From the NCBI RefSeq assembly GCF_032050975.1, contig NZ_CP116967.1, forward strand, positions 3,717,001-3,781,000: 64,000 bases of DNA, written 5' to 3'. The DNA comes from Candidatus Nitrospira allomarina (GTDB lineage Bacteria; Nitrospirota; Nitrospiria; Nitrospirales; UBA8639). Positions 1 through 64,000 of this stretch are shown here, one piece after another (position 1 is the first letter of the stretch; each line of letters begins with the position of its first letter). Under the pieces are notes generated by a model that worked only from the letters and a program-made list of their open reading frames with translations, was not told where the DNA came from and searched no databases. The translations under genes and the position numbers were made by a program.

Positions 1-13
1 TGAATGCGACTTA

Positions 14-562
14 TCAGGAACGTTTTGGAGGGAATTGTGCCAAAACTTTCTGGACCGCCTCATTGATCAGACCGGTTTGGCCTCCTGTAGTACCCTTCCA
101 ATCCACCACGCCTTTAGCAACCCCACGCCAGATAATATGCTGAGGCGGCTTCGCATCAAGCAGATCGATGATGAGCGTCCCTTCCTCGTATTGGTAAACT
201 TCCGTGTAGCCCATACCCATCCCCCAGTAGGGCCTCATAAGCGGTCCTCGCATAGTTTCAACCTGAATTCGCTCTTCCCTACCAACATAATAGGTTACAT
301 GGAAATCAGATTTTCCAGCGATAATTTCGATGTACCCCTTGTTCGCCAGTTCGGCTGCGACCGCGTCCTGAATCCTTTCCCGGGCCATTTGGTTGGCCCC
401 ACCCAGATCAATGTCTCCTTCGGGCGTTTTCAGCATCCAGGAAAATGTCTTCAGCTCACTAAAGTCCGTCGACTCTCTATAATCAGAACTCACAGAAATG
501 GTGGAGCACCCCCAAAACCCGGGTAACGCCAACAAAACAAAAAGCCTCATGAAACATCGCAT
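14..562 (-). CDS. DUF4136-type lipoprotein
   Basis: A 182-residue secreted lipoprotein. The first 19 residues form a short basic, hydrophobic signal ending in a plausible lipobox (GFWGC), so Cys19 would be the lipidated residue. The body matches the DUF4136 pattern: an N-terminal strand with a 'tFxW' element (about residues 37-42), a central 'aAELANKGY' helix, and a C-terminal 'yeeGTLIIDLLDAkppqhIIWRG' core near residues 125-150. An AAAGGG element sits about 8 nt before the chosen ATG; a second in-frame ATG lies four codons in. It is the only gene on this strand here and is separated from the next gene by a long gap. Function unknown; DUF4136 proteins are envelope lipoproteins with no established activity. 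Confidence 0.85.
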   Translation of the reverse strand: MRCFMRLFVLLALPGFWGCSTISVSSDYRESTDFSELKTFSWMLKTPEGDIDLGGANQMARERIQDAVAAELANKGYIEIIAGKSDFHVTYYVGREERIQVETMRGPLMRPYWGMGMGYTEVYQYEEGTLIIDLLDAKPPQHIIWRGVAKGVVDWKGTTGGQTGLINEAVQKVLAQFPPKRS

Positions 563-1159
563 TTGTCATACCCTTTCTTTTACCATACACATCGCATTCC
601 CGAATTTCGGATTTCGTCTTTTCTTCACAGAGGGCACCCCCCAAAGTTCCTGCCTGCAGATTTCAGTCTGCCTGCACAGGTGGGCTTTGATCGTTTTTCC
701 GCTTTATCGGCATTAATATTGGGCGCCGTATGTCATAACAGAAAATTTCTGAAGATTGCCTAGCTCAAAAAACACCAGGAGCAAGGCCGATTCTCCCCCC
801 CAATCATGAGGGGCAATTGGTGCTTGTCCACTATGTTTTCTGCCTGCTCCGGTTTCTTGGCACCAAACTATAGCAGACACTTCTCACCCGTTTCGACTCG
901 CGACTCCAGATGCGATATTCCTCCTCGAGGAAATTCCTTGGATGAGCGGTGGGATGGTGATTGCCTCGGCATGAATAGATACGTTAAAAACCCTGGCGTC
1001 TTTTCCGACATGTTCAATCAGGATGTATTTGTGTGTGTCTAAAGATAAACAATTTCCCAGACTCGCAGAAATGACGCAAGGAGGATGGATGTCCGTCGAC
1101 AATTGCGAACCCGACGACTGATGTTCTTAAGTTGTATCGGCACAGGAAATTCTACTCAC
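563..1159. other. Intergenic stretch between divergent genes
   Basis: About 600 bases between the DUF4136 lipoprotein and the outward-facing barrel gene. It must hold both promoters. Short open frames here have no recognisable protein pattern. No RNA gene, clear terminator or repeat was seen. Confidence 0.5.
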
Positions 1160-2167
1160 ATGCCGTTTTTTGTATCTTTTCTCATTGGAGTTCTCTTTCT
1201 TGCCTCTCCTTCGTTTGCCGGGTGGAGGGTCACCGGCGAGAGTAATGTGTATTATACCGACGATGCGGCCCTGTTCTCCTCGACACGGCGGCTGAGTCGA
1301 AACCAGGACCCCACCCAACCGGTAATTGATAGCCTTCTTGCCAACCAGGGAGACGATGTAGTGTTTGAACCCATGGCCCACATAATGAAATCTTTTTCGT
1401 TAATGGGTCGACCTACCGAATTGGGTGTCCGTGGACAGGGGTTTGTGTTTACCGACAATACCCAATTCAATCACGGATCATTGAGCGTTGAGGCCTCCCA
1501 TAACCTGACCTCCACCACTGCGCTCCTGATGCGCTATTTTTTCGGACCCGATTTATTTTTAGGAAAGAACGAGGTACGGCCACTTGAAGAGTCCGACGGG
1601 AATCCCCCACAAGTTAAAAATGAAGAGGTCACCACCAATTATTGGGCCGGAGGGCTTGCTCAACAAATCCCCGGGGTCGACGATTTGCGGCTTATTCTCT
1701 ATGGCCGCTATGGATTGCGAGACTACGATAAACCCTTTCGCCAACGGGATACCAGGTTTTGGACGGTCGGGACACACGTGGAATGGGCGCCCACGCAGAA
1801 GATCGGGTTGGCGCTAGGCTACCATTATGAACGAGGATTGGCTGATGGGCGTAAGCAGCCGGAGCTACAAGATGATATCTCTTACTTCAATCATTTCGTG
1901 ACCGGAGAATTCGAATATGAGATCACAGAACGTCTTAGCTTAGAGATGGGACTGCATTATGAATTTAACGGTTGGACCACCGGTATCCAGGGGGATGAAC
2001 GCAAGGGACAACATGAAAATGTGATCCAGGGCGACATTGTTTCCCGGTATCTGGTGAACGAGGTTCTTCAGTTAACGGCCGGGTTTCAGGGGTCCCATCG
2101 AAAAGAGAGTTTTGAGAAGGGGTTAAAAAACCTGAACACATGGCTGGGCGCCAAATTGGCATTTTAA
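1160..2167 (+). CDS. Outer-membrane beta-barrel protein
   Basis: Predicted secreted beta-barrel of 335 residues from the preferred ATG at 1160. The open frame extends upstream to an ATG at 1085, but that start touches its AAGGAGG directly with no spacer and would put 25 polar residues before the signal peptide. The ATG at 1160 has AGGAAA about 10 nt upstream and begins a clean signal peptide (MPFFVSFLIGVLFLASPSFA). After it come alternating hydrophobic/polar strands rich in Tyr, Trp and Gly, and the chain ends in an aromatic residue (LGAKLAF), typical of BAM-targeted barrels. It resembles outer-membrane 'surface lipoprotein assembly modifier/DUF560-like' barrels only in general style, so no family is assigned. 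A 7-bp inverted repeat follows the stop. Confidence 0.75.
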   Translation: MPFFVSFLIGVLFLASPSFAGWRVTGESNVYYTDDAALFSSTRRLSRNQDPTQPVIDSLLANQGDDVVFEPMAHIMKSFSLMGRPTELGVRGQGFVFTDNTQFNHGSLSVEASHNLTSTTALLMRYFFGPDLFLGKNEVRPLEESDGNPPQVKNEEVTTNYWAGGLAQQIPGVDDLRLILYGRYGLRDYDKPFRQRDTRFWTVGTHVEWAPTQKIGLALGYHYERGLADGRKQPELQDDISYFNHFVTGEFEYEITERLSLEMGLHYEFNGWTTGIQGDERKGQHENVIQGDIVSRYLVNEVLQLTAGFQGSHRKESFEKGLKNLNTWLGAKLAF

Positions 2168-2189
2168 ATTCCTAACGCCGAAAAGAATG

Positions 2190-2212
2190 ATCCTCTCAGT
2201 AACCCAGAGGAT
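2190..2212 (+). terminator. Inverted repeat after the barrel gene
   Basis: ATCCTCT (2190-2196) pairs perfectly with AGAGGAT (2206-2212) around a 9-nt loop, 23 nt after the stop codon. There is no clear T-run, so it is only a possible terminator. Confidence 0.3.
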
Positions 2213-2539
2213 GGGCACGTCAGAAAATTTCATTCTTGCGAATATTTCCTGAGTGCACCCTGTCTTAATGAGTTTTTTGCAAGAGGGTGCTATCTTGTGA
2301 CGCCTCATGCCAGGGCTGCCATTCCGAAGAAGATTTCGGTCTGAAGCGGCAAAAAAGGTAGAGGCGTTTTTCTGAACATTGATATTTTCACTGGCCGATT
2401 TCAAACAAGGCCACAACCCATCCCGACAGGAAGAGGGAACTGAAGAGCGATCAGCGCCGGCAACCACCCAGGCTAATGTCGAACGAACCTAAACTTTAGA
2501 GCAGCCTAAACCAGGGCTCCACACCTCAGTATAGCTTCC
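2213..2539. other. Intergenic stretch
   Basis: About 330 bases upstream of the alginate-export-type gene. No convincing coding frame, RNA or repeat was seen; it presumably holds the promoter of the downstream porin. Confidence 0.4.
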
Positions 2540-4081
2540 ATGCGGAATTGGTTCACCCAAATCAGGAATGCAGGAAAAGTCATGGCTCTATCCTTGTGTT
2601 GGATCCTGCTGACTGCCTCCGTTTCGCAGAGCGAAGAACCCCACAAACAACCATCTCCTCCCATAGATGATCCTTTCTTGCTATGGCGATTGGATGCAGT
2701 CAGGAAAAGAACCAGAGACATTCCTCAAAATGTATGGGAGCGGATTCGAAACGGTCAGAAGTGGACCTGGAATGAATATCCTGATCAAGTGCTTATTCAG
2801 GAAGAAAACGTTATCAAATGGCCCCGGTATTTGTCCGCTGCCCTAAATACCCCCGAGTGGTTGGATCTGGGCTTTACCAATCGAGTTCGTCGAGAAGGAT
2901 TTGATTACCCTTTTAAGGCCGACCAGAAAGGCAATACCTGGACCTGGAATCAGCGAACCCGCTTTCGGGCCACGACCAAATGGAAGGTTTTCCGGGCTGA
3001 GCTAGAGTTTCAAGGAGCGAATTCCGGTGAACAGTCCAATACGGACGTCGTTGGTTCTTCCACGTTCAATGCGGCCAATATCCAACAATTGTTTGTGTCT
3101 ATGACTCTCCCAAGTTTCCTGGAGACCGGCCTTCGAACGGATCTTCACGTCGGTCGCATTAATATGGATGTCGGGTCAAGACGCCTCGTCGCTCGTTCTC
3201 GTTTTCCAAATACCGCCCAACCCTTTGATGGTATTCATTGGAGAGTAGCTGAGACCAATCAGTGGTTTTTCCGCGCCTTTTTTTCGGAAGTTGTTTCCGA
3301 TAACAACAACAGGAATCGCTTTGGCTTGTTTACGAATGGAGGTAATTATTTCTGGGGGCTTTCGTATGAAAACTCGCACGTTTCCTGGGCCAGAACCCAA
3401 CTCTACTATTTTGGCAGGGATGAAAAGGAGAAGAAAGGAGGAACCGAACGAGAGCATTCAACATTAGGAGTCCGGGTCTATCAACGACCGGAAATTGGAG
3501 CGTATGATTATGAAGCGGAATCTGCCTGGCAATTCGGTACATTGGACAACATGGATCATTTTGCGTACCTCCAACATTTCTCCCTTGGCTATACCTTTGC
3601 CTTTCCATGGTCACCAAGGATTTTGGCCATGTATGATTATGCCAGTGGCACAAAAAATCCTAATGGGAACCAAAGCCATACTTTCGATAGCCTCTTTGGT
3701 GCGCGCAATTTTGAATATACCTCCACCAGTCTCTTCGGCCCTTTCTTTCGTTCCAACATCAGCTCGCCTGGCATCCGGCTGATCACTCACCCACTTCCAA
3801 CCTTGGATATCAATGTGAAATACCGGGTCTGGTATTTGGCCCAATCCCGGGATAAGTGGGTCAACTCCGGCATGCAAGATCCAACGGGAGCCGCAGGAAA
3901 TTTTTTAGGACAGGATGTGCAAGTCAGACTTCAATGGCGTCCTTCGCCAAGCTTCATCATTGATGCCGGCTATGAACACTTCTTTAAGGGCTCTTATATT
4001 AAAAATCAGACTGATGTGCCAGGAAATCCTCCAGCCAATGATACCAATTACTTCTATATCCAAACAGAAGTCAGATTTTAG
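2540..4081 (+). CDS. Alginate-export family outer-membrane porin
   Basis: A 513-residue outer-membrane protein with a signal peptide (residues 1-31, ending near SVSQSEE). It fits the Alginate_exp barrel family: the mid-region carries the 'GRinMDvGSRRLvaRsrFpNTaqpFDGihW' block (around residues 201-233), a hallmark of this family, followed by long amphipathic strands and a C-terminal aromatic residue (TEVRF). Members form wide 18-strand channels; AlgE exports alginate, but most relatives serve unknown solutes. No polysaccharide-biosynthesis genes lie nearby, so alginate export should not be assumed. It stands alone, with gaps of more than 300 bases on both sides. Confidence 0.85.
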   Translation: MRNWFTQIRNAGKVMALSLCWILLTASVSQSEEPHKQPSPPIDDPFLLWRLDAVRKRTRDIPQNVWERIRNGQKWTWNEYPDQVLIQEENVIKWPRYLSAALNTPEWLDLGFTNRVRREGFDYPFKADQKGNTWTWNQRTRFRATTKWKVFRAELEFQGANSGEQSNTDVVGSSTFNAANIQQLFVSMTLPSFLETGLRTDLHVGRINMDVGSRRLVARSRFPNTAQPFDGIHWRVAETNQWFFRAFFSEVVSDNNNRNRFGLFTNGGNYFWGLSYENSHVSWARTQLYYFGRDEKEKKGGTEREHSTLGVRVYQRPEIGAYDYEAESAWQFGTLDNMDHFAYLQHFSLGYTFAFPWSPRILAMYDYASGTKNPNGNQSHTFDSLFGARNFEYTSTSLFGPFFRSNISSPGIRLITHPLPTLDINVKYRVWYLAQSRDKWVNSGMQDPTGAAGNFLGQDVQVRLQWRPSPSFIIDAGYEHFFKGSYIKNQTDVPGNPPANDTNYFYIQTEVRF

Positions 4082-4319
4082 GTTTCTGGAAAGGACAATC
4101 GGCGAATAAGCCATTTGGAGGGACTCGAATTTTTTCCATTCCTGACCTTAATCCGGAAAATTTTTTTTCGTCGTCTGAAACCAATCCATTCCTTCCTTCA
4201 TATTTCTCACACTCTTCTCAGAACCCCATTCATCGGTCAGGGTCCATCAGGCCGTGCAAAAATAGTTGGCATTTTCCCTTGAGTTCTGAGCCTGGACAAT
4301 GGAAAATACCGTTCCTCTC
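4082..4319. other. Intergenic stretch before the RND operon
   Basis: AT-rich spacer with runs of A and T (for example near 4158-4170). No coding frame is convincing. Together with the inverted repeats just downstream it is the likely control region of the efflux operon. Confidence 0.4.
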
Positions 4320-4353
4320 TTCTATCCGGTCACAAACCGGAAAATGGATAGAA
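4320..4353. promoter_or_regulatory. Overlapping inverted repeats upstream of the efflux operon
   Basis: TTCTATCC (4320-4327) pairs exactly with GGATAGAA (4346-4353). Inside it, TCCGGT (4325-4330) pairs exactly with ACCGGA (4336-4341) around CACAA. The element ends 57 nt before the adaptor start. Size and position suit an operator for a dimeric repressor of the TetR/MarR kind that often controls RND pumps. No such regulator is encoded next to it, so this is inference from the dyads alone. Confidence 0.4.
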
Positions 4354-4409
4354 CATAAATTAATGGATTTTTTTGTCATTTCTTCGTATAAAACCCAGGA
4401 ACGTCAATC

Positions 4410-5615
4410 GTGAAAATGCGAGTACACACTCCACATACCCATTTCAGGAAAGGGTCAAAGCTGCTGCTATGCCTGATGTTGGCGATGACCTCCGGGTGCG
4501 ATCGCCCGGAAGCGGAATCCACCGCCACGCCCCCGGAGGTGTTGGTTGCGGAGGTAATTCAAAAAGACGTCCCGATTTATGGAGAGTGGGTCGGAACGAC
4601 AGTTGGCTATGTGGATGCGCAGATTCGCGCCAGAATTCAGGGATATCTCCTGTCCCGACATTACACGGAAGGATCCGTTGTCAAAGCCAACGATCTCTTG
4701 TTTAAAATCGATCCACGACCTTACAAGGCAACCCTGGATCAGTTGAAGGCCGAACTCATCAGGGCGGACGCGGCCTATAAAAAAAGCCTGCTTGACATCA
4801 AGCGGAACACCCCTCTTGCGGCGGAAGGGGCCATCAGCCAGAAGGAACTGGATGATGCCATACAAGCCGGCACGGCAAACCGGGCCTCGGTCGCTTCTGC
4901 GCGCGCCAAATTGGACAATGCCCAACTCAACCTTGATTGGACCAGTGTGACGTCTCCGATCAGCGGGATAGCCGGAATCGCTACCGCGCAAATCGGTGAT
5001 CTCATCGTCGAGAATACGGTGATGACGACGGTCTCTCAAGTAGACCCGATTAAGGTCAATTTCCCCATTAGTGAGAGGGAATATTTACAATTTGCGGATC
5101 GGATCGCGAAAGCCGGTAATAAGGCCGAAGCACAACGATCCAATAAACATACTCTCGAGCTGGTCCTTGCCGACGGAAGCGTCTACCCGCACAAGGGGAG
5201 AGCCGTACTCGCTGATCGCCAGGTTGATGGCAAAACCGGAACGATCACCATCGTGAGTTATTTCCCGAACCCTACCCATCTCCTACGCCCCGGCCTCTTT
5301 GCCAAAGTGCGTGCCTCTATCGAAACCCGAGTAGGAGGACTCTTAGTTCCACAGCGGGCCGTCAAGGAACTTCAGGGTACGTATCAGGTCGGAATAATCG
5401 GAGCCGAGAACAAGGTGGCTTTTCGAAACGTGATTCCCAGTCACAGGATCGGATCACTCTGGCTGATTGATGAAGGCCTGAAACCCGGCGAGATGGTCAT
5501 CGTTGAAGGCCTTCTCAAGGTCCGTGATGGGATGGAGGTCACACCCAAATTGACCCAGGCCGAAACACAACCCGGCGCCGAGGGTTCCCCCGAACAACCT
5601 GACACGACCCAATAA
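4410..5615 (+). CDS. RND efflux periplasmic adaptor (MFP) lipoprotein
   Basis: A 401-residue adaptor linking the inner-membrane RND pump to the outer-membrane factor. The N-terminal signal ends at a lipobox (MTSGC), so it is probably anchored in the inner membrane like AcrA. Then come the split lipoyl domain ('GYVDAQIRARIQGYLLSRHYTEGSVVKANDLLFKIDPRPY' region, about residues 66-105), a helical hairpin (about 105-170), and the beta-barrel and membrane-proximal parts ('VDPIKVNFPISEREYL', 'LLRPGLFAKVRA', 'VPQRAVKE'). It starts at GTG 4410 with AGGAA 9 nt upstream; an in-frame ATG two codons later is farther from that site. The pump gene begins 5 nt after its stop, so the three pump genes form one operon. 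Confidence 0.92.
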   Translation: MKMRVHTPHTHFRKGSKLLLCLMLAMTSGCDRPEAESTATPPEVLVAEVIQKDVPIYGEWVGTTVGYVDAQIRARIQGYLLSRHYTEGSVVKANDLLFKIDPRPYKATLDQLKAELIRADAAYKKSLLDIKRNTPLAAEGAISQKELDDAIQAGTANRASVASARAKLDNAQLNLDWTSVTSPISGIAGIATAQIGDLIVENTVMTTVSQVDPIKVNFPISEREYLQFADRIAKAGNKAEAQRSNKHTLELVLADGSVYPHKGRAVLADRQVDGKTGTITIVSYFPNPTHLLRPGLFAKVRASIETRVGGLLVPQRAVKELQGTYQVGIIGAENKVAFRNVIPSHRIGSLWLIDEGLKPGEMVIVEGLLKVRDGMEVTPKLTQAETQPGAEGSPEQPDTTQ

Positions 5616-5620
5616 ATCCC

Positions 5621-8600
5621 ATGGCCAAATTCTTTATCGACCGCCCGATCGTCGCCATCGTCATTTCGATCATCATGGTGGTTCTTGGCCTCGTCTCCAT
5701 GGTGCAACTCCCCATTGCGCTGTTTCCCAACATTGCCCCTCCTGAAATCATGTTACAGGCCACGTATGTCGGCGCGGATGCCGTTACCCTGGAGCAGTCC
5801 GTGGCCACCCCCATCGAACAGCAGATGGCCGGAGTAGACAATTCCATCTATATGTATTCCATGAACGCCAACAATGGCCAGATGACGTTGCGCGTGGATT
5901 TTGACGTCGACACGATACCCAACGATGACCAGATCCTGACGCAGATGCGTTACATGCAGGCCGAATCGCAATTGCCTGCCGACGTGAGAAACTACGGGGT
6001 CACGATCAAAAAGGCCACCACCAGCCCACTGGCGATTTTCAGCCTCTATTCCCCTGGTGGCACGTATGACGAAATTTTTCTGGCCAATTACGCCTACGTC
6101 AACATCAACGATTCCCTTGCGAGGGTTCCCGGTGTGGCGCAGGTCTTGATCTTCGGAGCGGGTCAATATGCCATGCGCTTCTGGGTAGACCCCGACCATC
6201 TGGCTAAACTGGAAATCACGGTAGCCGAGATTCTGGATGCCATCAAAAAACAGAACACGGTCAACCCCGCCGGTCAGATCGGTGGGCAGCCCGTTCCCCA
6301 GGGACAGGAATTCACCTATACCGTGCTCGCCCAGGGCCGCCTGGCCAACGAGGAGGAGTTCGGGCAGATCATCGTGCGTGCCAACGCGGACGGCTCCATT
6401 ATCCGGTTAAAGGATGTGGCGCGTATCGAACTGGGTGCGCAAACCTACAGTCAGATCGGCCGTCTGGACGGAAAGCCCAGTGCGGCCATTGCTATTTATC
6501 AACTTCCTGGTTCAAACGCCATCACTACCATGGATCACGCCAAGAAACTGATGGCAGAGATGAAGCTGCGGTTTCCTGACGATCTGGAGTACAAGATCGC
6601 GCTCGACACAACCCTGGCGGTGCGAGAGGGCATCAAGGAAATCGTGCATACCCTCTTCGAAGCGGTGATCCTCGTGATCATTGTGGTCTTCCTTTTCCTT
6701 CAGGGATGGCGGGCCACCCTCATCCCACTCATTGCGGTTCCTGTTTCTCTTATCGGGACATTCACGGTATTCCCCATATTGGACTTTTCGATCAACACGC
6801 TGTCGTTGCTGGGGCTGGTGTTGGCCATCGGCCTTGTAGTTGACGATGCCATCGTTGTGGTCGAGGCGGTCGAACACCATATCGAGAAGGGACTGTCCCC
6901 GAAGGATGCCACCCGGAAAGCCATGGATGAGGTCTCCGGACCGGTGATTGCGATCGCCCTAATCCTCTCGGCGGTTTTCATCCCGACGGCCTTCATCCCG
7001 GGGATTACGGGAAGCTTTTATCAGCAGTTCGCACTCACGATTGCTCTCTCAGTCATTCTTTCCGCCTTTAATGCGTTAACACTCAGCCCTGCTCTCTCTG
7101 CCATGCTCCTGCGTCCCAAAACCCCTGCAAGAGGACCATTGGGAGCCTTTTTCGAGTGGTTCAATTACCGGTTTGAACGGGCCACCACCGGATATGTTGG
7201 ATATTGCCACCATCTCATTCGCAAGGCCGGACGGTCCATGGTCATCCTGCTTGTGTTCATTATTGCCGCAGGGTTTTTGGGAACACGCCTTCCCACCGGC
7301 TTCCTTCCGACGGAGGATCAGGGATATGTTTTCCTGAACCTCCAACTGCCGTTAGCGTCCTCACTGCAACGAACGAATGAAGTCGCCAAGAAGGTCGAAG
7401 CTATTCTGCTCGAGACTCCCGGCATTCAGCACGTCACCACCGTCGTGGGATATAGTTTGTTGAGCAGTGTGACGACGACCTATAACGGATTCTTTTTTGT
7501 CACACTCGCCCCATGGGAGGAACGCACCAAACCGGAGGAAAAACTTTTAGCTATTTTCAAAGATGTAAACCGGAAACTCGCGGCATTGCCTGAAGCCATG
7601 GCCTTTCTTTTCCCTCCGCCGGCCATTCCTGGCGTGGGGACCTCGGGAGGCGTTTCCTTCGTCCTGGAGGATCGTTCCGGACAGGATGTGGCCTTTCTTG
7701 CAAAAAACCTCGAACGTTTTATGGAAGCTGCCCGTCAACGACCGGAAGTCGCTTCCGTGAATACCACCTTTATTCCCGCAGTACCTCAAGTGTTTGCCAA
7801 AGTAGATCGGGACAAAGCGCTCAAACAAGGCGTGCAACTGGAGGATGTCTATAAAACGCTCCAGGCATTCATGGGGGGTGTGATGGTGAACTATTTCAAT
7901 CGATTCGGCCGTGTCTGGCAGGTGTATGTGCAGGCGGAAGGAGACTTTCGGACCAATGCCGAAAACGTCGGTCAATTTTTCGTACGAAATACGTCCGGTG
8001 AAATGGTCCCGCTCTCGACCCTTGTCACTATGGAAAAAGTTTCCGGGCCTGAATTCACCATGCGCTTCAACGGCTACCGGTCCGCACAAATTTTCGCTTC
8101 CGGAAAACCGGGGTATACCTCCGGTCAGGTCATGGAAGCCTTGGAGGAGGTCTTTACCGAAACCATGCCACATGAAATGGGCTTCGATTACATGGGCATG
8201 TCATTCCAGGAAAAGGCCGCGGCTGAGGGAGTACCCGCCAGTGTGATTTTCGGCTTCTCCCTCCTCTTTGTCTTTCTGATCCTGGCAGCCCAGTATGAGA
8301 GTTGGGGTCTCCCCTTCAGTGTGCTTTTCTGCACGCCGATCGCCGTGTTCGGAGCGTTTGGAGCTCTGTGGGCACTTGGAATGGAAAACAACGTGTTCAC
8401 TCAAATCGGCCTCATCATGCTCATCGGCCTGTCTGCAAAAAACGCGATCCTGATCGTGGAATTCGCAAAAATGGAATATGAAAAAGGTCGTTCTCTGGTG
8501 GAGGCAGCACTTACGGGAGCCCGGCTACGCCTACGGCCGATCCTGATGACCTCGCTGGCCTTTATCCTGGGAGTGGTTCCTCTGGTTCTCTCATCGGGGG

Positions 8601-8860
8601 CAGGCGCACACGGGAGAATTCTTCTCGGGGTGGCCGTGATCGGAGGGATGATCGCCGCCAGCTTTATTGCCATTTTTCTTATCCCTGTCGCGTTTTATGT
8701 CGTAGAACGGCTCATGCACCGTCATGACGAGGAACTCCCCCCGGACCCTGAGGGCCCGACATCCGAAGACTATGAGTTCCTGGAGGATAAAGATTCACTT
8801 AAAATATCCTCACAACACAAAACCGGACAGGCTTCAATTCATCTTCAGGGAGAGCACTGA
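5621..8860 (+). CDS. HAE1-family RND multidrug efflux pump (AcrB-like)
   Basis: A 1079-residue inner-membrane proton-driven pump of the AcrB/MexB/MexF family, slightly longer than typical because of an acidic C-terminal tail. Seen directly: the N-terminal 'FIDRPIVAIVISIIM' TM1, the two-lobed periplasmic porter domains, the TM4 'GLVVDDAIVVVE' motif with both proton-relay aspartates, and the TM10 lysine in 'SAKNAILIVEFAK'. The pair of Asp residues and the absence of Met clusters point to organic substrates (drugs, bile-like compounds, solvents) rather than metal ions. It lies in an operon between its adaptor (5-nt gap) and its outer-membrane factor (1-nt gap). The substrate cannot be read from sequence. 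Confidence 0.95.
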   Translation: MAKFFIDRPIVAIVISIIMVVLGLVSMVQLPIALFPNIAPPEIMLQATYVGADAVTLEQSVATPIEQQMAGVDNSIYMYSMNANNGQMTLRVDFDVDTIPNDDQILTQMRYMQAESQLPADVRNYGVTIKKATTSPLAIFSLYSPGGTYDEIFLANYAYVNINDSLARVPGVAQVLIFGAGQYAMRFWVDPDHLAKLEITVAEILDAIKKQNTVNPAGQIGGQPVPQGQEFTYTVLAQGRLANEEEFGQIIVRANADGSIIRLKDVARIELGAQTYSQIGRLDGKPSAAIAIYQLPGSNAITTMDHAKKLMAEMKLRFPDDLEYKIALDTTLAVREGIKEIVHTLFEAVILVIIVVFLFLQGWRATLIPLIAVPVSLIGTFTVFPILDFSINTLSLLGLVLAIGLVVDDAIVVVEAVEHHIEKGLSPKDATRKAMDEVSGPVIAIALILSAVFIPTAFIPGITGSFYQQFALTIALSVILSAFNALTLSPALSAMLLRPKTPARGPLGAFFEWFNYRFERATTGYVGYCHHLIRKAGRSMVILLVFIIAAGFLGTRLPTGFLPTEDQGYVFLNLQLPLASSLQRTNEVAKKVEAILLETPGIQHVTTVVGYSLLSSVTTTYNGFFFVTLAPWEERTKPEEKLLAIFKDVNRKLAALPEAMAFLFPPPAIPGVGTSGGVSFVLEDRSGQDVAFLAKNLERFMEAARQRPEVASVNTTFIPAVPQVFAKVDRDKALKQGVQLEDVYKTLQAFMGGVMVNYFNRFGRVWQVYVQAEGDFRTNAENVGQFFVRNTSGEMVPLSTLVTMEKVSGPEFTMRFNGYRSAQIFASGKPGYTSGQVMEALEEVFTETMPHEMGFDYMGMSFQEKAAAEGVPASVIFGFSLLFVFLILAAQYESWGLPFSVLFCTPIAVFGAFGALWALGMENNVFTQIGLIMLIGLSAKNAILIVEFAKMEYEKGRSLVEAALTGARLRLRPILMTSLAFILGVVPLVLSSGAGAHGRILLGVAVIGGMIAASFIAIFLIPVAFYVVERLMHRHDEELPPDPEGPTSEDYEFLEDKDSLKISSQHKTGQASIHLQGEH

Positions 8861-8861
8861 T

Positions 8862-10310
8862 ATGCCAAAATGTAGTGCCATGCTCCTGAGCCTCCTGATC
8901 GCCTTCGGCTGCACCATGGGGCCGGATTACAAGCGGCCCGATATTCCGACGTCCGATTCCTGGCGGCTCGCACCCGACACATCTGAATCCATCGCCAATA
9001 TACCGTGGTGGGAGTTGTTCAAGGATGAAGAACTTCAAAAACTCATCCATACCGCTTTAGAGGAGAATCTTGACCTGCGAGTTGCGGCCGCGGCGGTTGA
9101 GGAATTTAACAACCAACTGGTCATCGCTCAATTCGACCTCGCCCCTTCCCTGGATTATTCCGGCGATGGCTTGTTCTATCACAACACGAATAATGGACTC
9201 TCCACTGGAGGCGGATCGATTCTCCCTGGGCAAGCCGCTGGAAGAAGCGGACGCGGGAACCTTGACTATTCGAGGGAATCCTTCATGGGGGGCATCAAAT
9301 GGGAAGTCGATCTTTGGGGAAGGATTCGCCGGAACGTCGAAGCCACCAGAGCGGAATTACTGGCACGAGTGGAAAACCAGCGCGGGGTCGTCATCGCGCT
9401 GGTCAGTGACGTCGCCCAATCCTACTTCACCCTCCGTGCTCTTGATCTTCAGGTGCAAATTGCCAAACGCACGCTCAAAGTCTGGGACGAAGCCGTGAGA
9501 CTCAGTCGGTCGCAATATGAACACGGGTATGCTTCGAAGTTGGATCTGGATCGATTCGAGGCCGAACAGGCTGGCACGAGAGCACAGTTGGCAAATCTGG
9601 AGCAGCAGGGAGTTCAAGCAGAGAACCGGATTAGCGTCCTATTAGGACAACGGCCGATGGCCATCCCGCGTGGGTTTGGGCTCACGGAACAACCTCTGCC
9701 ACCGGAAATACCGGTCGGATTGCCTTCTAGTCTTCTGAGTCAGCGCCCCGATATTCTGGAGGCGGAACAGAAACTCATCGCATCCAATGCAAATATCGGT
9801 GTGGCCCAGGCTCTACGCTTTCCTCAATTCAGTATCAACGGCGGTGGTGGGGTAGCTGGTTTTCAAATAAATTCCATGGGAACCGGACCGTTCGCAACGG
9901 TTGGAGTCGCAGGCACCTTGACCGGTCCACTTTTCAACGCGACGGCACTTGGCTACGGGGTGGGAATTGCAACCGCACAAGAACAACAGGCCCTTGCCCG
10001 GTATGAGTTGGCCATTCTCAATGCGTTTAGAGAAGTTGAGGATTCATTGATCACGATTACGAAAACCCGCGAACAACGTGAGGCACAGGAATCCCAGGTT
10101 GCATCCCTTAAGTCCGCGTTGAATTTCGCAGACAAACGTTACCGGGGAGGGTTTGCCTCCTACCTGGATGTCTTATCAGCACAACGGGACCTCTTTCAGG
10201 CCGAACTGAGCCTGGTCTCAACCAGGCAGCAACATCTAAGTTCCATCGTCCGGCTCTACAAAGCCCTGGGTGGCGGTTGGACCCCTTCCGAGGGAGAACA
10301 ACAAGGATGA
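8862..10310 (+). CDS. NodT-family outer-membrane efflux lipoprotein
   Basis: A 482-residue TolC-like outer-membrane factor. The open frame runs back to 8724 inside the pump gene, but the ATG at 8862, one nt after the pump stop, gives a correct lipoprotein signal (lipobox AFGC at residues 14-17) followed by the family-typical 'MGPDYKRP'. Two outer-membrane-factor repeats follow: 'WWELFKDEELQKLIHTALEENLDLRVAAAAVEE' near residues 46-80, and 'LLSQRPDILEAEQKLIASNANIGVAQALRFPQ' near 290-325, with 'RYRGGFASYLDVLSAQRDLF' near the C-terminus. It completes the tripartite pump. Lipidation is common in OprM/NodT proteins. Confidence 0.93.
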   Translation: MPKCSAMLLSLLIAFGCTMGPDYKRPDIPTSDSWRLAPDTSESIANIPWWELFKDEELQKLIHTALEENLDLRVAAAAVEEFNNQLVIAQFDLAPSLDYSGDGLFYHNTNNGLSTGGGSILPGQAAGRSGRGNLDYSRESFMGGIKWEVDLWGRIRRNVEATRAELLARVENQRGVVIALVSDVAQSYFTLRALDLQVQIAKRTLKVWDEAVRLSRSQYEHGYASKLDLDRFEAEQAGTRAQLANLEQQGVQAENRISVLLGQRPMAIPRGFGLTEQPLPPEIPVGLPSSLLSQRPDILEAEQKLIASNANIGVAQALRFPQFSINGGGGVAGFQINSMGTGPFATVGVAGTLTGPLFNATALGYGVGIATAQEQQALARYELAILNAFREVEDSLITITKTREQREAQESQVASLKSALNFADKRYRGGFASYLDVLSAQRDLFQAELSLVSTRQQHLSSIVRLYKALGGGWTPSEGEQQG

Positions 10311-10750
10311 GAGCTCTCCCTCAACGTTGGACTGCTCCAGGAATCGGAACATGGTCGGAGAGGGTCAATTGGAAGGAAAGGATAAATTATTAGAACACGC
10401 AGTTTTTTTTCGAGAGAATCATTCTTCTGTTCTCACAAACAGGAGGCTTCATTCAGGGGTTATTGAGATTCTCCACCTGCAACAACAGAAGGCAGCTTCT
10501 TAATTGTCTGAATACGTGAGAGTGGTGACAGGCTGTTCATCCCGTTCCTTCGACGAAATTTTGGATTCTCATCATCACTCACATACTGGTATGGCCAGGT
10601 GCGGTGTGACGGCCACAGACCACGCATCGGAGATGGCTTTTTCTTGGGGGAAATTTAAACCATTTCTGGAACACATTACGGACTGACTTCTTTCATGTTG
10701 TATGACTGGACATTCCTGGTCTGGCACATAACTCAGTGAAAGGGAGGTGA
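10311..10750. other. Intergenic stretch
   Basis: About 440 bases between the efflux operon and the MlaA-fusion gene. Short frames are open but show no protein-like pattern. GGGAGGTG lies just before the next ATG at 10751. No terminator with a T-run was found. Confidence 0.4.
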
Positions 10751-13021
10751 ATGGTCAAACGGGTCTTCTTGTTTTTCATGCTGTCGATGGTGGGCTGGTT
10801 TTCCTCTTTCAGTCAGGCTCAGGAGGCTGGCTACGATTATCCTGATGTGAGTCCATATGCCGCGACAGTAATTGGAACTCCGGTGGCACTAAAAGCCGAA
10901 CTTCCCCAGCATATCCCCATTGAAGACCGTGAATTGAATGTATTTCCAGATCGCGCTCTCCCCGACATTCTCTGGTATGGGGAGAATATGCGGTATTCAT
11001 TGGTGACCCAAGACAAACCCTCACCGTTGATATTTGTCATCGCCGGGACCGGCGCAGGGTATAATTCTGAAAAGATGCAGGTTCTGCAGCGAGCATTTTT
11101 TCAGGCGGGCTTCCATGTTCTCTCTTTATCCTCCCCTACTCATCCCGACTTTATCGTCTCGGCCTCCCGAACCGGGATCCCCGGTCATCTTCTGGAAGAT
11201 TCACAAGACTTGTATCGAGTCATGCGATTGGCCTGGCTGGACATTGAACACGAAATCGAGGTCACAGAGTTTTATCTCACGGGATACAGTTTGGGCGCGG
11301 CCCAGGCGGCCTTTGTGTCCCAACTTGACGGCGAACAGGACGATTTCCATTTCACAAAAGTTCTGCTGATCAACCCGCCGGTAAGCTTATACACCTCGAC
11401 CTCCATCCTTGATGACCTGCTGGCTAACAATATTCCCGGCGGAATGGATCAATTTCCGGATTTTTTCGACAACGTGTTTCATACCTTTTCGGAAGAATAC
11501 CAGCATGGTGAATTCGTGAGTCTTAGCGGTGAATTTTTATATTCAGCCTATAAACACCGGCATCTTCCGGATGAGCTCCTAGCCGCACTCATTGGCACCT
11601 CGTTTCGCCTCTCATCCGCAAATATGGTTTTTACATCCGACGTCCTGACCAATTCGGGATATATCAAACCGAAAAATCTGGTGTTGTCGGCAACCGACTC
11701 GGTGACGGACTATTTTAAAGTCTCCAATCATGTGACATTTTTGGATTATTTCCGTGAAATGTTTTACCCGTTTTTTCAAGCTAGATACCCCGGGATGACG
11801 GAACAGCAGCTCATCGCAAACCTGAGTTTGGCCACACTGGAGGAATACCTAAGACACACCCCGAAAGTCGGACTTCTGCATAATGCGGATGACATCATCC
11901 TTGCGCCCGGCGAATTGGATTATCTCAAGACATTATTCGGGCCGCGGGCCAAAATTTATCCCCGGGGAGGACATTGCGGCAACCTGGATCACAGGACCAC
12001 CCTGAATTATATCGTGGATTTCTTTCGAAACCCTCTCCCCCCAAACACGGTTCAGCACCCTGAAACCATGCTCCCGACGCCCGGACCGATGGCTGGTGGC
12101 TACCCGACGCATCAGGCAGCTGGACTGAACGATTTTCCTGCCCCTCGCATCCCACAGAGAATTTCATACCCATCCTCTCTCGACTTCCCATCTCAACTCG
12201 ATCAACAAATCCAGAACTTAGAGAGCAAGCTTCAAGAATCTCATGCCTATCTGCAGGCCGCACAAGCCCGGGCGACAGCCTCGGAAAACATTCCTGACGC
12301 TGCGCTAAGGGTTAGTACCCGCAGCGCGGAGGACGCTGAAGGTGGAAGGATTGAACCGGCGAAACGGCCAATAGAGGACGTCGTGCATCCTGACGCCAGA
12401 TATCTGGTGGATGTCTATGATCCCATAGAAGGGTTTAACCGGGGGACGTATAAGTTTAATGCACAGTTTGATGAATATGTTTTTCTGCCTGTGGTGGAAG
12501 GGTATGAAGCCGTCATGCCGGATTTTTTCGAGGATCGAATCTCAAATTTTTTCTCGAATATTGCCGACATCCGTAATCTGATCAACTCGATGCTTCAACT
12601 CAAGGGGGAAGCGACACTGAACACCTTGGGACGGTTTCTCATCAATTGCACTTTCGGATTAGGAGGATTTTTCGATCATGCCACTCCGTTAGGATTGCTG
12701 CAACAAACCGAGGATTTCGGCCAAACGCTAGGACATTACGGATTGAACCCGGGCGCCTATGTCGTACTTCCCATTTTTGGGCCTTCATCAATTAGAGATA
12801 CGACCGGTCTGCTGACAGATTCCGCGGCCAGCATCTTCTATTTATACACTCCTTTGCATTTAAATCATCATTTTGAACGTAGTGTTCCCTTCAGTCTGAC
12901 ATGGGGAGTGGATATGAGGCATCAGTTGAGTTTTCGTTATTACCAAACGGGCTCTCCGTTCGAATATGACCTGATTCGGTTCCTTTATACCAAATATCGG
13001 GAATTGGAAATTGCCAAGTAG
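10751..13021 (+). CDS. Fusion of serine alpha/beta hydrolase and MlaA/VacJ
   Basis: A 756-residue exported fusion protein. Residues 1-24 are a signal peptide with no lipobox cysteine. Residues about 65-430 form an alpha/beta hydrolase: 'FVIAGTGAGY' strand/oxyanion region, nucleophile elbow GYSLG (Ser180), acid 'NADD' (Asp380/381) and 'GGHCG' (His408). A Pro/Gln-rich linker with a short coiled-coil-like stretch (about 430-545) leads to a complete MlaA domain (about 553-756; 'DVYDPIEGFNRGTYKFN', 'NLINSMLQLKGEATLNTLGRFLIN', 'GQTLGHYGL', 'YVVLPIFGPSSIRD'). MlaA is the outer-membrane part of retrograde phospholipid transport and is normally a lipoprotein of about 250 residues. Here it is probably held by its own membrane helices. 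The fused hydrolase suggests a lipase or thioesterase working on lipids reached by MlaA; that is inference. Confidence 0.9.
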   Translation: MVKRVFLFFMLSMVGWFSSFSQAQEAGYDYPDVSPYAATVIGTPVALKAELPQHIPIEDRELNVFPDRALPDILWYGENMRYSLVTQDKPSPLIFVIAGTGAGYNSEKMQVLQRAFFQAGFHVLSLSSPTHPDFIVSASRTGIPGHLLEDSQDLYRVMRLAWLDIEHEIEVTEFYLTGYSLGAAQAAFVSQLDGEQDDFHFTKVLLINPPVSLYTSTSILDDLLANNIPGGMDQFPDFFDNVFHTFSEEYQHGEFVSLSGEFLYSAYKHRHLPDELLAALIGTSFRLSSANMVFTSDVLTNSGYIKPKNLVLSATDSVTDYFKVSNHVTFLDYFREMFYPFFQARYPGMTEQQLIANLSLATLEEYLRHTPKVGLLHNADDIILAPGELDYLKTLFGPRAKIYPRGGHCGNLDHRTTLNYIVDFFRNPLPPNTVQHPETMLPTPGPMAGGYPTHQAAGLNDFPAPRIPQRISYPSSLDFPSQLDQQIQNLESKLQESHAYLQAAQARATASENIPDAALRVSTRSAEDAEGGRIEPAKRPIEDVVHPDARYLVDVYDPIEGFNRGTYKFNAQFDEYVFLPVVEGYEAVMPDFFEDRISNFFSNIADIRNLINSMLQLKGEATLNTLGRFLINCTFGLGGFFDHATPLGLLQQTEDFGQTLGHYGLNPGAYVVLPIFGPSSIRDTTGLLTDSAASIFYLYTPLHLNHHFERSVPFSLTWGVDMRHQLSFRYYQTGSPFEYDLIRFLYTKYRELEIAK

Positions 13022-13071
13022 CCCGGTTTGGGGACTTTGCAGGTTTATCGCATTCTTTGTAAGATGACGTC

Positions 13072-13701
13072 ATGATGATTCAATCGCTGCAGAGAAAGAC
13101 CCTCACGAATCTTGTCCGAACAGGCCTGCTGCTGTTTCTTTTAGGTTATGGAGGGGGTAGTGAACAAGCCTATGGAGATTCATTGAACGATGACCTCGTG
13201 GATCTCACAGGAGGAGTCGTTCCCTTGCTCTCCTATGATCCCGGAGGAAGTTTCTCCGGCGGAGGCGAATTGTTTTCGGGAGGAAGGCTTTCCTCTCGTG
13301 GGGATGTCCGGTATCTGGTCCGATTGAAAAATCAAACCGGCGACCCCATTGAGGCCGATTCCCTTATTCTCGTCGTAGACAAAATTCAAGAAATGGCACG
13401 GCTTCGTGATGTGACCACCAGCCTCGATATTCAAGGAACCGATGGGAATACTGAAGATGGGAAACCGTATTTTCGGGTTCCGGTTGATGGCCAGGCAGAA
13501 CTCCCCCCATACGGTGAAAGTGAATCGTTTCCCATCGAAATAAAGAACCCTGACCTTCTTCGCTTATATCCTCCGGTTTTACGAGTCCGGGGAATCCGAA
13601 AGACCGCCTCTCATGCGTATCAAGGTGCGCTGCAGAATCTGATCCAGGAAGGTGTCGTGACTCCGGAGGAAGCCAAAAAGTCGATAGACCAATCGCAATA
13701 G
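13072..13701 (+). CDS. Secreted protein of unknown function
   Basis: A 209-residue protein with an N-terminal signal peptide (hydrophobic segment about residues 16-37). The middle is beta-rich and looks Ig-like ('YLVRLKNQTGDPIEADSLILVVDKIQEMA', then a DGN-type loop and 'ELPPYGESESFPIEIKNPD'). It ends in a short helical segment ('GALQNLIQEGVVTPEEAKKSI'), which resembles the short C-terminal helical region of secretory proteins. No family was recognised. It follows the MlaA fusion by 50 nt and precedes a helical-repeat protein by under 60 nt on the same strand, so the three probably share a transcript and may act together at the envelope. Confidence 0.7.
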   Translation: MMIQSLQRKTLTNLVRTGLLLFLLGYGGGSEQAYGDSLNDDLVDLTGGVVPLLSYDPGGSFSGGGELFSGGRLSSRGDVRYLVRLKNQTGDPIEADSLILVVDKIQEMARLRDVTTSLDIQGTDGNTEDGKPYFRVPVDGQAELPPYGESESFPIEIKNPDLLRLYPPVLRVRGIRKTASHAYQGALQNLIQEGVVTPEEAKKSIDQSQ

Positions 13702-13708
13702 ACGCAAC

Positions 13709-14791
13709 GTGGAAAGTCATTGCCTGATGAAATTCCGCAGGACTCACGAAGGGATGAGAATAGTGAACAAACATATTCAAGCCTTGAGAATCAGCTTATT
13801 CGGTGTGATGCTCTTCTTCATGGTCAGCATCGAAACGGTGCCCGCCTCAATGGTAGGGAGCCTGAATGAACCCAACCCCGTAAGCGGCCATTCCATTTCT
13901 CTCAAAGAAATCACGCCTGCCGATGTCCTGGCCCGGGTTCAGATGCTTCGTGAGACCCTGGAATTGATCCGGTTTGAAATGGGAAAACCGTTGGCAATCC
14001 AATCCGAAGCCATCGTCACCAATGTTCACTCCCATGAAGCCTATTTCCAGGCCCTTACCCTCTTTCATAAGGCCGACCGTCTCGCGCTGGAACTCACCGG
14101 AAGTACAGGAATTTCACCGGAACCTATTTCCCTTTCCGCTCTTGCACCCTTGCATATCTGGAAATTGGTGAACGCAAGCTACCTTCGTATTTTGGCCATC
14201 AAGGAGGAATTAGGCCTGAAGGAAATTATTTCAGAACGCCCCGAAGATCCCTCGACCACTCTGACAGAAACCGGACGGGCCATTGTGCAAGCCAACCGGC
14301 AAATCAACTTACTGCAGGAGCGACACTTCTCACCTAGTGATGTGTCGCAACAAGTGCTTCTGGCCAGTCAGTATGCTAAACGGTTGCTGGCCAGGTTTCC
14401 CCAACCAAAGGAGCCTTCGGAGACTCCCCCGCTCGAAAGGGGCAAGCAGCCGGTCGATGTATTCCTTCGCCTGGTTGAATGCTATGCCATTCTGGAAACA
14501 ATTGCGCATCAGTCCGGCATACCTGTTCTTCATCTTGATTTGCCGACCGCGAAAAATGTCGGCCATTCCCGGCGATTGGAACCAAGCGACGTCTATGATA
14601 TGGCCACCCTCCTGGTTTCGGACCTGGCCTATCTCCACGCGCAACTCAAACAAATTGATGCTCCAAGGCCTATTCCATATCCGGGCCGCATGTTTCCTTC
14701 ACATGTCTACCAACAAGCTACCGTGCTTCTACAGCAGTTAAAGACACTGGAACAGTTAGTCACAACCGATCCGAAATGGCTCTCCCGATAG
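13709..14791 (+). CDS. Secreted helical-repeat protein, paralogue 1
   Basis: An exported protein of unknown function, 360 residues from the first ATG. The GTG at 13763, 9 nt after AAGGG, is a better start and gives a normal signal peptide (residues 19-47 of the long form). The mature part is built of about eight units, each starting with a 'P-x-x-V-[YFLW]' turn followed by a Leu-rich helix. They start near residues 69 (TPADVL), 107 (HSHEAY), 147 (PLHIWK), 184 (weak), 208 (SPSDVS), 248 (PVDVFL), 292 (PSDVYD) and 330 (PSHVYQ), mostly 37-44 residues apart. It is clearly related along its whole length to the protein on the opposite strand at 15124-16137. No known family was recognised. Confidence 0.8.
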   Translation: MESHCLMKFRRTHEGMRIVNKHIQALRISLFGVMLFFMVSIETVPASMVGSLNEPNPVSGHSISLKEITPADVLARVQMLRETLELIRFEMGKPLAIQSEAIVTNVHSHEAYFQALTLFHKADRLALELTGSTGISPEPISLSALAPLHIWKLVNASYLRILAIKEELGLKEIISERPEDPSTTLTETGRAIVQANRQINLLQERHFSPSDVSQQVLLASQYAKRLLARFPQPKEPSETPPLERGKQPVDVFLRLVECYAILETIAHQSGIPVLHLDLPTAKNVGHSRRLEPSDVYDMATLLVSDLAYLHAQLKQIDAPRPIPYPGRMFPSHVYQQATVLLQQLKTLEQLVTTDPKWLSR

Positions 14792-15123
14792 ACAATTGAA
14801 CTTTTCTCTCATTCATTCATTCCATCACCCGCTTAGTCCCAAGGTAAATCACACTCCGGAAATCCTTGCCAAAGACCGTTGCCCGACAGACGGCACCACG
14901 TTGAGGAAACCGAACCGTACGCGTGGCAAGGCCACGTGCCCAACCATGAAGCGCTGGAACGAGCATACAACCTGGCGCCGGCAACCACAAAAATCATCGG
15001 CTCTTTTCAATCTCGAAACGAAAAAAGAATTTCAAACAAATTTCGACATGCCCAACGCCTTATATTGATAGCTCATGTCATAATAGGTGAGCTGTTGGTT
15101 CGGTCTTCATTCAGGCCAACAGT
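14792..15123. other. Convergent intergenic stretch between the two paralogues
   Basis: About 330 bases between the stops of two converging paralogous genes. An open frame runs from 14879 to 15145 but lacks a start signal, runs into the opposing gene and has no protein-like pattern. Nothing else was seen. Confidence 0.4.
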
Positions 15124-16137
15124 CTATTTGAGCCATTCGGGATGAGATTGAACCTGCGTGTGTAATACTTTCAATTGAGCCAGGAGTCCACCTACCTGTT
15201 GATACACATGGGAAGGCAGGATAGGACCATGAAGTCTGACAGGGGCTGGTGGAGGAATATGAGGAAGGTGGGCATGGAGATACGCAAGTTCAGAGATGAT
15301 CAGCGTTGCTAAATCGTAGACATCATTCGACTGAATATCGGGACGATCCAGATTCTGAGGGGCCAACGTTAACATTTGAATATGGGAGGCCCGTGCGATA
15401 TTTCCTAACACCATATAACAATCAATGAGATGGTCATAGCTATTCCATGACTTACGCCCTCGCTCAAGCGAAGGGAGAGGAGGCGGGGCGGGAGTGGAAG
15501 GAAATTGACGCAAAAGTTGTGTGGTGTAGTCGATGCCCAGGCCGACCAATTCTGCAGCATCTTTCGGAGAAAACTGATGCATCAGTAAAAGGTTGAGTTG
15601 GGTATTCGCCAATCCAATAACAAAAAAGACTTGATTGGGAGTAGTTTCACCATCGGCCAGGGCTTCACTGTTCGTCAGGGAAAGCCCTAATTGCTGTTTA
15701 AGAGACAGGAGTCGGCGCAAAGAGGTATCGATCATTTTCCAGACATGATAGGGACGTATATCGCCCGGATCCTCTTCTGTTCCCTCGACCTGCGATTTCT
15801 CGGTGAGTTCTGCGACCAACCTGGCCACTTTTTGATTAAGGGTTTTGGCTTGAAAGAACACCTCGTGAGGCGTCGCATTTTCAACCAGGAGGCCGATTTC
15901 GCGACTTTTGGGTCTTCCCATTTCAAAACGAATGTCGTCCAGTTCTTTCCGTACCAATTGCACACGTGCGAACACATCCGCCGGGGTGATGGATTCAATA
16001 GAAAGTTCATGACCACTCACGGGAGGAGGAGTGGTAATGTCCTTGGTCATTCCAAGACTTATCATTGGAAAACTGTTTAAAACCGCTATCATCACTCCAA
16101 CTTTGAGAATGGGTAATGGCTGAATGGTGAAATGCAT
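15124..16137 (-). CDS. Secreted helical-repeat protein, paralogue 2
   Basis: A 337-residue exported protein related to the one at 13709-14791 and pointing toward it. AAAGG lies about 9-13 nt before the ATG. The signal peptide covers about residues 1-30. The same eight-unit plan is visible: units start near residues 52 (TPADVF), 90 (PHEVFF), 129 (PYHVWK), 167 (PNQVFF), 191 (PKDAAE), 231 (weak), 270 (NDVYDL) and 308 (PSHVYQ). Best-kept positions shared by both paralogues include 'ITPADV.ARVQ', 'IRFEMG.P', 'S.LAYLHA.L' and 'PSHVYQQ'. The fold is probably an all-helical solenoid or bundle in the periplasm. Function unknown. Confidence 0.8.
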   Translation of the reverse strand: MHFTIQPLPILKVGVMIAVLNSFPMISLGMTKDITTPPPVSGHELSIESITPADVFARVQLVRKELDDIRFEMGRPKSREIGLLVENATPHEVFFQAKTLNQKVARLVAELTEKSQVEGTEEDPGDIRPYHVWKMIDTSLRRLLSLKQQLGLSLTNSEALADGETTPNQVFFVIGLANTQLNLLLMHQFSPKDAAELVGLGIDYTTQLLRQFPSTPAPPPLPSLERGRKSWNSYDHLIDCYMVLGNIARASHIQMLTLAPQNLDRPDIQSNDVYDLATLIISELAYLHAHLPHIPPPAPVRLHGPILPSHVYQQVGGLLAQLKVLHTQVQSHPEWLK

Positions 16138-16542
16138 AGTAGTGGCCTTTTGTGAAAGCCCCGACCTCTTCCATTGAATTTGCCCAAGGGATTCGGTAGG
16201 CGGCAGTGGTCCATGTTGCTTGCCTTAATTGATCATTCTTCGTTGAACACGTTACCCCGACATTGGCGGCACTCCCTTCCAGCTTCAAGCCATATCTGAG
16301 GATCACCCCTGGTGGTTCGGGTCTATAACGGCCGTTGACAGCCCAAACCACCAACAAGACCGGACTTCCCCTGTTACAATTTCGATGATGTGTCTTTTCC
16401 GGTTTTCCTTCATACGTAGGACGATATCAAAAACACGATTCTCTCCACATCATTTTTATTCGTTGGGGTTCAATTTGTTGTCACCAAATAGTTGACCTCC
16501 CTAGTTCTGTCCGCACTATTTTGGCCATACGGCTGCGTTCCT
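16138..16542. other. Intergenic stretch
   Basis: About 405 bases between the AsmA gene end and paralogue 2. A frame on the minus strand is open but overlaps the start of the paralogue and shows no family pattern. It should hold the promoter of paralogue 2. Confidence 0.4.
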
Positions 16543-17607
16543 TTACCGTGGATTGTCGGAAGAAGATTTAGAAGATCCACCAAGATTGGTAAAGGTCTTC
16601 TTAATTTTTCCCCACCAACCGCCTTTGATATCTTCGAGAGCCTGAGCGGTTTCTTGTCGCCCCTTTAAGGCCTCAACGCAGGGGTTTTGTTTCATCGTCC
16701 CCATGGTGGTTCCAGCAATTTGCGGAATCGCAATCACCCATCCCACCGGAGTGACTAACCCCAACAGTCCCCACCCGCCGCTTTCGGCTATGCGGAATTT
16801 GTCACTGGACACATCCGGATCTGAAAGCGGACCGGTGATGCGAACCGTGTGAGCCAGACTGAATAAACTGGGGTCTTTGGGCCGTGGAGTCAGGAGCACG
16901 TCCAGGGTTTCATCCGCCAGATTTAATTTTCCAATGCCCGCGATTGTCAGTCGATGGGAGTCGATGAGGATATCATTACTTTTCACCACTCCCTCTTCAA
17001 TATCAAAATACCCGACAGTACAATTCAATTTGGTGACTGATTCACTTTCCCAGGCAGTAGTTAAGGCCGTCGTGATCAAATCAGCCGCCCACAAATCAAT
17101 GTATTTTGTGGCCAGTTCAAGTGGGCCATCGACCAGCTCAAATCGTCCACTGGCTTGTTCCAAGACTTCATGTAACGTATCTCCTCGACCCTTTAGGCCC
17201 AGCATGATGGATTGGGACTGCCCTTTCACCAGATCGGCAACCTCGAACGATCTGCTGACGCGCTCATAATCCAGGCCCTGGACGTGCAGATTTGCCTCAA
17301 GGGTCGGAACGTATTGGGTTCCGTCGAGGACCAGTTTCCCTTCAACTTCCCCTCCCCAAAGATTTCCGGTTACGGGTTGCAGGGCAAGCAAGCCCTCTTC
17401 AAGGGCGATCTGAAATGAGGCATGGCCCAGATCCTCTTTGCTCTTTCGAATATGTTGAATTTCGACATCAAGCCCGAGATCAATGGCCCTGAGATCCTCA
17501 ACCGGAAAAACCAAATCCGGAATCGACTTAAGCGTGGAAGCCTTTGGTTTTTTCCTTATGCCTATGGTATCGCGAAGGACATCAACGGCCGATTGAGCCG
17601 ATGCCTT
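16543..17607 (-). pseudogene. C-terminal part of the AsmA-family protein, frame-shifted
   Basis: This frame encodes the C-terminal third of an AsmA-like protein ('LGHASFQIALEEGLLALQP', 'WGGEVEGKLVLDG', 'RFELVDGPLEL', 'IAGIGKLNLADETLDVLLTPRPKD', then 'VRITGPLSDPDVSSDKFR'), the usual closing domain of AsmA/YhdP-type lipid-transport proteins. It has no good start: the first usable codon is a TTG at 17514 with no ribosome site. Upstream the frame stays open to 17607 and reads as a natural continuation of the large upstream AsmA frame. The two overlap between 17582 and 17607, so one indel in about 17585-17607 would join them into one protein of about 1,345 residues. Either the gene is broken, the sequence has an error, or ribosomes shift frame. 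Confidence 0.75.
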
Positions 17608-20581
17608 TCACCGAGTCCCCAATGGTTTTGAGCGTCGATCTCTTATCTTGTACCGGGGAATCAACCGAAGGTGTTAATACGGCATCCAGGACAACATTCT
17701 CTGAGGTGAGTTTACCCCTTACACGCGGGCGAATCCCATTCGTTAAGAGTGTCACATGGCCACTCACGTCGCTTCCGGCTAGAGATCCTTCCAAATCGGT
17801 GACGTGGTATCCCACAGTAGACCTCGTGACCAGACCGGTGAGGTCCAAGGGGCCGATATCGGGTAAGCTGGCTGCCGTCAGAAAGTTCAAATCCCTGAGA
17901 TTCTTTCCTTTCATGAGAATCTGCAGCGTAAATTCTTCGGCTGGATGAGGAAGAATAAGGTGGCCGCTCAATTCCACTAACGCCTCCGGGACATCCAGCC
18001 GGACATTCATGGGCCACAATCCCCTGTCTTTCAGGAGGTCCATCATCGAACCGGTTGACGATCGAAGGCGAAATGATGTGCTGTCAAATATCCCCTCGGC
18101 ATAAAGGCGTAACGGCCCACCGTCCACAGTTTCAACTTTCAAGTTTGAAATCACCTGCACCGGGACGGGATGATCGCCCTCCCGATGAAACCTGACCGAG
18201 AGTTTTTCCCCATCGACTCGAACAGTAGAATGGTTCACCATGTCGGAAATTGTGTGACCCACACTAGAAAATTCCGCATCCAGGTTCACAACATTCTCGG
18301 TGAGGTCTACGAATCCCACCTCGGGGAAGAGATGTTCGTACCGGACATGGTCAAGGGACACGTTGCCGGAAAGCGTCGGAATCGTCCGGGTGGCATCCAA
18401 TTGAAACCTGCCATGAAAATCACCGTATGCGGATTGCTGATCCAGAATGGTTCCTTGAACATTTTCCACCTTCAACCGACCCGCTTGAAGTCCGGCTGTA
18501 AAGGTCAGACCGGCCACATTCAGTCTTCCATTTCGAACTTGGTTGATCACCATGTTCAGATCAACATCAATCGCGCGCATCCCTTCAGATGGAATGGCAC
18601 TCTCACTTTCATCCTCCGGTCGGGAAAGTTGAGTCCAATCAATTTGCTTCGATGTGAAAATCCCCGTGAGATAAGGCCTGGCCTTCTGGAAATTCATTTC
18701 CAGAATTCCCGACAAATCGCTGTTTCCAAACCGACTGCGAAAATCACTCACTTCGTACCGGTCACCCTTCTTCGTCAGCTGAGCCCTGAGAGCATACGGA
18801 CCAACAGGAGGAAGATCGGGATCAAGCTCACTGAGCCGACGTCCTTTGAGGGAGACAGCCAATGCCCCCGTCAGATCAGGCCCGCCGGTTTGTAAAAAAC
18901 CTTTGGCTTCCAGAAAAGCCCCGCCGACTTGAGCTGATATCGACAGGGGCCATGTCGTTCCCGGTGTGGCCAGATCAATCAAAGAAGTTGTCGCCAGTTT
19001 TAAATTCACAGTACTTTCCCGATACGCACCTTGAGCAACCATTGTCACCGGACCCCCTTTTGTCACACGCAGGGATCCTTCTCGCAAAACAACCGGGGTG
19101 CCGGCTTCTGGCGTTGGGTCGGAAAACCCGAAGGTGGTGCGACGGTTGTGAAGGTTCACCGTCAGCGAGTTCAAGAGTTCCGGCAACAGGCCACCACTCC
19201 CGTTAGCGGTGAGATCAAAGTCTGTAGAGCCTTCGATAGTCATCGCGCCCCCAAGAGCCCGAAGAGCAGAACCATAGTTCAAGGATCTCACCTTCGCTTG
19301 AAGCGTAGCTTGTGCCTGAGGCGGCTTGAAGTCGACCGTTAACCGGGCTTCCCCCGTCCCTCCGAAACTTTTCATTTGAATAGGATCAAGAAGCACCTGG
19401 CCTTCCCCTATGCCGGCAGTAAAAGACAACGAACCAAGATCCGCCTCGCCGAGTAAGAGCCTTGCGACCGTGACATCCAGATCGACATCCATAGGCGGAG
19501 ACGCGGGAGGAAGGGAAAGCGGTTCCTCCAGGGAAGATGCGGGTTTGGATGAGTGTTGAGGTGTAAGAGAGGTCAAGTCATGTATCTGTAAGGCATTGAA
19601 GGTCAAGCGACCGCTTATTTTCTGCCCTTCATCCCCATTCTGTATCCGCAATTGTCCACCTAGATCCGAGGCCCCCAACGTTCCACGAATTTCATTCAAG
19701 TTGATGACATCGGGAGTTTTCACGACGTGTCCTGCAAGCATGACCGGGGGAGAATCGGGAAGGTCAATCTGCAAAAGTTCATTCAGCACACTCAAACGGT
19801 CCCCCTTTATCTGGACCTGGAGTTCAAACGCCTGGTCGGAGTTCGCCTCTCCAACACTTCCTTGTATAGATGCAGATGCTCCTGTTGTAGACAGCACCCC
19901 TTCGACCGGCCAGGCGTCGGTCCAGGTAAACATGTCCATGATAGAGCCGCCAATCAGCTCAATCTTGACGGGGCTGTCGTGGTAGGCTCCTTCCAAAGAA
20001 AATGTGCTATGCCGGTCGTCGGGAGCAATGATTAATCCCCGATAAATCCACACGTCAGTCGTTTCCTCAGCAGGGTATGGCCGGTACAAAATTCGGGAGC
20101 GTTCGATGATGATTTCCCCTCTTTCTGCGAAAGTCATGAAGTCCGAGGGAACGGCCCGTGAGAACATGCCCGGTTGAGTGTCCTTCCGGAAAGTCCAGTT
20201 ATCTCGATCTTCGGACCCTTCTTCCAAAAGAAGTTCCGCTCCTTCCAACGCAATATTTTCAATCTCCAAATGGCGCCGGAGAAGGGGTCCCAAGGACAAT
20301 CCGATTTCAAGTCGGTCGGCTCGAAATAGATGTGGTTGAGAAGCCCAGGGAGGGTTAGCAACATATACATCTTCTAGAATTAAAATAGGTTGCAGGGAGA
20401 AGGTGAGTGAGATCGGTCCTTTAATCTTAACGGGTCGCTCCATGGCTGCGGAAAAACCCGCTTCCAAAGACCCTCGATAGACGTCCTCTTCATAAAAGGG
20501 GAAAAGGATATAGGCGAGGGCAATCAACACCCCAATCAGAAAAACACTCCCAAGCCCCAACCACAGAAAGCGACGACGCAT
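17582..20581 (-). CDS. AsmA-family envelope protein, N-terminal part
   Basis: 999 residues of a very large AsmA-family protein. Residues 6-29 form a single membrane anchor and are followed at once by the AsmA hallmark ('RPVKIKGPISLTFSLQPILILEDVYVANPPWASQPHLFRADRLEIGLSLGPLLRRHLEIENIALEGAELLLE' region, about 51-120). The rest is repeated beta-strand units ('GTLGASDLGGQLRI', 'SRFGNSDLSGILEM', 'GSLAGSDVSGHVTL'), which build the hydrophobic groove of bridge-like lipid transporters such as YhdP and TamB. The frame stops at TGA 17584-17582 just where the C-terminal domain should begin; that domain is in the next frame. It is in the same orientation as the pqi operon upstream, so both may serve inner-to-outer-membrane lipid traffic. 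Confidence 0.88.
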   Translation of the reverse strand: MRRRFLWLGLGSVFLIGVLIALAYILFPFYEEDVYRGSLEAGFSAAMERPVKIKGPISLTFSLQPILILEDVYVANPPWASQPHLFRADRLEIGLSLGPLLRRHLEIENIALEGAELLLEEGSEDRDNWTFRKDTQPGMFSRAVPSDFMTFAERGEIIIERSRILYRPYPAEETTDVWIYRGLIIAPDDRHSTFSLEGAYHDSPVKIELIGGSIMDMFTWTDAWPVEGVLSTTGASASIQGSVGEANSDQAFELQVQIKGDRLSVLNELLQIDLPDSPPVMLAGHVVKTPDVINLNEIRGTLGASDLGGQLRIQNGDEGQKISGRLTFNALQIHDLTSLTPQHSSKPASSLEEPLSLPPASPPMDVDLDVTVARLLLGEADLGSLSFTAGIGEGQVLLDPIQMKSFGGTGEARLTVDFKPPQAQATLQAKVRSLNYGSALRALGGAMTIEGSTDFDLTANGSGGLLPELLNSLTVNLHNRRTTFGFSDPTPEAGTPVVLREGSLRVTKGGPVTMVAQGAYRESTVNLKLATTSLIDLATPGTTWPLSISAQVGGAFLEAKGFLQTGGPDLTGALAVSLKGRRLSELDPDLPPVGPYALRAQLTKKGDRYEVSDFRSRFGNSDLSGILEMNFQKARPYLTGIFTSKQIDWTQLSRPEDESESAIPSEGMRAIDVDLNMVINQVRNGRLNVAGLTFTAGLQAGRLKVENVQGTILDQQSAYGDFHGRFQLDATRTIPTLSGNVSLDHVRYEHLFPEVGFVDLTENVVNLDAEFSSVGHTISDMVNHSTVRVDGEKLSVRFHREGDHPVPVQVISNLKVETVDGGPLRLYAEGIFDSTSFRLRSSTGSMMDLLKDRGLWPMNVRLDVPEALVELSGHLILPHPAEEFTLQILMKGKNLRDLNFLTAASLPDIGPLDLTGLVTRSTVGYHVTDLEGSLAGSDVSGHVTLLTNGIRPRVRGKLTSENVVLDAVLTPSVDSPVQDKRSTLKTIGDSVKGIGSIGR

Positions 20582-20879
20582 TGTTTCCTTTACGAATAAG
20601 TGCCTGTTTTACGTGGGATCGTTTTTCCGGACGCAACAGCCTGCAACTTGAAAAGCATGAATCTCAAGGTTATCAAACGATAAAAATTTCCTGACATGAG
20701 TTTTTTGACTCACTCTGCCCCTATCACGTCACACACCTTCGGGGGTTCCAGACCGGGCACAGTCAAAGAGACCAACAAGTGCGGGAGCGAACAAATCCAA
20801 GGAAGTTGGGTTGTCAGGGAGACAACGTGATACACGCAGCCCGCGAGAATGGGGTGACAAAAACCCTTTGTGAAGGCAA

Positions 20880-21377
20880 TCAGGGAGCACTGAATACGAT
20901 TCGCCTCAAGGTCCCTTCTCCTAACCGCCGATCAATACCTCGATAAAGAAAAAATCCCATAAAGGCCAGCCCGATGCATATCACCTTAGCGAAAATAATA
21001 GGAAGATCCTTCTGCTCCCACACATCCATGAAAGCCGCACCCAACAGACCACTTTCCCGAAACGCATGAAACATTTTTTCAGCAAATAAAACCAGGAAGG
21101 TGCATCCACTATACACGATGGTCCGATACAGAGCAGCCGCACCGAGGGAATGATGAGCATCAAACCTGGTGCCCGCTCGGGTTTTACCCAACAGGACCAC
21201 AACCTTTGCAACAATGAGTGCGCCGACCAATGCCGTGGAGAAGGCGTAAAACTCGATATGATAACCCTCCAACATCAGTTTTTTTAGAGTCAGGATGACG
21301 CCGAAACAGAAGAAAAAATACAGGGTCACTAAACCGACTTCTTTAATTTCATGTTTGACCGTTGAAAGCATCCCCAT
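20880..21377 (-). CDS. Four-helix membrane protein of unknown function
   Basis: A 165-residue protein with four predicted membrane segments (about residues 13-30, 41-63, 84-105 and 125-145) and basic loops ('KTRAGTRFDAHHSL', 'RGIDRRLGEG'). No motif that fixes a family was recognised. It lies between the AsmA gene and the pqi operon on the same strand, about 195 nt after pqiC. It may be co-transcribed with the lipid-transport genes, but a role there is only inferred from position. Confidence 0.7.
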   Translation of the reverse strand: MGMLSTVKHEIKEVGLVTLYFFFCFGVILTLKKLMLEGYHIEFYAFSTALVGALIVAKVVVLLGKTRAGTRFDAHHSLGAAALYRTIVYSGCTFLVLFAEKMFHAFRESGLLGAAFMDVWEQKDLPIIFAKVICIGLAFMGFFLYRGIDRRLGEGTLRRIVFSAP

Positions 21378-21571
21378 GAATTATTCTCCGTGTAAGTGTG
21401 CGTCTTGTCCTGCAAGTTAAACCAAAGTACCACGACCATCGATGGTGAGCATCAGATAACATCAGGATGAAAAGTCCCGTCGGATTGTGTGCACATGGCG
21501 ATCCATGACCCCTAGGGCCATTTTTAAGTGTGTCTCTGCACGCAGCAAAACACATCCCTGCCAATGGCAGT

Positions 21572-22222
21572 TTATGAAGTTGAGCCAGGTAGGATTGTGG
21601 GGAGAAGCAACTTAATGGCCTCGGCAATCTCGCGACTGAGATCCTCAAGATTCTGACTCATGGCCTCAACCAGCGCTTCATAATCCTGGCTTGTGGGATG
21701 ATGGGTCACATGCGTTTTCCTTGTGGTGAAGACTGTTTGTTCATCTCCATCCAAAAGGCTCCACCGTGCTGACAAGACGGCCTCCCCTCCCCTGGTCCCA
21801 TCAAACTGCAAGATATCCACAACAATTTGGTAATCCACGGGAGTTGTTCTCCTCCACGGATACTGTTCGATCCGATCCGTCGAAAGCATGGCTGAGAGAT
21901 TTTCCGCCAGGACGTGAGACACATTTTCGCTCAACGGTTCAGCCCATTTATGAAATTCCGCCAACTCGACCTCATGCCCACCCGATTGAGTCACAATTTG
22001 CGGCCGGTCCAAATATTTTGGAAGGGTGACCGGCCCCAATCCAAAGGACAGGCTTGAGGCTTTCGTGTCTGATAAGCCTGAAACGGAGGATGGCGGCAGG
22101 GCTCGCAACAAATAAAAATGCGAAGGTTGACTCGTCCCGCACCCCAAGATAGTCAGAAGGGTTACGCAGGCCACGATGATACGGAAACCATGTATGATGC
22201 TGTTCATGTCCACCTCATTCAA
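21572..22222 (-). CDS. pqiC: PqiC-like auxiliary lipoprotein
   Basis: A 216-residue lipoprotein with lipobox ILGC (Cys28). It matches the ABC-type transport auxiliary lipoprotein family (PqiC/YmbA): 'SHFYLLRALPP' after the lipidated cysteine, 'LGPVTLPKYLDRPQIVTQ', 'AEFHKWAEPLSENVSHVLAENLSAML' and 'VDYQIVVDILQFDG'. In E. coli PqiC sits on the inner face of the outer membrane and joins the PqiB tube. The ATG overlaps the stop of pqiB by four bases (ATGA), so translation is coupled. Confidence 0.9.
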   Translation of the reverse strand: MNEVDMNSIIHGFRIIVACVTLLTILGCGTSQPSHFYLLRALPPSSVSGLSDTKASSLSFGLGPVTLPKYLDRPQIVTQSGGHEVELAEFHKWAEPLSENVSHVLAENLSAMLSTDRIEQYPWRRTTPVDYQIVVDILQFDGTRGGEAVLSARWSLLDGDEQTVFTTRKTHVTHHPTSQDYEALVEAMSQNLEDLSREIAEAIKLLLPTILPGSTS

Positions 22223-23880
22223 TGTTTCCCTTTGACTAATGCTTCAGGATGTTGTTCGAGATAATCGGCCAAAACCCGAATAGAGCGGGCGGCAGCAGAC
22301 AGCTCCTTCAGGGCACTGTTCATATTCACCGCAGCAGGTGAATTGGGATCAATCTGCTGTATTCCTTTCTGGACCATCACCAGGGTGTTATCTAAATTCG
22401 TCATCAGTGTATCAACCTGCCGGTCAAGACCCTCAGTGAACTTTTCCACATTTCCTAATGCTGCATTAAGATTGTGGACGGCTTTTTGCGTGTCGGGAGA
22501 ATTGACCAAACGGTTGCCGCCTTCGACGGTTTCCAGTATTTCCTTGGCAATTTTATCAAGAGGCAACCGTCGAACTTCTGCCATCACATCGGTAACCGTT
22601 CGTCGCAATTCATCCATCGCTGCGGGTACTGCCGGAATCTCCGGATATTTTCCGGACATAATCAGCTCTTTCTCTGGAAGATTCTGGTGGAAATCAAGCC
22701 CGACGAACAACTGTCCGGTCAGCAGGCTCCCGGTCAACAGTTGAGCTCTCAACCCGCGTTTCACCATATGCTTTATGATAGCGTATTGATCCTCTAATAC
22801 GTGTGATTGCACAACCTGTATGGTGGTGATTCGTTCCGGCTGGATCTCGATAAGCACGGGAATTTTAATTTCAAGCGTCTTAGGGTCAAGCTTGACCGCG
22901 ATATCGGAGACGATCCCGATTTTAATTCCCCGGAATTCCACAGGAGCCCCGACGCTCAAGCCCCTCACTGATCCATCGAAATTGATGACAAACGGACGCG
23001 TCATGACATATTTCTCGTCTTGAATACTGGTAAAATTCTCAAAAAGTTTAAAGGCCGTGCCCGGTTGGCTGGGCTCACCCGACCCTCCTGCGGTTGCCGG
23101 AGTATCGAATGCAATTCCTCCGGTGAGGAGGGAGGAGAGCGATTCCATCTTCACATCAAGGCCTTCTGCCCCAAACGATACTTCAAACCCGCTTAACTGC
23201 CAGAATCGGCTGGTATCCCGTACCCGCAGATGATGCGGGGCTTGAATGAAAATATCAATCAACACACCCTCGCCTTCCTTGTCCAAGGCATAGTCAAGAA
23301 CACGTCCAACCTGAATATCGTGATAAAAGACCGGGGCACCGGGGGCACTCGATCCCAGATTTTCCGCCTGCAATTGGAATTGAGCCCCTTGGTCTTCCCG
23401 TGTCACTCCAGGTGGTTTCTCCAGTCCCGTGAATGTTCGAGCCGAAGGTCCAGGTCTGGGATCCATGGCAATATAGGCTCCGGACACTAATGTCTCAAGC
23501 CCCGAAATACCGCCTAATCCCAGCCGGGGACGGACCACCCAAAACTGGGCATTTTCCGTGAGGTGAGGCTCAGCCTGTTTGCCGAGTTCTGCGGTCACAA
23601 CCACGTGAGAGAGGTCATGACTGATATGCACGGTTTTGACGGTTCCGACCTCAATGGACTTGTATTTAATTTTGGTTTTTCCGGTTTCCAACCCGGCCCC
23701 ATCTTTAAAGGTGATGGTGACCGTTGGCCCCTTTTCGGAGATGGTTTTGAAAATTAGCCACCCTCCGATAAGAGCCGCAACGATAGGAATAATCCACACG
23801 ATGGAAATCCCGCGCTTTTTTTGTACTGTGGCTTTGGGCAAATCCTCGAAATCGCCAGGATTGAATTCCTTGTCCTTCAT
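22219..23880 (-). CDS. pqiB: PqiB-like MCE protein
   Basis: A 553-residue MCE protein. An N-terminal membrane anchor (about residues 24-45) is followed by three MCE domains, recognisable from 'GPTVTITFKDGAGLETGKTKIKY' (about 51-75), 'SSAPGAPVFYHDIQVGRVLDY' (about 173-195) and 'GSVRGLSVGAPVEFRGIKIGIV' (about 300-325). A long C-terminal helix with heptad-like spacing follows ('GNRLVNSPDTQKAVHNLNAALGNVEKF' onward, about 440-545). In E. coli, PqiB hexamers stack their MCE rings and use the C-terminal helices as a needle across the periplasm to move lipids between membranes. Both ends overlap neighbours by four bases, so it is the core of the pqi operon. Confidence 0.93.
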   Translation of the reverse strand: MKDKEFNPGDFEDLPKATVQKKRGISIVWIIPIVAALIGGWLIFKTISEKGPTVTITFKDGAGLETGKTKIKYKSIEVGTVKTVHISHDLSHVVVTAELGKQAEPHLTENAQFWVVRPRLGLGGISGLETLVSGAYIAMDPRPGPSARTFTGLEKPPGVTREDQGAQFQLQAENLGSSAPGAPVFYHDIQVGRVLDYALDKEGEGVLIDIFIQAPHHLRVRDTSRFWQLSGFEVSFGAEGLDVKMESLSSLLTGGIAFDTPATAGGSGEPSQPGTAFKLFENFTSIQDEKYVMTRPFVINFDGSVRGLSVGAPVEFRGIKIGIVSDIAVKLDPKTLEIKIPVLIEIQPERITTIQVVQSHVLEDQYAIIKHMVKRGLRAQLLTGSLLTGQLFVGLDFHQNLPEKELIMSGKYPEIPAVPAAMDELRRTVTDVMAEVRRLPLDKIAKEILETVEGGNRLVNSPDTQKAVHNLNAALGNVEKFTEGLDRQVDTLMTNLDNTLVMVQKGIQQIDPNSPAAVNMNSALKELSAAARSIRVLADYLEQHPEALVKGKH

Positions 23881-24506
23881 GATTTCTCCTCTATGTTGTC
23901 CCAGATCAATCGGGGATCGAAACTCATGGCGGCAAACATGGTCAAAATCACCACTGCGGCGAATGAGATCGCCCCCGGCCCGGGTTCAATTGTCGCCACG
24001 GCATCAAGTTTTACCAGGGCAATTAAAATCGAAATCATAAAAATATCAATCATGGACCACCGGCCGACCACCTCGGTCATCCGGTATAACTTTGTCCGTT
24101 GGCTTGGGCGCCATTGAGATTTGTATTGGACAGAAAGCAACAGATACGTCAGCGCCAGGAGCTTTAAAACCGGCACGGTAATGCTGGCGAAAAATACCAG
24201 CAAGGCAATCGGCATCATTCCGGCATGAATGAGTTCCTTGACCCCGCTCAGGATTGTATCCGCTTCGCCTTTCCCAAACGAAATCACCGTCATCACCGGA
24301 AGCAGGTTGGCCGGGATATACAAAATATAGGCGGCAATCAATAGGGCCCACGTGCGCGAAATACTATTGGGTTTTCGCAGGTGAAGATGGGCCTCGCAGC
24401 GAGGGCAGATGGCCTCCCCCTCACTCAATAGTGGGGATATTCGACTGAGTTGATGGCAGGCATGACAACTCATGAGCCCCGACCGGGCTGCGGTGGGGCC
24501 GCTCAC
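23877..24506 (-). CDS. pqiA: PqiA-like membrane protein, second copy
   Basis: PqiA-domain inner-membrane protein of 209 residues from the chosen GTG at 24506. The open frame extends eight codons further to a TTG, but GTG overlaps the stop of the upstream pqiA (GTGA) and has GGAGAAG 6 nt before it. A zinc-ribbon-like start has two CxxC pairs ('CHAC' and 'CPRC'), followed by four membrane segments with family motifs 'ANLLPVMTV', 'LLVFFASITVPVLKL' and 'RWSMIDIFMISILIALVKL'. E. coli PqiA carries two such units in one chain; here they are two genes. Its stop overlaps the pqiB start by four bases. Confidence 0.92.
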   Translation of the reverse strand: MSGPTAARSGLMSCHACHQLSRISPLLSEGEAICPRCEAHLHLRKPNSISRTWALLIAAYILYIPANLLPVMTVISFGKGEADTILSGVKELIHAGMMPIALLVFFASITVPVLKLLALTYLLLSVQYKSQWRPSQRTKLYRMTEVVGRWSMIDIFMISILIALVKLDAVATIEPGPGAISFAAVVILTMFAAMSFDPRLIWDNIEEKS

Positions 24507-25114
24507 GCAATCTTCTCCATTTTTTCCCAAACCGCATGGGTGTCCAGTGCAGAGTCGGCGGCAGCCAGGGTCAGGATTAAGGCGACAAATGAATAAATCG
24601 CCACACCGGGAACCAGATTGGCCAAATCCGACAACTTCACCACGGCAACGATCACTCCCAGCAAATATACGTCCATCATGGCCCAGGTCCGGCAGTGCTC
24701 AACTATCCGAAAGACCAGCGCGGCGTGCCACGGTCGCTTGTTGAATTCCAGCGGCCCAAGAACGTATAACATGCCGAGGATTTTCAGGGCTGGAAAAATG
24801 ATACTTGCACACAACACCAGAACCCCTAACGCCCACATTTCCCGGTCAAAGAACTCCCTCACCCCTGTGGATAGAAGGCTCTCCTGAACACGGCCATTGA
24901 GCTCGAATGTCATAAACGGGAAAACATTCGCCAGGGTAAAGAAAATGAGACTGGCCAAGGCCAGGATGATGGTATGTTCGAAACTATCCCGTTTTTTCGC
25001 ATACAACGATGCGCCACATCTCGAACACCTGGCCCGCTCACCATACTGTAGCGGGTGAATACGATGAAGAAGATCGCATTCATGACAGGCAATTAAGGTA
25101 TGGAGGGCGGCCAT
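24503..25114 (-). CDS. pqiA: PqiA-like membrane protein, first copy
   Basis: PqiA-domain inner-membrane protein of 203 residues from ATG 25114 (the frame is open 30 codons further upstream, but those residues are polar and unlike the family). It shows 'CHEC' and 'CSRC' metal-site pairs, then four membrane segments with 'ANVFPFMTFELNGR', 'LVLCASIIFPALKILGMLYVL' and 'RTWAMMDVYLLGVIVAVVKL'. It opens the operon pqiA-pqiA-pqiB-pqiC, in which every junction is a four-base overlap. PqiA is thought to be the inner-membrane partner that feeds lipids to or takes lipids from the PqiB tube. Confidence 0.9.
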   Translation of the reverse strand: MAALHTLIACHECDLLHRIHPLQYGERARCSRCGASLYAKKRDSFEHTIILALASLIFFTLANVFPFMTFELNGRVQESLLSTGVREFFDREMWALGVLVLCASIIFPALKILGMLYVLGPLEFNKRPWHAALVFRIVEHCRTWAMMDVYLLGVIVAVVKLSDLANLVPGVAIYSFVALILTLAAADSALDTHAVWEKMEKIA

Positions 25115-25749
25115 GTCATTCCCGTTCGATCCGGCTGGAAACACATCATCTCCACTGTGCGTCCTCAATGGAATGTCCCATCGTGTCGCTGATGCTTGTA
25201 ACACATTCGAGAAAATTTTTCACCAGCAACTGGCCACCAAACACAAGGCATTCGGCACGAATGGGACTATTAAAGCTTGATTGCGGCCTTGGATAACCTC
25301 CCATAATATAATGAAGGATTAACCAGGATAAGCCAAAAACACCCCCAAGCCTTTTCACCAAAATACGGTTCCGGACATGAAGGGATCGCTCGAGAACCCC
25401 AATGTCCTCATATCGCCCTTACTCAACGAAGGGTTGGAGATGAACCCGGATTTTGGAAAGGAGAAGCCCGTACGGAAACACGGACAAGAGGCAAGAACGC
25501 CGCTGACGGACTTTTTCCCCACCCTGCTAGAGAGAAAGAACGGACAGTCCCCACCCCGCAAGGTGAACCATGCCTAAAACCATAGCTCCCCGATAATCCG
25601 TTTGAGACTTTTCCGAGCCATGTTACATGTTCAAGGTAGATTCAGCATTCAGAAGCAAGGCTACAAGTACACCACAGAAAAATTCCCCGGAAGCCATTAC
25701 CCTATCAAAACAGGCTTAAATGCGTTCTTCCTGATTGTCCAATCCTGTG
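25115..25749. other. Intergenic stretch
   Basis: About 635 bases upstream of the pqi operon. It should contain the pqi promoter. Open frames (for example 25377-25577) have no ribosome site or recognisable pattern. No RNA or repeat was seen. Confidence 0.4.
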
Positions 25750-26127
25750 TTAAAGCGGGCCTCTGGTGACACTTTGGACCACAAGGGTTTTATCATCAAA
25801 GGTGATGGTCAGCGACTCCCCCTTGTCCTGTGAGGTGCTCTGAAGATCCATATACGAATAGGTCCAGATGTGAATATGTCCCTCATGCGTCTGGGTTTTG
25901 AGGCGGGCGACGGGCTCTCCAAGCAGGGTTAACACCTCATCCTGAGTGGTGGTCTGCGGGATGATTTCTTTTTCGATTCCTATGGGTATCGGTCTCTCAC
26001 CCATCTCATAGAGATAGGCTGGGTTTTGCGCACATGCGGCGAGGAGAATCGTGAGAACGAATGACCATGTTTTTTGTAGCCCATACCTTTGTCTGTTCCT
26101 AAAATCAGATTTTTCTCGTAGCATCAT
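25750..26127 (-). CDS. BamE/SmpA-like lipoprotein
   Basis: A 125-residue lipoprotein (lipobox LAAC, Cys32). The mature part has the SmpA/OmlA pattern: 'IIPQTTTQDEVLTLLGEPV' (helix-turn with the typical T..eV...lG.P), then strands 'HIHIWTYSYMDL' and 'SLTITFDDKTLVVQSVTRG'. BamE-like folds occur both in the BAM complex and as stand-alone outer-membrane lipoproteins; the longer loop and isolated position favour the second. An extended basic N-region precedes the hydrophobic core. Confidence 0.75.
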   Translation of the reverse strand: MMLREKSDFRNRQRYGLQKTWSFVLTILLAACAQNPAYLYEMGERPIPIGIEKEIIPQTTTQDEVLTLLGEPVARLKTQTHEGHIHIWTYSYMDLQSTSQDKGESLTITFDDKTLVVQSVTRGPL

Positions 26128-26781
26128 GAAATGTCTCCCACAAATATAAAAATCTCATCAATCCTTTCCACCCAAGGCCATGCGGCTCTCTCAACCGATT
26201 CGGACCGGGGACCAACCCTTCTCAAAAAATTCGACCTACCAACTTGACCGTATTCATCCTGTTACAGAGCACAGGAAGAAATGTCCATCCAAACGCCGAC
26301 CTCTTAGAGGACGCTCCTAAATCCTCTCCCCATTATCCTGGCGGGCTGTATTATGAAGCATCCCTTTGAGTTTTGCATCCTCAATCGGGGGACCTATCCT
26401 ATTTCCTATGATAGACTCTGCAAAATGCCTGGGACCGGATGTTGAGGTTTTGCGCACCCGCGGCGTGTATTGACCCTGCGAAGCAATTGGCGGGAGAAAG
26501 TCTTTTCACAGATGTCCCGCAAATCTCTGTGTAACGATGAAGAACTCTCGAGACCAGCCATCCCCTCGAAATTCCGGACTGTTGCCAATGGACCAATCGC
26601 GTCGGTTTTGTGGCCTTTCCTGCCAAAGTGGAAAGACTCCTTTGCCGGCAAACTTTCTACGTCAAAAAATTCTGACCTGAAGGTACGCTTTTCTTCCCCT
26701 ATCGACCATTAGAGCGCCACAAAAAACAGATATGCCAATACACATGAAACCTCCCTCTTTCGCCATTCGGAGAAGACACCG
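26128..26781. other. Intergenic stretch
   Basis: About 650 bases between the divergent BamE-like and K+ channel genes. Several short frames are open on both strands (26399-26712) but none has a start signal or family pattern. Nothing structured was found. Confidence 0.4.
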
Positions 26782-27459
26782 ATGCCTATCAAAAGGATGA
26801 ACTTTGGGTATTTGCTAGGAGGTCTGTTGTTCCTGTTGCTCTCGGTTGCCATCGCACGAGAAGCCGGGGTCACGAGTGAGACCCGGCGTTTGTTCCTTGA
26901 GCCCGCTCTTTGCCTCATGCTCCTAATGGGGATATGGAGCCATGTGAGTGAAAAAAAATGGTTGATGGTCGGAGGAGGAATTCTTACCGTCAGTGGGATC
27001 GCGACTGCCACCATCGACTATTTCTTAGACATTCCTGAGCTTCAGTTTGTCAACATGGCCATCCTATTTGTGTTCTCTCTGTTCAGCACCTGGATTGCTT
27101 CCCGACATTTGCTCCTTTCAGGCCCCATCACCCTGAATAAAATCATTGGCGCCATCTGCATTTATCTCCTGATCGGACTCAACTGGTCGGTGATTTATCT
27201 TATCATCAACATCGCCAACCCGAACTCGTTTCACGGCCTGACATCCACGGCGGTAGGAGTCCAGTTTTCAGAATTGCTGTATTACAGCTATGTCACCATT
27301 ACCACCTTAGGCTACGGCGACGTGACCCCCATGAAGCCGATCGCCCGCACTCTCTCCTATCTCGAGGCGATCGTCGGACAATTTTATGTTGCCGTCTTGG
27401 TGGCATGGCTGGTCGGCATGTATCTTTCCGATAAGAACAATAACGGCAGAAAGCCCTAG
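26782..27459 (+). CDS. Ion channel with K+ selectivity filter
   Basis: A 225-residue inner-membrane channel subunit with six membrane segments (about residues 9-25, 37-53, 60-78, 88-109, 119-144 and 195-217). The pore loop carries 'TTLGYGDVTP' (selectivity filter about 175-180), the signature of K+ channels. There is no voltage-sensor arginine ladder and no C-terminal RCK domain; the chain ends right after the last helix. GGAGAAG lies 7 nt before the ATG. Similar small potassium channel family proteins are common and their gating is unknown. Confidence 0.9.
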   Translation: MPIKRMNFGYLLGGLLFLLLSVAIAREAGVTSETRRLFLEPALCLMLLMGIWSHVSEKKWLMVGGGILTVSGIATATIDYFLDIPELQFVNMAILFVFSLFSTWIASRHLLLSGPITLNKIIGAICIYLLIGLNWSVIYLIINIANPNSFHGLTSTAVGVQFSELLYYSYVTITTLGYGDVTPMKPIARTLSYLEAIVGQFYVAVLVAWLVGMYLSDKNNNGRKP

Positions 27460-27667
27460 GGCATTTTTCGACCTGGAATTGCCTGTTCGCCGTATCTTCG
27501 CCTGAGTACTTTGTCGGGGCTTCCATCCCGGGCAAGCCCCACAAACGAGAATCATCCAAACTTCCAGTTCGCCCTCCTCACACAGATCGCAGGTAATGCG
27601 GGGGACGCCGTAGATACGGTCACTGGTCTCATGCTATTACCACTCCTTTATCCAAAATACGACCGGT

Positions 27668-28396
27668 TTACGCGCGTCCGATCTGCTTTCGAACCCATTC
27701 ATGTACGACCTTGATCATGTCCGGGGTGTGCTCGGAGAACACATGGTCTGCACCTTCAATTTGGACGAGTTGCTTAGGTTGATTGGCTCTTTCAAAAATG
27801 TCGAGCGAGTCCTGGAGGGGAACAAGGTCATCCTCAGTTCCGTGGACAAGCAGCCAGGGGACCCGTATCGACGGAGCACAGGTGACGACGGTTCCGATGG
27901 CCGCGGTATCGTCGATGAAAGTCTGGGACAGCGGGCACGCCGGGTCGCCCCACATGAAGCCCACGCCCGGGGTGACGTCGCCGAACTCGCGCTGCGCGAA
28001 TGCTTCCGTATGGACCATACCGGCGAGTGAAACGAGTCCTACCAGGCGTGTGTCTTGGCCGGCCAGCAGAACGCCGACGGCTCCGCCCATGCTGTGGCCG
28101 ACATACAGGACCTTCCATCCGTCGAGCGCGTCGAGCACGCTACGCAGGTCCGCCACTTCCTTGGAGATCGTGGAGTCCTCGAAGCAACCTTCCGAATTAC
28201 CGTTGCCGGAGAACGACAGCCGGAGCGACGGAATTTCGTCGTATGACAGACCTTCTGCCAGCGCGACGACACACGGGCGATCCTTATTGCCCGTGACCCC
28301 ATGCCCGAGAACAACGATGACCTTCCGACTTGTATCGCCCGGATGGAAGGTGTAGTCGATCTGTTCACCTTCGATGTTGCGAATGGTTCCGAACAT
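27668..28396 (-). CDS. Alpha/beta hydrolase (S33-like)
   Basis: A 242-residue cytosolic alpha/beta hydrolase. 'VVLGHGVTGNKDRP' gives the oxyanion region (HG, about residues 31-33), 'GHSMGG' the nucleophile (Ser102), 'HGTEDDLVP' the acid (about 189-190) and 'GADHVF' the histidine (about 217). The order and spacing fit the Hydrolase_4/serine aminopeptidase-like group that acts on small esters or acyl groups. Base composition is noticeably more GC-rich than in the flanking genes, as in the next gene on the same strand; the pair may have arrived together. Confidence 0.85.
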   Translation of the reverse strand: MFGTIRNIEGEQIDYTFHPGDTSRKVIVVLGHGVTGNKDRPCVVALAEGLSYDEIPSLRLSFSGNGNSEGCFEDSTISKEVADLRSVLDALDGWKVLYVGHSMGGAVGVLLAGQDTRLVGLVSLAGMVHTEAFAQREFGDVTPGVGFMWGDPACPLSQTFIDDTAAIGTVVTCAPSIRVPWLLVHGTEDDLVPLQDSLDIFERANQPKQLVQIEGADHVFSEHTPDMIKVVHEWVRKQIGRA

Positions 28397-28453
28397 GATT
28401 CCTCCTGTAATCCGTAAATATTTTGATGATCATCACCGGCCTTAGATCGAGCC

Positions 28454-28549
28454 CTACCTGCTAGCCGAATCACGCTTCTTTTCGGCGCGCCCGCTTGGAG
28501 GTCTCTTCTGAGCAGATCGACGACGATCCACTTTGTTGGCGCCTTCCAC
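28454..28549 (-). CDS. Possible very small basic protein
   Basis: A 31-codon frame starts with GTG 5 nt after the stop of the PLD-type gene and ends in TAG. The product would be strongly basic (many Arg and Lys) with a low-complexity look. There is no clear ribosome site. It may be chance in a GC-rich spacer. Confidence 0.15.
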   Translation of the reverse strand: MEGANKVDRRRSAQKRPPSGRAEKKRDSASR

Positions 28550-28553
28550 TCTC

Positions 28554-30002
28554 TCACTGAGCTTTGCCGCGGTACAGCTTGAAGCCTCTGTAGAGAAGCG
28601 CGCCGGCGATCCAGGTGAGGACCAGGACAAGTGGATAGGCTAACAAGCGCGGGAAGAACGCGAAGAGAATCCCCAACGTCAGTAGCATCACCCCCGCCGT
28701 CACCGTGATACGCGCTTCGCGGGGTTCGAGCACACGCCGGTTCGTGAACGCCGCGCCCACGGTGTTGGCGAGGCGGAGAGCGCCTGCAGCGGCACGCCCG
28801 CCACTTCCTCCGCCGCTGGAGAGTATGGGATGCAGGTGGCGCGGCTGTTTCGGCGCGCGCACTTTCCGCTGAGCATCTAAGATCACCTCAGTCGCATTCT
28901 CCAAGTCCTGCAAATACGTCTGCTCCATGAGGCGCGCGAAAGGTTCGTCTTCAACGACGACGTCCATCTCGCAATTGCCTAGCCAACTGGCGAGGTTGAG
29001 ATTCGTCGAACCGACCCGCGCCCAATGTCCGTCAGCGACGGCCGTCTTCGCGTGCAGCATCGTCCCGTTCCACTCGAAGATTCGCACACCCGCTTCCAGC
29101 AAAGGACGATAACCCGCTCTGGACAAGAGCCTAAGCAGCGGAATGTCGGTTGCGTCCGGCACAAGCAGGCGCACGTCAACCCCGTCGCTCGCTGCCGCAC
29201 GCAAGGCTTGCACATAGGATGTCGTCCCGGCGTAATACGCATCGACCAACCAGAGCCGTTTCTTCACAAGGGCCGCCATCAGGAGATCGACGCGAAACAT
29301 CCCCGCCGTCGCCGGCACGCTCGCCACCACGCGAAGGGCCGTTTCGCCTTTCTGCGCGTGCACGTCCGGTTTGACCAGGTCGGGCTCAGGGATCGGCTCT
29401 CCCATCATCCCCCAGACCTCTGCGAACGCCTGTTCAATGACAGCCACCGACGGTCCGCGCACTTCCACGCCGGTATCGCGCCACGGTTCAATCTTCTTTT
29501 CAGGCACACCGACCCACATCTGCCCAACGCACAAGCCGGTGACAAACCCCACTTCGCCATCCACCGAGATCGTCTTGCGATGGTCACGACTGAGCCAGCC
29601 AAAAGGTGAGTCCCAGCGTGGCGGGTTATAGCCACGCACTTCCACGCCGCCCGCGCGCAAACGATTCCAAAAAGCGCGCGACGCTCTACCGAATCCGCCC
29701 ATCCAGTCGTAAATAAGACGCACGCGCACGCCTTCCTGCGCTTTACCGACAAGCGCATCGGCAAACATTCGACCCGCATCATCTTCGCGAATGATGTAGT
29801 TTTCGAAGTGAATGTACCGTTTCGCCCCGCGGATTGCCTCGAGCCACGCCGGATAATTCTCGCACGCGTCTTGGAGCAGTCGGATGGTGTTGCCTTCAAT
29901 CAGGGGTGCGCCGGCGGCGCGCGAGAAAGCCTGGTTTGCAAGTGAGCGAATGGGTAAAATCGCGGCGCGCTCATGGTTGGGAAGTTGTACGGCGGCGCCC
30001 AT
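28554..30002 (-). CDS. Cardiolipin synthase-like PLD-family protein
   Basis: A 482-residue phospholipase D superfamily protein. Two HxKxxxxD motifs are present: 'HRKTISVD' (His141) and 'HAKTAVAD' (His317), each followed by the usual GS/TN element ('[11 protein letters not shown]' after the second). The domain plan and '[15 protein letters not shown]' near residue 64 match ClsB-type cardiolipin synthases, which transfer phosphatidyl groups. Unusually, the two hydrophobic helices lie at the C-terminus (about 435-470) rather than the N-terminus. A basic/glycine-rich linker (about 385-410) precedes them. It is GC-rich compared with neighbours, like the hydrolase downstream on the same strand. Confidence 0.87.
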
Positions 30003-30351
30003 GGTCAGTGTCCCTTCACATCATCGCCATTGACGGCGGAGTTCGCACTATACGTGGAAGCTTGTTCCCGATATTCCTTTGTGGTTCCGTTGAACCATTC
30101 ACCGGAAGCAAAGTTCTGTCGCCGGCAGCGCATCAACTGGGCCGACATATATCCATATTTAAGGACGTGTCCAAAAAATCCGGAAAAATCAGTGCTTTAG
30201 ATTTTCCAGTTGAATCAGGTCCTCATTAGCTGCCTATCAGGCACGGAAGGGTATCCATAAGGGATCGGCCAAAGACAGGTCACAATGGGAAAGTGTGAGG
30301 AGAATAATCAGATCCATCCCATTACAAAAAAGGACTCAACTGTGCGTTCCC
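30003..30351. other. Intergenic stretch
   Basis: About 350 bases between two minus-strand genes. Composition returns to the lower GC of the surrounding sequence. No coding frame, RNA or repeat is convincing. Confidence 0.4.
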
Positions 30352-31101
30352 TCAAGGAGACCGAGGAAGGGCCTCTTTCGTTGCCCGCCAATCACGAAGC
30401 CGCTGGGATAACCTGGTTGCCCAGTACTCAAAGGCCTGCTGAACATCATCCCATGAATCCATTGAGCCATCCAGCGTTCGACCTCCCATTCGACGATCGA
30501 CGGCTGCCGCCAGCAGGGTGCCGGTGTCTCCATCGGTTAATTTTCCTTCAACAGTGGCCCGTCCCACAAACGCCTGCGTGCCCGTGGCAAGTCCCGTGGC
30601 TGCCGATATCACACCAGCCGGTGGGACAAGAGTGGTAATAATATCCATACCAACATCGGCTGGCACGGCTTCGGTTAAAGCCAGCTCTAATCGTAATGCT
30701 CCGGGTACTAATTTCGGAACGACAAGAAAATCTTCTTTGAGTGCCCAGATCATCTTTGAACGGAGATCTTCACCCAGTTTGTGTAATTGTTCCTGGGGAA
30801 CCGACGATTGCTTTGACAATAAAACGGTAACCGGGTCCACGTATAACGTGCGATAAGTGGAAAAATCAGCTTGAGGATTCTTGTACACGAGAAGCGATTC
30901 CCCCTCTTCTCCCTCTTGGAGAAGGGAATAATCTCTGATAAATCCTGAAGTCTGCACGTTTCCAGCCTGTTCGGTCTTCGCGCACCCTGCAACAACGAGG
31001 ACGATCGTAAGTACGCTTGAGAATCCGAGTCTCTTAAGCCGGTCAACCTGCCTGAATCCCGGCTTTCCGCTGCGGCAATCGGAGGATGTTATGTCAACCA
31101 T
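30352..31101 (-). CDS. DUF3313-type lipoprotein
   Basis: A 249-residue lipoprotein. A long basic N-region precedes the hydrophobic core and lipobox VAGC (Cys40). The mature part has the DUF3313 pattern: 'SGFIRDYSLLQEGEEGESLLVYKNPQADFSTYRTLYVDPVTVL' (about 52-95), 'LRLELALTEAVPAD' and a Gly/Ala-rich segment around residues 160-185, then 'VEGKLTDGDTGTLLAAAVDRRMGGR'. An AGGA element about 9 nt upstream supports the ATG. Function of the family is unknown; members sit in the envelope. Confidence 0.85.
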   Translation of the reverse strand: MVDITSSDCRSGKPGFRQVDRLKRLGFSSVLTIVLVVAGCAKTEQAGNVQTSGFIRDYSLLQEGEEGESLLVYKNPQADFSTYRTLYVDPVTVLLSKQSSVPQEQLHKLGEDLRSKMIWALKEDFLVVPKLVPGALRLELALTEAVPADVGMDIITTLVPPAGVISAATGLATGTQAFVGRATVEGKLTDGDTGTLLAAAVDRRMGGRTLDGSMDSWDDVQQAFEYWATRLSQRLRDWRATKEALPRSP

Positions 31102-31255
31102 TCATGAATTCCTTTCATTCCTCTGTCTAAATGTCTTAAGGAAAAAGGGATCAGGGATGCAGAATGAAATCGGCGAAGCATTTCGAGCACGCGTTCAGGC
31201 ACTAGCCCGGCAAATAGTTATATTTCTTCCAAACCCGGCTTTTTTGAAAAATACC

Positions 31256-31990
31256 TCAATTGTTTGCATTGGTAGCCTTCCTGATCACTTCGAGCAAAGT
31301 ATTGGCCTGGGGATTATTCACACTACGCCGCACCAATATATCGATCGTTTTGGTTGGTGTTTGATAATAACTGGTGTTTAACGTATCCCGTGCGGCGACA
31401 ACTGCCCCTTCGAGTGAAATGCCCGCAAACAATCCCTTTGCCTTGGAAAAGGATAAAAGATCCACACTTAAATTTGGCGCCGTCGATCCCTCAACCCCTC
31501 TCCCGATTGGTCCAACCGCGAGGGAAGCATCGGCACCCAACTTCAAGGTCGTACTCATCAGGGAATCGATGCCCTTTTGCGTCATGACCAACAACACGAC
31601 TTCCGAAGCTTGTCCGCCGAATTGGAATCCGAAACTGGCACCACCCATGGTAAAAAAGGCAGGATAGCTCCATTCATTGGTTTTTTCATCACGAGCGATC
31701 AACACACCGCTTCCCCCCGACCCGCCGACAAAAAAGGCTCCTTTAATAAATTGGGGAACAAGTAAAATGCCGCGCGCGTTCTTCATATAATCCCGGAACC
31801 ACTGCATGTCCGGATCCGCAAGAAAATTCTCCAGGGTAAAACGAGCTTTATCCACCAGGAACTCTTCTTCAGAAGCATTCTGTGCCCAACTCGAAGTCGG
31901 AATGACCAATGCCAGACATAACATGCCACATCCAAGAATTATCCGGAACAGCCGCGAAGAATGACTCATGGATCGTACCTGGGTAGACAT
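31256..31990 (-). CDS. SYLF/Ysc84-domain lipid-binding protein
   Basis: A 244-residue secreted protein with a signal peptide (about residues 1-36, cut near SSWAQ) and a SYLF domain: 'YMKNARGILLVPQFIKGAFFVGGSGGSGVLIAR' (about 68-100), 'WSYPAFFTMGGASFGFQFGGQASEVVLLVMTQKGIDSLMS', 'LGADASLAVGPIGRG' and 'FSKAKGLFAGISLEGAVVAAR'. These Gly-rich repeats define the family, which binds phosphoinositides in eukaryotes; bacterial members are envelope proteins of uncertain role. GGAGAGG 8 nt before the first ATG fixes the start. It is transcribed away from the cti gene. Confidence 0.9.
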   Translation of the reverse strand: MSTQVRSMSHSSRLFRIILGCGMLCLALVIPTSSWAQNASEEEFLVDKARFTLENFLADPDMQWFRDYMKNARGILLVPQFIKGAFFVGGSGGSGVLIARDEKTNEWSYPAFFTMGGASFGFQFGGQASEVVLLVMTQKGIDSLMSTTLKLGADASLAVGPIGRGVEGSTAPNLSVDLLSFSKAKGLFAGISLEGAVVAARDTLNTSYYQTPTKTIDILVRRSVNNPQANTLLEVIRKATNANN

Positions 31991-32163
31991 AATAGAGCCT
32001 CTCCAATGCTAAAAGGGTTTCAAGGAATGTACCGTGAAAACGGTTTGCGAGGATAGTCATAGAGCGAGGTTAGCAATTTTCACCCTATCCTCGATATAGT
32101 GGGAATCGATCAAACACTGAAAAATGGTTTTTCGCAATACAAGATCACCTCTATGGAGCTACG

Positions 32164-34551
32164 ATGAACACGCGACCATCCGCACAAATAGTTTTCACCC
32201 TGCTTCTCACGATCATCGGCGGCGGGTGTACCCTCCTGGTCGGGCTACATCTCGATCAACAATTCGGGAAGTCCTCACCCCAAAACCGGTTGACCACCAC
32301 ACCCGGGGTCGAGGTCCGAACAGTTAAATATGCGGAGGATGTGAAGCCCATTCTCGAGAACCGGTGTATCGTGTGTCATGGCTGTTACGATGCTCCTTGC
32401 CAACTCAACCTCAGTGCACCGGAAGGGATCGAACGCGGTGCCAATAAGGACCTGGTTTATCATTCCGGAAGAATACTGGCCATGGAACCGACGCGGCTTT
32501 TTGTCGATGCGCATTCCTCATCTGAATGGCGGGAAAAACAATTTTATCCGGTATTAAACGAACGGGTGCAGACAAAAGAAGCCAACCTTAAAGGGAGCTT
32601 GATGGCCAAAATGTTGGAGCTTAAGCGACAACACCCCCTTCCCACGGTCAGTCCCCTACCGGCCGATTTTGATTTTTCCCTTGAGCGTGCCCAATATTGT
32701 CCAACGCTCGAAGAGTTTAATGATTTTGCCGAGACCAATCCCTTATGGGGGATGCCCTATGGCTTACCGGGTTTGTCAGACCGGGAATACGGGACAGTGA
32801 GGACGTGGTTGGAAGAAGGCGCAGGCTATGAAGCTTCACCTCCATTGGGAGCAAGCCCTCTGGCCAACATTTCAAAGTGGGAAACGTTTTTCAATGGGAA
32901 TAGTCGTAAAGAACGATTAATGAGTCGGTACCTGTACGAGCATTTATTCCTGGCCCATCTGTATTTTGAAAATGACACCCCCGGATTATTTTTTCGCCTG
33001 GTTCGATCGACTACCCCTCCAGGGAGCCCGATCGACATCATTGCCACGCGTCGTCCCTACGATGATCCGAAGGTGGCACGCATCTATTATCGTTTGGAGC
33101 CGGTTCGGACAACCATTTTGGCCAAAACCCACATGCCCTATGTGCTCAACACGCAGCGCATGGAGCGTTATCACACGCTCTTTTTAGCACCGGAATACGA
33201 CGTTCCCACTCTTCCGTCTTATGACCCGGAGGCCTCTGCCAATCCCTTCGAAACGTTTGAACGCCTCCCGGTCAAGTCCCGGTATCAGTTCCTGCTTGAT
33301 GAAGCCGAGTTTACCCTTATGAATTTCATCAAAGGACCCGTGTGTCGAGGACAAATCGCTCTCAACGTGATAAACGAGCACTTCTGGATTGTTTTTGGCA
33401 ATCCTGATAGTCCGGCTCTAGCCCAGAATTCCAAATTTCTTGAAAAGGAACAGCGGAATCTTCGGATGCCGACAGAACAGCAGAGTAATGCTGGAGCCCT
33501 GAAAAACTGGTTGGAGTATTCTAAATTGGAAAAGAAATATTTCGCAGGAAAAGTTGAGTATCTGCGACAACATCTCTCCACACCGGAAGAAATTAATCTC
33601 GACCTCATTTGGGATGGGGACGGCCGGAATGCCAATGCCGCCCTCACGGTGTTTCGGCATTTAGATAATGCGACGGTCGTCAAGGGCTTTGTCGGCGATG
33701 AACCCAAAACACTGGTGCTCCTTGACTATGCGTTGCTTGAGCGCATTCACTACCTGCTGGTCGCGGGATATGACATTTATGGCAATATTGGTCACCAGTT
33801 AAACTCCCGGCTTTATATGGATTTTTTGCGGATGGAAGGTGAGCTGGGTTTTCTCACCTTCCTCCCCGAACGCACGCGGGCAGACGAATGGAAATTCTGG
33901 TATCGAGACGCCAGTTCTGAAATTGAGAATTTTGGTGAGGTGTACAACCAACGCGTAAATCGCCAAACAGGCATTCACTTTACTACCGCCCACCCCAAAT
34001 CCGAATTGGTCGAGATGTTACGCCAACACCTCAAGCCGGTGTTATCCCCCTCTTATGCCATCGAGGAAATCGATAATACGCACGTCCGTCAACAATTGAA
34101 AAAACTCTCCCGCATTCAAGGTGTCGCCGTTTCCTGGTTACCACAAAATATCATCGTCTCAATCAGTGGCAGCGGATCAACAGCACCCGGTGATTTGCGT
34201 CATCAGGTGGTGACCCTCATCCATAACAATGGCTTAAGCAATGTGTCTCATCTGTTCTTTGAACAAGAAAGACGGATTCCCGCAGAAGATACCTTAACCG
34301 TGGTGCCTGGATTTTTAGGTGCCTATCCCAACGCCCTTTACCATGTCGAGGCATCGCAATTACAAGATTTTGTCAGCGCCGTGGAAACCCTCAGCAGTGA
34401 GGAGGATTATCAAGCCCTGGTGGGTCATTTTGGTGTCAGCCGAAGCGATCCAGATTTCTGGAAACATAGTGATGCCTTGCGGATTGCCTATCAAAAGGAG
34501 TCTCCGATTGAAGCAGGATTGTTGGACTATAATCGTCTGGAAAACTGGTAA
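32164..34551 (+). CDS. cti: Fatty acid cis/trans isomerase
   Basis: A 795-residue periplasmic enzyme that turns cis-unsaturated fatty acyl chains of membrane phospholipids into trans, stiffening the membrane under solvent, heat or metal stress. A hydrophobic N-terminal segment (about 8-28) exports it. A single cytochrome c-type haem site CIVCH (Cys68, Cys71, His72) lies in 'KPILENRCIVCHGCYDAPCQLNLS', as in Pseudomonas Cti. Family blocks follow: 'RMEPTRLF'-like 'LAMEPTRLFVDAHSSSEWREK', 'GLSDREYGTVRTWLEEGA', 'FHFLPRSARD'-equivalent 'LTFLPERTRADEWKFWYRD' (about 560-580). Length agrees with the family. It is a single gene with about 170 nt upstream and lies near other envelope genes. Confidence 0.92.
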   Translation: MNTRPSAQIVFTLLLTIIGGGCTLLVGLHLDQQFGKSSPQNRLTTTPGVEVRTVKYAEDVKPILENRCIVCHGCYDAPCQLNLSAPEGIERGANKDLVYHSGRILAMEPTRLFVDAHSSSEWREKQFYPVLNERVQTKEANLKGSLMAKMLELKRQHPLPTVSPLPADFDFSLERAQYCPTLEEFNDFAETNPLWGMPYGLPGLSDREYGTVRTWLEEGAGYEASPPLGASPLANISKWETFFNGNSRKERLMSRYLYEHLFLAHLYFENDTPGLFFRLVRSTTPPGSPIDIIATRRPYDDPKVARIYYRLEPVRTTILAKTHMPYVLNTQRMERYHTLFLAPEYDVPTLPSYDPEASANPFETFERLPVKSRYQFLLDEAEFTLMNFIKGPVCRGQIALNVINEHFWIVFGNPDSPALAQNSKFLEKEQRNLRMPTEQQSNAGALKNWLEYSKLEKKYFAGKVEYLRQHLSTPEEINLDLIWDGDGRNANAALTVFRHLDNATVVKGFVGDEPKTLVLLDYALLERIHYLLVAGYDIYGNIGHQLNSRLYMDFLRMEGELGFLTFLPERTRADEWKFWYRDASSEIENFGEVYNQRVNRQTGIHFTTAHPKSELVEMLRQHLKPVLSPSYAIEEIDNTHVRQQLKKLSRIQGVAVSWLPQNIIVSISGSGSTAPGDLRHQVVTLIHNNGLSNVSHLFFEQERRIPAEDTLTVVPGFLGAYPNALYHVEASQLQDFVSAVETLSSEEDYQALVGHFGVSRSDPDFWKHSDALRIAYQKESPIEAGLLDYNRLENW

Positions 34552-34968
34552 AACGGGGCGAGGCACAATAACCTAACTGCCGCCCCACAGACACAATGGG
34601 TTTTAAGGGACCTACGTGAACTTCTTGGTATTGGCTCCGGCCATCACTCCACACTCAGAAAAAGGCCAAGCTATATCACAGAACTGACAGACATCATCCG
34701 CATTCATCAATTTATTTTGAATAGGAATTAATTGAACCCCCAATCCCTGATGACTTTTGGTCCCCCCCGGAAAAATTCCTATACCCATTTTACTTCCCTA
34801 TCCCGGCTTGATAAAGGGATGGTAAACCGGCTGTCAAAAATTTATGCCGGATTGAGCCACCAATTGAATCCCGTCACCGGCGAGCTTGGTGTTCACCAAT
34901 CACTGGCACTTCCTTTAGGGATTACCACCTCATACTATTTAAAGTACCTGGAGAAGGAATAGACTCAT
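34552..34968. other. Intergenic stretch
   Basis: About 417 bases between cti and the AI-2E-type gene. A 76-codon frame (34732-34962) is open but begins at TTG without a ribosome site and matches nothing recognisable. Confidence 0.35.
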
Positions 34969-36069
34969 ATGGCGAATCATTCGACGCCCCCCCGAAATGA
35001 AGAATTTACGAAAAACGCAGTGGAGGCTGCGATTCGGATCGGCCTGGTCGTTCTCTGGGTTGGATGGTGTTTTCTCATCCTGCGCCCCTTTGTCATCCCC
35101 ATTGTCTAGGGTCTCATCATTCCCGTAGCCATCTATCCGGTGTATGGGTCTCTACGAAATCTGTTACATGATTCTCCTCGTGTGTCAGCAATATTGGTAA
35201 CGGCCGGTATGTTGGTGATTCTGGTTTGGCCGGCAGTCCTGCTAGGAGGACTTCTGGTTGAAAATGGGGAAATGGTGGTGAATCATTTGAGGGATGGGAC
35301 ACTCACAGTCCCCCCGCCCCCGCAGGGGCTTGAGACTTGGCCGTTAATTGGAAAACCGTTAGCCAATATCTGGAACCTGGCTTCCGTGAATATTGAGGGA
35401 GCTCTCGTCCAACTTGAACCCCAGATCAGAATGTTGGCAAGCTGGCTCCTGGCTATGGTCACAGGGACAGGTCTGGCAATCTTGCAATTTTTTGTGGCGG
35501 TATTGATCGCCGGAGTGCTCCTGGCCTACTCCAAGTCCGGCCATCAGCTCGCGCATAGTATTGGCAGACGCCTGGCTGGAGACCGGGGAGCGGAGCTTGC
35601 GACCCTTGCAGAGGCGACCGTGCGGAGCGTGGCGCGAGGCGTATTGGGGGTGGCCCTCATCCAGTCGCTATTTGCAGGGTTGGGATTCTTCATCGCGGGA
35701 ATCCCTGCAGCAGGATTCTGGGCATTTTTGTGTCTTATCCTGGGCATCGTGCAAATCGGCGTCGGGCCCGTCATGATTCCCGTGGTCATTTACGTGTTTT
35801 CAACACAGGATACCCTGACATCTGTCCTATTTCTGATATGGTCAATTTTTGTCAGTCTGCTTGATAATATTCTCAAACCGATCTTTTTAGGACGCGGACT
35901 GGATGTCCCAATGGTGGTGATTTTCATGGGTGCCATCGGGGGATTGCTCTTGTCAGGTATTATTGGCTTATTTATTGGAGCGGTGGTTTTAACCTTGGGG
36001 TATAAATTGTTCCTGGCATGGCTGGAAGTAGACCAGCCTACCCACGAGGACCAGGCGCCCAAATCATAG
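34969..36069 (+). pseudogene. AI-2E family transporter with in-frame amber codon
   Basis: From ATG 34969 (GAGAAGGAA about 9 nt upstream) the frame reads a normal PerM/TqsA-type start ('AIRIGLVVLWVGWCFLILRPFVIPIV') and meets TAG at 35107-35109. It then continues in the same frame with 'GLIIPVAIYPVYGSLRN' to a stop at 36069. The whole would be 366 codons with about eight membrane segments, the normal length and layout ('GVLLAYSKSG', 'GVALIQSLFAGLGFFIAGIPAAGFWAFLCLILGIVQIG', 'LDNILKPIFLGRGLDVPMVVIFMG'). In relatives this position is usually Trp (PIVWG), and TGG to TAG is a single change. If real, the gene is inactive unless the amber is read through; a downstream GTG at 35140 could give a product lacking the first helix. 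Confidence 0.85.
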
Positions 36070-36282
36070 AAAGGTAATCTTCCACACCCATATCGGAGTT
36101 TGATTAAATTAGTAAAAATGAGATGCTAGGATACGGAATGTATTCCATGTTTGAAGATCAAACAGGGCGACAAAGCTGTGTTTGTAGTTTTGCCGGCACT
36201 GTCCCCTGTTCTCTCATGCAGGCTGGGACATGTAGAGGATAACGTCGAGCAAATCTTGATCGCGCACGAGAGAGAATTGGCC

Positions 36283-36906
36283 ATGAAACAAGAGAGAAAG
36301 ACACATTGGGAAGACGTGTACCGAACCACAGCAATCGAGGAATTAGGCTGGTACCAGGCCCACCCCACCCTATCATTGAATCTGATTCAGGCCACGGGGG
36401 TTCAAAAAACCGGAAGCCTCATCGATGTGGGGGGAGGCGATTCGACACTGGTAGACCACCTTCTCGACCAAGATTTCAATCACATCACCGTACTCGATAT
36501 TTCCGACGTTGCGTTGGAGCGGGCGAAAGCCAGATTAGGCGATCGTGCGGATCTCGTGACTTGGATCGAAGCCGATATCACTGATTTTCGTTCATCCAGG
36601 ACATATGATGTCTGGCACGATCGAGCCGTGTTCCATTTCCTGACGGAGGCGGAAGATCGAGAAAAATACTGCGAGACCATGAACAGGACTGTGAGTGCAA
36701 AGGGCAACGTGATTATTGCAACGTTTGGTTATGAGGCTCCACCAACATGCAGCGGATTACCGGTCGTTCGGTATTCTCCTGAATTTTTGACCTTTGCCAT
36801 CAGAAGTAACTTTGTCTTTATTGAGTCGTTCGAAGAACTTCATATGACGCCGGGGGGCAACAAACAACCGTTTATCTATTGCCGCTTTATAAGACGCAAA
36901 CCCTGA
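36283..36906 (+). CDS. Class I SAM-dependent methyltransferase
   Basis: A 207-residue methyltransferase from ATG 36283; the frame is open 44 codons further up but without homology-like sequence. 'KTHWEDVYRTTAIEELGWYQAHPTLSL' (about 4-31) is the typical N-terminus of small methyltransferases found beside metal/sulfur genes. Motif I is 'LIDVGGGDS' (about 46-54), the acidic end of strand 2 is 'TVLDIS', and 'WIEADITDF' and 'YDVWHDRAVFHFL' are motifs II and post-II. The product end is 'YCRFIRRKP'. A decayed copy of its first third lies at 38569-38717. The substrate is unknown; the neighbourhood (MerR, GDCCVxC, DsrE) suggests a metal- or sulfur-linked role. Confidence 0.88.
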   Translation: MKQERKTHWEDVYRTTAIEELGWYQAHPTLSLNLIQATGVQKTGSLIDVGGGDSTLVDHLLDQDFNHITVLDISDVALERAKARLGDRADLVTWIEADITDFRSSRTYDVWHDRAVFHFLTEAEDREKYCETMNRTVSAKGNVIIATFGYEAPPTCSGLPVVRYSPEFLTFAIRSNFVFIESFEELHMTPGGNKQPFIYCRFIRRKP

Positions 36907-36952
36907 CATCTCTGGGGGTAGAAGAAATTTGGAAATGACTATATGAGAGGCA

Positions 36953-37096
36953 TCAAAAGACCACAAATGGGATCAGTCCAAGATCATGTTGCAACGGTAG
37001 ATGCCGATGCCAATGAGCGCGGGACCCCAGCACTTCCTTTTCGTGTTGATATTGATGGTGGGGATCGGTGTGGGTATGGATATGAACGTGCTCCAT
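36953..37096 (-). pseudogene. Remnant of a His-rich metal-binding peptide
   Basis: On the minus strand a frame starting at ATG 37096 encodes a peptide dense in His pairs ('HVHIHTHTDPHHQYQHEKE', then 'HWHRHLPLQHD'). This resembles the small His-rich proteins with 'HxHxHxD.HH.H.H' and 'PHxHxHRH' found near metal-transport genes. The expected final His cluster ('HPH.PD.HHRH'-like) is missing and replaced by unrelated residues, and there is no good ribosome site. It is therefore read as a decayed gene. It lies immediately beyond the merR gene on the same strand. Confidence 0.3.
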
Positions 37097-37182
37097 GCCT
37101 GCATAAACGCTTCCCAGGATGCACCGAGAATGCGACACCGCACCCAAACCCTTTGGACTATGCACTACATCCCTCTCTTTTT

Positions 37183-37584
37183 TCATAGGCGTTTTTCTTC
37201 AAACAGCGATTCAATAATAGGGCAGTCAGGAACCAACCCTCCTTCGCATTGGGAGGAAATCGAACGAAGTATCTTTTGAAGTCTCCGCAGATCTGAGATT
37301 TTCTTACTGACATCCCTGAGATGTTGCTCCGTCACCCCCTTCACTTCCTGACACGTGTACCGCTCGCCGTCAACCAGCCTGAACAGCGTGCGAATCTCCT
37401 CAAGCGAAAACCCCAGTTCCCGGCTGCGACGGATAAAGACCAACCGCTTGAGTTGGTCCTTGCCATAGAGACGGTGTCCGCCTTCGGATCTTGGTGGTTT
37501 CGCCAGCAAACCAATACGCTCGTAATAGCGGATGGTCTCGATGTGGCACCCGGTTTTTTGGGACAGGACCCCAATGGTATCCAT
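37183..37584 (-). CDS. MerR-family regulator with mercury-type cysteines
   Basis: A 133-residue regulator from ATG 37584. The frame is open 64 codons upstream, but the MerR fold starts here. Winged helix: 'IGVLSQKTGCHIETIRYYERIGLLAKPPRSEGGHRLYG' (4-41). Dimer helix about 83-113. Three cysteines at 78, 113 and 121 match Hg(II)-binding Cys82, Cys117 and Cys126 of classic MerR in context ('YTCQEVKG', 'SQCEGG', 'PDCPIIESL'). It is divergent from the GDCCVxC and DsrE genes, and a 19-bp-spacer promoter with a perfect dyad lies between them. Expected to bind a soft, thiophilic metal and switch on the divergent genes. No merA, merT or merP is present, so mercury resistance itself is not shown. Confidence 0.9.
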   Translation of the reverse strand: MDTIGVLSQKTGCHIETIRYYERIGLLAKPPRSEGGHRLYGKDQLKRLVFIRRSRELGFSLEEIRTLFRLVDGERYTCQEVKGVTEQHLRDVSKKISDLRRLQKILRSISSQCEGGLVPDCPIIESLFEEKRL

Positions 37585-37610
37585 GCTCCCTCGCTCCTTG
37601 AGACACGTTC

Positions 37611-37641
37611 TTGCATCTGTAGTTGCTACAGGTTGTACCAT
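37611..37641 (+). promoter_or_regulatory. MerR-type operator-promoter with 19-bp spacer
   Basis: TTGCAT (37611-37616) and TACCAT (37636-37641) can serve as -35 and -10 elements separated by exactly 19 bp. Inside the spacer is the perfect dyad CTGTAG-TTG-CTACAG (37617-37631). This over-long spacer with a central dyad is the hallmark of MerR-activated promoters. It points rightward to the GDCCVxC gene; merR starts 27 nt to the left on the other strand. Confidence 0.8.
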
Positions 37642-37760
37642 GAGAATCAGGAAGGAGGAAACCTGTCTAATAAAGTATGAAAATATCCATGAGTTGGACT
37701 CACTTTGTGGAATGAAGAGTGGGATGGTAGGAATCGTCAGAAAAAAATGGAGATTTGCCA

Positions 37761-37973
37761 ATGGGAGCAAGCACACAACAACAATCCGTCATACGCTGTC
37801 CGCAATGCGGTTTTCACAAGCCCGAAACAATGTCCCTTGATTCCTGCCAGGTGAGGTATGAGTGCCGGAAGTGCGGGACGATTCTCAAACCCCAGGCAGG
37901 AGATTGTTGCGTCTTTTGTTCCTATGGAACGGTGTCTTGCCCCCCTCAGCAGACAAAGCATTTGGATATGTAA
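37761..37973 (+). CDS. GDCCVxC-domain small protein
   Basis: A 70-residue cysteine-rich cytosolic protein. It contains 'CPQCG' (about residues 13-17), 'YECRKCG' (about 33-39) and the diagnostic 'GDCCVFCSYGTVSCPP' (about 47-62). The first four cysteines look like a zinc ribbon; the GDCCVxC block, which in some relatives contains selenocysteine, probably binds a soft metal. Proteins of this kind are found next to MerR regulators and mercury genes. ATG 37761 has TGGAGA 7 nt upstream; a TTG two codons earlier is less likely. It is the first gene downstream of the MerR-type promoter. Confidence 0.85.
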   Translation: MGASTQQQSVIRCPQCGFHKPETMSLDSCQVRYECRKCGTILKPQAGDCCVFCSYGTVSCPPQQTKHLDM

Positions 37974-38009
37974 ACCCACGCCTTGAAAAGATCTCAAAGG
38001 AGGTTGCAT

Positions 38010-38552
38010 ATGACAAATATGAAATTCAGGTTAGGTCTGTACGTCGTCGTCTTGACTCTTCTCACAGGAAATAGGGCCGTTGAGGCTGAGCCCATTCAGC
38101 CTCAACACATCCTGATCCATATGAAGACTTCCTTATCGGAAGATGATGCCCAGATTTGTGCCGTCCCTAACGTGGCCTGGGCAATGATGAATGCCGGGCA
38201 TCAGGTCACCATTCTAGTGGATGCCAGTGCCGTCACCTCCGTCACCAAGGGATTTGGATGGTTCGGACGTCTGGTGCATTCAGACACAACCGCCCTCGAT
38301 CGTGCCAGGCTACCGGAACGGGAGCGAGTCAATCTGGCTGATCAGATGGGCGCGTCATTGGAAGAGATTCCTCATCAGTATGGAGAATACTTGGGGTTCT
38401 TGAAAAAAATGGGTGTGACCATCTATGGCAATCAAACCATGATGCTCCTGTATAATATCGACCTTGATGACGTCGCATCTGAAGTCACCCCGATCGCCTT
38501 GAATCGGATGGTCAAACTTTTTCAGTCTGCGGACCGTATCATCGTGTACTAA
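38010..38552 (+). CDS. Secreted DsrE-like protein
   Basis: A 180-residue protein from ATG 38010, which has a strong AAAGGAGG 6 nt upstream (an in-frame ATG at 37983 lacks one). Residues 1-27 form a signal peptide (cut near VEAEP). The mature part is DsrE/DsrF-like: 'HILIHMKTSLSEDDAQICAVPNVAWAMMNAGHQVTILVDASAVTSVTKG' (about 34-82), a mid-loop, then 'EYLGFLKKMGVTIYGNQTMMLLYNID' and 'RMVKLFQSADRIIVY'. DsrE proteins carry sulfur on a cysteine; here the one mature Cys is in 'DAQICAVP', and the position before 'GNQ' where DsrE usually has Cys is Tyr. It is 36 nt after the GDCCVxC gene, in the same MerR-controlled unit. Confidence 0.8.
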   Translation: MTNMKFRLGLYVVVLTLLTGNRAVEAEPIQPQHILIHMKTSLSEDDAQICAVPNVAWAMMNAGHQVTILVDASAVTSVTKGFGWFGRLVHSDTTALDRARLPERERVNLADQMGASLEEIPHQYGEYLGFLKKMGVTIYGNQTMMLLYNIDLDDVASEVTPIALNRMVKLFQSADRIIVY

Positions 38553-38568
38553 CCAAAGAGGTTGACAC

Positions 38569-38717
38569 ATGCACAGGAAATCACATTCGGAAGAGGTGTA
38601 TCAAACCACGGCTGCCAAGGAGTTAAGCTGGTTCAGGCCAACCCCACCATGTTGTTGCACCTGATTGAGTCAATTTGAGTAGGGCAAACCGAAAGTCTCA
38701 CCACATAGGGGAGTAGG
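38569..38717 (+). pseudogene. Decayed duplicate of the methyltransferase N-terminus
   Basis: From ATG 38569 the frame reads a start like the intact methyltransferase ('SEEVYQTTAAKELSWF' against 'HWEDVYRTTAIEELGWY'). After one lost base it continues in the next frame with 'QANPTMLLHLIESI', stop, 'VGQTESLTT', stop, which aligns with 'QAHPTLSLNLIQATGVQKTGSLID'. One frameshift and two stops make it a remnant. The similarity ends near 38717, before motif I is complete. It follows the DsrE gene by 17 nt. Confidence 0.75.
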
Positions 38718-38749
38718 AAAAACAAGAACACGAATTCATGAATGTCCCA

Positions 38750-39223
38750 TCACTCCTTCAAGGGGATGCCGGCCGCCAGGTCAAACTTTATCGCAGCCTG
38801 GATTTTGTTCTCTATTTGCAGGTAGCGAGCCATCTTCGTCGGTGGAAGGACTCTGGCCAGTTTTTCTGAATAGTTCCGCCGCATCTTCACTTCCGCCTCT
38901 TCCGTTTTAAGTGTCTCGTTGACCAGTTCTTTGGCCAGGTCTTCGGACACGGCCCCGGCAGTGTACGCTGCAGCATATTCGGCGATCAGGCCGGCTCGGT
39001 TCCGGTTTAACGGCTCCAAATCTTTTTGATAATTCTCGTAAAGCGGCCAAAACTCCGTGGATTCCTCTTCGGTCAAATCCATATTGTGGGCGATGAGCAA
39101 CTTTTTATCTGCCTTCACCTGATCGACCAGATTTTTCATGTTAGTAAGTTTCGCGTTCTCCGCGAAGACTGGAGTCACGCCCATGGTGACTGCAGCGACC
39201 GCAACCATGATGAAGGTTTTCAT
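38750..39223 (-). CDS. Periplasmic helical protein of unknown function
   Basis: A 157-residue secreted protein from ATG 39223 (the frame is open 35 codons further, but these precede the signal peptide). The signal is residues 1-21, cut near PVFAEN. The rest is almost wholly helical and charged ('DLTEEESTEFWPLYENYQKDLEPLNRNRAGLIAEYAAAY', 'LKTEEAEVKMRRNYSEKLARVLPPTKMARYLQIENKIQAAI'). The 'LTEEEsxxFWPxYxxYxxxL' and 'LPPtKxARYLQIENKIxAxI' elements are typical of small Spy-like periplasmic helical proteins. The role is unknown; a chaperone-like task is a guess from the fold. Confidence 0.8.
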   Translation of the reverse strand: MKTFIMVAVAAVTMGVTPVFAENAKLTNMKNLVDQVKADKKLLIAHNMDLTEEESTEFWPLYENYQKDLEPLNRNRAGLIAEYAAAYTAGAVSEDLAKELVNETLKTEEAEVKMRRNYSEKLARVLPPTKMARYLQIENKIQAAIKFDLAAGIPLKE

Positions 39224-39396
39224 AAGGGCACATCCCCTGCCTGCAAAGGTAGATAAAGAATGCCAGAGTAGAAATAATAAGCGCTCACGTTCAAGTGAGA
39301 GGCTTGAAGGGAGCCTTGAGGGTAGCACCGGCTGTTTTATTAGTAAACCGCAGGAAGACCTATAACTGAAGGCGTATCCAGAGCAAGTTGATCAGT

Positions 39397-40782
39397 TCAA
39401 TCTTCCTCCGTTGGTTTATGCCATCCACCACTATCCGCCACGATGCCCTGGGCCTCATTGGGCCCCCACGTTCCTGCCGCATATTCAAAGACAGGGGTGG
39501 ACATCTTTAAAACTGGATCCACAATACGCCAGGCCTCTTCGACTCCGTCCTCCCTGGCAAACAAAGAGGCATCTCCCACCATCGCATCACCGATGAGGCG
39601 TTCATAGGCCCCCTGTTCGTCGCCTTGTTGGCGACATACATAGAGCTCAATGTCTTCCCCAATCATCCGTTCGCCCGGCTTCTTCGCTCGGGCGCCCATC
39701 GCAATCGCGACCCGGTCCGGCCCCAACCGGAAACGAATATGGTTCGATGCATCTGACCGACTGTCGTCAAAGAGCTGATGAGGCGGATATTTAAGTCTGA
39801 CCAACACTTCCGTGGCCGTCACCGGAAGGCATTTCCCTGTTCGAATGAAAAAGGGAACGCCCTCCCACCGCCACGAATCGATGTGAAGCTGCATCGAGGC
39901 AAAGGTTTCGACCTGCGAATCCGGCCTTACCCCGGCTTCCTCACGATAGCCCCGAAACTGCCCCCGCACCAGGGAATTCCCCGTGAGTGCCCGAATGCCC
40001 CTGAACGCTTTAACCCGTTCATCGCGCAGAGCTTCCCCACCGGAACTGACAGGTGGCTCCATGGCCAGGTTGGCCACCACTTGCAACAAGTGATTTTGCA
40101 CGACATCCCGGATCGCACCGGTTTCCTCATAAAACTTACCACGCCCGTCTACCCCGAATTTCTCCGCCATGGTGATCTGCACACTTTCGACGTAGTTCCG
40201 GTTCCAGATGGGTTCAAGAAACGAATTGGCAAAACGAAAAAACAGGAGATTTTGAATCGACTCCTTTCCGAGATAATGATCGATACGGAAAATTGCCGAT
40301 TCATCAAAGACGCTACGGAGGGTCCCATTCAGAGCTTGGGCGGAAGCCAGATCGCGCCCGAATGGTTTTTCCACGACGACTCGTGCACCGGAGGCACAGC
40401 CTGACTTTCCTAAGCTTTCCACCACGGCTGGAAACAGAGACGGAGGAATGGCCAAATAGAAGAGGGGGCGTTGGGCGGTACCCAGGATCTGACGTAAACG
40501 GGCATAGGTGTCTTCCTCCTGATAATCCCCATCCACACATCTGAGCAAATCGGAAAGTCTTGCAAAGGCGGCCTCATCGACTCCACCGCCGAATTTCTCC
40601 AGACCGTCTCGGGCTCGCTGTCGGAGGTAATCCACGTCCTTGCCGCCTCTGGCGACACCGATAATCGGAACGTCGACCTTCCCATGCTGAATCATGGCCT
40701 GAAGCGCGGGGAAAATTTTCTTCTGTGCGAGGTCCCCTGTGGCTCCGAAAAGCACAAGCGCATCTGTACGAGCATTCCCCAT
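39397..40782 (-). CDS. zwf: Glucose-6-phosphate 1-dehydrogenase
   Basis: A 461-residue enzyme that oxidises glucose 6-phosphate with NAD(P)+ to 6-phosphogluconolactone, the entry to the oxidative pentose phosphate pathway. Seen: the nucleotide fold '[19 protein letters not shown]' (Rossmann GxxGDLA, about 8-26), '[11 protein letters not shown]' and the active-site block 'RIDHYLGKE'. ATG 40782 is preceded by AAGGAGG at good spacing, so the six codons before it are excluded. Neither 6-phosphogluconolactonase nor gnd lies adjacent. The next gene upstream on the same strand encodes a VOC protein and ends 38 nt before this start. Confidence 0.95.
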
Positions 40783-40820
40783 CAATCCCTCCTTGAACAA
40801 TCAAGCCAATTGATCGGTCC

Positions 40821-41192
40821 CTACTCCACCGTAAGGAGTTCAAGGATGTGTCCATTCTGATCGCAAAAGTATACTCCCCGTCCGCCACCCCGGTGGTTGA
40901 TGGTCATATCCTTCCGCGCCCTCGGCCCGCTCCCATAGGGAATGCCTTCGGCCTGAATGCGACCAAAGATCCGGTCGAAATCCTCTTCCCCGACCTTGAA
41001 TGCATAGTGATGGCTGTCGAATTTGTCGACATCATCATCGAAATCAAATGTGAGCCTCTCATTGATCCGTAGCGGCGCGAAATATTCGACCTTTCCTTCA
41101 TCGAACACGAGTCCGAAAATTTTCGCATAGAATTTTGCCGAAGCCACTTTGTCGTGCACCGGGACAATGGTGTGATTGAGTTCAATTGCCAA
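40821..41192 (-). CDS. VOC-superfamily (glyoxalase-like) protein
   Basis: A 123-residue protein with two beta-alpha-beta-beta-beta modules: 'LNHTIVPVHDKVASAKFYAKIFGL' (about 5-28) and 'HHYAFKVGEEDFDRIFGRIQAEGI' (about 61-84), ending in 'GVYFCDQNGHILELLTVE'. His7, His62 (of the HH pair) and Glu118 occupy the positions that bind a metal in glyoxalase/bleomycin-resistance proteins. The substrate cannot be inferred. It is probably co-transcribed with zwf just downstream. Confidence 0.87.
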   Translation of the reverse strand: MAIELNHTIVPVHDKVASAKFYAKIFGLVFDEGKVEYFAPLRINERLTFDFDDDVDKFDSHHYAFKVGEEDFDRIFGRIQAEGIPYGSGPRARKDMTINHRGGGRGVYFCDQNGHILELLTVE

Positions 41193-41611
41193 GGCATATC
41201 TCCTTCACGTTGCGATGGTCCTGAATCACCTGGCCTGGCGGCGGGAAGACCGGCAGGCGAGGAGCCACGGCGAGAGTTTTGTCTGTCCTCTCACACTTTG
41301 AACGGGCGTTCATGTGGCCGTGTTTCATGAACATGGTCATCAATGGGAAAATCTAGCTGTTTTGGCGAAGGCCCGGCAAGCTGAAACAGGATCTTCCCTG
41401 CCGACAGACCCGGATGGGAGATTCAGCAAGGGTCCTTCATTTGCCCGACCAGGGAAAATCCCAGTTCTCCTGAGGGGCGATGAGGCGTACAATCATGGTA
41501 AAATCGGCAGCATTTTGGGCAAACGCAAAAAAATTAGCGATGCGAATCGTTCCTGCACAAGACTGACGTGATCGCCACACCTGATCACACAAAGAAAAGA
41601 CGATAAGCCGT
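41193..41611. other. Intergenic stretch
   Basis: About 420 bases between the divergent VOC gene and the NDH-2-like fusion gene. Open frames cross it but have no start signal or pattern. No clear RNA or repeat was seen. Confidence 0.4.
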
Positions 41612-43672
41612 ATGAAAAAAAAATGGGAGGTCGTCATTCTTGGTGGTGGATTTGCCGGCCTGGCGTGCGCCCGTCGACTCGAAAAACTTTGGGGGAAAGA
41701 CACGGCCAAACGCGTGCTGCTGGTCAGCGCTGAGAACTATTTCGTCTATCAACCCTTTCTTTCGGAAGTGATTGGGGCGGGTATCGAGCCGCGCCATGTT
41801 ATGAACCCCATTCGATTGGCCTTGCGCCGCTGTACTGTGCAACGCGCCGAAGTCACGACCATTGATCTGGAAAAACGACGAGTCGAATTCAATGCGGATG
41901 AGGGGATAAGCCTGGAACCCGTCGAGGCCGAACACCTGGTCATCGCGTTGGGAAGTAGCACCAATCTCCGCGCGATACCGGGCATGATGGAGCACGGGTT
42001 ATTTCTCAAGACACTGGCTGATGCGCTGGGAATACGGGAACATATTATTAAACGCTTGGAGGAGGCAGATCTTGAACCCAACCCCGATATCCGGCGATCT
42101 CTCCTCCATTTCGTGGTCGTCGGTGGTGGATACAGCGGGGTCGAAACGGCTGGTGAAATTCTTGATTTGTTACATGACGCCAGACGGTTTTATCCGTCGT
42201 TTGACCCGTCTGAGCTGCGGGTCACTCTGGTGCACTCGGGCGCACATTTACTCCCTGAACTGGGCGAAGACCTCGGGCGTTTTGCGCAACGGTTTCTTGA
42301 ATCTCGAGGAATGACGGTGTTGCTCAACCAACGTGCATCTTCGGTGAGCGCAGGATATATCCGGTTGAACGATGGCACACGCCTGGAATCCCGGAACCCG
42401 ATTTGTACCATTGGTAATGCGCCGAATCCGGTGCTCAAAGATTTGGCCGCGGAGTATGCCAACGGATGGCTGGTGACGAACGAGTTCCTACGCCTCAAGG
42501 GACATACCCATCTCTGGGGCATTGGGGATGGAGCAGCCAATCCCGACGGCTATGGGAATCAATGTCCGCCAACGGCCCAATTTGCCATACAACTCGGCCG
42601 GCATGCGGCCGAGAACATCGCCTTATCTTCCTCCGGCAAACCTCTTCGTTCATTCCGATACAAAACGCTGGGCCAGATGGCCACGATCGGCCATCATAAA
42701 GGGGTCTGTTCGATCTTTGGTTTCCAATTCAGCGGGTTTTTGGCCTGGTGGGTCACACGCACAGTTCATTTGCTAAAATTGCCCGGACTCGACCGCAAAC
42801 TTCGGGTCGTGGTTGATTGGACATTTGAGCTTTTTTTTCCGCCGGATCTCAATTACCTGGATTTGAAAAAAACACAAAAAATTGCGCGCATACATGTGGA
42901 ACCGGGGGATGTGATTTTCCGCCAGGGGGAACGAGGCTCCGCTTTCTATATTGTGGAAGACGGCACACTGGAAGCCACCCGATACGATGGCGACGGCAAA
43001 GTGCTGTGGCGTGACGAAGTGCTCCCTGGGGATCACTTTGGCGAGGGATCGTTTTTATATGGTGTGGTGCGGCGCGTCACGGTCACAGCCAAGACGGGAG
43101 CGACCCTCATGGTGTTTAATTCAAAAGAATTCAAATCCTTCGTCGAGAGTTTCCAAACGCTCAGTCAGATCCTTCGTCACACGGCCCAACGACCATCACA
43201 AGAAGACGTCCTGGGCGAAGCACGGTGGACGACGGAACTGCTTTCCTCTCCGGTCGAAGCCGTAATGAAAAAGTCCGTACCATGTCTATCCGAAACCGCC
43301 ACGATCAATGAGGCCATCCTGGCCTTTGGGAATTGTTCGCAAACCTTGTTGCCCATCGTGGATGCGGAAGGAAAAATGACCGGCATTCTGACAAAGACGG
43401 ATGTCTATCGGGCCATGACCCTCGGCCAGGATTTTGGTGAGTCCGTCGAGACGATCGCCAAGCATGAGGTCGCCGCGCTCCGTGAGGGGCAGACTGTACG
43501 GGAAGCCTTACGGGTGTTGTACATGAAAGATGTGAAACAGGCGCCGGTGCTGGATGATCGCTCCAGGCCGGTAGGAATTCTCAGTCACCTGGATCTTGCC
43601 GAGGCGAGAATTCACCTCGACCTCCGGGCCTCAGGGAGTCAGCACGCTTCCTCTGTAGACACACCTGAATAA
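41612..43672 (+). CDS. NDH-2-like oxidoreductase fused to cNMP and CBS domains
   Basis: A 686-residue three-part protein. Residues 1-415 are a type II NADH dehydrogenase-like flavoprotein: FAD site 'VVILGGGFAG' (7-16), NAD(P) site 'FVVVGGGYSGVETAGE' (167-182), the 'WGIGDGA' FAD-closing motif (302-308), 'CPPTAQFAIQLGRHAAENI' (318-336) and an amphipathic membrane-docking end. Residues about 422-530 are a cNMP-binding domain ('EPGDVIFRQGERGSAFYIVEDGTLEA', 'LPGDHFGEGSFLYGVVRRVTVTA', where the FGE...R pocket is kept). Residues about 548-665 are a pair of CBS domains ('VEAVMKKSVPCLSETATINEAI', 'MTGILTKTDVYRAM', 'VKQAPVLDDRSRPVGILSHLDL'). The extra domains suggest that quinone reduction is tuned by a cyclic nucleotide and by adenine nucleotides; that is inference. 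Confidence 0.92.
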   Translation: MKKKWEVVILGGGFAGLACARRLEKLWGKDTAKRVLLVSAENYFVYQPFLSEVIGAGIEPRHVMNPIRLALRRCTVQRAEVTTIDLEKRRVEFNADEGISLEPVEAEHLVIALGSSTNLRAIPGMMEHGLFLKTLADALGIREHIIKRLEEADLEPNPDIRRSLLHFVVVGGGYSGVETAGEILDLLHDARRFYPSFDPSELRVTLVHSGAHLLPELGEDLGRFAQRFLESRGMTVLLNQRASSVSAGYIRLNDGTRLESRNPICTIGNAPNPVLKDLAAEYANGWLVTNEFLRLKGHTHLWGIGDGAANPDGYGNQCPPTAQFAIQLGRHAAENIALSSSGKPLRSFRYKTLGQMATIGHHKGVCSIFGFQFSGFLAWWVTRTVHLLKLPGLDRKLRVVVDWTFELFFPPDLNYLDLKKTQKIARIHVEPGDVIFRQGERGSAFYIVEDGTLEATRYDGDGKVLWRDEVLPGDHFGEGSFLYGVVRRVTVTAKTGATLMVFNSKEFKSFVESFQTLSQILRHTAQRPSQEDVLGEARWTTELLSSPVEAVMKKSVPCLSETATINEAILAFGNCSQTLLPIVDAEGKMTGILTKTDVYRAMTLGQDFGESVETIAKHEVAALREGQTVREALRVLYMKDVKQAPVLDDRSRPVGILSHLDLAEARIHLDLRASGSQHASSVDTPE

Positions 43673-43680
43673 TTAGGGTT

Positions 43681-43707
43681 CTTCATTTACCAATTGGCAA
43701 AATGAAG
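43681..43707 (+). terminator. Hairpin after the NDH-2-like gene
   Basis: CTTCATTT (43681-43688) pairs exactly with AAATGAAG (43700-43707) around an 11-nt loop, 8 nt after the stop codon. It could end transcription of the NDH-2 fusion, though no long T-run follows. Confidence 0.4.
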
Positions 43708-43739
43708 CCTATCTAGGCTCCTTGGTGAAAAAATTGTTG

Positions 43740-43791
43740 GCACCTCTCTCTCTGGTGGAAGGACTGATGGCTCTCTGCCATTGAGAGGTGC
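43740..43791. repeat. Nine-base inverted repeat in a convergent gap
   Basis: GCACCTCTC (43740-43748) pairs exactly with GAGAGGTGC (43783-43791). Within the 34-nt loop, TGGC and GCCA can also pair. It lies between the convergent NDH-2-like gene and the secreted unknown gene, so it may serve as a two-way terminator. Confidence 0.4.
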
Positions 43792-43854
43792 TATTTGACT
43801 CATGCGGGTCCTTGCAGTTTTCCTCAAAAACCAACACACTTCCCAGTGGCATCG

Positions 43855-44820
43855 TTATTCGACGACCTTTCGCATGAGCACCAGGTTGTCGAGAATCAGA
43901 TTCGATGACCAGATGAAGTCGGCGTCGGCAATCGGGTCATCGAATACATTGCGAAAATTCATGTAGGCCGGTTTGTTATTGACGCCAACGGTGTCGTTGG
44001 TGAAGACGGTTGCGTGCGGCCAGTCGCTATCATCGAAACCCGGTGCGAACCAGCTGGCAGGAACCTGCCAATGCGCCGCGGAGAATGAACTCCCGTCTCG
44101 AGCACTTTCCATCGAACAGGCAGAGCTGTCTCGAACCTGACCACGTACTTTCAGGCAAGAGCGGTCATTGAGTGGCGCAGTGTAAAATGTTTGAGCGCGC
44201 CACGTATTGTCGGTGACGGCCACGGTCTGGCCGCTCCCGTCTTTAATCACGGCCACCAATCCGGCGTCACCTGGATGATAGGCATATCCCCTGTTCTGCT
44301 CCGAGCCGAGACCCAGATTTTCTTCCCAGTCAACGCCCACCATAGCGAGAGAAAACGGCCGGGTCGCTTTGAAGCGAATGACGCTACTGTTAAAGGGCGT
44401 GAAAGGAACCGCATCGACCGCGAGGAGTGTGCCGTTGACATAAAACTCAAAATAGTTGTCGGCAAAAATATATGCCGTGAAAATATCGCTGCCACCGGCA
44501 TCAATCACGGGAACCGACTGGAGGTCGAGATCTGCCGACCGGTGCAACCGGATCCCGTTACTTTGATTGTAGAGATCCGCCGCTTTTGCCGCGGTTTCGA
44601 AATGCGTCTTGGCCGGCACGATCCACTCTGTGCCCTCTTTGGCCTTGATCTTTCCGACCGCACTGATGCGCGCGTTGGGATCACTGCACGCATAAAGGCC
44701 GGGATTGACGGTTTGCGCCAAACCGGTCGTGAAGGATGGCAGTTCTTGTGCCATGACATCCTGGCCGAAGACGGACGCTCCAAGGGCCAAAATTGCAAGA
44801 AGTAATCTGAAGGTTTTCAT
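43855..44820 (-). CDS. Secreted protein of unknown function
   Basis: A 321-residue exported protein. The ATG at 44820 has GGAG 9 nt upstream and is preferred to the one three codons earlier. The signal peptide ends near VMAQE (residue 24). The body is beta-rich and has the look of galactose-binding or lectin-like jelly-roll domains: 'DIFTAYIFADNYFEFYVNGTLLAVD' and 'ASWFAPGFDDSDWPHATVF', the latter like the 'W..p.FDDS.W..A' element of carbohydrate-active enzymes. Four cysteines could form disulphides. No enzyme domain was recognised. It is convergent with the NDH-2-like gene. Confidence 0.7.
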   Translation of the reverse strand: MKTFRLLLAILALGASVFGQDVMAQELPSFTTGLAQTVNPGLYACSDPNARISAVGKIKAKEGTEWIVPAKTHFETAAKAADLYNQSNGIRLHRSADLDLQSVPVIDAGGSDIFTAYIFADNYFEFYVNGTLLAVDAVPFTPFNSSVIRFKATRPFSLAMVGVDWEENLGLGSEQNRGYAYHPGDAGLVAVIKDGSGQTVAVTDNTWRAQTFYTAPLNDRSCLKVRGQVRDSSACSMESARDGSSFSAAHWQVPASWFAPGFDDSDWPHATVFTNDTVGVNNKPAYMNFRNVFDDPIADADFIWSSNLILDNLVLMRKVVE

Positions 44821-45659
44821 TGAAATCATCTCCGAACTCGGACAATCTTGGCATCAGTCGCCCGACAAAAAGGTTTCAAATTTTCGTGAACTTTTATGCA
44901 AAAGATCCTATTTGCGGAGTAATTGGAGTTTCAATCAATTATATGAAACTTTGGAAGATGCTGGGAACATCTGAATGCTGGTCGATCACCCACAAAAAAA
45001 GGTCAGCCTGTTTCTCTTTAAAATGAGTGCTTGTTAAGCAGAATAAATTTTACCATTGGATGACTAAACGCTACAGATTGGGGTCACCAATTACATCAAG
45101 GACTGAGGGAATTCTCGGTTTTGGAAGTCACGGGGTGGCGCCTGGACGTAATATTTTTTTTGAAATGCATAACCTGACCTGTCGGATTTTAGCAGGTATC
45201 CTCGGAGTATCGGACGCTCAATACTTACAGACGCCTGTCGATAATCTCCAAGTCAAAAAGGCCAGATTGCGTTCATATGAGGGGTGTGTAGTAAAAAATC
45301 CCAACAAAATTCTTGGAATGAAATAAGAAAAATGTTCGCTTCTGGCCAAACTCTGTCGATTAGCTTTAAACATTATCAAAGAATCTATCCTCGGACGGCA
45401 AACGACCCAAAGCAGACCAATAATTTAAGCGGCTAAGTGAGTGAGTTCGCTACGATGAGCCAAAAGCAATTGACGTGATGGATGAAGCCTATGTATTGGT
45501 TGCTACAAAGACCAACTCGCACTATGTTTGAGTCCTCCTAGGTGTGGTGCTTGATGACCTAATGGATAAGGTAGTACGCGTAATGCTGCGAAAGTGTACG
45601 CGTTGAGTAAAGTAGACAAAATTGGGTACAACTTTCCTGTGTAAGAGCCCCAAAAAATA
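44821..45659. other. Long low-complexity intergenic stretch
   Basis: About 840 bases, visibly more AT-rich than the surroundings. A frame from about 45060 to 45326 is open but has no ribosome site and no recognisable pattern. GTACGCG occurs twice close together near 45575 and 45597. The stretch could be a decayed region; nothing specific can be assigned. Confidence 0.35.
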
Positions 45660-46970
45660 TCAGAAATACTGGGTGATGCCGAATTGAACCAGCGAATTCG
45701 CTCTTGGCGAGAAAAGATGGGCTACATCGACTCGCAAGAGCGTATTGGCAAGGAATGTTGGCACGACGCGAATCCCCGTTCCCACGTTCACAGCTTCTTG
45801 CCAATCGCGCAGTTTCCCCTCGTCGGTAAATGACTGAAAGGTACCGAAATCCGTAAACAGGACGCCTTGTAGCGCCCAGCGGGGTGCGAGGGGAATGGCA
45901 TGCCGGAGTTCCAAGTTGGTGTAGGCCTGGGCTCGATTGCGAAAGAGATTGTCATCAAGCCCCCGAACTCCGGCAATACTTCCGATTAATAAGCTGTGAT
46001 TGGGATTTTTACTGTTGTTGACCGCTTCCGCCACACCATTGATCATCAAGACGGTACTGGTACCCATCGGGATTCCTTGGAGATAGTGTAATAGGGCTTC
46101 ATGACGTGGTTCGTTTCCTCCAAAAAAGTATCCGAGCTGAAGCTCAAGAATAAGTCGGTATCCCTTTGGCATCAGATCATTCCAATGATACTGGTCCCAG
46201 ATCAGCTCGGGAATCACCCCAATAAAATTCCCGTCTGGGGAGTTTTCTGATATTTTTTTTTCGTCTTTAATCACTTCACGGTAAAATTTCGTGACCACTT
46301 CATACCGTAGGGGTGAGCTATATCGGTAGGGCCCTATGAGTTCAAACTCACCCCCGATGCGGTTGCGGGTCCATTTAGCATCCGAGTCCGAAAACCGGAT
46401 TTGGTTCGCTTTGTAGAAACCTTTGACCTCTTGGGCCCACCGATCGGGTTCGAAGGGATGTTGCGAAAGCCACACGTCGATGTTGGGGCCCCGTTGACTG
46501 TATTGGAACTGCCCCCCAAGCTGTGTGGCTGTACCCCACAAGTTGTATTCCACCAACCCGACCGTGGCCGTCAAATCTTTGAGGTCGCTCCCGCTAGTGA
46601 AGGCCAGGATTGGGGAAAGGGTAATCTTTTCGTGAACCTCAACCTGTAAAATTTGACCCTCGTGTGTTACTCGTACCAGATCAAAGAGGCTGAGATTCCG
46701 CACCCGTCGCTCAAACTCTTCAATCTCGGCTCGAGAAAATTCGCCGGGTATGGGCCGAGAGAGCAACCGGGTAATCACTTCTGGTTTGGTATGAATGATT
46801 CCTTCAATGGCCACCTCATCGATCCGGAAAAGTTCGTCCTCGACTCTGTCGGTTGCAGCCAGAGCGCCATGATTCAGTGCCACACCATTGAACGCCAGTA
46901 CGAGGCACGAGGCCAGGACCCACTGAACAAGGCTTGGTAAACTTTTGAAACGGAGGTAAAGATGTCTCAT
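45660..46970 (-). CDS. Omp85-family outer-membrane protein with one POTRA
   Basis: A 436-residue protein from ATG 46970, which has AAGGAGG 5 nt upstream (the frame is open 14 codons further). After a signal peptide (about 1-38) there is one POTRA-like domain ('FRIDEVAIEGIIHTKPEVITRLLSRPIPGEFSRAEIEEFERRVRNLSLFDLVRVT', about 49-105) and a barrel. The barrel carries the conserved lid-loop motif 'GVRGLDDNLFRNRAQAYTNLELRHA' (VRGF/Y equivalent) and ends in Phe ('GITQYF'). BamA has five POTRAs and TamA three, so this is a short Omp85 of unknown partner, perhaps of the patatin/ShlB-like or 'BamL' kind. It is not adjacent to other assembly genes. Confidence 0.85.
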   Translation of the reverse strand: MRHLYLRFKSLPSLVQWVLASCLVLAFNGVALNHGALAATDRVEDELFRIDEVAIEGIIHTKPEVITRLLSRPIPGEFSRAEIEEFERRVRNLSLFDLVRVTHEGQILQVEVHEKITLSPILAFTSGSDLKDLTATVGLVEYNLWGTATQLGGQFQYSQRGPNIDVWLSQHPFEPDRWAQEVKGFYKANQIRFSDSDAKWTRNRIGGEFELIGPYRYSSPLRYEVVTKFYREVIKDEKKISENSPDGNFIGVIPELIWDQYHWNDLMPKGYRLILELQLGYFFGGNEPRHEALLHYLQGIPMGTSTVLMINGVAEAVNNSKNPNHSLLIGSIAGVRGLDDNLFRNRAQAYTNLELRHAIPLAPRWALQGVLFTDFGTFQSFTDEGKLRDWQEAVNVGTGIRVVPTFLANTLLRVDVAHLFSPRANSLVQFGITQYF

Positions 46971-47047
46971 TACAGACCTCCTTAAGACAACAAAGTTGAG
47001 CGCATCGACCAATTGGACGAGCGAGAACTTGGAGGTACTGGATGAGT

Positions 47048-47407
47048 TTAAATGCGAAGAGGAATTGAAAAAGAAACGGGCCTGTTACGGGGAGGGGGAT
47101 GAGGCGGAGGATGGCCTCTCGGAGTCGTTAATCCCAACACAGGGACCGCGACGAAAAAAACCTGGAGGTCTGGTGGCTGAGGTGCTGTACCAGTATTCTG
47201 GGCTACAACGCCTGCACGTTCCGACGGCATGAGGAGATGTTCGGCCACACCGTCCGGGTCCGCCTCCCCAGCCTCATGGGTGTTGGCTGTCACCTCCTGT
47301 TCTTCAAATACAAGGTCGACCACCAGATCGGCGGTGGTCCATATACAGAGTAGGAGCGAAAGCCAAATGATGAACAGCCCATTATGAGGCAACCTTCGTA
47401 AATACAT
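47048..47407 (-). CDS. Small exported protein of unknown function
   Basis: A 119-residue frame from ATG 47407. A hydrophobic N-terminus (residues about 10-25, 'GLFIIWLSLLLCIWTTADLV') could be a signal peptide. An acidic stretch follows ('FEEQEVTANTHEAGEADPDGVAEHLLMPS'). The C-terminal part is proline-rich and less convincing. No good ribosome site is visible. The acidic 'D.D.v.EhLLmPs' segment resembles small exported proteins that occur near heavy-metal efflux clusters, as recalled and not checked. The gene could be real or chance. Confidence 0.35.
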   Translation of the reverse strand: MYLRRLPHNGLFIIWLSLLLCIWTTADLVVDLVFEEQEVTANTHEAGEADPDGVAEHLLMPSERAGVVAQNTGTAPQPPDLQVFFVAVPVLGLTTPRGHPPPHPPPRNRPVSFSIPLRI

Positions 47408-48118
47408 AATCCACAGTATAGAGAACCTAAGGAGTTTGAACAATGCTCGTGTTATTACCATTTGATAAGATGTAGTGCCACCAAGACCGGTTCCTATGAA
47501 ATGAATGGGTTGCAAAAATGAACCTTTCTGCAAATCTGCAAACAAATTTGGCTTTCAATGGAAACAACAGGTTTTAGGTTGCACAATCCATTTGCATAAC
47601 AATCCGATGAAAATTGAGATCATGAAATATTCTAGATAGGCAGCTCAATGCACATTTTTACCCCGATACGCTTAGTACTCTAATGTCCGCTTTTGGCCGG
47701 AAGGGGATATCAAAACAGAACCCGATCCGAAACTGCCTTTACGATCATCGGATAGCGATTATTTCAGTTAATCTCTTCCAACCACCAATCCGAAACAGTA
47801 CAGTGGTTAGACCTTAGAATATTCCCTTTCTTTACCAGAAACCCACTCATCCCATATCAGCTGTTCTGTCCTGTCGTTATCCAGAAGAGCCTTCCCTTTC
47901 CCTGATCCCGAATCCAAGTTCCGTCAGTAGATCTTCGCGTATTTGCTTTTTAAGGTGATTCAATGAAAACTTCAGCCATCGTTTTCTTGAAAGAAGGCAT
48001 CAGATATGTGGTTACGACCTTTCTCCCCATTGGTTCATGGAGGACCGACCAGTATTCCCACGACTGCTTGCTGGAAATGCTATTTACTGAGAAGAATTTT
48101 AGGAGTAGGATAATTCTC
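47408..48118. other. Intergenic stretch before the copper island
   Basis: About 710 bases ahead of the copper genes. It should hold the promoter of the island. No copper-box or other dyad that could be tied to a known regulator was found, and no coding frame is convincing. Confidence 0.4.
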
Positions 48119-48481
48119 ATGAGATCGTTCCCGAAATTGTTAGCCCTCTTTCTGATTGGTCTGTTCCTCGCGTTCAGCTTTAATGCCTACGCCTGCGTGG
48201 TGCCGGTCTTTGCCAAAATGCCAGTGGCTCAGGTGAGTGATTGCACCATGCCGGGGGAAGAGCCTGTTACTCAGTTCTGTGACGGGTTTAAAACCCTCGC
48301 GGTTCAGTCGAGTCTCGACACTCCTTCAAACAACCAGGCTCATGCCCCCTTCATTGGCGAAGTGGCCCTGCTCCTTCCTGACCATGTTCCCTCCTCCAGA
48401 AATTTAATCTTTCCGCCCGGTACCGGCCATGTGGCCGTGCCAAAAGACCTTCTCCTCCTCATCTCGGTTTTTCGTATTTGA
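48119..48481 (+). CDS. Small exported Cys-containing protein, start of the copper island
   Basis: A 120-residue protein from ATG 48119, which has AGGAGTAGGA 8 nt upstream; the frame is open 52 codons further but without a good site. The signal peptide ends near FNAYA (residue 24). The mature part has cysteines in 'ACVVPVF', 'DCTMPGEE' and 'FCDGFK', a Ser/Pro-rich middle and a hydrophobic end ('VAVPKDLLLLISVFRI'). No family was recognised. It is about 170 nt upstream of the CusC-like gene on the same strand, so a role in copper handling is possible by position only. Confidence 0.55.
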   Translation: MRSFPKLLALFLIGLFLAFSFNAYACVVPVFAKMPVAQVSDCTMPGEEPVTQFCDGFKTLAVQSSLDTPSNNQAHAPFIGEVALLLPDHVPSSRNLIFPPGTGHVAVPKDLLLLISVFRI

Positions 48482-48653
48482 TCCCCTCCCCGTTTCTTCG
48501 TTCATCACCAATTCCCTGAATTCACGACCTTACTGATCCCGGTCTGACATTTTCAGGCCTGCTCGACAGGACCTTTTCTCCTTTCTGCTTCTTTGGGTAC
48601 GAGGCAGAACCGGGGAGAAGTCCATGGTCGCTACATAACAAGCGGAGTCAACC

Positions 48654-49928
48654 ATGCACCAGATTATTTCAAAATACGTGGTGATAGTGGCATTCAGTAT
48701 TGTATGGCTTGGTCCGGCAGGTCCACTCCCGGCTCAACCAACCGGCACGACTGAAGCGGTCTTGGAACTCGTGCCACTGATCCAGGAAGCCATTCAACAG
48801 AATCCTGAGATCGCGGCGACACACGAGCAGGTCCTGGCCATGAAGGAGCGCGCCCCTCAGGTGGGAGCCCTGGCCGACCCGGAATTAAAGGTTCAGTTGT
48901 GGAATACGCCTGACTCGCTGAATGTCACCAAAACGCAAACGGTCATCTACGGGGTTGCCCAACAGTTTCCCTTCCCGGGGTTGCTTTCAAAGAAAGCCGA
49001 AGTGGCGATACGCGAAGCCGACCAGGCGGAACAACGCGTGGCGGCTAAAGTCCGCGAGATTACCGCTGCGGTCAAAACGGCCTTTTTTGAGCTGTTGTTC
49101 GCCCACAAAGCCATTGAGGTCCATCATGAACAGCAAAAATTGCTCAGGCAGTTCTTTGATATTGCCAATGCCAAATACGGAGTGGGCTCCCGAACACAGG
49201 TAGACGTCCTGCGAGCTCAAGTTGAGCTTTCCAAAATTTCCCAACAATTACCCGTCCTCAACCAACAACGGGAAACCGCTCAAGCTCATCTCAATACCAT
49301 TCTGAATCGTGATCCCCATGCTCCGCTTGGAATCCCACGGGCACCACATCCACAACCGCTGACACGCTCGCTTGAAGAACTCCAGGCCCACGCGCTTCGA
49401 CTTCGCCCGGAACTTCAAGAAGCTGATCTGGCGGTGACGCGATTTCAGTCGGCCACGCAACTGGCCAAATTGCAGTACTACCCTCACCTTCGGGTGGAAC
49501 TCCAGCGCTGGCAAAATTACCAAACCGACGACGGATTCGGAGGGAATGTGATGGTGAACATTCCCTTCGCCTTCTGGACCAAACCGAAGTATGACGCCGG
49601 TGTACGGGAAGCGGCGGCGCAGGTCAGATCCGCACAAGCCAAGCAACAAACCCTTGTCACACTCACGCGCTTTCAGGTTAAGGATCTGGTGGTGCAAATT
49701 CAGGCCACGCAAGAGGTTCTGGAACTCTATCGCACCACCGTCCTTCCGCAGGCACAGCAGGTGCTCCAGGCCGCCCATGCGGGCTATCGGACGGATCGCA
49801 CGGATTTTTTGGATCTGATCGATGCGGAACGCGCGCTCATCACCTTTCGGCTTGAATATATACGGGCGCTCGTGAACCGGGAACAGCAAGTCGCTCAACT
49901 TGAACGCGTGCTCGGCGCGGACTTGTAA
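48654..49928 (+). CDS. CusC/CzcC-like outer-membrane factor
   Basis: A 424-residue TolC-family protein that forms the outer-membrane channel of the heavy-metal pump encoded next. The signal peptide covers about residues 1-27. Repeat 1 is 'LVPLIQEAIQQNPEIAATHEQVLAMKERAPQVGALADPELKVQLWN' (about 43-90); 'YGVAQQFPFPGLLSKKAEVAIREADQAEQRV' is typical of the CzcC group, and repeat 2 includes 'LEELQAHALRLRPELQEADLAVTRFQSATQLAKLQYYPHLRV'. It lacks a lipobox. GGAG 7 nt before the ATG. The adaptor gene starts 14 nt after the stop, so it is in an operon with cusB and cusA. Confidence 0.9.
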   Translation: MHQIISKYVVIVAFSIVWLGPAGPLPAQPTGTTEAVLELVPLIQEAIQQNPEIAATHEQVLAMKERAPQVGALADPELKVQLWNTPDSLNVTKTQTVIYGVAQQFPFPGLLSKKAEVAIREADQAEQRVAAKVREITAAVKTAFFELLFAHKAIEVHHEQQKLLRQFFDIANAKYGVGSRTQVDVLRAQVELSKISQQLPVLNQQRETAQAHLNTILNRDPHAPLGIPRAPHPQPLTRSLEELQAHALRLRPELQEADLAVTRFQSATQLAKLQYYPHLRVELQRWQNYQTDDGFGGNVMVNIPFAFWTKPKYDAGVREAAAQVRSAQAKQQTLVTLTRFQVKDLVVQIQATQEVLELYRTTVLPQAQQVLQAAHAGYRTDRTDFLDLIDAERALITFRLEYIRALVNREQQVAQLERVLGADL

Positions 49929-49942
49929 GAAGGAGACGCACG

Positions 49943-51451
49943 ATGCTCACGCACACATCACGAAAAAACTGGATCATCCTCGGATTATTGCTCTGTATGC
50001 TTGTGGCAAGCCTGTTCTTTTTCAAAGAAACCTGGTGGCCCCTCTTCCAATCAACGGGAATGACCACGAACGAGGCGAGGCAGACCGAACAACCCATGCA
50101 GGACATGAACATCATGAGCGGCCATTCCTCCATGGAGAGGGAATCCAGCCAGGGCTATGCCATGGTGACTCCGGCACGGCAACAATTGATTGGCGTCACC
50201 ACAGCTCTGGTGAGCATGCGCCCGCTCCAGACGGTGATCCGTGCCGTGGGGAAAGTGGACTATGACGAACAACGTCTCACCCATATCAATCTTCGCATTT
50301 CCGGTTGGGTGGAGGATCTCTTTGTGGATTCCACGGGCCAGCTTGTTCAAAAAGGTCAGCCCTTGTTCACCCTCTACAGCCAGGAACTCGTGTCAGCGCA
50401 GGAAGAATATCTGCTTGCGATGAAGGCCAACCAGCAGATTCAGAACAGCCCTCTTCTCGAAACCCGACATCAGACGGCACAAATGGTCCAGTCCGCGCGC
50501 GAACGTCTCCGACATTGGACATTAACGGATGCGCAGATCGATGAGTTAGCGCGCCGTGGCAAGTCGCAGACCTATGTCACGATCTATTCCCCTGTCGCCG
50601 GGTACGTTATCGATAAGCAGGTGTTTAAAGGTACGTTGGTGAAACCCGAGATGACCCTCTATGCGATTGCCGACCTTTCTACCGTGTGGGTGCAGGCGGA
50701 AGTGTTTGAGTATGAAATGCCCTTCGTCCAAGTGGGACAACTGGGAATCCTGACCCTGGCGGCCTATCCAGGAGAAACCTTTCAAGGAGAAATCACCTTT
50801 ATCTATCCCTACCTCAACCAGGAGGCCCGAACCAATACCGTTCGGCTGGTGTTCAAGAACCCGAAGCTGCGACTGAAACCGGACATGTATGGGACCGTTC
50901 AGATTCAGGTGAATCGCGGAAGCAAGCTTGTGGTTCCTGAAGAAGCGGTGCTCGATTCCGGTACCCGACAGGTCGTCTATGTGCTCAGGGGAGAGGGCAT
51001 GTTTGAACCACGGCCAGTCACCCTCGGCCCGAAAGTAGGCGGCTACTATGAAATCCTCGAGGGTCTGGCCTTGGACGAGCGGATCGCCACCTCCGGCACC
51101 TTTCTCCTCGATTCGGAAAGCAAGCTCATGGCGAGTTCGAACATGATGGGTGCGCTGGGGATGGGAGGAATCAAAATGGAGCAGGCGAACATGGGCAAGA
51201 TGGATATGGACATGGGTGCGGACAAGGCCATGACAGGACCAGGAATGGCGCCGGCGAGCAAGACACCGGCGGGAACGAGGAAAAAGAACGCCGGTGACCT
51301 CACGCTGAGCTTTTCGACCAATCCCTCGCCCGCGCGCATAGGGGAAAATCGTATTCAGGTGACCGTATCCAATCAACAGGGCAAACCGGTCTCCCCTGCT
51401 CAGGTACAACTCACCTTCACCATGCCGATGCCGGGCATGTCCGGAATGTGA
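49943..51451 (+). CDS. cusB: CusB-like heavy-metal efflux adaptor
   Basis: A 502-residue periplasmic adaptor. After one N-terminal membrane helix (about 8-28) comes a Met/His-rich stretch ('MQDMNIMSGHSSM', about 53-65), which in CusB is the part that takes Cu(I)/Ag(I). The adaptor core follows: 'VGKVDYDEQRLTHINLRISGWVEDLFVDSTGQLVQKGQPLFTLYSQEL', 'YVTIYSPVAGYVIDKQVFKGTLVKPEMTLYAIADLSTVWVQAEVFEYE', 'RLKPDMYGTVQI'. A second Met-rich linker (about 394-425) leads to the beginning of a FixH/YtkA-like domain that stops abruptly after a Met-rich end ('TMPMPGMSGM'). The pump gene starts 10 nt later. Confidence 0.92.
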   Translation: MLTHTSRKNWIILGLLLCMLVASLFFFKETWWPLFQSTGMTTNEARQTEQPMQDMNIMSGHSSMERESSQGYAMVTPARQQLIGVTTALVSMRPLQTVIRAVGKVDYDEQRLTHINLRISGWVEDLFVDSTGQLVQKGQPLFTLYSQELVSAQEEYLLAMKANQQIQNSPLLETRHQTAQMVQSARERLRHWTLTDAQIDELARRGKSQTYVTIYSPVAGYVIDKQVFKGTLVKPEMTLYAIADLSTVWVQAEVFEYEMPFVQVGQLGILTLAAYPGETFQGEITFIYPYLNQEARTNTVRLVFKNPKLRLKPDMYGTVQIQVNRGSKLVVPEEAVLDSGTRQVVYVLRGEGMFEPRPVTLGPKVGGYYEILEGLALDERIATSGTFLLDSESKLMASSNMMGALGMGGIKMEQANMGKMDMDMGADKAMTGPGMAPASKTPAGTRKKNAGDLTLSFSTNPSPARIGENRIQVTVSNQQGKPVSPAQVQLTFTMPMPGMSGM

Positions 51452-51461
51452 GTGATCCAAC

Positions 51462-54400
51462 ATGATTGAACGAATCATTGGCTGGAGTGCGCGAAACGGA
51501 TTTTTGGTCGGAATCCTTACCCTTTTTCTGATGGGTTGGGGAATCTGGGCGGTCTATCACACGCCACTGGATGCCCTGCCCGATCTATCCGATGTGCAAG
51601 TGATCGTCTTGACGGAGTGGCCTGGCCGAAGCCCGGATTTGATTGAGGATCAAATTACCTATCCCATTGTCACCTCGATGTTAGGCGCTCCACGCATAAA
51701 ATATGTTCGAGGACAATCGTTTCTGGGTTTGTCCTTTGTCTACATTGTGTTTCAGGACGGAACCGACATGTATTGGGCCCGAAGCCGGGTGGTGGAATAC
51801 ATGCAAGGGCTGGTGGGAAAACTGCCGGAAGGAATCTCTCCAACCTTAGGGCCTGATGCGACCGGGGTCGGGTGGGTCTTTCAATATGCCCTTGTGGACG
51901 AAAGCGGAAACCATAGCCTGGCCGATCTTCGCTCGTTTCAAGATTGGTATTTGCGCTATTGGTTGCAAAGTGTGCCCGGCGTGGCGGAAGTGGCAACCAT
52001 CGGCGGGTTCGTGAAACAGTATCAAGTCCAGGTCGATCCGGTGAAACTACAGGGATATGGTATCGGCCTTCCCCAGGTCATTCAGGCTGTCCGACGCAGT
52101 AACAATGAAGTAGGAGGACGGGTCATTGAGGCCAGTGAACGGGAATATATGGTACGCGGCCGCGGATACATCCAATCGCTTGACGATCTTCGAACCATTC
52201 CCATCGGAACGGACGGAAAGGGGACGCCCATTACCGTCCACGATGTCGCGACCGTGACGTTCGGTCCGGATCTCAGACGTGGCATTGCTGAATTGAATGG
52301 AAAAGGAGAAACCGTCGGTGGAATAGTGGTGATGCGTTATGGCGAAAATGCGCTTGAAGTCATTCAACGGGTCAAAGAAAAAATAACAACCATCACGCCC
52401 TCCATTCCCGAGGGCATCCGTATCGTTCCGGTGTATGATCGCTCGGAATTAATTCTTCGGGCCATCGACACCTTGAAAGAAAAAGTCATTGAAATCACCA
52501 TTGTCGTGAGCGTGATTAGTCTCCTCTTTTTATTTCACTTTCGCTCCGCGCTGGTTCCCGTCCTCTTACTGCCGGTGGCGATTCTCTTGTCGTTTATTGC
52601 GATGTATTATTTGGGCGTCTCCTCGAACGTCATGTCACTCTCGGGCATTGCCATCGCCATCGGAACCATGGTCGATGCAGTCATTGTCATGGTGGAAAAT
52701 GCGCACCGTCGCTTGGAGGAGTGGGAATCCCGAGGACGTTCAGGCTCACGGGATGACGTCATTATTCAAGCCGCCCGGGAAGTCGGCAAGCCTCTCTTCT
52801 TTTCTTTGCTCATTATCACCGTCTCGTTTCTACCCATATTTACATTAGAAGCGCAGGAAGGCCGTCTGTTCAAGCCGCTGGCCTACACCAAAACATTCGC
52901 CATGTTCTTTGCGGCGCTGCTGTCCATCGGATTGGCTCCCCTCTTGATGAAATGGTTCATTCGCGGCCGGATCATGGCTGAAGGACGAAACCCGTTGAAC
53001 CGGTTTCTTGTATGGATCTATACCCCTCTTTTGAAAGGTGTCCTGAAAGTCCGTTGGCTGATCGTCGGCTTGGCCATTCTCGGTATGATCCTCGTCGTTC
53101 CCGTCTACCAACAGTTAGGCTCTGAATTTATGCCCCCCCTGAACGAAGGCACGATTCTGTATATGCCCACAAGCATTCCGGGCATGTCCATCAAACAAGC
53201 CTCCACCATCCTTCAAACGCAAGACCGATTGTTAAAAGAATTTCCAGAAGTAGATCAAGTGATGGGCAAAATGGGTCGGGCGCGCACCGCAACCGATCCG
53301 GCTCCCTTACATATGGGCGAGACCATCGTGACCCTGAAGCCTCAGAAAGATTGGCGACCCGGTATGACGTGGGACAAGCTCATTGCCGAAATGGACCAAA
53401 AGGTGAAATTTCCAGGGATGGCAAATATTTGGTGGATGCCGATTCAAACTCGAACCGAAATGCTTGCCACGGGCATTCGCAGCAGTTTAGGGGTTCGAAT
53501 TCTGGGGCCCAAATTAGAAGAACTGGAACGCATCGGGCTACACATTGAAAGTCTGCTTTCCACACTTCAGGGTACCAGAAGTGCCTACGCCGAACGGGTC
53601 ACGGGAGGGTACTATGTCGATATCCACGTGAACCGCACCGCCGCGGCCCGTTATGGCCTCACCGTTGAAGACGTGCAGGATGTCATTGAATCCGCTATTG
53701 GCGGGAAAAATATTGCATGGACCGTTGAAGGGCGAGAACGCTATCCGATTAATGTTCGATACCCGCGTGATCTGCGACAGGATGTGGAAGCGCTCAAGCG
53801 CGTGCTTGTCAGCACGCCACACGGCGAACAGATCCCTCTCGCGCAACTTTCTCACATCTCCACCACCACGGGACCGCCTTCAGTGCGAGATGAAAATGGA
53901 TCGTTAGCGAGTATGGTATTTGTCGATATTGCAGGCGGGGATCTCGGCACCTATGTCCACAAAGCCAAAGACCTGGTTCAGAAGCACGTCACCCTTCCAC
54001 CCGGGTATACATTACAATGGGCCGGTCAATATCAGTATCTGGAGCGGGCACAGGAAAAACTCAAGATTGTGATTCCCCTCACGCTATTTCTCATATTCCT
54101 CCTCCTGTATCTCAACTTTCAGTCCGTCCCCCGATGTCTGCTGGTATTGCTATCGGTGCCGTTCTCGTTGGTCGGGGCCATCTGTTATGTGGATTTCCTG
54201 AACTATCCTCTCAGCATTGCCGTATGGGTCGGACTGATCGCCCTGGCAGGAGTGGCCGCAGAAACCGGCGTGATCATGGTGATGTTTTTGGACGAGGCCT
54301 GTGCCCGCCGGCAACGGGAGAATCGCATGCACTCTTTGGCGGACCTTCGTGACGCTATCATTGACGGTGCTGTCTTACGAGTCCGCCCAAAAATCATGAC

Positions 54401-54584
54401 CGCCTCGGCCATCATCCTGGGTCTGCTGCCCATCATGTGGTCCCACGGAACCGGCGCAGATGTCATGAAACGCATCGCGGCGCCGATGATCGGCGGAATG
54501 GTCTCGGCGACGGTGCTCACACTGTTGGTCATCCCCGTCATCTATTTCATCTGGCGTCAGCGGCAATTACAATTAATTCATTGA
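51462..54584 (+). CDS. cusA: CusA-like Cu(I)/Ag(I) RND efflux pump
   Basis: A 1040-residue HME-RND pump that exports monovalent metal. TM4 carries the HME pattern 'IAIAIGTMVDAVIVMVENAHRRLEE' with the single proton-relay Asp. The three methionines that bind Cu(I)/Ag(I) in E. coli CusA (Met573, Met623, Met672) have counterparts in 'ILYMPTSIPGMS', 'APLHMGETIV' and 'RTEMLATGIRS', which points to Cu/Ag rather than Zn/Co/Ni. The C-terminal half has 'GLIALAGVAAETGVIMVMFLDEA'. Length is normal. It completes a CusC-CusB-CusA operon in the copper island. Confidence 0.95.
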   Translation: MIERIIGWSARNGFLVGILTLFLMGWGIWAVYHTPLDALPDLSDVQVIVLTEWPGRSPDLIEDQITYPIVTSMLGAPRIKYVRGQSFLGLSFVYIVFQDGTDMYWARSRVVEYMQGLVGKLPEGISPTLGPDATGVGWVFQYALVDESGNHSLADLRSFQDWYLRYWLQSVPGVAEVATIGGFVKQYQVQVDPVKLQGYGIGLPQVIQAVRRSNNEVGGRVIEASEREYMVRGRGYIQSLDDLRTIPIGTDGKGTPITVHDVATVTFGPDLRRGIAELNGKGETVGGIVVMRYGENALEVIQRVKEKITTITPSIPEGIRIVPVYDRSELILRAIDTLKEKVIEITIVVSVISLLFLFHFRSALVPVLLLPVAILLSFIAMYYLGVSSNVMSLSGIAIAIGTMVDAVIVMVENAHRRLEEWESRGRSGSRDDVIIQAAREVGKPLFFSLLIITVSFLPIFTLEAQEGRLFKPLAYTKTFAMFFAALLSIGLAPLLMKWFIRGRIMAEGRNPLNRFLVWIYTPLLKGVLKVRWLIVGLAILGMILVVPVYQQLGSEFMPPLNEGTILYMPTSIPGMSIKQASTILQTQDRLLKEFPEVDQVMGKMGRARTATDPAPLHMGETIVTLKPQKDWRPGMTWDKLIAEMDQKVKFPGMANIWWMPIQTRTEMLATGIRSSLGVRILGPKLEELERIGLHIESLLSTLQGTRSAYAERVTGGYYVDIHVNRTAAARYGLTVEDVQDVIESAIGGKNIAWTVEGRERYPINVRYPRDLRQDVEALKRVLVSTPHGEQIPLAQLSHISTTTGPPSVRDENGSLASMVFVDIAGGDLGTYVHKAKDLVQKHVTLPPGYTLQWAGQYQYLERAQEKLKIVIPLTLFLIFLLLYLNFQSVPRCLLVLLSVPFSLVGAICYVDFLNYPLSIAVWVGLIALAGVAAETGVIMVMFLDEACARRQRENRMHSLADLRDAIIDGAVLRVRPKIMTASAIILGLLPIMWSHGTGADVMKRIAAPMIGGMVSATVLTLLVIPVIYFIWRQRQLQLIH

Positions 54585-54681
54585 AAATTTCTGATAAGGG
54601 TTCATGTCGACAACACACCAGATTGTAAAAGCTCCATCATAGGTGGAATATCAACTTCACAAGAGGAAGGCAATTTAATTC

Positions 54682-55140
54682 ATGATGCAACCATTCACTC
54701 ACATACGAGAGGCAAGCTGTCGCCTGAACTGGCGTCTCCTGGTTCTTATAGCGCTATGGACAATCACGGCCTGTGCCACCGCACCTCAACCGCCGCAAAA
54801 CGAACCTCTCCCGCCACCCGAGCAAGCGAGTCCTCTGGTCGCGCAACTGCTCCTGGATGGCAATCGTCTGTTTGCCGAACACCGGTGGACCTCTGCGATT
54901 ATAAAGTACGAAGAAGCCGTTCAAGCCCAGCCAACATTGGCCGAAGCCCATTACAACCTGGGCATGGCCCTCTACAAAAAAGGGCCCGTTTCAGCCGCGC
55001 GTCCCCATTTTATCGAAGCGGCCGATTTAGCTCCGGGGCATCCCGTCATTTGGAATGCTCCCCCGTTCAGAAAATATGGCACGGTTGAGTCAAGCACACC
55101 AACATCGGCACCAGATGGTCATTTTGGACATCAGCATTGA
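54682..55140 (+). CDS. TPR lipoprotein of the copper island
   Basis: A 152-residue lipoprotein (lipobox ITAC, Cys31). A proline-rich spacer (about 34-52) is followed by about two TPR units: 'AQLLLDGNRLFAEHRWTSAIIKYEEAVQAQPTLAEAHYNLGMALYKKGPVSAARPHFIEAADLAPGHPVIW' (about 54-124). The chain ends in a short His-containing tail ('DGHFGHQH') that could bind metal. It lies between cusA (about 100 nt) and the copA multicopper oxidase gene (21 nt) on the same strand. It may act as a periplasmic scaffold for the copper proteins; that is inferred from position and TPR content. Confidence 0.85.
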   Translation: MMQPFTHIREASCRLNWRLLVLIALWTITACATAPQPPQNEPLPPPEQASPLVAQLLLDGNRLFAEHRWTSAIIKYEEAVQAQPTLAEAHYNLGMALYKKGPVSAARPHFIEAADLAPGHPVIWNAPPFRKYGTVESSTPTSAPDGHFGHQH

Positions 55141-55161
55141 TCCGCGCCAAACATCTTTGGT

Positions 55162-57063
55162 ATGCCCGGATATAATGAGAGATCACGCATGAGCAGCAAC
55201 AAGGATAGTCATGACACTCGAATGACGCGGCGCTCGTTACTGAAAGGGTTTGGTGCGCTTGGAATAACGGCGGCTTTGGGTCGCCTCCTTCCTTCCTATG
55301 TTCTGGCCGGCACAACCAAGGCAAAAGCGGGATATCCTTCAGAACTACATGGAAAGACCATTGATTTACGCATTGCCGAATCTCCGTTTCAAATCGGAGA
55401 GTTGACCGGAATGGCCAAAACCATCAACGGCACGTTACCCGGTCCTTTAATTCGATTGAAGGAAGGTGACAACGTAACACTCAATGTCACGAACCGGTTA
55501 ATGGAAGATACCTCCATCCACTGGCATGGATTGCTTCTTCCGCCGGACATGGACGGTGTGCCGGGCGTCAGTTTCGCCGGCATCAAGCCGGCCTCGACCT
55601 TCCGCTATCGCTACCCCATCCGACAAAGCGGAACCTATTGGTATCACAGTCATTCCGGCTTCCAGGAACAATCGGGTGTTTACGGACCGCTCATCATCGA
55701 TCCGATCGAGCCGGATCCGTTTCACTACGATCGGGATTATGTGGTGGTGCTCTCGGATTGGACCTTCGAGTCGCCGGAGTCGGTCTTTGCCAATCTCAAA
55801 AAGCAAAGTGACTACTATAATTTCCAGAAGCGCACCGCCCCCGAGTTCTTTTCCGATGTGTCACGAATGGGATTGGGGCCTGCGCTGCAGAACTATCTGA
55901 TGTGGGACCGGATGCGAATGGACCCCACGGACTTCGCGGACGTTACCGGGTATATCTATACCTATTTAATGAATGGAATGGCACCTGACCAAAATTGGAC
56001 AGGGCTCTTTCGTCCAGGTGAACGAGTGCGATTGCGCTTCATCGCCGCCACCGCCATGACCTTTTATGACGTGCGCCTGCCGGGACTCACCATGACCGTC
56101 GTTCAGGCGGACGGACAAAATGTGCAGCCTGTGGCGGTGGATGAATTACGTATCGGACCAGCCGAAACCTACGATGTGATCGTCCAACCAGCCGAGGATC
56201 GGGCCTATACAATTTTTGCCGAAACACTTGATCGAAGCGGCTACGCACGAGGCACACTGGCTCCGAGCGCTGGAATGACCGCCCCACTCCCCGACCGTCG
56301 TCCGCGGCCTCTCCGGACCATGGCTGCCATGGGCATGCACATGGACAGTATGGACATGGGGGACATGAACAAACATGATCAGCACGGCGGGGCACACATG
56401 GAGCCTCCGGAAATGGACAAGTCCAAAAACCACGCCACAGAACACCTGCATGACATGCACGACATGTCAGACTTTCCACCGGATGAATCGCGCCAATCGG
56501 AAATTCCCGGCAATACACCAGTCAAACATGCTCCGGGTCATCATGGTACCGGCAATCAATCTGTCGCCGAATATTCGCGTCAACAGCTGGATGAGCCCGG
56601 CATTGGGCTGGAGAATACCGGCACACGGGTGCTGGTTTACACCGATTTGAAAAGCCTTGCGCCCTATCCCGACCAGCGGGAACCTGGGCGCGAAATTGAG
56701 CTCCACCTCACGGGCCACATGGAACGTTACATGTGGTCATTCGACGGCAAAAAATATTCGGAAGCCAAGGAGCCCATTTTCTTTCGTCACGGCGAACGGC
56801 TGCGCTTCACCTTCGTCAACGATACGATGATGGAGCATCCCCTACACTTGCACGGGATGTGGATGCACCTTGAGAACGGGGCAGGGACCTTCCTGCCACG
56901 CAAACACACCGTCATCGTGAAACCGGCTGAGCGACTCTCCGTCGCCATCACGGCGGACGCTCCCGGACGTTGGGCGTTTCACTGCCATCTGCTCATGCAT
57001 ATGGAAGCGGGCATGTTCCGCGTCGTTGAAGTTTCTGGCGTGGAACCTTCGGTGCATTCATGA
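55162..57063 (+). CDS. copA: CopA-family multicopper oxidase
   Basis: A 633-residue periplasmic copper-resistance oxidase, three cupredoxin domains. A Tat signal ('MTRRSLLKGFGALGITAALG', about 21-40) indicates export in folded form. The start may be ATG 55162 or 55189; neither has a strong ribosome site. Copper ligands: 'IHWHGLLLPPDMDGVPG' and 'YWYHSHSGFQEQSGVYGPLII' in domain 1, 'HPLHLHGMW' and 'HCHLLMHMEAGM' in domain 3. A Met/His-rich insert between domains ('MHMDSMDMGDMNKHDQHGGAHM' region, about 392-435) is typical of CopA, binding Cu(I) for oxidation to Cu(II). The stop overlaps the copB start by four bases. Confidence 0.95.
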   Translation: MPGYNERSRMSSNKDSHDTRMTRRSLLKGFGALGITAALGRLLPSYVLAGTTKAKAGYPSELHGKTIDLRIAESPFQIGELTGMAKTINGTLPGPLIRLKEGDNVTLNVTNRLMEDTSIHWHGLLLPPDMDGVPGVSFAGIKPASTFRYRYPIRQSGTYWYHSHSGFQEQSGVYGPLIIDPIEPDPFHYDRDYVVVLSDWTFESPESVFANLKKQSDYYNFQKRTAPEFFSDVSRMGLGPALQNYLMWDRMRMDPTDFADVTGYIYTYLMNGMAPDQNWTGLFRPGERVRLRFIAATAMTFYDVRLPGLTMTVVQADGQNVQPVAVDELRIGPAETYDVIVQPAEDRAYTIFAETLDRSGYARGTLAPSAGMTAPLPDRRPRPLRTMAAMGMHMDSMDMGDMNKHDQHGGAHMEPPEMDKSKNHATEHLHDMHDMSDFPPDESRQSEIPGNTPVKHAPGHHGTGNQSVAEYSRQQLDEPGIGLENTGTRVLVYTDLKSLAPYPDQREPGREIELHLTGHMERYMWSFDGKKYSEAKEPIFFRHGERLRFTFVNDTMMEHPLHLHGMWMHLENGAGTFLPRKHTVIVKPAERLSVAITADAPGRWAFHCHLLMHMEAGMFRVVEVSGVEPSVHS

Positions 57064-57968
57064 GGATATCTGTTCGATGCCTCCTCTCACTCACGGTCAT
57101 CAGTCTCCTTATTTGGGATTTCCATTCGTCAGGCATCTTTGCCCAATCCATCCCCGACGAATCAACCTCCGCGCATGAACACACTTACCACCCCCATACA
57201 ATACAGCCGGATGGCCAGACTGACACCCGATCCGGGGTACTCCGAGAAATGTCCGCCACGGGATCACCTGAATCCAAAGAAGTGGACTGGCCCAGTCCTG
57301 TCATGGATGAGCAGCGCCACGGTTTTTTTCTCGCCGACGTTCTGGAATACCGGCCGAACATTGGCGGGGACGGAAGTAACGACGACTACCGATGGGACAT
57401 CGAGGGCTGGTACGGCGGTGACTACAATCGAATCTGGTTCAAAAGCGAGGGCCAGCGGGACACGGCATTTAAGGCCAACTACGACATTGATTCACAACTC
57501 CTCTTCGGACGCTTCATTCAGCAGTATTACGATTTACAAGTAGGGGGGCGCGTCGAAACACAATCCTATCGGGGACGGAATGTCACGCGAGGACTGGCGG
57601 TGATCGGACTACAAGGTCTCGTCCCGTATAACTATGAAATTCAGCCCGCCTTCTTCATTAGTCAACATGGGGACCTGTCCGCACGATTGACCGCGACCAA
57701 AGATCTCTCCCTTACGCAACGGCTGATCCTCCAGCCTCGCTTTGAGACGAATGCCGCGATTCAACGTGTACGAAAGTTCACAACGGGTTCAGGACTGAAT
57801 AACCTTGAATTGGGGTTTCGGCTGCGTTATGAAATCCGACGGGAATTTGCCCCCTACGTGGGAATCTCCTTGGACAAAAGTTTTGGAGATACCGCCTCGC
57901 TTGTACGGCAAGAAGGAGGAAATCCCAGTCAGATACGATTCGTGGTGGGTGTAAGGCTCTGGTTTTAA
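57060..57968 (+). CDS. copB: Copper resistance protein B (outer membrane)
   Basis: A 302-residue outer-membrane barrel. The signal peptide is about residues 1-29 and is followed by a His-rich stretch ('HEHTYHPHT', about 39-47). Family blocks are 'FFLADVLEYRPNIGGD', 'YRWDIEGWYGGDYNRIWFKSEGQ', 'LLFGRFIQQYYDLQVGGRV', 'RGLAVIGLQGLVPYNYEIQPAFFIS' and the C-terminal 'RFVVGVRLWF'. CopB works with CopA to sequester or export periplasmic copper. The Met-rich N-terminal repeats of Pseudomonas CopB are absent, so this is the shorter, PcoB-like form. ATGA overlap with copA means coupled translation. Confidence 0.93.
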   Translation: MRISVRCLLSLTVISLLIWDFHSSGIFAQSIPDESTSAHEHTYHPHTIQPDGQTDTRSGVLREMSATGSPESKEVDWPSPVMDEQRHGFFLADVLEYRPNIGGDGSNDDYRWDIEGWYGGDYNRIWFKSEGQRDTAFKANYDIDSQLLFGRFIQQYYDLQVGGRVETQSYRGRNVTRGLAVIGLQGLVPYNYEIQPAFFISQHGDLSARLTATKDLSLTQRLILQPRFETNAAIQRVRKFTTGSGLNNLELGFRLRYEIRREFAPYVGISLDKSFGDTASLVRQEGGNPSQIRFVVGVRLWF

Positions 57969-58187
57969 GAATAGTTATACCGCAATATGCGCCTGCAAAT
58001 GATTGTGTAGCCGGAGCTTTTCTTTTCCAATAGCACAAAACATCTACAGCCTCGCCATCACACTATTCAAGGGTTATCGACAGTTTTCTTGGGAAAGTCG
58101 TCCAGTTATCGTGGGAGACAGGAATCGGCATTATTCTATTTTTCAATGAGGATGTGACCGGCAGCCTCAGGAAAGGAGGAGTGATTC

Positions 58188-58532
58188 ATGGCACATCAAC
58201 ACCAATCTTGTATAGAAGCCTGCGTGCGCTGTGCTCAGGAATGCGAATCATGCGGGAATCAATGCTTGGGTGACATGCCCGACTGTGCCAGGCTTTGTAT
58301 AGACTGCGCAGATCTCTGTTGGACCTGTACGGCATTTATGAGTCGAGATTCTCAATTCAGTGCGGAACTCTGCGACATTTGCGCCACAATTTGTGACGCC
58401 TGTGCCAAGGAGTGCGAGAAACATGACAACGAGCATTGCCGACGCTGTGCGGAAGCCTGTCGCCGATGCGCGGAAGAATGTCGCAAAATGGGTGCAGGAG
58501 CAAAAAAACAACCTGTGGGCGCCGGGCGATAG
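58188..58532 (+). CDS. Cytosolic copper-storage (Csp/DUF326) protein
   Basis: A 114-residue protein with 21 cysteines (at 8, 12, 15, 19, 22, 26, 33, 37, 40, 44, 47, 62, 65, 69, 72, 76, 84, 87, 91, 94 and 98), mostly spaced three or four apart along helices. This is the pattern of four-helix-bundle copper storage proteins, whose inward-facing Cys bind many Cu(I). There is no signal peptide, as in the cytosolic Csp3 type. AAAGGAGG lies 9 nt before the ATG. A strong hairpin follows the stop. It is in the copper island between copB and a TolC-type gene, adding cytosolic storage to periplasmic oxidation and efflux. Confidence 0.93.
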   Translation: MAHQHQSCIEACVRCAQECESCGNQCLGDMPDCARLCIDCADLCWTCTAFMSRDSQFSAELCDICATICDACAKECEKHDNEHCRRCAEACRRCAEECRKMGAGAKKQPVGAGR

Positions 58533-58545
58533 ACTTCGTTGACTA

Positions 58546-58582
58546 CTCATCGGGCAAAGCCTCCGGAGGCATGCCCGATGAG
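58546..58582 (+). terminator. Strong hairpin after the copper-storage gene
   Basis: CTCATCGGGCA (58546-58556) pairs exactly with TGCCCGATGAG (58572-58582), and inside it GCCT/AGGC closes a CCGG loop (58559-58570). It starts 14 nt after the stop. The T-run is poor, but stem strength and position fit a terminator or mRNA-stabilising end. Confidence 0.6.
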
Positions 58583-58819
58583 GTCGATCTCCCTTCCCTC
58601 CATAAAATCTAGTTCTTAAAAACTGGACCATTTCCCGAATTTGATTTTTTACCTGTATCTTGGAATGGGCCAAAACCGGTAAGGGTGATCTGCCTGATTC
58701 TATCGAAGATTCGATTGAATATTTAATTAGGCATATTTTCGAAGTTATCCAGTTCGACCATGGAGAAAATATCCTAGACTCTTTAAAAAAAGACACAACG
58801 TGTTTTATAGGATTTACAA

Positions 58820-60262
58820 ATGATCAAGATCTCCATGGCCGGGTTAGGGTGGCCAATTCTGGTTTTCGGATTGGGATTTTCCGGATGTGCTATCCCTTTC
58901 CATGATAATCAGATGGATGAACTGCCTAGACCGAACATGTATCCTCAGAAGGGAATCCCAACTTTATTTCCGGATCTCCAAAATGAGAAACACCTGCACA
59001 CGGTACCGGCAGAAGGTCAGACCCAGGCGGATGACGAGCATGACGACGGAACCCTTTCACTTCCGCGGCTCAAGAATCTCGCACGGAAAAATAATCCTAC
59101 CTTGATACAGGCCTGGGTTCTGGTCGAGGGAGAACGGGCCAAGGCTCTTCAGGCGGGCCTCTACCCAAATCCGGTCGGTGGTTATTCAGGAGATCAGATC
59201 AACGTCAAGAACACCATTGGAGAATTTCAGGGAGGATTTATTCAACAAGAATTTGTCACGGCGGGAAAACTCGAATTGAGTCGTGAGAAATATTTAGCAC
59301 GAGCTTCCGCCGCTGAATATCAGGCCCTTGCGCAGGAATATCGTGTGATGAACGGGATCGTAATCCAATATTATCGCCTTTTGGGATTTCAGGAGCGGGT
59401 AGACATCCAACGGGAGCTTCTCAAAAGTTGGCAGGATCAGCTCTTGACCGTCAAGGAAATGTTTAATGTCGGCCAAGCCAATGAGGCTGATCTGCGCCAG
59501 GCCCGAGTGCAACTTCAACAGCAACAATTGTCCGTGCTCATGGCGGAAAATGAATTCCAAATGGAAAGGGAGCGCTTAATGGCTCTCGTGGGGACGTCCC
59601 TTCCCAATCAAGCGGTTTCAGGAATGCTGGCAGAAGATCTGCCTCCCATCCGATTCGAGGAGGCCCTCAAGAGGTTACTGCAGGAAAGCCCTGAACTGGC
59701 CCTGGCGCATGCCAATGTGCGATCGGATCAAATTATGGTTCAGCGGGAACAGGCGGAACCTATCCCCAACATAACCCTTAGAGGTTCGGCCGGCCGGAAT
59801 TATGTCGAAACACAGACGGTCTATGGCATTCAAGCGTTTATCAAAATTCCCATTTTTGATTGGAACCAGGGAACGATACAACAGGCCCGGGCCGATCTCC
59901 GCCGACAAGAGGCCCAAGTCACACTTACGGAGCTTCGATTGCGCCGAAGTTTAGCCGAACAGTTTCAACAGTATCTCACCGCCCTTCAACATATTACGAG
60001 TTATCGGGATTTTCTGTTGCCCGAATCAGAGGCACGGTATCGCGTTCAATTACAGAGTTATCAATCCGACCGTGAAACCTGGCCGGAGGTGCTGCAAGCT
60101 CAACGGGATTTCTTCATGCTTCGATTGGAATATATCAATCAGTTAATTGCCTGGCGAACCGCCAGAGTGACCATTGAAGGACTGCTGCTCATTGACGGCC
60201 TTCAGGCACCGCAGGGTGTGACACCGCCTGGGCACCTTGATGCGAATCCCAAACCCAGATAA
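58820..60262 (+). CDS. TolC-family outer-membrane efflux lipoprotein
   Basis: A 480-residue outer-membrane factor, second in the copper island. The signal ends in lipobox FSGC (Cys23). Repeat 1 starts with 'LSLPRLKNLARKNNPTLIQAWVLVEGERAKALQAGLYPNPVGGYSGDQI' (about 78-130), and 'GEFQGGFIQQEFVTAGKLELSREKYLARASAAEY' is CzcC/CusC-like. Repeat 2 is 'FEEALKRLLQESPELALAHANVRSDQIMVQREQAEPIPNITLRG'. No adaptor or pump lies next to it; the next gene is a multicopper oxidase, 46 nt downstream. It may serve the CusBA pump as an alternative channel or have a separate partner elsewhere. Confidence 0.9.
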   Translation: MIKISMAGLGWPILVFGLGFSGCAIPFHDNQMDELPRPNMYPQKGIPTLFPDLQNEKHLHTVPAEGQTQADDEHDDGTLSLPRLKNLARKNNPTLIQAWVLVEGERAKALQAGLYPNPVGGYSGDQINVKNTIGEFQGGFIQQEFVTAGKLELSREKYLARASAAEYQALAQEYRVMNGIVIQYYRLLGFQERVDIQRELLKSWQDQLLTVKEMFNVGQANEADLRQARVQLQQQQLSVLMAENEFQMERERLMALVGTSLPNQAVSGMLAEDLPPIRFEEALKRLLQESPELALAHANVRSDQIMVQREQAEPIPNITLRGSAGRNYVETQTVYGIQAFIKIPIFDWNQGTIQQARADLRRQEAQVTLTELRLRRSLAEQFQQYLTALQHITSYRDFLLPESEARYRVQLQSYQSDRETWPEVLQAQRDFFMLRLEYINQLIAWRTARVTIEGLLLIDGLQAPQGVTPPGHLDANPKPR

Positions 60263-60307
60263 GCATCAATTTCCCCAAGACGCTTTTTTCTCTATGGAGA
60301 TTGTACA

Positions 60308-61648
60308 ATGAGCGATGGCGTGACACGACGACAGATTTTGGCAACCGGAGCTGCACTGGCCGCAGGAACCTTGTCGGCTCAATTGGGTCAAGGTGAGCCA
60401 CTCGATCCCTCCCGGTCCCGCACAGACCAAACCCAGACAGCCAAAAATTCCAATAAAAAGTTTTCCCGTTATTCACGCTATCGTCCCAGTTTCGGAGGGC
60501 CTCCGGACTCCGATGAATATCTGGGAAAACTTGTTCCTGGATTGCGAAAATCCGGGCTCGAACCCGTCCCACTCGAAACTCCAGACCTGGAAAAACTTTC
60601 CTGGAAGATGGTGAATGGTGTAAAGGAATTCGAGCTGCGATGCACACCGGTAAGCCGGGAATTTCTTCCCGGGAAATTCATGCATGTCTGGGGCTTTAAC
60701 GATAGCATGCCCGGGCCCACCATGGAAGCCTTTCAAGGGGAGCGAGTTCGCATCATCGTCCATAATGAACTGCCGGAACCCACTTCAGTTCATTGGCATG
60801 GATTGGAACTCCCGGTGGAATTTGACGGGGTCCCCGGTGTCACTCAACATCTGATTCCAGCTGGCGGGACGTATGTTTACGAATACGATCTGCACCAGAC
60901 CGGCACATTTTTTTATCATAGTCATGTGGCCATGCAGGAAGCTTTCGGTATGGTGGGATTTTTTATCATTCATCCCCGCGTGGCCTACGATCCTCCGGTG
61001 GATCGTGATTTCGGACTTATTTTTCAGAATTTTTTTATTCCACCCAATTCGACAACGGCGGATTCCATGCGCATGGACTGGAACTGGCATACCATCAATG
61101 GACGCAGCGGCCCTTATACCACTCCCCTCGTTTGTAAGCATGGTGAACGGGTCCGCATCCGATTGATCGATTTCAGCCCAATGCAACATCACCCGATTCA
61201 TATCCATGGCCACACATTTTGGTTGACAGGCACCGAAGGCGGACGCATTCCTCCCACTGCCTGGATCCCAAGAAACACCACCCTGGTGGGCGTGGCGATG
61301 GCGCAGGATTTTGAATTTGTGGCGTTCAATCCGGGAGATTGGATCTTTCATTGTCACATGGTGCACCATATGATGAATCACATGGTGCGCCAGGTGGGCC
61401 CGCGCATACGCGGGGAAGAAGAGGTGTCGAAATATCTGCATTCTCTTCCTAACCGACCTCCGGCAAAACCCGTCCTGGAAAGTCCGGCGTTTGGCGTACC
61501 CGGCTATCCACAAAAAATGCAGAGTATGGAGATGAGTCAGGAAGCCATGCAACAAATCAACGCCCGGCGGGAAACTCGCGGGATGCGTCAAAAAATGGCA
61601 CGAAGGCGTCAAAGGTTTAATGACGGTCATGCGGGTCTTGCCGGATGA
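60308..61648 (+). CDS. Two-domain-type multicopper oxidase, 3' end frame-shifted
   Basis: A 446-residue periplasmic oxidase. A Tat signal 'TRRQILATGAALAAG' lies at residues 6-20. Copper ligands: 'HWHG' (162-165) and 'YHSH' (203-206) in the first cupredoxin domain; 'HPIHIHGH' (295-302) and 'HCHMVHHMMNHM' (348-359, with His354 and Met359 as type 1 ligands) in the last. There is no middle domain of the CopA kind. The C-terminus after residue 427 turns abruptly into an Arg-rich tail. Removing one A from the six-A run at 61590-61595 restores a natural continuation to TGA at 61744. The intact protein would be about 478 residues. It is likely to oxidise Cu(I) or another metal in the copper island. 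Confidence 0.9.
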   Translation: MSDGVTRRQILATGAALAAGTLSAQLGQGEPLDPSRSRTDQTQTAKNSNKKFSRYSRYRPSFGGPPDSDEYLGKLVPGLRKSGLEPVPLETPDLEKLSWKMVNGVKEFELRCTPVSREFLPGKFMHVWGFNDSMPGPTMEAFQGERVRIIVHNELPEPTSVHWHGLELPVEFDGVPGVTQHLIPAGGTYVYEYDLHQTGTFFYHSHVAMQEAFGMVGFFIIHPRVAYDPPVDRDFGLIFQNFFIPPNSTTADSMRMDWNWHTINGRSGPYTTPLVCKHGERVRIRLIDFSPMQHHPIHIHGHTFWLTGTEGGRIPPTAWIPRNTTLVGVAMAQDFEFVAFNPGDWIFHCHMVHHMMNHMVRQVGPRIRGEEEVSKYLHSLPNRPPAKPVLESPAFGVPGYPQKMQSMEMSQEAMQQINARRETRGMRQKMARRRQRFNDGHAGLAG

Positions 61649-61744
61649 ATTCTATGATCTCGTCATGCATAGCGATGAACACATTCCTCCGGGCGCCATT
61701 TTTGAAGCCATCGCAAAAGGCCAGTACCGGAAACATGGCCAATG
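61596..61744 (+). other. Out-of-frame C-terminal tail of the multicopper oxidase
   Basis: In the frame reached by dropping one A from the run at 61590-61595 the sequence reads 'WHEGVKGLMTVMRVLPDEF' and on through 'YDLVMHSDEHIPPGAIFEAIAKG' to TGA 61744. 'GMR...GVxGLMTVxRVLPxxxYDxV' with 'xxPPGA' near the end is what I recall as the normal closing segment in related oxidases. A 41-codon frame from ATG 61620 could also be translated alone, but the oxidase-tail reading explains it better. Confidence 0.7.
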
Positions 61745-62134
61745 ATTGTTCAACTAGAGGACAATAGGTTGAATCTGCACGGTCTTTTCCCTTTATCCAT
61801 TTAGCAATCGTCAGCTCATTCATAGCCCCCACAACTGGATTTGTCTCCCGACGAGGATTATCCTTCTGCCTTTTCCGTGGCCGAATGATAGATGCCACAC
61901 ATTCCACGCGCATTCATAAAGTTCTGACCTGAGAACAAAGCGTATCCATCATTATTGACTTATACTGGCCGTTCAAAAATCAAATATGCCATGATTAAAT
62001 CATACCGTCGGGCAGATGGGAAAATTGAAATGACCACAAAAAAAATATGGGGTTGGCATATACTTGGTGAATCGGAACCCTCATAGAATTCAATTTCAGC
62101 ACTGTGTAAATAAAAAATTCAAAGGAGCCGAAAC
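61745..62134. other. Intergenic stretch
   Basis: About 390 AT-rich bases after the multicopper oxidase. No coding frame with a start signal was seen. It contains the promoter of the next small lipoprotein; AAAGGAG lies just before that ATG. Confidence 0.4.
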
Positions 62135-62500
62135 ATGGCACACGGCTTCACATCGATAATCTTTATCACAATTACCACGATCACTATGATGACCGGATGT
62201 GGGTCCGGCCCCCCTGCCCAATTGGTCGAAAAATATGGTCCACCCGCCCAATTAGTTAAACAGCATGATCATGTTGCCTTGGCAAAATGGTACGAACAGG
62301 AAGCCGCCGCTCTTCGACAGCGCGCAGAGGAATTGCGTGCGATGGTTGGGGAAGTTGGTGATTACGATTCAAAAGAATTTCATGAAGACAAATTAACCAT
62401 AATCATGCATGGAAAAGATTTAGCTGATGATTATTCGGACGCAGCCGATACGGCTGAAAAACTTGCACAAATCCACAGAGACCTCCAAGCGACTAAATAG
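62135..62500 (+). CDS. Small helical lipoprotein of unknown function
   Basis: A 121-residue lipoprotein (lipobox MTGC, Cys22). After a short Gly/Ser spacer the segment 'GPPAQLV' occurs twice ten residues apart (about 25-31 and 35-41), apparently a small internal duplication. The rest is predicted all-helical and charged ('LAKWYEQEAAALRQRAEELRAMVGEV', 'HGKDLADDYSDAADTAEKLAQIHRDL'). The 'LA.WYe.EA..lr..A' pattern is like small envelope lipoproteins of unknown function. AAAGGAG lies 7 nt before the ATG. It stands alone after the copper island. Confidence 0.75.
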   Translation: MAHGFTSIIFITITTITMMTGCGSGPPAQLVEKYGPPAQLVKQHDHVALAKWYEQEAAALRQRAEELRAMVGEVGDYDSKEFHEDKLTIIMHGKDLADDYSDAADTAEKLAQIHRDLQATK

Positions 62501-62594
62501 CCCGCGCCCCGGGCCCGACGCAACAGACCTTCCAGCACTCTGTGTTTGGGAGTGAGAATTTTCAAAACGAGCAGGAGAGCCGAGATCCCTCCCC

Positions 62595-64000
62595 TTAGCT
62601 CAAATCCACCTCAACGAAGTGATCCCTGCGGTCGTCCACCATGTGTATCCTGCCCAGAGGTCGCCCTGTCGCATCTATGCCTATTCCATCAATCTCGACA
62701 CCGTCCATCGAAATACGGCTCACATGTTCCGGCTTTTTCCCCACGCGCTTGAAGGTGATGTGATAAACGGTCTCTCGAAAGCGATAGTGAATGTTGTACC
62801 ACTCCCAATGGGCCGGGATACAGGGGGCAATAAGCAGATAGTCGACTTCCAGTTGCAAGCCCAGGAGTGTTTCCACGGTTAGCCGGTACATCCAGCCTGC
62901 CGCTCCGGTGTACCACGTCCACCCTCCCCGGCTGGTGTGTGGCGGAGCACCGTAAATATCCGCGCACATGACATAGGGCTCAACCTTATACCGTTCACTA
63001 GCATCCGGTAGACTCCCGTGATTGATGGGATTGAGCATGTTGAACAATTCCCACGCCCGCTCTCTGTTACCCAACATGGCAAACGCCATCGTCGTCCAAA
63101 TGGCGGCGTGAGTGTATTGGCCACCATTTTCGCGAACGCCGGGCACATAGCCTTTAATATAACCGGGCTCAAGGTCTGAAGTGTCGAATGGCGGAGTGAG
63201 CAGTTGAATGAGCTGCGCCTCGCGTCGCACCAGACGTGTGTCCACCGCCGCCATCGCCTGACGGGCTCGATTGGGTTCGCCGCCGCCCGAAATGACCGCC
63301 CAACTCTGGCTGATCGAATCAATCTGGCATTCGGCATTCTCGGAGGAGCCCAAGGGAGTGCCATCATCGAAATACGCCCGCCGATACCATTCGCCGTCCC
63401 AGGCATTGGCCTCAATGCTGTCGCGCAGCCGCGAAGCCCGCCCGGTGCACATGTCGGCAAATGCCTCATCCCCTCGACGACGGGCCAGGCCGGAAAACAG
63501 CTGAAGGTTTTCATAGAGGAACCACGCCAGCCACACACTCTCACCCTTGCCATCACGACCGACAAGATTCATCCCGTCGTTCCAATCGCCGCACCCCATG
63601 AGAGGTAATTGATGTTCGCCGAAACGTAATCCGTGTGTGATTGACCGCACGCAATGTTCATAAAGACTGGCCACTTCAGTCGAACGTTGCGGCTGGTCGT
63701 AGTAGGCCTCCTCTTCCGGATTCAACTCACGCCCTTCGAGGAAATGGACAGACTCGTCGAGGACTCCCGTATCGCCAGTGGCCAGAACATACCGGCAGGC
63801 GGCATACGGAAGCCACAGATAATCATCGGAGAAATGCGTGCGTACACCTTGCCCATTGGGTGGATGCCACCAATGTTGTACGTCACCCTTGCGGAACTGA
63901 CGCTCGGCACAACGAAGTAACTGCTCTCGGGCGAGCCATGGCGTGGCATGAATAAGCGCCAAGGTGTCCTGCAATTGATCACGGAACCCGTAAGCCCCAC
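62595..64000 (-). CDS. GH94 / cyclic beta-glucan synthase C-terminal part (partial)
   Basis: The C-terminal part of a larger protein that runs off the right edge; the frame is open through 64000. The visible 468 codons form a glycoside hydrolase family 94 (alpha/alpha)6 domain: '[43 protein letters not shown]' at the start, '[18 protein letters not shown]', '[14 protein letters not shown]' (the GDWNDG motif of this family), '[18 protein letters not shown]' and '[23 protein letters not shown]'. These are hallmarks of cellobiose/chitobiose phosphorylase-type domains, which form the C-terminal end of NdvB-like cyclic beta-1,2-glucan synthases. Whether the missing part contains the glycosyltransferase cannot be seen. 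Confidence 0.92.

Follow-up and report, generated by a model that had tools for sequence, protein, structure and literature searches.

Among the genes of the window, by which we mean the whole 64,000-nucleotide stretch analyzed here (Candidatus Nitrospira allomarina, GCF_032050975.1, NZ_CP116967.1, positions 3,717,001 to 3,781,000, forward strand), one encodes a single chain of 756 residues in an exact, uninterrupted reading frame (Table 1), just as a first-pass annotation of this DNA had described it. The same annotation had assigned to this chain an N-terminal serine alpha/beta hydrolase and a full MlaA domain at about residues 553-756. Pfam searches bear out the latter directly, with PF04333 matched over the whole model at a score of 212 bits (cut-off 25). 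The hydrolase half gives a weak match to Abhydrolase_1 (E 0.035, below the Pfam cut-off); no NCBIfam or Pfam family exceeded its cut-off for this part in profile searches, and a search of PDB sequences using a profile of the hydrolase returned nothing meaningful. These are the only two matches in the fusion protein, in which the PLA1 domain (PF02253) was not found. The chain starts with a signal-like hydrophobic helix, and its sequence has no cysteine before residue 409; hence the lipobox is absent, as had been remarked earlier, which argues that the chain is not a lipoprotein. Promoter and terminator scans over 10300-14900 were uninformative and PADLOC gave no result.

Table 1. Features of the fusion gene and its surroundings, in window coordinates
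Feature	Positions	Strand	Evidence
Alginate-export-type beta-barrel	2540..4081	+	PF13372, E 1.5e-46
Ribosome-binding site GGGAGG, ATG 3 bases further on	10742..10747	+	Sequence
Predicted mlaY-mlaZ fusion gene, 756 aa	10751..13021	+	Uninterrupted ORF, Pfam, relatives, model
Predicted export signal, residues 1-24 (MVKRVFLFFMLSMVGWFSSFSQAQ), without cysteine	10751..10822	+	Sequence; hydrophobic helix 2-26 in AlphaFold2 model
Predicted MlaY-type alpha/beta hydrolase domain, residues about 28-428	10832..12034	+	Alignment, model, structure comparison
Ser180 of GYSLG, predicted nucleophile	11288..11290	+	Invariant in 19 hydrolases; spacing as MlaY S187
Asp381, predicted acid	11891..11893	+	Invariant; Ser +201 residues, as MlaY D388
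His408 of GGH, predicted base	11972..11974	+	Invariant; Asp +27 residues, as MlaY H415
Linker, residues 429-545, mostly disordered	12035..12385	+	pLDDT <50 at residues 435-480 and 508-528 (AlphaFold2 model); dN/dS
Long linker helix, residues 479-509, resembling the N-terminal helix of split MlaZ in L042	12185..12277	+	Model, alignment
MlaZ-type MlaA domain, residues 556-751	12416..13003	+	PF04333 E 7e-63; MlaZ clade 99/99; Z 19 to MlaA structures
209-aa protein, next gene, signal-like start	13072..13701	+	Conserved neighbor; no Pfam match
360-aa protein	13709..14791	+	No Pfam match above cut-off
337-aa protein, related to the 360-aa protein	15124..16137	-	No Pfam match above cut-off
AsmA/YhdP-like gene (phospholipid-transport family), two frames of 999 and 323 aa	16543..20581	-	

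Predicted structure and active site

An AlphaFold2 model of the fused chain, built on a 127-row alignment that included hydrolase-only and MlaA-only rows, has a mean pLDDT of 86.4 and a pTM of 0.83; with the 8 fused sequences alone the pLDDT was 29.5. In this model residues 38-430 align with alpha/beta hydrolases with Z scores of up to 20, and residues 554-756 with solved MlaA at a Z of 19 and about 31% identity. The predicted fold confirms that the N-terminal half is a genuine alpha/beta hydrolase, though one far from the Pfam models. Between the two domains the model places a long helix flanked by two stretches of low confidence.

Ser180 and His408 stand as the first reading had proposed, and for the acid, which had been given as Asp380 or Asp381, an alignment of 19 members of the hydrolase family points to Asp381, because position 380 varies whereas 381 is as invariant as the serine and the histidine. 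A proper triad, the lack of which had been named beforehand as refuting the idea of a lipase joined to a channel, is in place, and its spacing (S-201-D-27-H) is the same as that of the published triad of MlaY, Ser187, Asp388 and His415 (PMC11977310).

Relationship to the MlaY-MlaZ pair

In Pseudomonas aeruginosa PA3239 (MlaZ), a member of the MlaA family, has been proposed to extract misplaced phospholipid and hand it on for degradation by PA3238, or MlaY (PMC11131202, PMC12569750). Mutants in mlaY and mlaZ resist the loss of cardiolipin caused by sphingosine (PMC11977310), and the CtpA protease of this bacterium is affected only if both genes are overexpressed together (PMC12569750). The hydrolase of the window is 37-41% identical to its Pseudomonadaceae orthologs over about 400 residues (E about 1e-93 to 1e-101). 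The Pseudomonadaceae pair has as neighbors a lipid A acyltransferase, minC, minD and a pseudouridine synthase, a locus that we take to be the PA3238-PA3246 neighborhood of P. aeruginosa. Judged from these same-locus orthologs and from the triad numbers, on which the kinship with PA3238 rests, the window gene is a fusion of the known MlaY-MlaZ pair (PA3238/PA3239). In some Pseudomonadaceae mlaYZ is adjoined by a gene for a patatin-like protein, recognized by its GGGARAAYQVG start (L078 7988-9202 and L079 5491-6690, both on the minus strand); in L079 this gene also adjoins a lipid A acyltransferase. Genes for lipid enzymes are thus clustered at these loci.

When a collection of 84,980 species was scanned, 26 loci were recovered, in Nitrospirota, Desulfobacterota with related lineages, and Pseudomonadota, the last including Stutzerimonas and Azomonas. 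Among sampled genomes, the Pseudomonas order had the hydrolase in 26 of 245 (one match being marginal), the Desulfopila phylum in 8 of 247, the Gammaproteobacteria in 12 of 369 and the window's own phylum in 4 of 346, every one of these last in the window's family. Among the loci surveyed the fused form was not found outside this Nitrospirales family, the hydrolase there being a separate gene; a same-strand MlaA gene lies directly 3' of it in all 56 of the 56 unfused loci whose sequence extends beyond the hydrolase, mostly overlapping it or within about 40 bases. The MlaA partner carries a lipobox in most Desulfobacterota and generally lacks one in Pseudomonadaceae and the Nitrospirales family. 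Desulfopila aestuarii carries the pair twice, as separate copies (L068, L070).

In a tree of MlaA proteins the MlaA halves, whether from fused or from paired genes, fall into a single clade (56 rows, 99/99), separate from the canonical MlaA of the phylum, including the canonical copy of the window's genome. This placement bears on the notion that the fused half is a classical MlaA feeding MlaC, to which an unrelated hydrolase became joined by accident. The genome does have MlaC and MlaE, with two loci of each, but it also encodes a separate canonical MlaA with a lipobox (C1:878913); given in addition the position of the fused domain within the MlaZ clade and the recurrence of the pairing in at least three phyla, we regard such an accidental union as highly improbable. 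No match to PldA (PF02253, PLA1) was found in the window's genome.

Distribution and history of the fusion

Searches found the hydrolase in 10 of the 49 genomes of the window's Nitrospirales family, which suggests that the gene is dispensable. An in-frame MlaA domain follows it in the window's genome and in eight others, the fused relatives being 93% to 54% identical over the whole chain; in one of the eight (L053) it is cut by the end of a contig. An artefact of assembly, an objection that the first-pass annotation had itself raised, or of frame-shifting could in principle have joined two genes, and a sister genus does have two. We reject it as having a negligible chance of being correct, since the eight other assemblies carry the same fusion independently, those of the window's genome (G000) and of one relative (G308) are single contigs, and the frame is maintained across the linker.

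The two-gene form is found in a genome of another genus of the family (G303), where a hydrolase of 426 aa and an MlaA of 324 aa are separated by 12 bases. The split MlaA has its own signal-like start, again without a lipobox, and its helix-like N-terminal stretch (SLDGQIERLELKIQ...) can be aligned to the helix in the linker of the fused chain (BLAST, 278 residues, 53% identity). The fused rows are monophyletic, and the split pair is their sister, in the tree of MlaA (99/92 and 100/95) as well as in that of the hydrolase (95/64 and 99/97); this monophyly in both indicates that a single fusion event accounts for all of them. In the simplest history the stop codon and the second signal would have been lost and the helix retained as a linker.

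Codon comparisons of the fused genomes tested gave dN/dS values of 0.10-0.14 for the hydrolase, 0.06-0.12 for the MlaA half and 0.34-0.58 for the linker. By this measure both domains are under purifying selection, and the linker changes faster than either, yet with its reading frame preserved. These values weigh on the suggestion that the MlaA half transports nothing and only anchors a periplasmic esterase, with another substrate, to the outer membrane. The lack of a lipobox would indeed call for some other membrane attachment, and alpha/beta hydrolases are broad in substrate, but the MlaA domain is constrained as much as the hydrolase, the whole Pfam model is matched and pairing with MlaA is universal in the hydrolase family; we consider a mere anchor quite improbable. 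Less easily dismissed, albeit still unlikely, is the proposal that one polypeptide serves co-export and 1:1 amounts, the linker then being cut and MlaY and MlaZ working separately. The weakly conserved linker could be cut in the periplasm, as its two low-confidence stretches are predicted to be disordered and evolve fast, and split pairs function elsewhere. The linker nevertheless retains the long helix common to the split MlaZ of the sister genus, no cleavage signal was seen, and a freed MlaZ would be without a lipid anchor, although Pseudomonas MlaZ, too, generally lacks the lipobox.

Genomic neighborhood

Decayed copies of the fusion gene are present in three relatives (L048 17493-18126, L053 2385-3985, L055 208-2907). 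In L048 and L053 the decayed copy lies at the old site by the 209-aa gene and an intact copy is found elsewhere in the genome, a situation that probably reflects an old duplication after which one copy was lost. A functional link of the fusion to the adjacent 209-aa and 360-aa genes was set aside, because the sister clade keeps both beside the decayed fusion with the intact copy elsewhere; the 209-aa neighbor is probably not part of the fusion's function. The 360-aa and 337-aa genes are conserved neighbors of the fusion in several relatives. The nearby AsmA/YhdP-like gene is a single frame of 1035 or 1335 aa in relatives L047 and L048, and is possibly interrupted in the window's genome. In L050, L052 and L053 the gene immediately upstream of the fusion, or of its remnant, encodes a relative of the alginate-export-type barrel, and in L053 it is the decayed copy that adjoins it. 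MlaA of E. coli binds porins, and a barrel partner for the fusion is thus conceivable.

Proposed function

We think it very probable that the MlaY-MlaZ fusion extracts and hydrolyzes misplaced phospholipid in parallel to the canonical Mla route. The chain would be exported once through its N-terminal signal and, we infer, stay uncut, with its C-terminal MlaZ domain presumably forming an MlaA-type helical channel in the outer membrane. Misplaced phospholipids would exit the outer leaflet through this channel, and its pore would pass them to the active site of the tethered MlaY domain, which is predicted to lie on the periplasmic side and to cleave them by means of Ser180-Asp381-His408. The products, a fatty acid and a lysophospholipid or glycerophosphodiester, would then be recycled, with the canonical MlaA-MlaC-MlaE route active in the same cell. 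The substrate of the fusion could also be another lipid or an ester. More specifically, the fusion may be a self-contained extractor-phospholipase in which the MlaA pore feeds the tethered active site without MlaC and without ATP, a proposition that we find evenly balanced.

That cleavage is coupled to extraction had been put forward in the first-pass annotation as a new idea; it fits all the evidence, but the coupling has already been proposed for the two-protein MlaYZ, and it is the single-chain form that appears to be new. In the literature searched, which did not cover Guest et al. 2023 (doi 10.1073/pnas.2302546120), reportedly a study of MlaY-MlaZ (PA3238-PA3239) in Pseudomonas aeruginosa, we found no mention of an MlaA-hydrolase fusion. 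The MlaYZ proposal came from genetics in one species. The fusion adds an independent line of evidence for joint action of lipase and channel: as these are separate partner genes elsewhere, their union in one chain supports a single coupled step of extraction and destruction. It also sets a fixed ratio of lipase to channel and a fixed distance between them, and offers a one-gene construct for in vitro study of lipid hand-over from MlaA pore to lipase. If the self-contained reading is true, a single polypeptide would make up the entire MlaYZ pathway and be open to purification and reconstitution. Further, MlaYZ is not peculiar to Pseudomonas, the pair being patchily distributed in Nitrospirota, Desulfobacterota and Pseudomonadota.

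Comparison with known systems

With the canonical MlaA (VacJ) lipoprotein the fusion shares the MlaA fold and the full Pfam domain, but it differs in having no lipobox, in belonging to a different clade and in its attached lipase. PldA (OMPLA) has the same proposed job of destroying phospholipid that has strayed into the outer leaflet; however, it is an enzyme of the beta-barrel type that works within the membrane, whereas the fusion is predicted to use an alpha/beta hydrolase. P. aeruginosa reportedly lacks PldA (PMC10925693), and its MlaY-MlaZ system resembles the fusion in several respects: the hydrolase family, as judged by triad spacing and the Pseudomonadaceae orthologs, the MlaA subfamily, the order from lipase to channel, a channel without a lipobox, and a setting in which the canonical Mla route is present alongside and PldA is absent, as in the window's genome. 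The hydrolase sequences are nevertheless distant, as their level of identity indicates, and what is encoded by two genes in P. aeruginosa is in these Nitrospirales one chain with a helical linker.

Follow-up and report, generated by a model that had tools for sequence, protein, structure and literature searches.

The window, that is, the whole stretch of 64,000 nucleotides that was analysed (G000:C1:3717001-3781000), lies in a complete genome of 4.55 Mb, and its genes considered here are listed in Table 1. Both the MlaA fusion and the complete pqiA-pqiA-pqiB-pqiC set named in a preliminary description of this DNA were recovered by profile searches, the latter with matches for all four genes, which comprise PqiA, a three-MCE PqiB and a PqiC lipoprotein in an operon-like run. 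The accompanying remark that MlaC, MlaD, MlaE and MlaF are absent likewise holds for the ORFs of 10751-25114 if the MCE domains of PqiB are set aside.

Table 1. Genes around the fusion and the pqi set (coordinates in the window)
Feature	Coordinates	Strand	Basis
MlaY-MlaZ fusion, 756 aa, single ORF	10751..13021	+	PF04333 7.4e-63, C-terminal, residues 556-751; fold model
U209, exported, 209 aa	13072..13701	+	No Pfam/NCBIfam match
U360, exported helical protein, 360 aa	13709..14791	+	No known fold match
U337, 337-aa paralogue of U360, opposite strand	15124..16137	-	Sequence comparison
AsmA-like, C-terminal 323 aa, other frame	16543..17514	-	PF05170 5.2e-11
AsmA-like, N-terminal 999 aa, frame broken at end	17582..20581	-	PF05170 7.1e-26
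U165, membrane-type, 165 aa	20880..21377	-	No Pfam match
PqiC-type lipoprotein	21572..22222	-	PF03886 3.9e-48
PqiB, three MCE stretches	22219..23880	-	PF02470 3.6e-36; NF008070 2.6e-137
PqiA, second subunit gene	23877..24530	-	PF04403 4.4e-59
PqiA, first subunit gene	24503..25204	-	TIGR00155 1.3e-29

Other parts of that description need amending. The giant AsmA-type protein is AsmA-like, with PF05170 matched over a long protein, but it is not a single giant ORF, being divided over two ORFs in different frames; because the counterparts in G218 (1345 aa) and G191 (1335 aa) are each one ORF, the window copy carries a frameshift, whether real or a sequencing error. The four proteins without assigned function (at 13072, 13709, 15124 and 20880) are present but do not belong to four separate families, since U360 and U337 are paralogues with 41% identity. 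A fold search with U360 gave nothing under E 0.4 and a PDB sequence search with it gave no useful match, results that both leave room for known relatives. A promoter scan found 9 sites against a mean of 13.7 in shuffles, that is, fewer than in shuffled sequence.

The N-terminal half of the fusion, left unnamed in the preliminary description, is a serine alpha/beta-hydrolase of about residues 30-430, which follows a Sec-type N terminus lacking a lipobox cysteine and is joined to the MlaA domain by a proline-rich, helical linker of about 120 residues; the only cysteines of the protein are Cys409 and Cys633. Pfam alone nearly misses the hydrolase (0.035), and a PDB sequence search with this part gave no useful match, with known relatives still possible, but residues 30-430 are modelled confidently (pLDDT mostly >90) and the model finds clear fold matches (Foldseek E 3.1e-8; VIA Z 20.5), the nearest of which are carbon-ester hydrolases with varied substrates. 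The alpha/beta-hydrolase fold is common to many esterases with other functions. The catalytic triad is Ser180, Asp381 and His408; every one of the 76 aligned proteins (the window protein and those of 75 loci for which the ORF was caught) has all three residues. Confidence is uneven in the MlaA half of the model and in places low (pLDDT falling from about 90 to <40), so that any geometry of a hand-over between the two halves would be conjectural.

The lipase MlaY and the MlaA-family protein MlaZ of Pseudomonas aeruginosa are reportedly the products of PA3238 and PA3239, as described by Guest et al. in 2023. A hydrolase-MlaA pair in genome G349 adjoins minE, minD and minC as well as genes for a lipid A acyltransferase and a glycine-betaine binding protein, which is also the neighbourhood of PA3238 and PA3239. 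Counted from an internal Met, the triad of the G349 hydrolase is 187/388/415, and the active site of MlaY is given, in extracts of the published account, as Ser187, Asp388 and His415 (PMC11977310). Because both the residue numbers and the minCDE neighbours fit, the G349 protein is regarded as a Pseudomonas-type MlaY. The triad spacings of 201 and 27 are identical in the window protein and in published MlaY; the window hydrolase is 41% identical to the G349 hydrolase over 408 aa, and its MlaA domain is 47% identical to the G349 MlaZ over 206 aa, compared with 39% over 209 aa for the other MlaA of the window genome. On these sequence grounds we firmly assign the product of 10751-13021 as a natural MlaY-MlaZ fusion, which shares homology and triad spacing with MlaY and has its MlaA-family partner encoded directly with the hydrolase. 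Since it is one ORF and not two separate proteins, we label it a fused variant of MlaYZ and not a two-protein system. A search of titles and abstracts returned none that reports a fusion of MlaA/VacJ with a hydrolase or lipase, although the founding MlaYZ paper may mention the distribution or a fusion in its text.

The pairing of the two genes extends far beyond the window. When genome contigs were searched with an alignment restricted to the hydrolase part, 104 confirmed loci were obtained, of which the 80 listed, mostly from metagenome-assembled genomes with short flanks, belong to Gammaproteobacteria, Desulfuromonadia, Desulfobulbia, Nitrospirota and others. In 78 of these 80 an mlaA gene on the same strand comes immediately after the hydrolase gene, and the remaining two are unreadable downstream of the hydrolase, one meeting the contig end after 48 bases and the other running into N. 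The order of Halioglobus has a match in 29 of 293 genomes, and hydrolase and MlaA are both present in all 28 loci examined there, the 29th match being a weak fragment. Many carriers have a further MlaA: among 20 genomes with the pair, several of them incomplete, 15 have at least two MlaA genes and five have one. Fusion into one ORF is found in six of the 80 listed loci (L045, L046, L047, L048, L050, L052). Within the family of the window organism the fusion is not universal, as it is matched in 11 of 48 genomes, many of which are incomplete; it forms one open frame in nine of the 11 (in G224 cut at the contig end), while G211 carries hydrolase and MlaA as two genes and G223 has a fragment only. 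G226 contains a second, broken copy.

The MlaA domains themselves record this pairing. In a tree built from 77 paired domains and 10 unpaired ones (omitting the unpaired row L130 and further rows from loci that it already contained), paired and unpaired domains separate at 99/97 support, with the MlaA domain of the fusion falling outside the unpaired, canonical group, and the six fused rows form one group split from the others at 99/87. An earlier tree, which included antisense-frame rows, grouped the fused rows with L049 at 100/98. L049, the same locus as that of G211, has two genes that are separate but in frame, with a single stop between them; its MlaZ lacks a lipobox cysteine and contains a helical-looking stretch resembling the fusion linker. 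A lipobox is detected by pattern in 46 of 50 separate MlaZ proteins; among the other four, three have a lipobox-like cysteine by eye, and the one without is L049. It is plausible that the loss of the lipid anchor came first and the fusion second.

The possibility that the fusion stands in for a missing Mla system is ruled out, since the genome keeps MlaA, MlaC and MlaD elsewhere. A search of the whole genome, which the preliminary description had itself suggested, found mlaD and mlaC together in an apparent mlaEFDC operon (L006), in which the neighbouring mlaE- and mlaF-like ORFs were named by eye; it also located another MlaA, a lipoprotein, at G000:C1:878913. One of the situations which that description had named as refuting its proposal, an ordinary mla operon and its own MlaA elsewhere, is thereby largely realised. 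The genome also has a second MCE operon (L007), which includes a PF03886 lipoprotein.

For P. aeruginosa, extracts of four publications propose that MlaYZ, a lipase with an MlaA-family protein, removes and degrades misplaced outer-membrane phospholipid (PMC11131202, PMC11977310, PMC12569750, PMC10474453). We consider it highly probable that the window protein unites, in one polypeptide, a periplasmic phospholipase of MlaY type with an outer-membrane lipid extractor of MlaZ type, working by extraction and then cleavage; the phospholipase function would be carried over from the Pseudomonas work by analogy. The MlaZ part would take misplaced phospholipid out of the outer leaflet and pass it directly to the tethered hydrolase, where Ser180-Asp381-His408 would cleave it, and the products would exit by other routes. 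PqiABC, encoded nearby, could plausibly carry these products back to the inner membrane; in Geobacter-type relatives the phospholipid would be rebuilt by means of an MFS transporter and an Aas-like ligase/acyltransferase. The substrate, the direction, the hand-over and the partnership with Pqi are parts of this scheme that we infer. Taken as a whole, the fusion represents a known cleaning device in a new form and not a new lipid-transport machine.

The main alternative is that the fusion serves as the outer-membrane entry point of the adjacent PqiABC and/or AsmA in a joint transport island, close to what the preliminary description had supposed. As in MlaYZ, the MlaA domain here has for its partner the lipase with which it shares a chain; a looser association with Pqi retains some support. 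Among the 48 family genomes there are matches to the fusion in 11, to PqiB in 25, to U360 in 14 and to AsmA in 27 (many of the AsmA matches being weak), and the complete order of the island is found only in the nearest relative, G218, where the fusion is 93% identical. As a fixed unit the whole island is ruled out, its parts being separated in other members of the genus: pqiB and the fusion are on different contigs in G225, G224, G226 and G229 (fragmented assemblies), in G191 some 43 kb separate them, and AsmA lies beside pqi only in the window genome, G218 and probably G221. Smaller blocks persist. The order fusion-U209-U360 is kept in G218, G235, L045 and L046; U165 adjoins pqiC in G218 and G225; in G225 the fusion stands next to U360, and U337 is found beside U165 and pqi with no asmA there; and in G133 (genus g4) pqiA-pqiA-pqiB-pqiC is followed by a gene for a 285-aa protein and then by U209 and U360, all reading the same way, and the fusion lies 13.5 kb upstream.

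Beyond the family, genes for MCE, PqiA or MlaE occur within 10 kb of mlaYZ, all on the same strand, in six of the 80 listed loci (L060, L064, L065, L070, L075, L084), with a run of mlaY-mlaZ-SBP-pqiA in L070 and L075, and Brucella Mpc, a chimeric Mla-Pqi system according to extracts of its description (PMC12436622), offers a precedent. MCE genes are present in five loci against 1.34 expected when each domain match is counted as one site (P about 0.012), a value that must be taken with caution, as the Poisson test was post hoc and the density was estimated from 40 selected genomes, all six positive loci among them. L070 and L075 also look like near relatives. Against a joint island, moreover, the other 74 listed loci have no MCE, PqiA or MlaE gene in the stretch examined, many of these stretches being short. 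The partly separate arrangements of fusion and pqi across relatives therefore describe two modules that travel partly together and not one fixed machine, and we regard a joint transport island as rather unlikely.

Other neighbours of mlaYZ bear on what becomes of the cleavage products. An Aas-like gene of an 824-aa type is found in 10 of the 80 listed loci, its AMP-binding, PP-binding and acyltransferase domains having been identified in one member, and 12 of the 80 have an MFS gene; all MFS copies share the strand of mlaY, and so does one ligase gene copy in 10 of 10 loci, two of which have a second copy on the opposite strand. Ligase and MFS genes lie upstream in most loci, whereas L100, L108 and, for the ligase alone, L076 have them downstream. 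Aas is part of the PldA-LplT-Aas phospholipid turnover of E. coli. LplT carries lysophospholipid inward, as stated in extracts of the published work (PMC5874903). The combination of an Aas-like ligase/acyltransferase with an MFS gene by Geobacter-type mlaYZ suggests lysophospholipid salvage in these bacteria, as far as gene content can indicate it, and we regard both this link and that to Pqi as suggestive.

These neighbourhoods could also be read as those of a pair that takes in and degrades external hydrophobic esters such as sterols, fats or waxes as food. FadL-type genes in five of the 80 listed loci are in keeping with this, as are the periplasmic binding proteins found before or after the pair in many loci, with a Peripla_BP_6 protein right after mlaZ in 24 of the 80 and proteins of the SBP_bac_3 and NMT1_3 types in other loci. 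However, a life on lipids would not be expected of the Nitrospirota family of the window organism, the neighbours in Geobacter-type loci speak for acyl re-use, and the P. aeruginosa pair is implicated, in extracts of the same four papers, in the removal of outer-membrane phospholipid (PMC11977310, PMC12569750, PMC10474453, PMC11131202), all of which makes a nutritional role improbable. A purely accidental neighbourhood around a fusion gene that is in decay or out of use, which the frameshift in the adjacent AsmA and the broken second copy in G226 might indicate, is very improbable given that the window fusion is open, with its triad intact and 93% identity to G218, and has open fused relatives in eight further genomes.

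Extraction and cleavage by MlaYZ may, more speculatively, head a widespread pathway of phospholipid breakdown and rebuilding, in which MlaZ would extract the lipid, MlaY would cleave it, a periplasmic binding protein or a Pqi/MCE tunnel would bring the products back, and the lipid would be remade by an MFS flippase together with an acyl ligase/acyltransferase that bears an ACP, the Nitrospirales using one unlipidated fusion with U209 and U360 as new parts; as a whole, this extended scheme is tentative and more doubtful than not. The natural fusion gives strong support to a direct hand-over of lipid from MlaZ to MlaY, which was only proposed in Pseudomonas, and offers a single-chain protein for structural study. 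The conserved neighbours of mlaYZ provide a testable answer to the fate of the lysophospholipid and fatty acid, and they connect a lipid-degrading enzyme with Pqi, a system that is poorly understood.

Among known systems, the closest likeness is to MlaY/MlaZ of P. aeruginosa, with which the window shares a homologous lipase and MlaA-family protein, triad spacing, gene order and a canonical MlaA alongside, whereas it differs in having one polypeptide, an MlaA part without a lipobox, a coiled-coil-like linker and a location adjoining U209 and U360 and near pqi. Canonical MlaA has the PF04333 domain in common with the fusion and the same fold is expected, but the fusion domain sits on a separate branch and carries a lipase, with mlaC and mlaD elsewhere in the genome. 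The full gene set likens the pqi genes to PqiABC, although the window has two short PqiA genes in place of one long one and a 165-aa membrane-type protein following. As in the PldA-LplT-Aas system of E. coli, outer-leaflet phospholipid would be broken and its products re-used, with MFS and ligase/acyltransferase genes by Geobacter-type mlaYZ; unlike PldA, the mlaYZ enzyme is an alpha/beta-hydrolase and not a barrel, and the MFS and ligase genes, which come from Geobacter-type loci, are candidate counterparts of LplT and Aas. Finally, Brucella Mpc, as extracts of its description present it, also mixes Mla and Pqi parts, and the L007 operon of the window genome is similar to it in make-up, but the fusion locus carries a lipase and the Mpc-like operon sits elsewhere (PMC12436622).

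U360, the 360-aa exported helical protein, may be a sensor part, since its relatives outside the family (loci L030 and L031) adjoin genes of signalling type, judged by eye as histidine-kinase- and receptor-like, and not lipid genes. In genome G226, contig C239 (L040, L042-L044) carries an additional copy of the fusion that is broken by several stops, and the U360 downstream of it is open. At another locus, the gene immediately 5' of mlaY encodes an ion channel homologue (table).

Among the matches listed (80 of 104 loci), relatives of the DUF3313 lipoprotein lie close to mlaYZ in 7 of the 80 and Ysc84-type relatives in 2. The fatty acid cis/trans isomerase gene, 7 kb past the pqi genes, encodes a further enzyme that has membrane phospholipid acyl chains as its target.

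Features near mlaYZ, beyond the pqi genes and elsewhere in the window's genome (G000)
Feature	Position	Family or remark
Pentameric ligand-gated ion channel homologue	L084 8568-9611	PF02931/PF02932
DUF3313 lipoprotein	window 30352-31101	
Ysc84/SYLF protein	window 31256-31990	
Fatty acid cis/trans isomerase	window 32164-34551	PF06934, 1.7e-270
Second MlaC gene	G000:C1:2258081 (L011, L013)	
Second MCE operon	L007 4708-8285 = G000:C1 about 2266700-2270285	last gene, PF03886 lipoprotein

No MCE gene was seen in the close surroundings of the second MlaC gene. The second MCE operon resembles in its make-up the Brucella Mpc system (PMC12436622).
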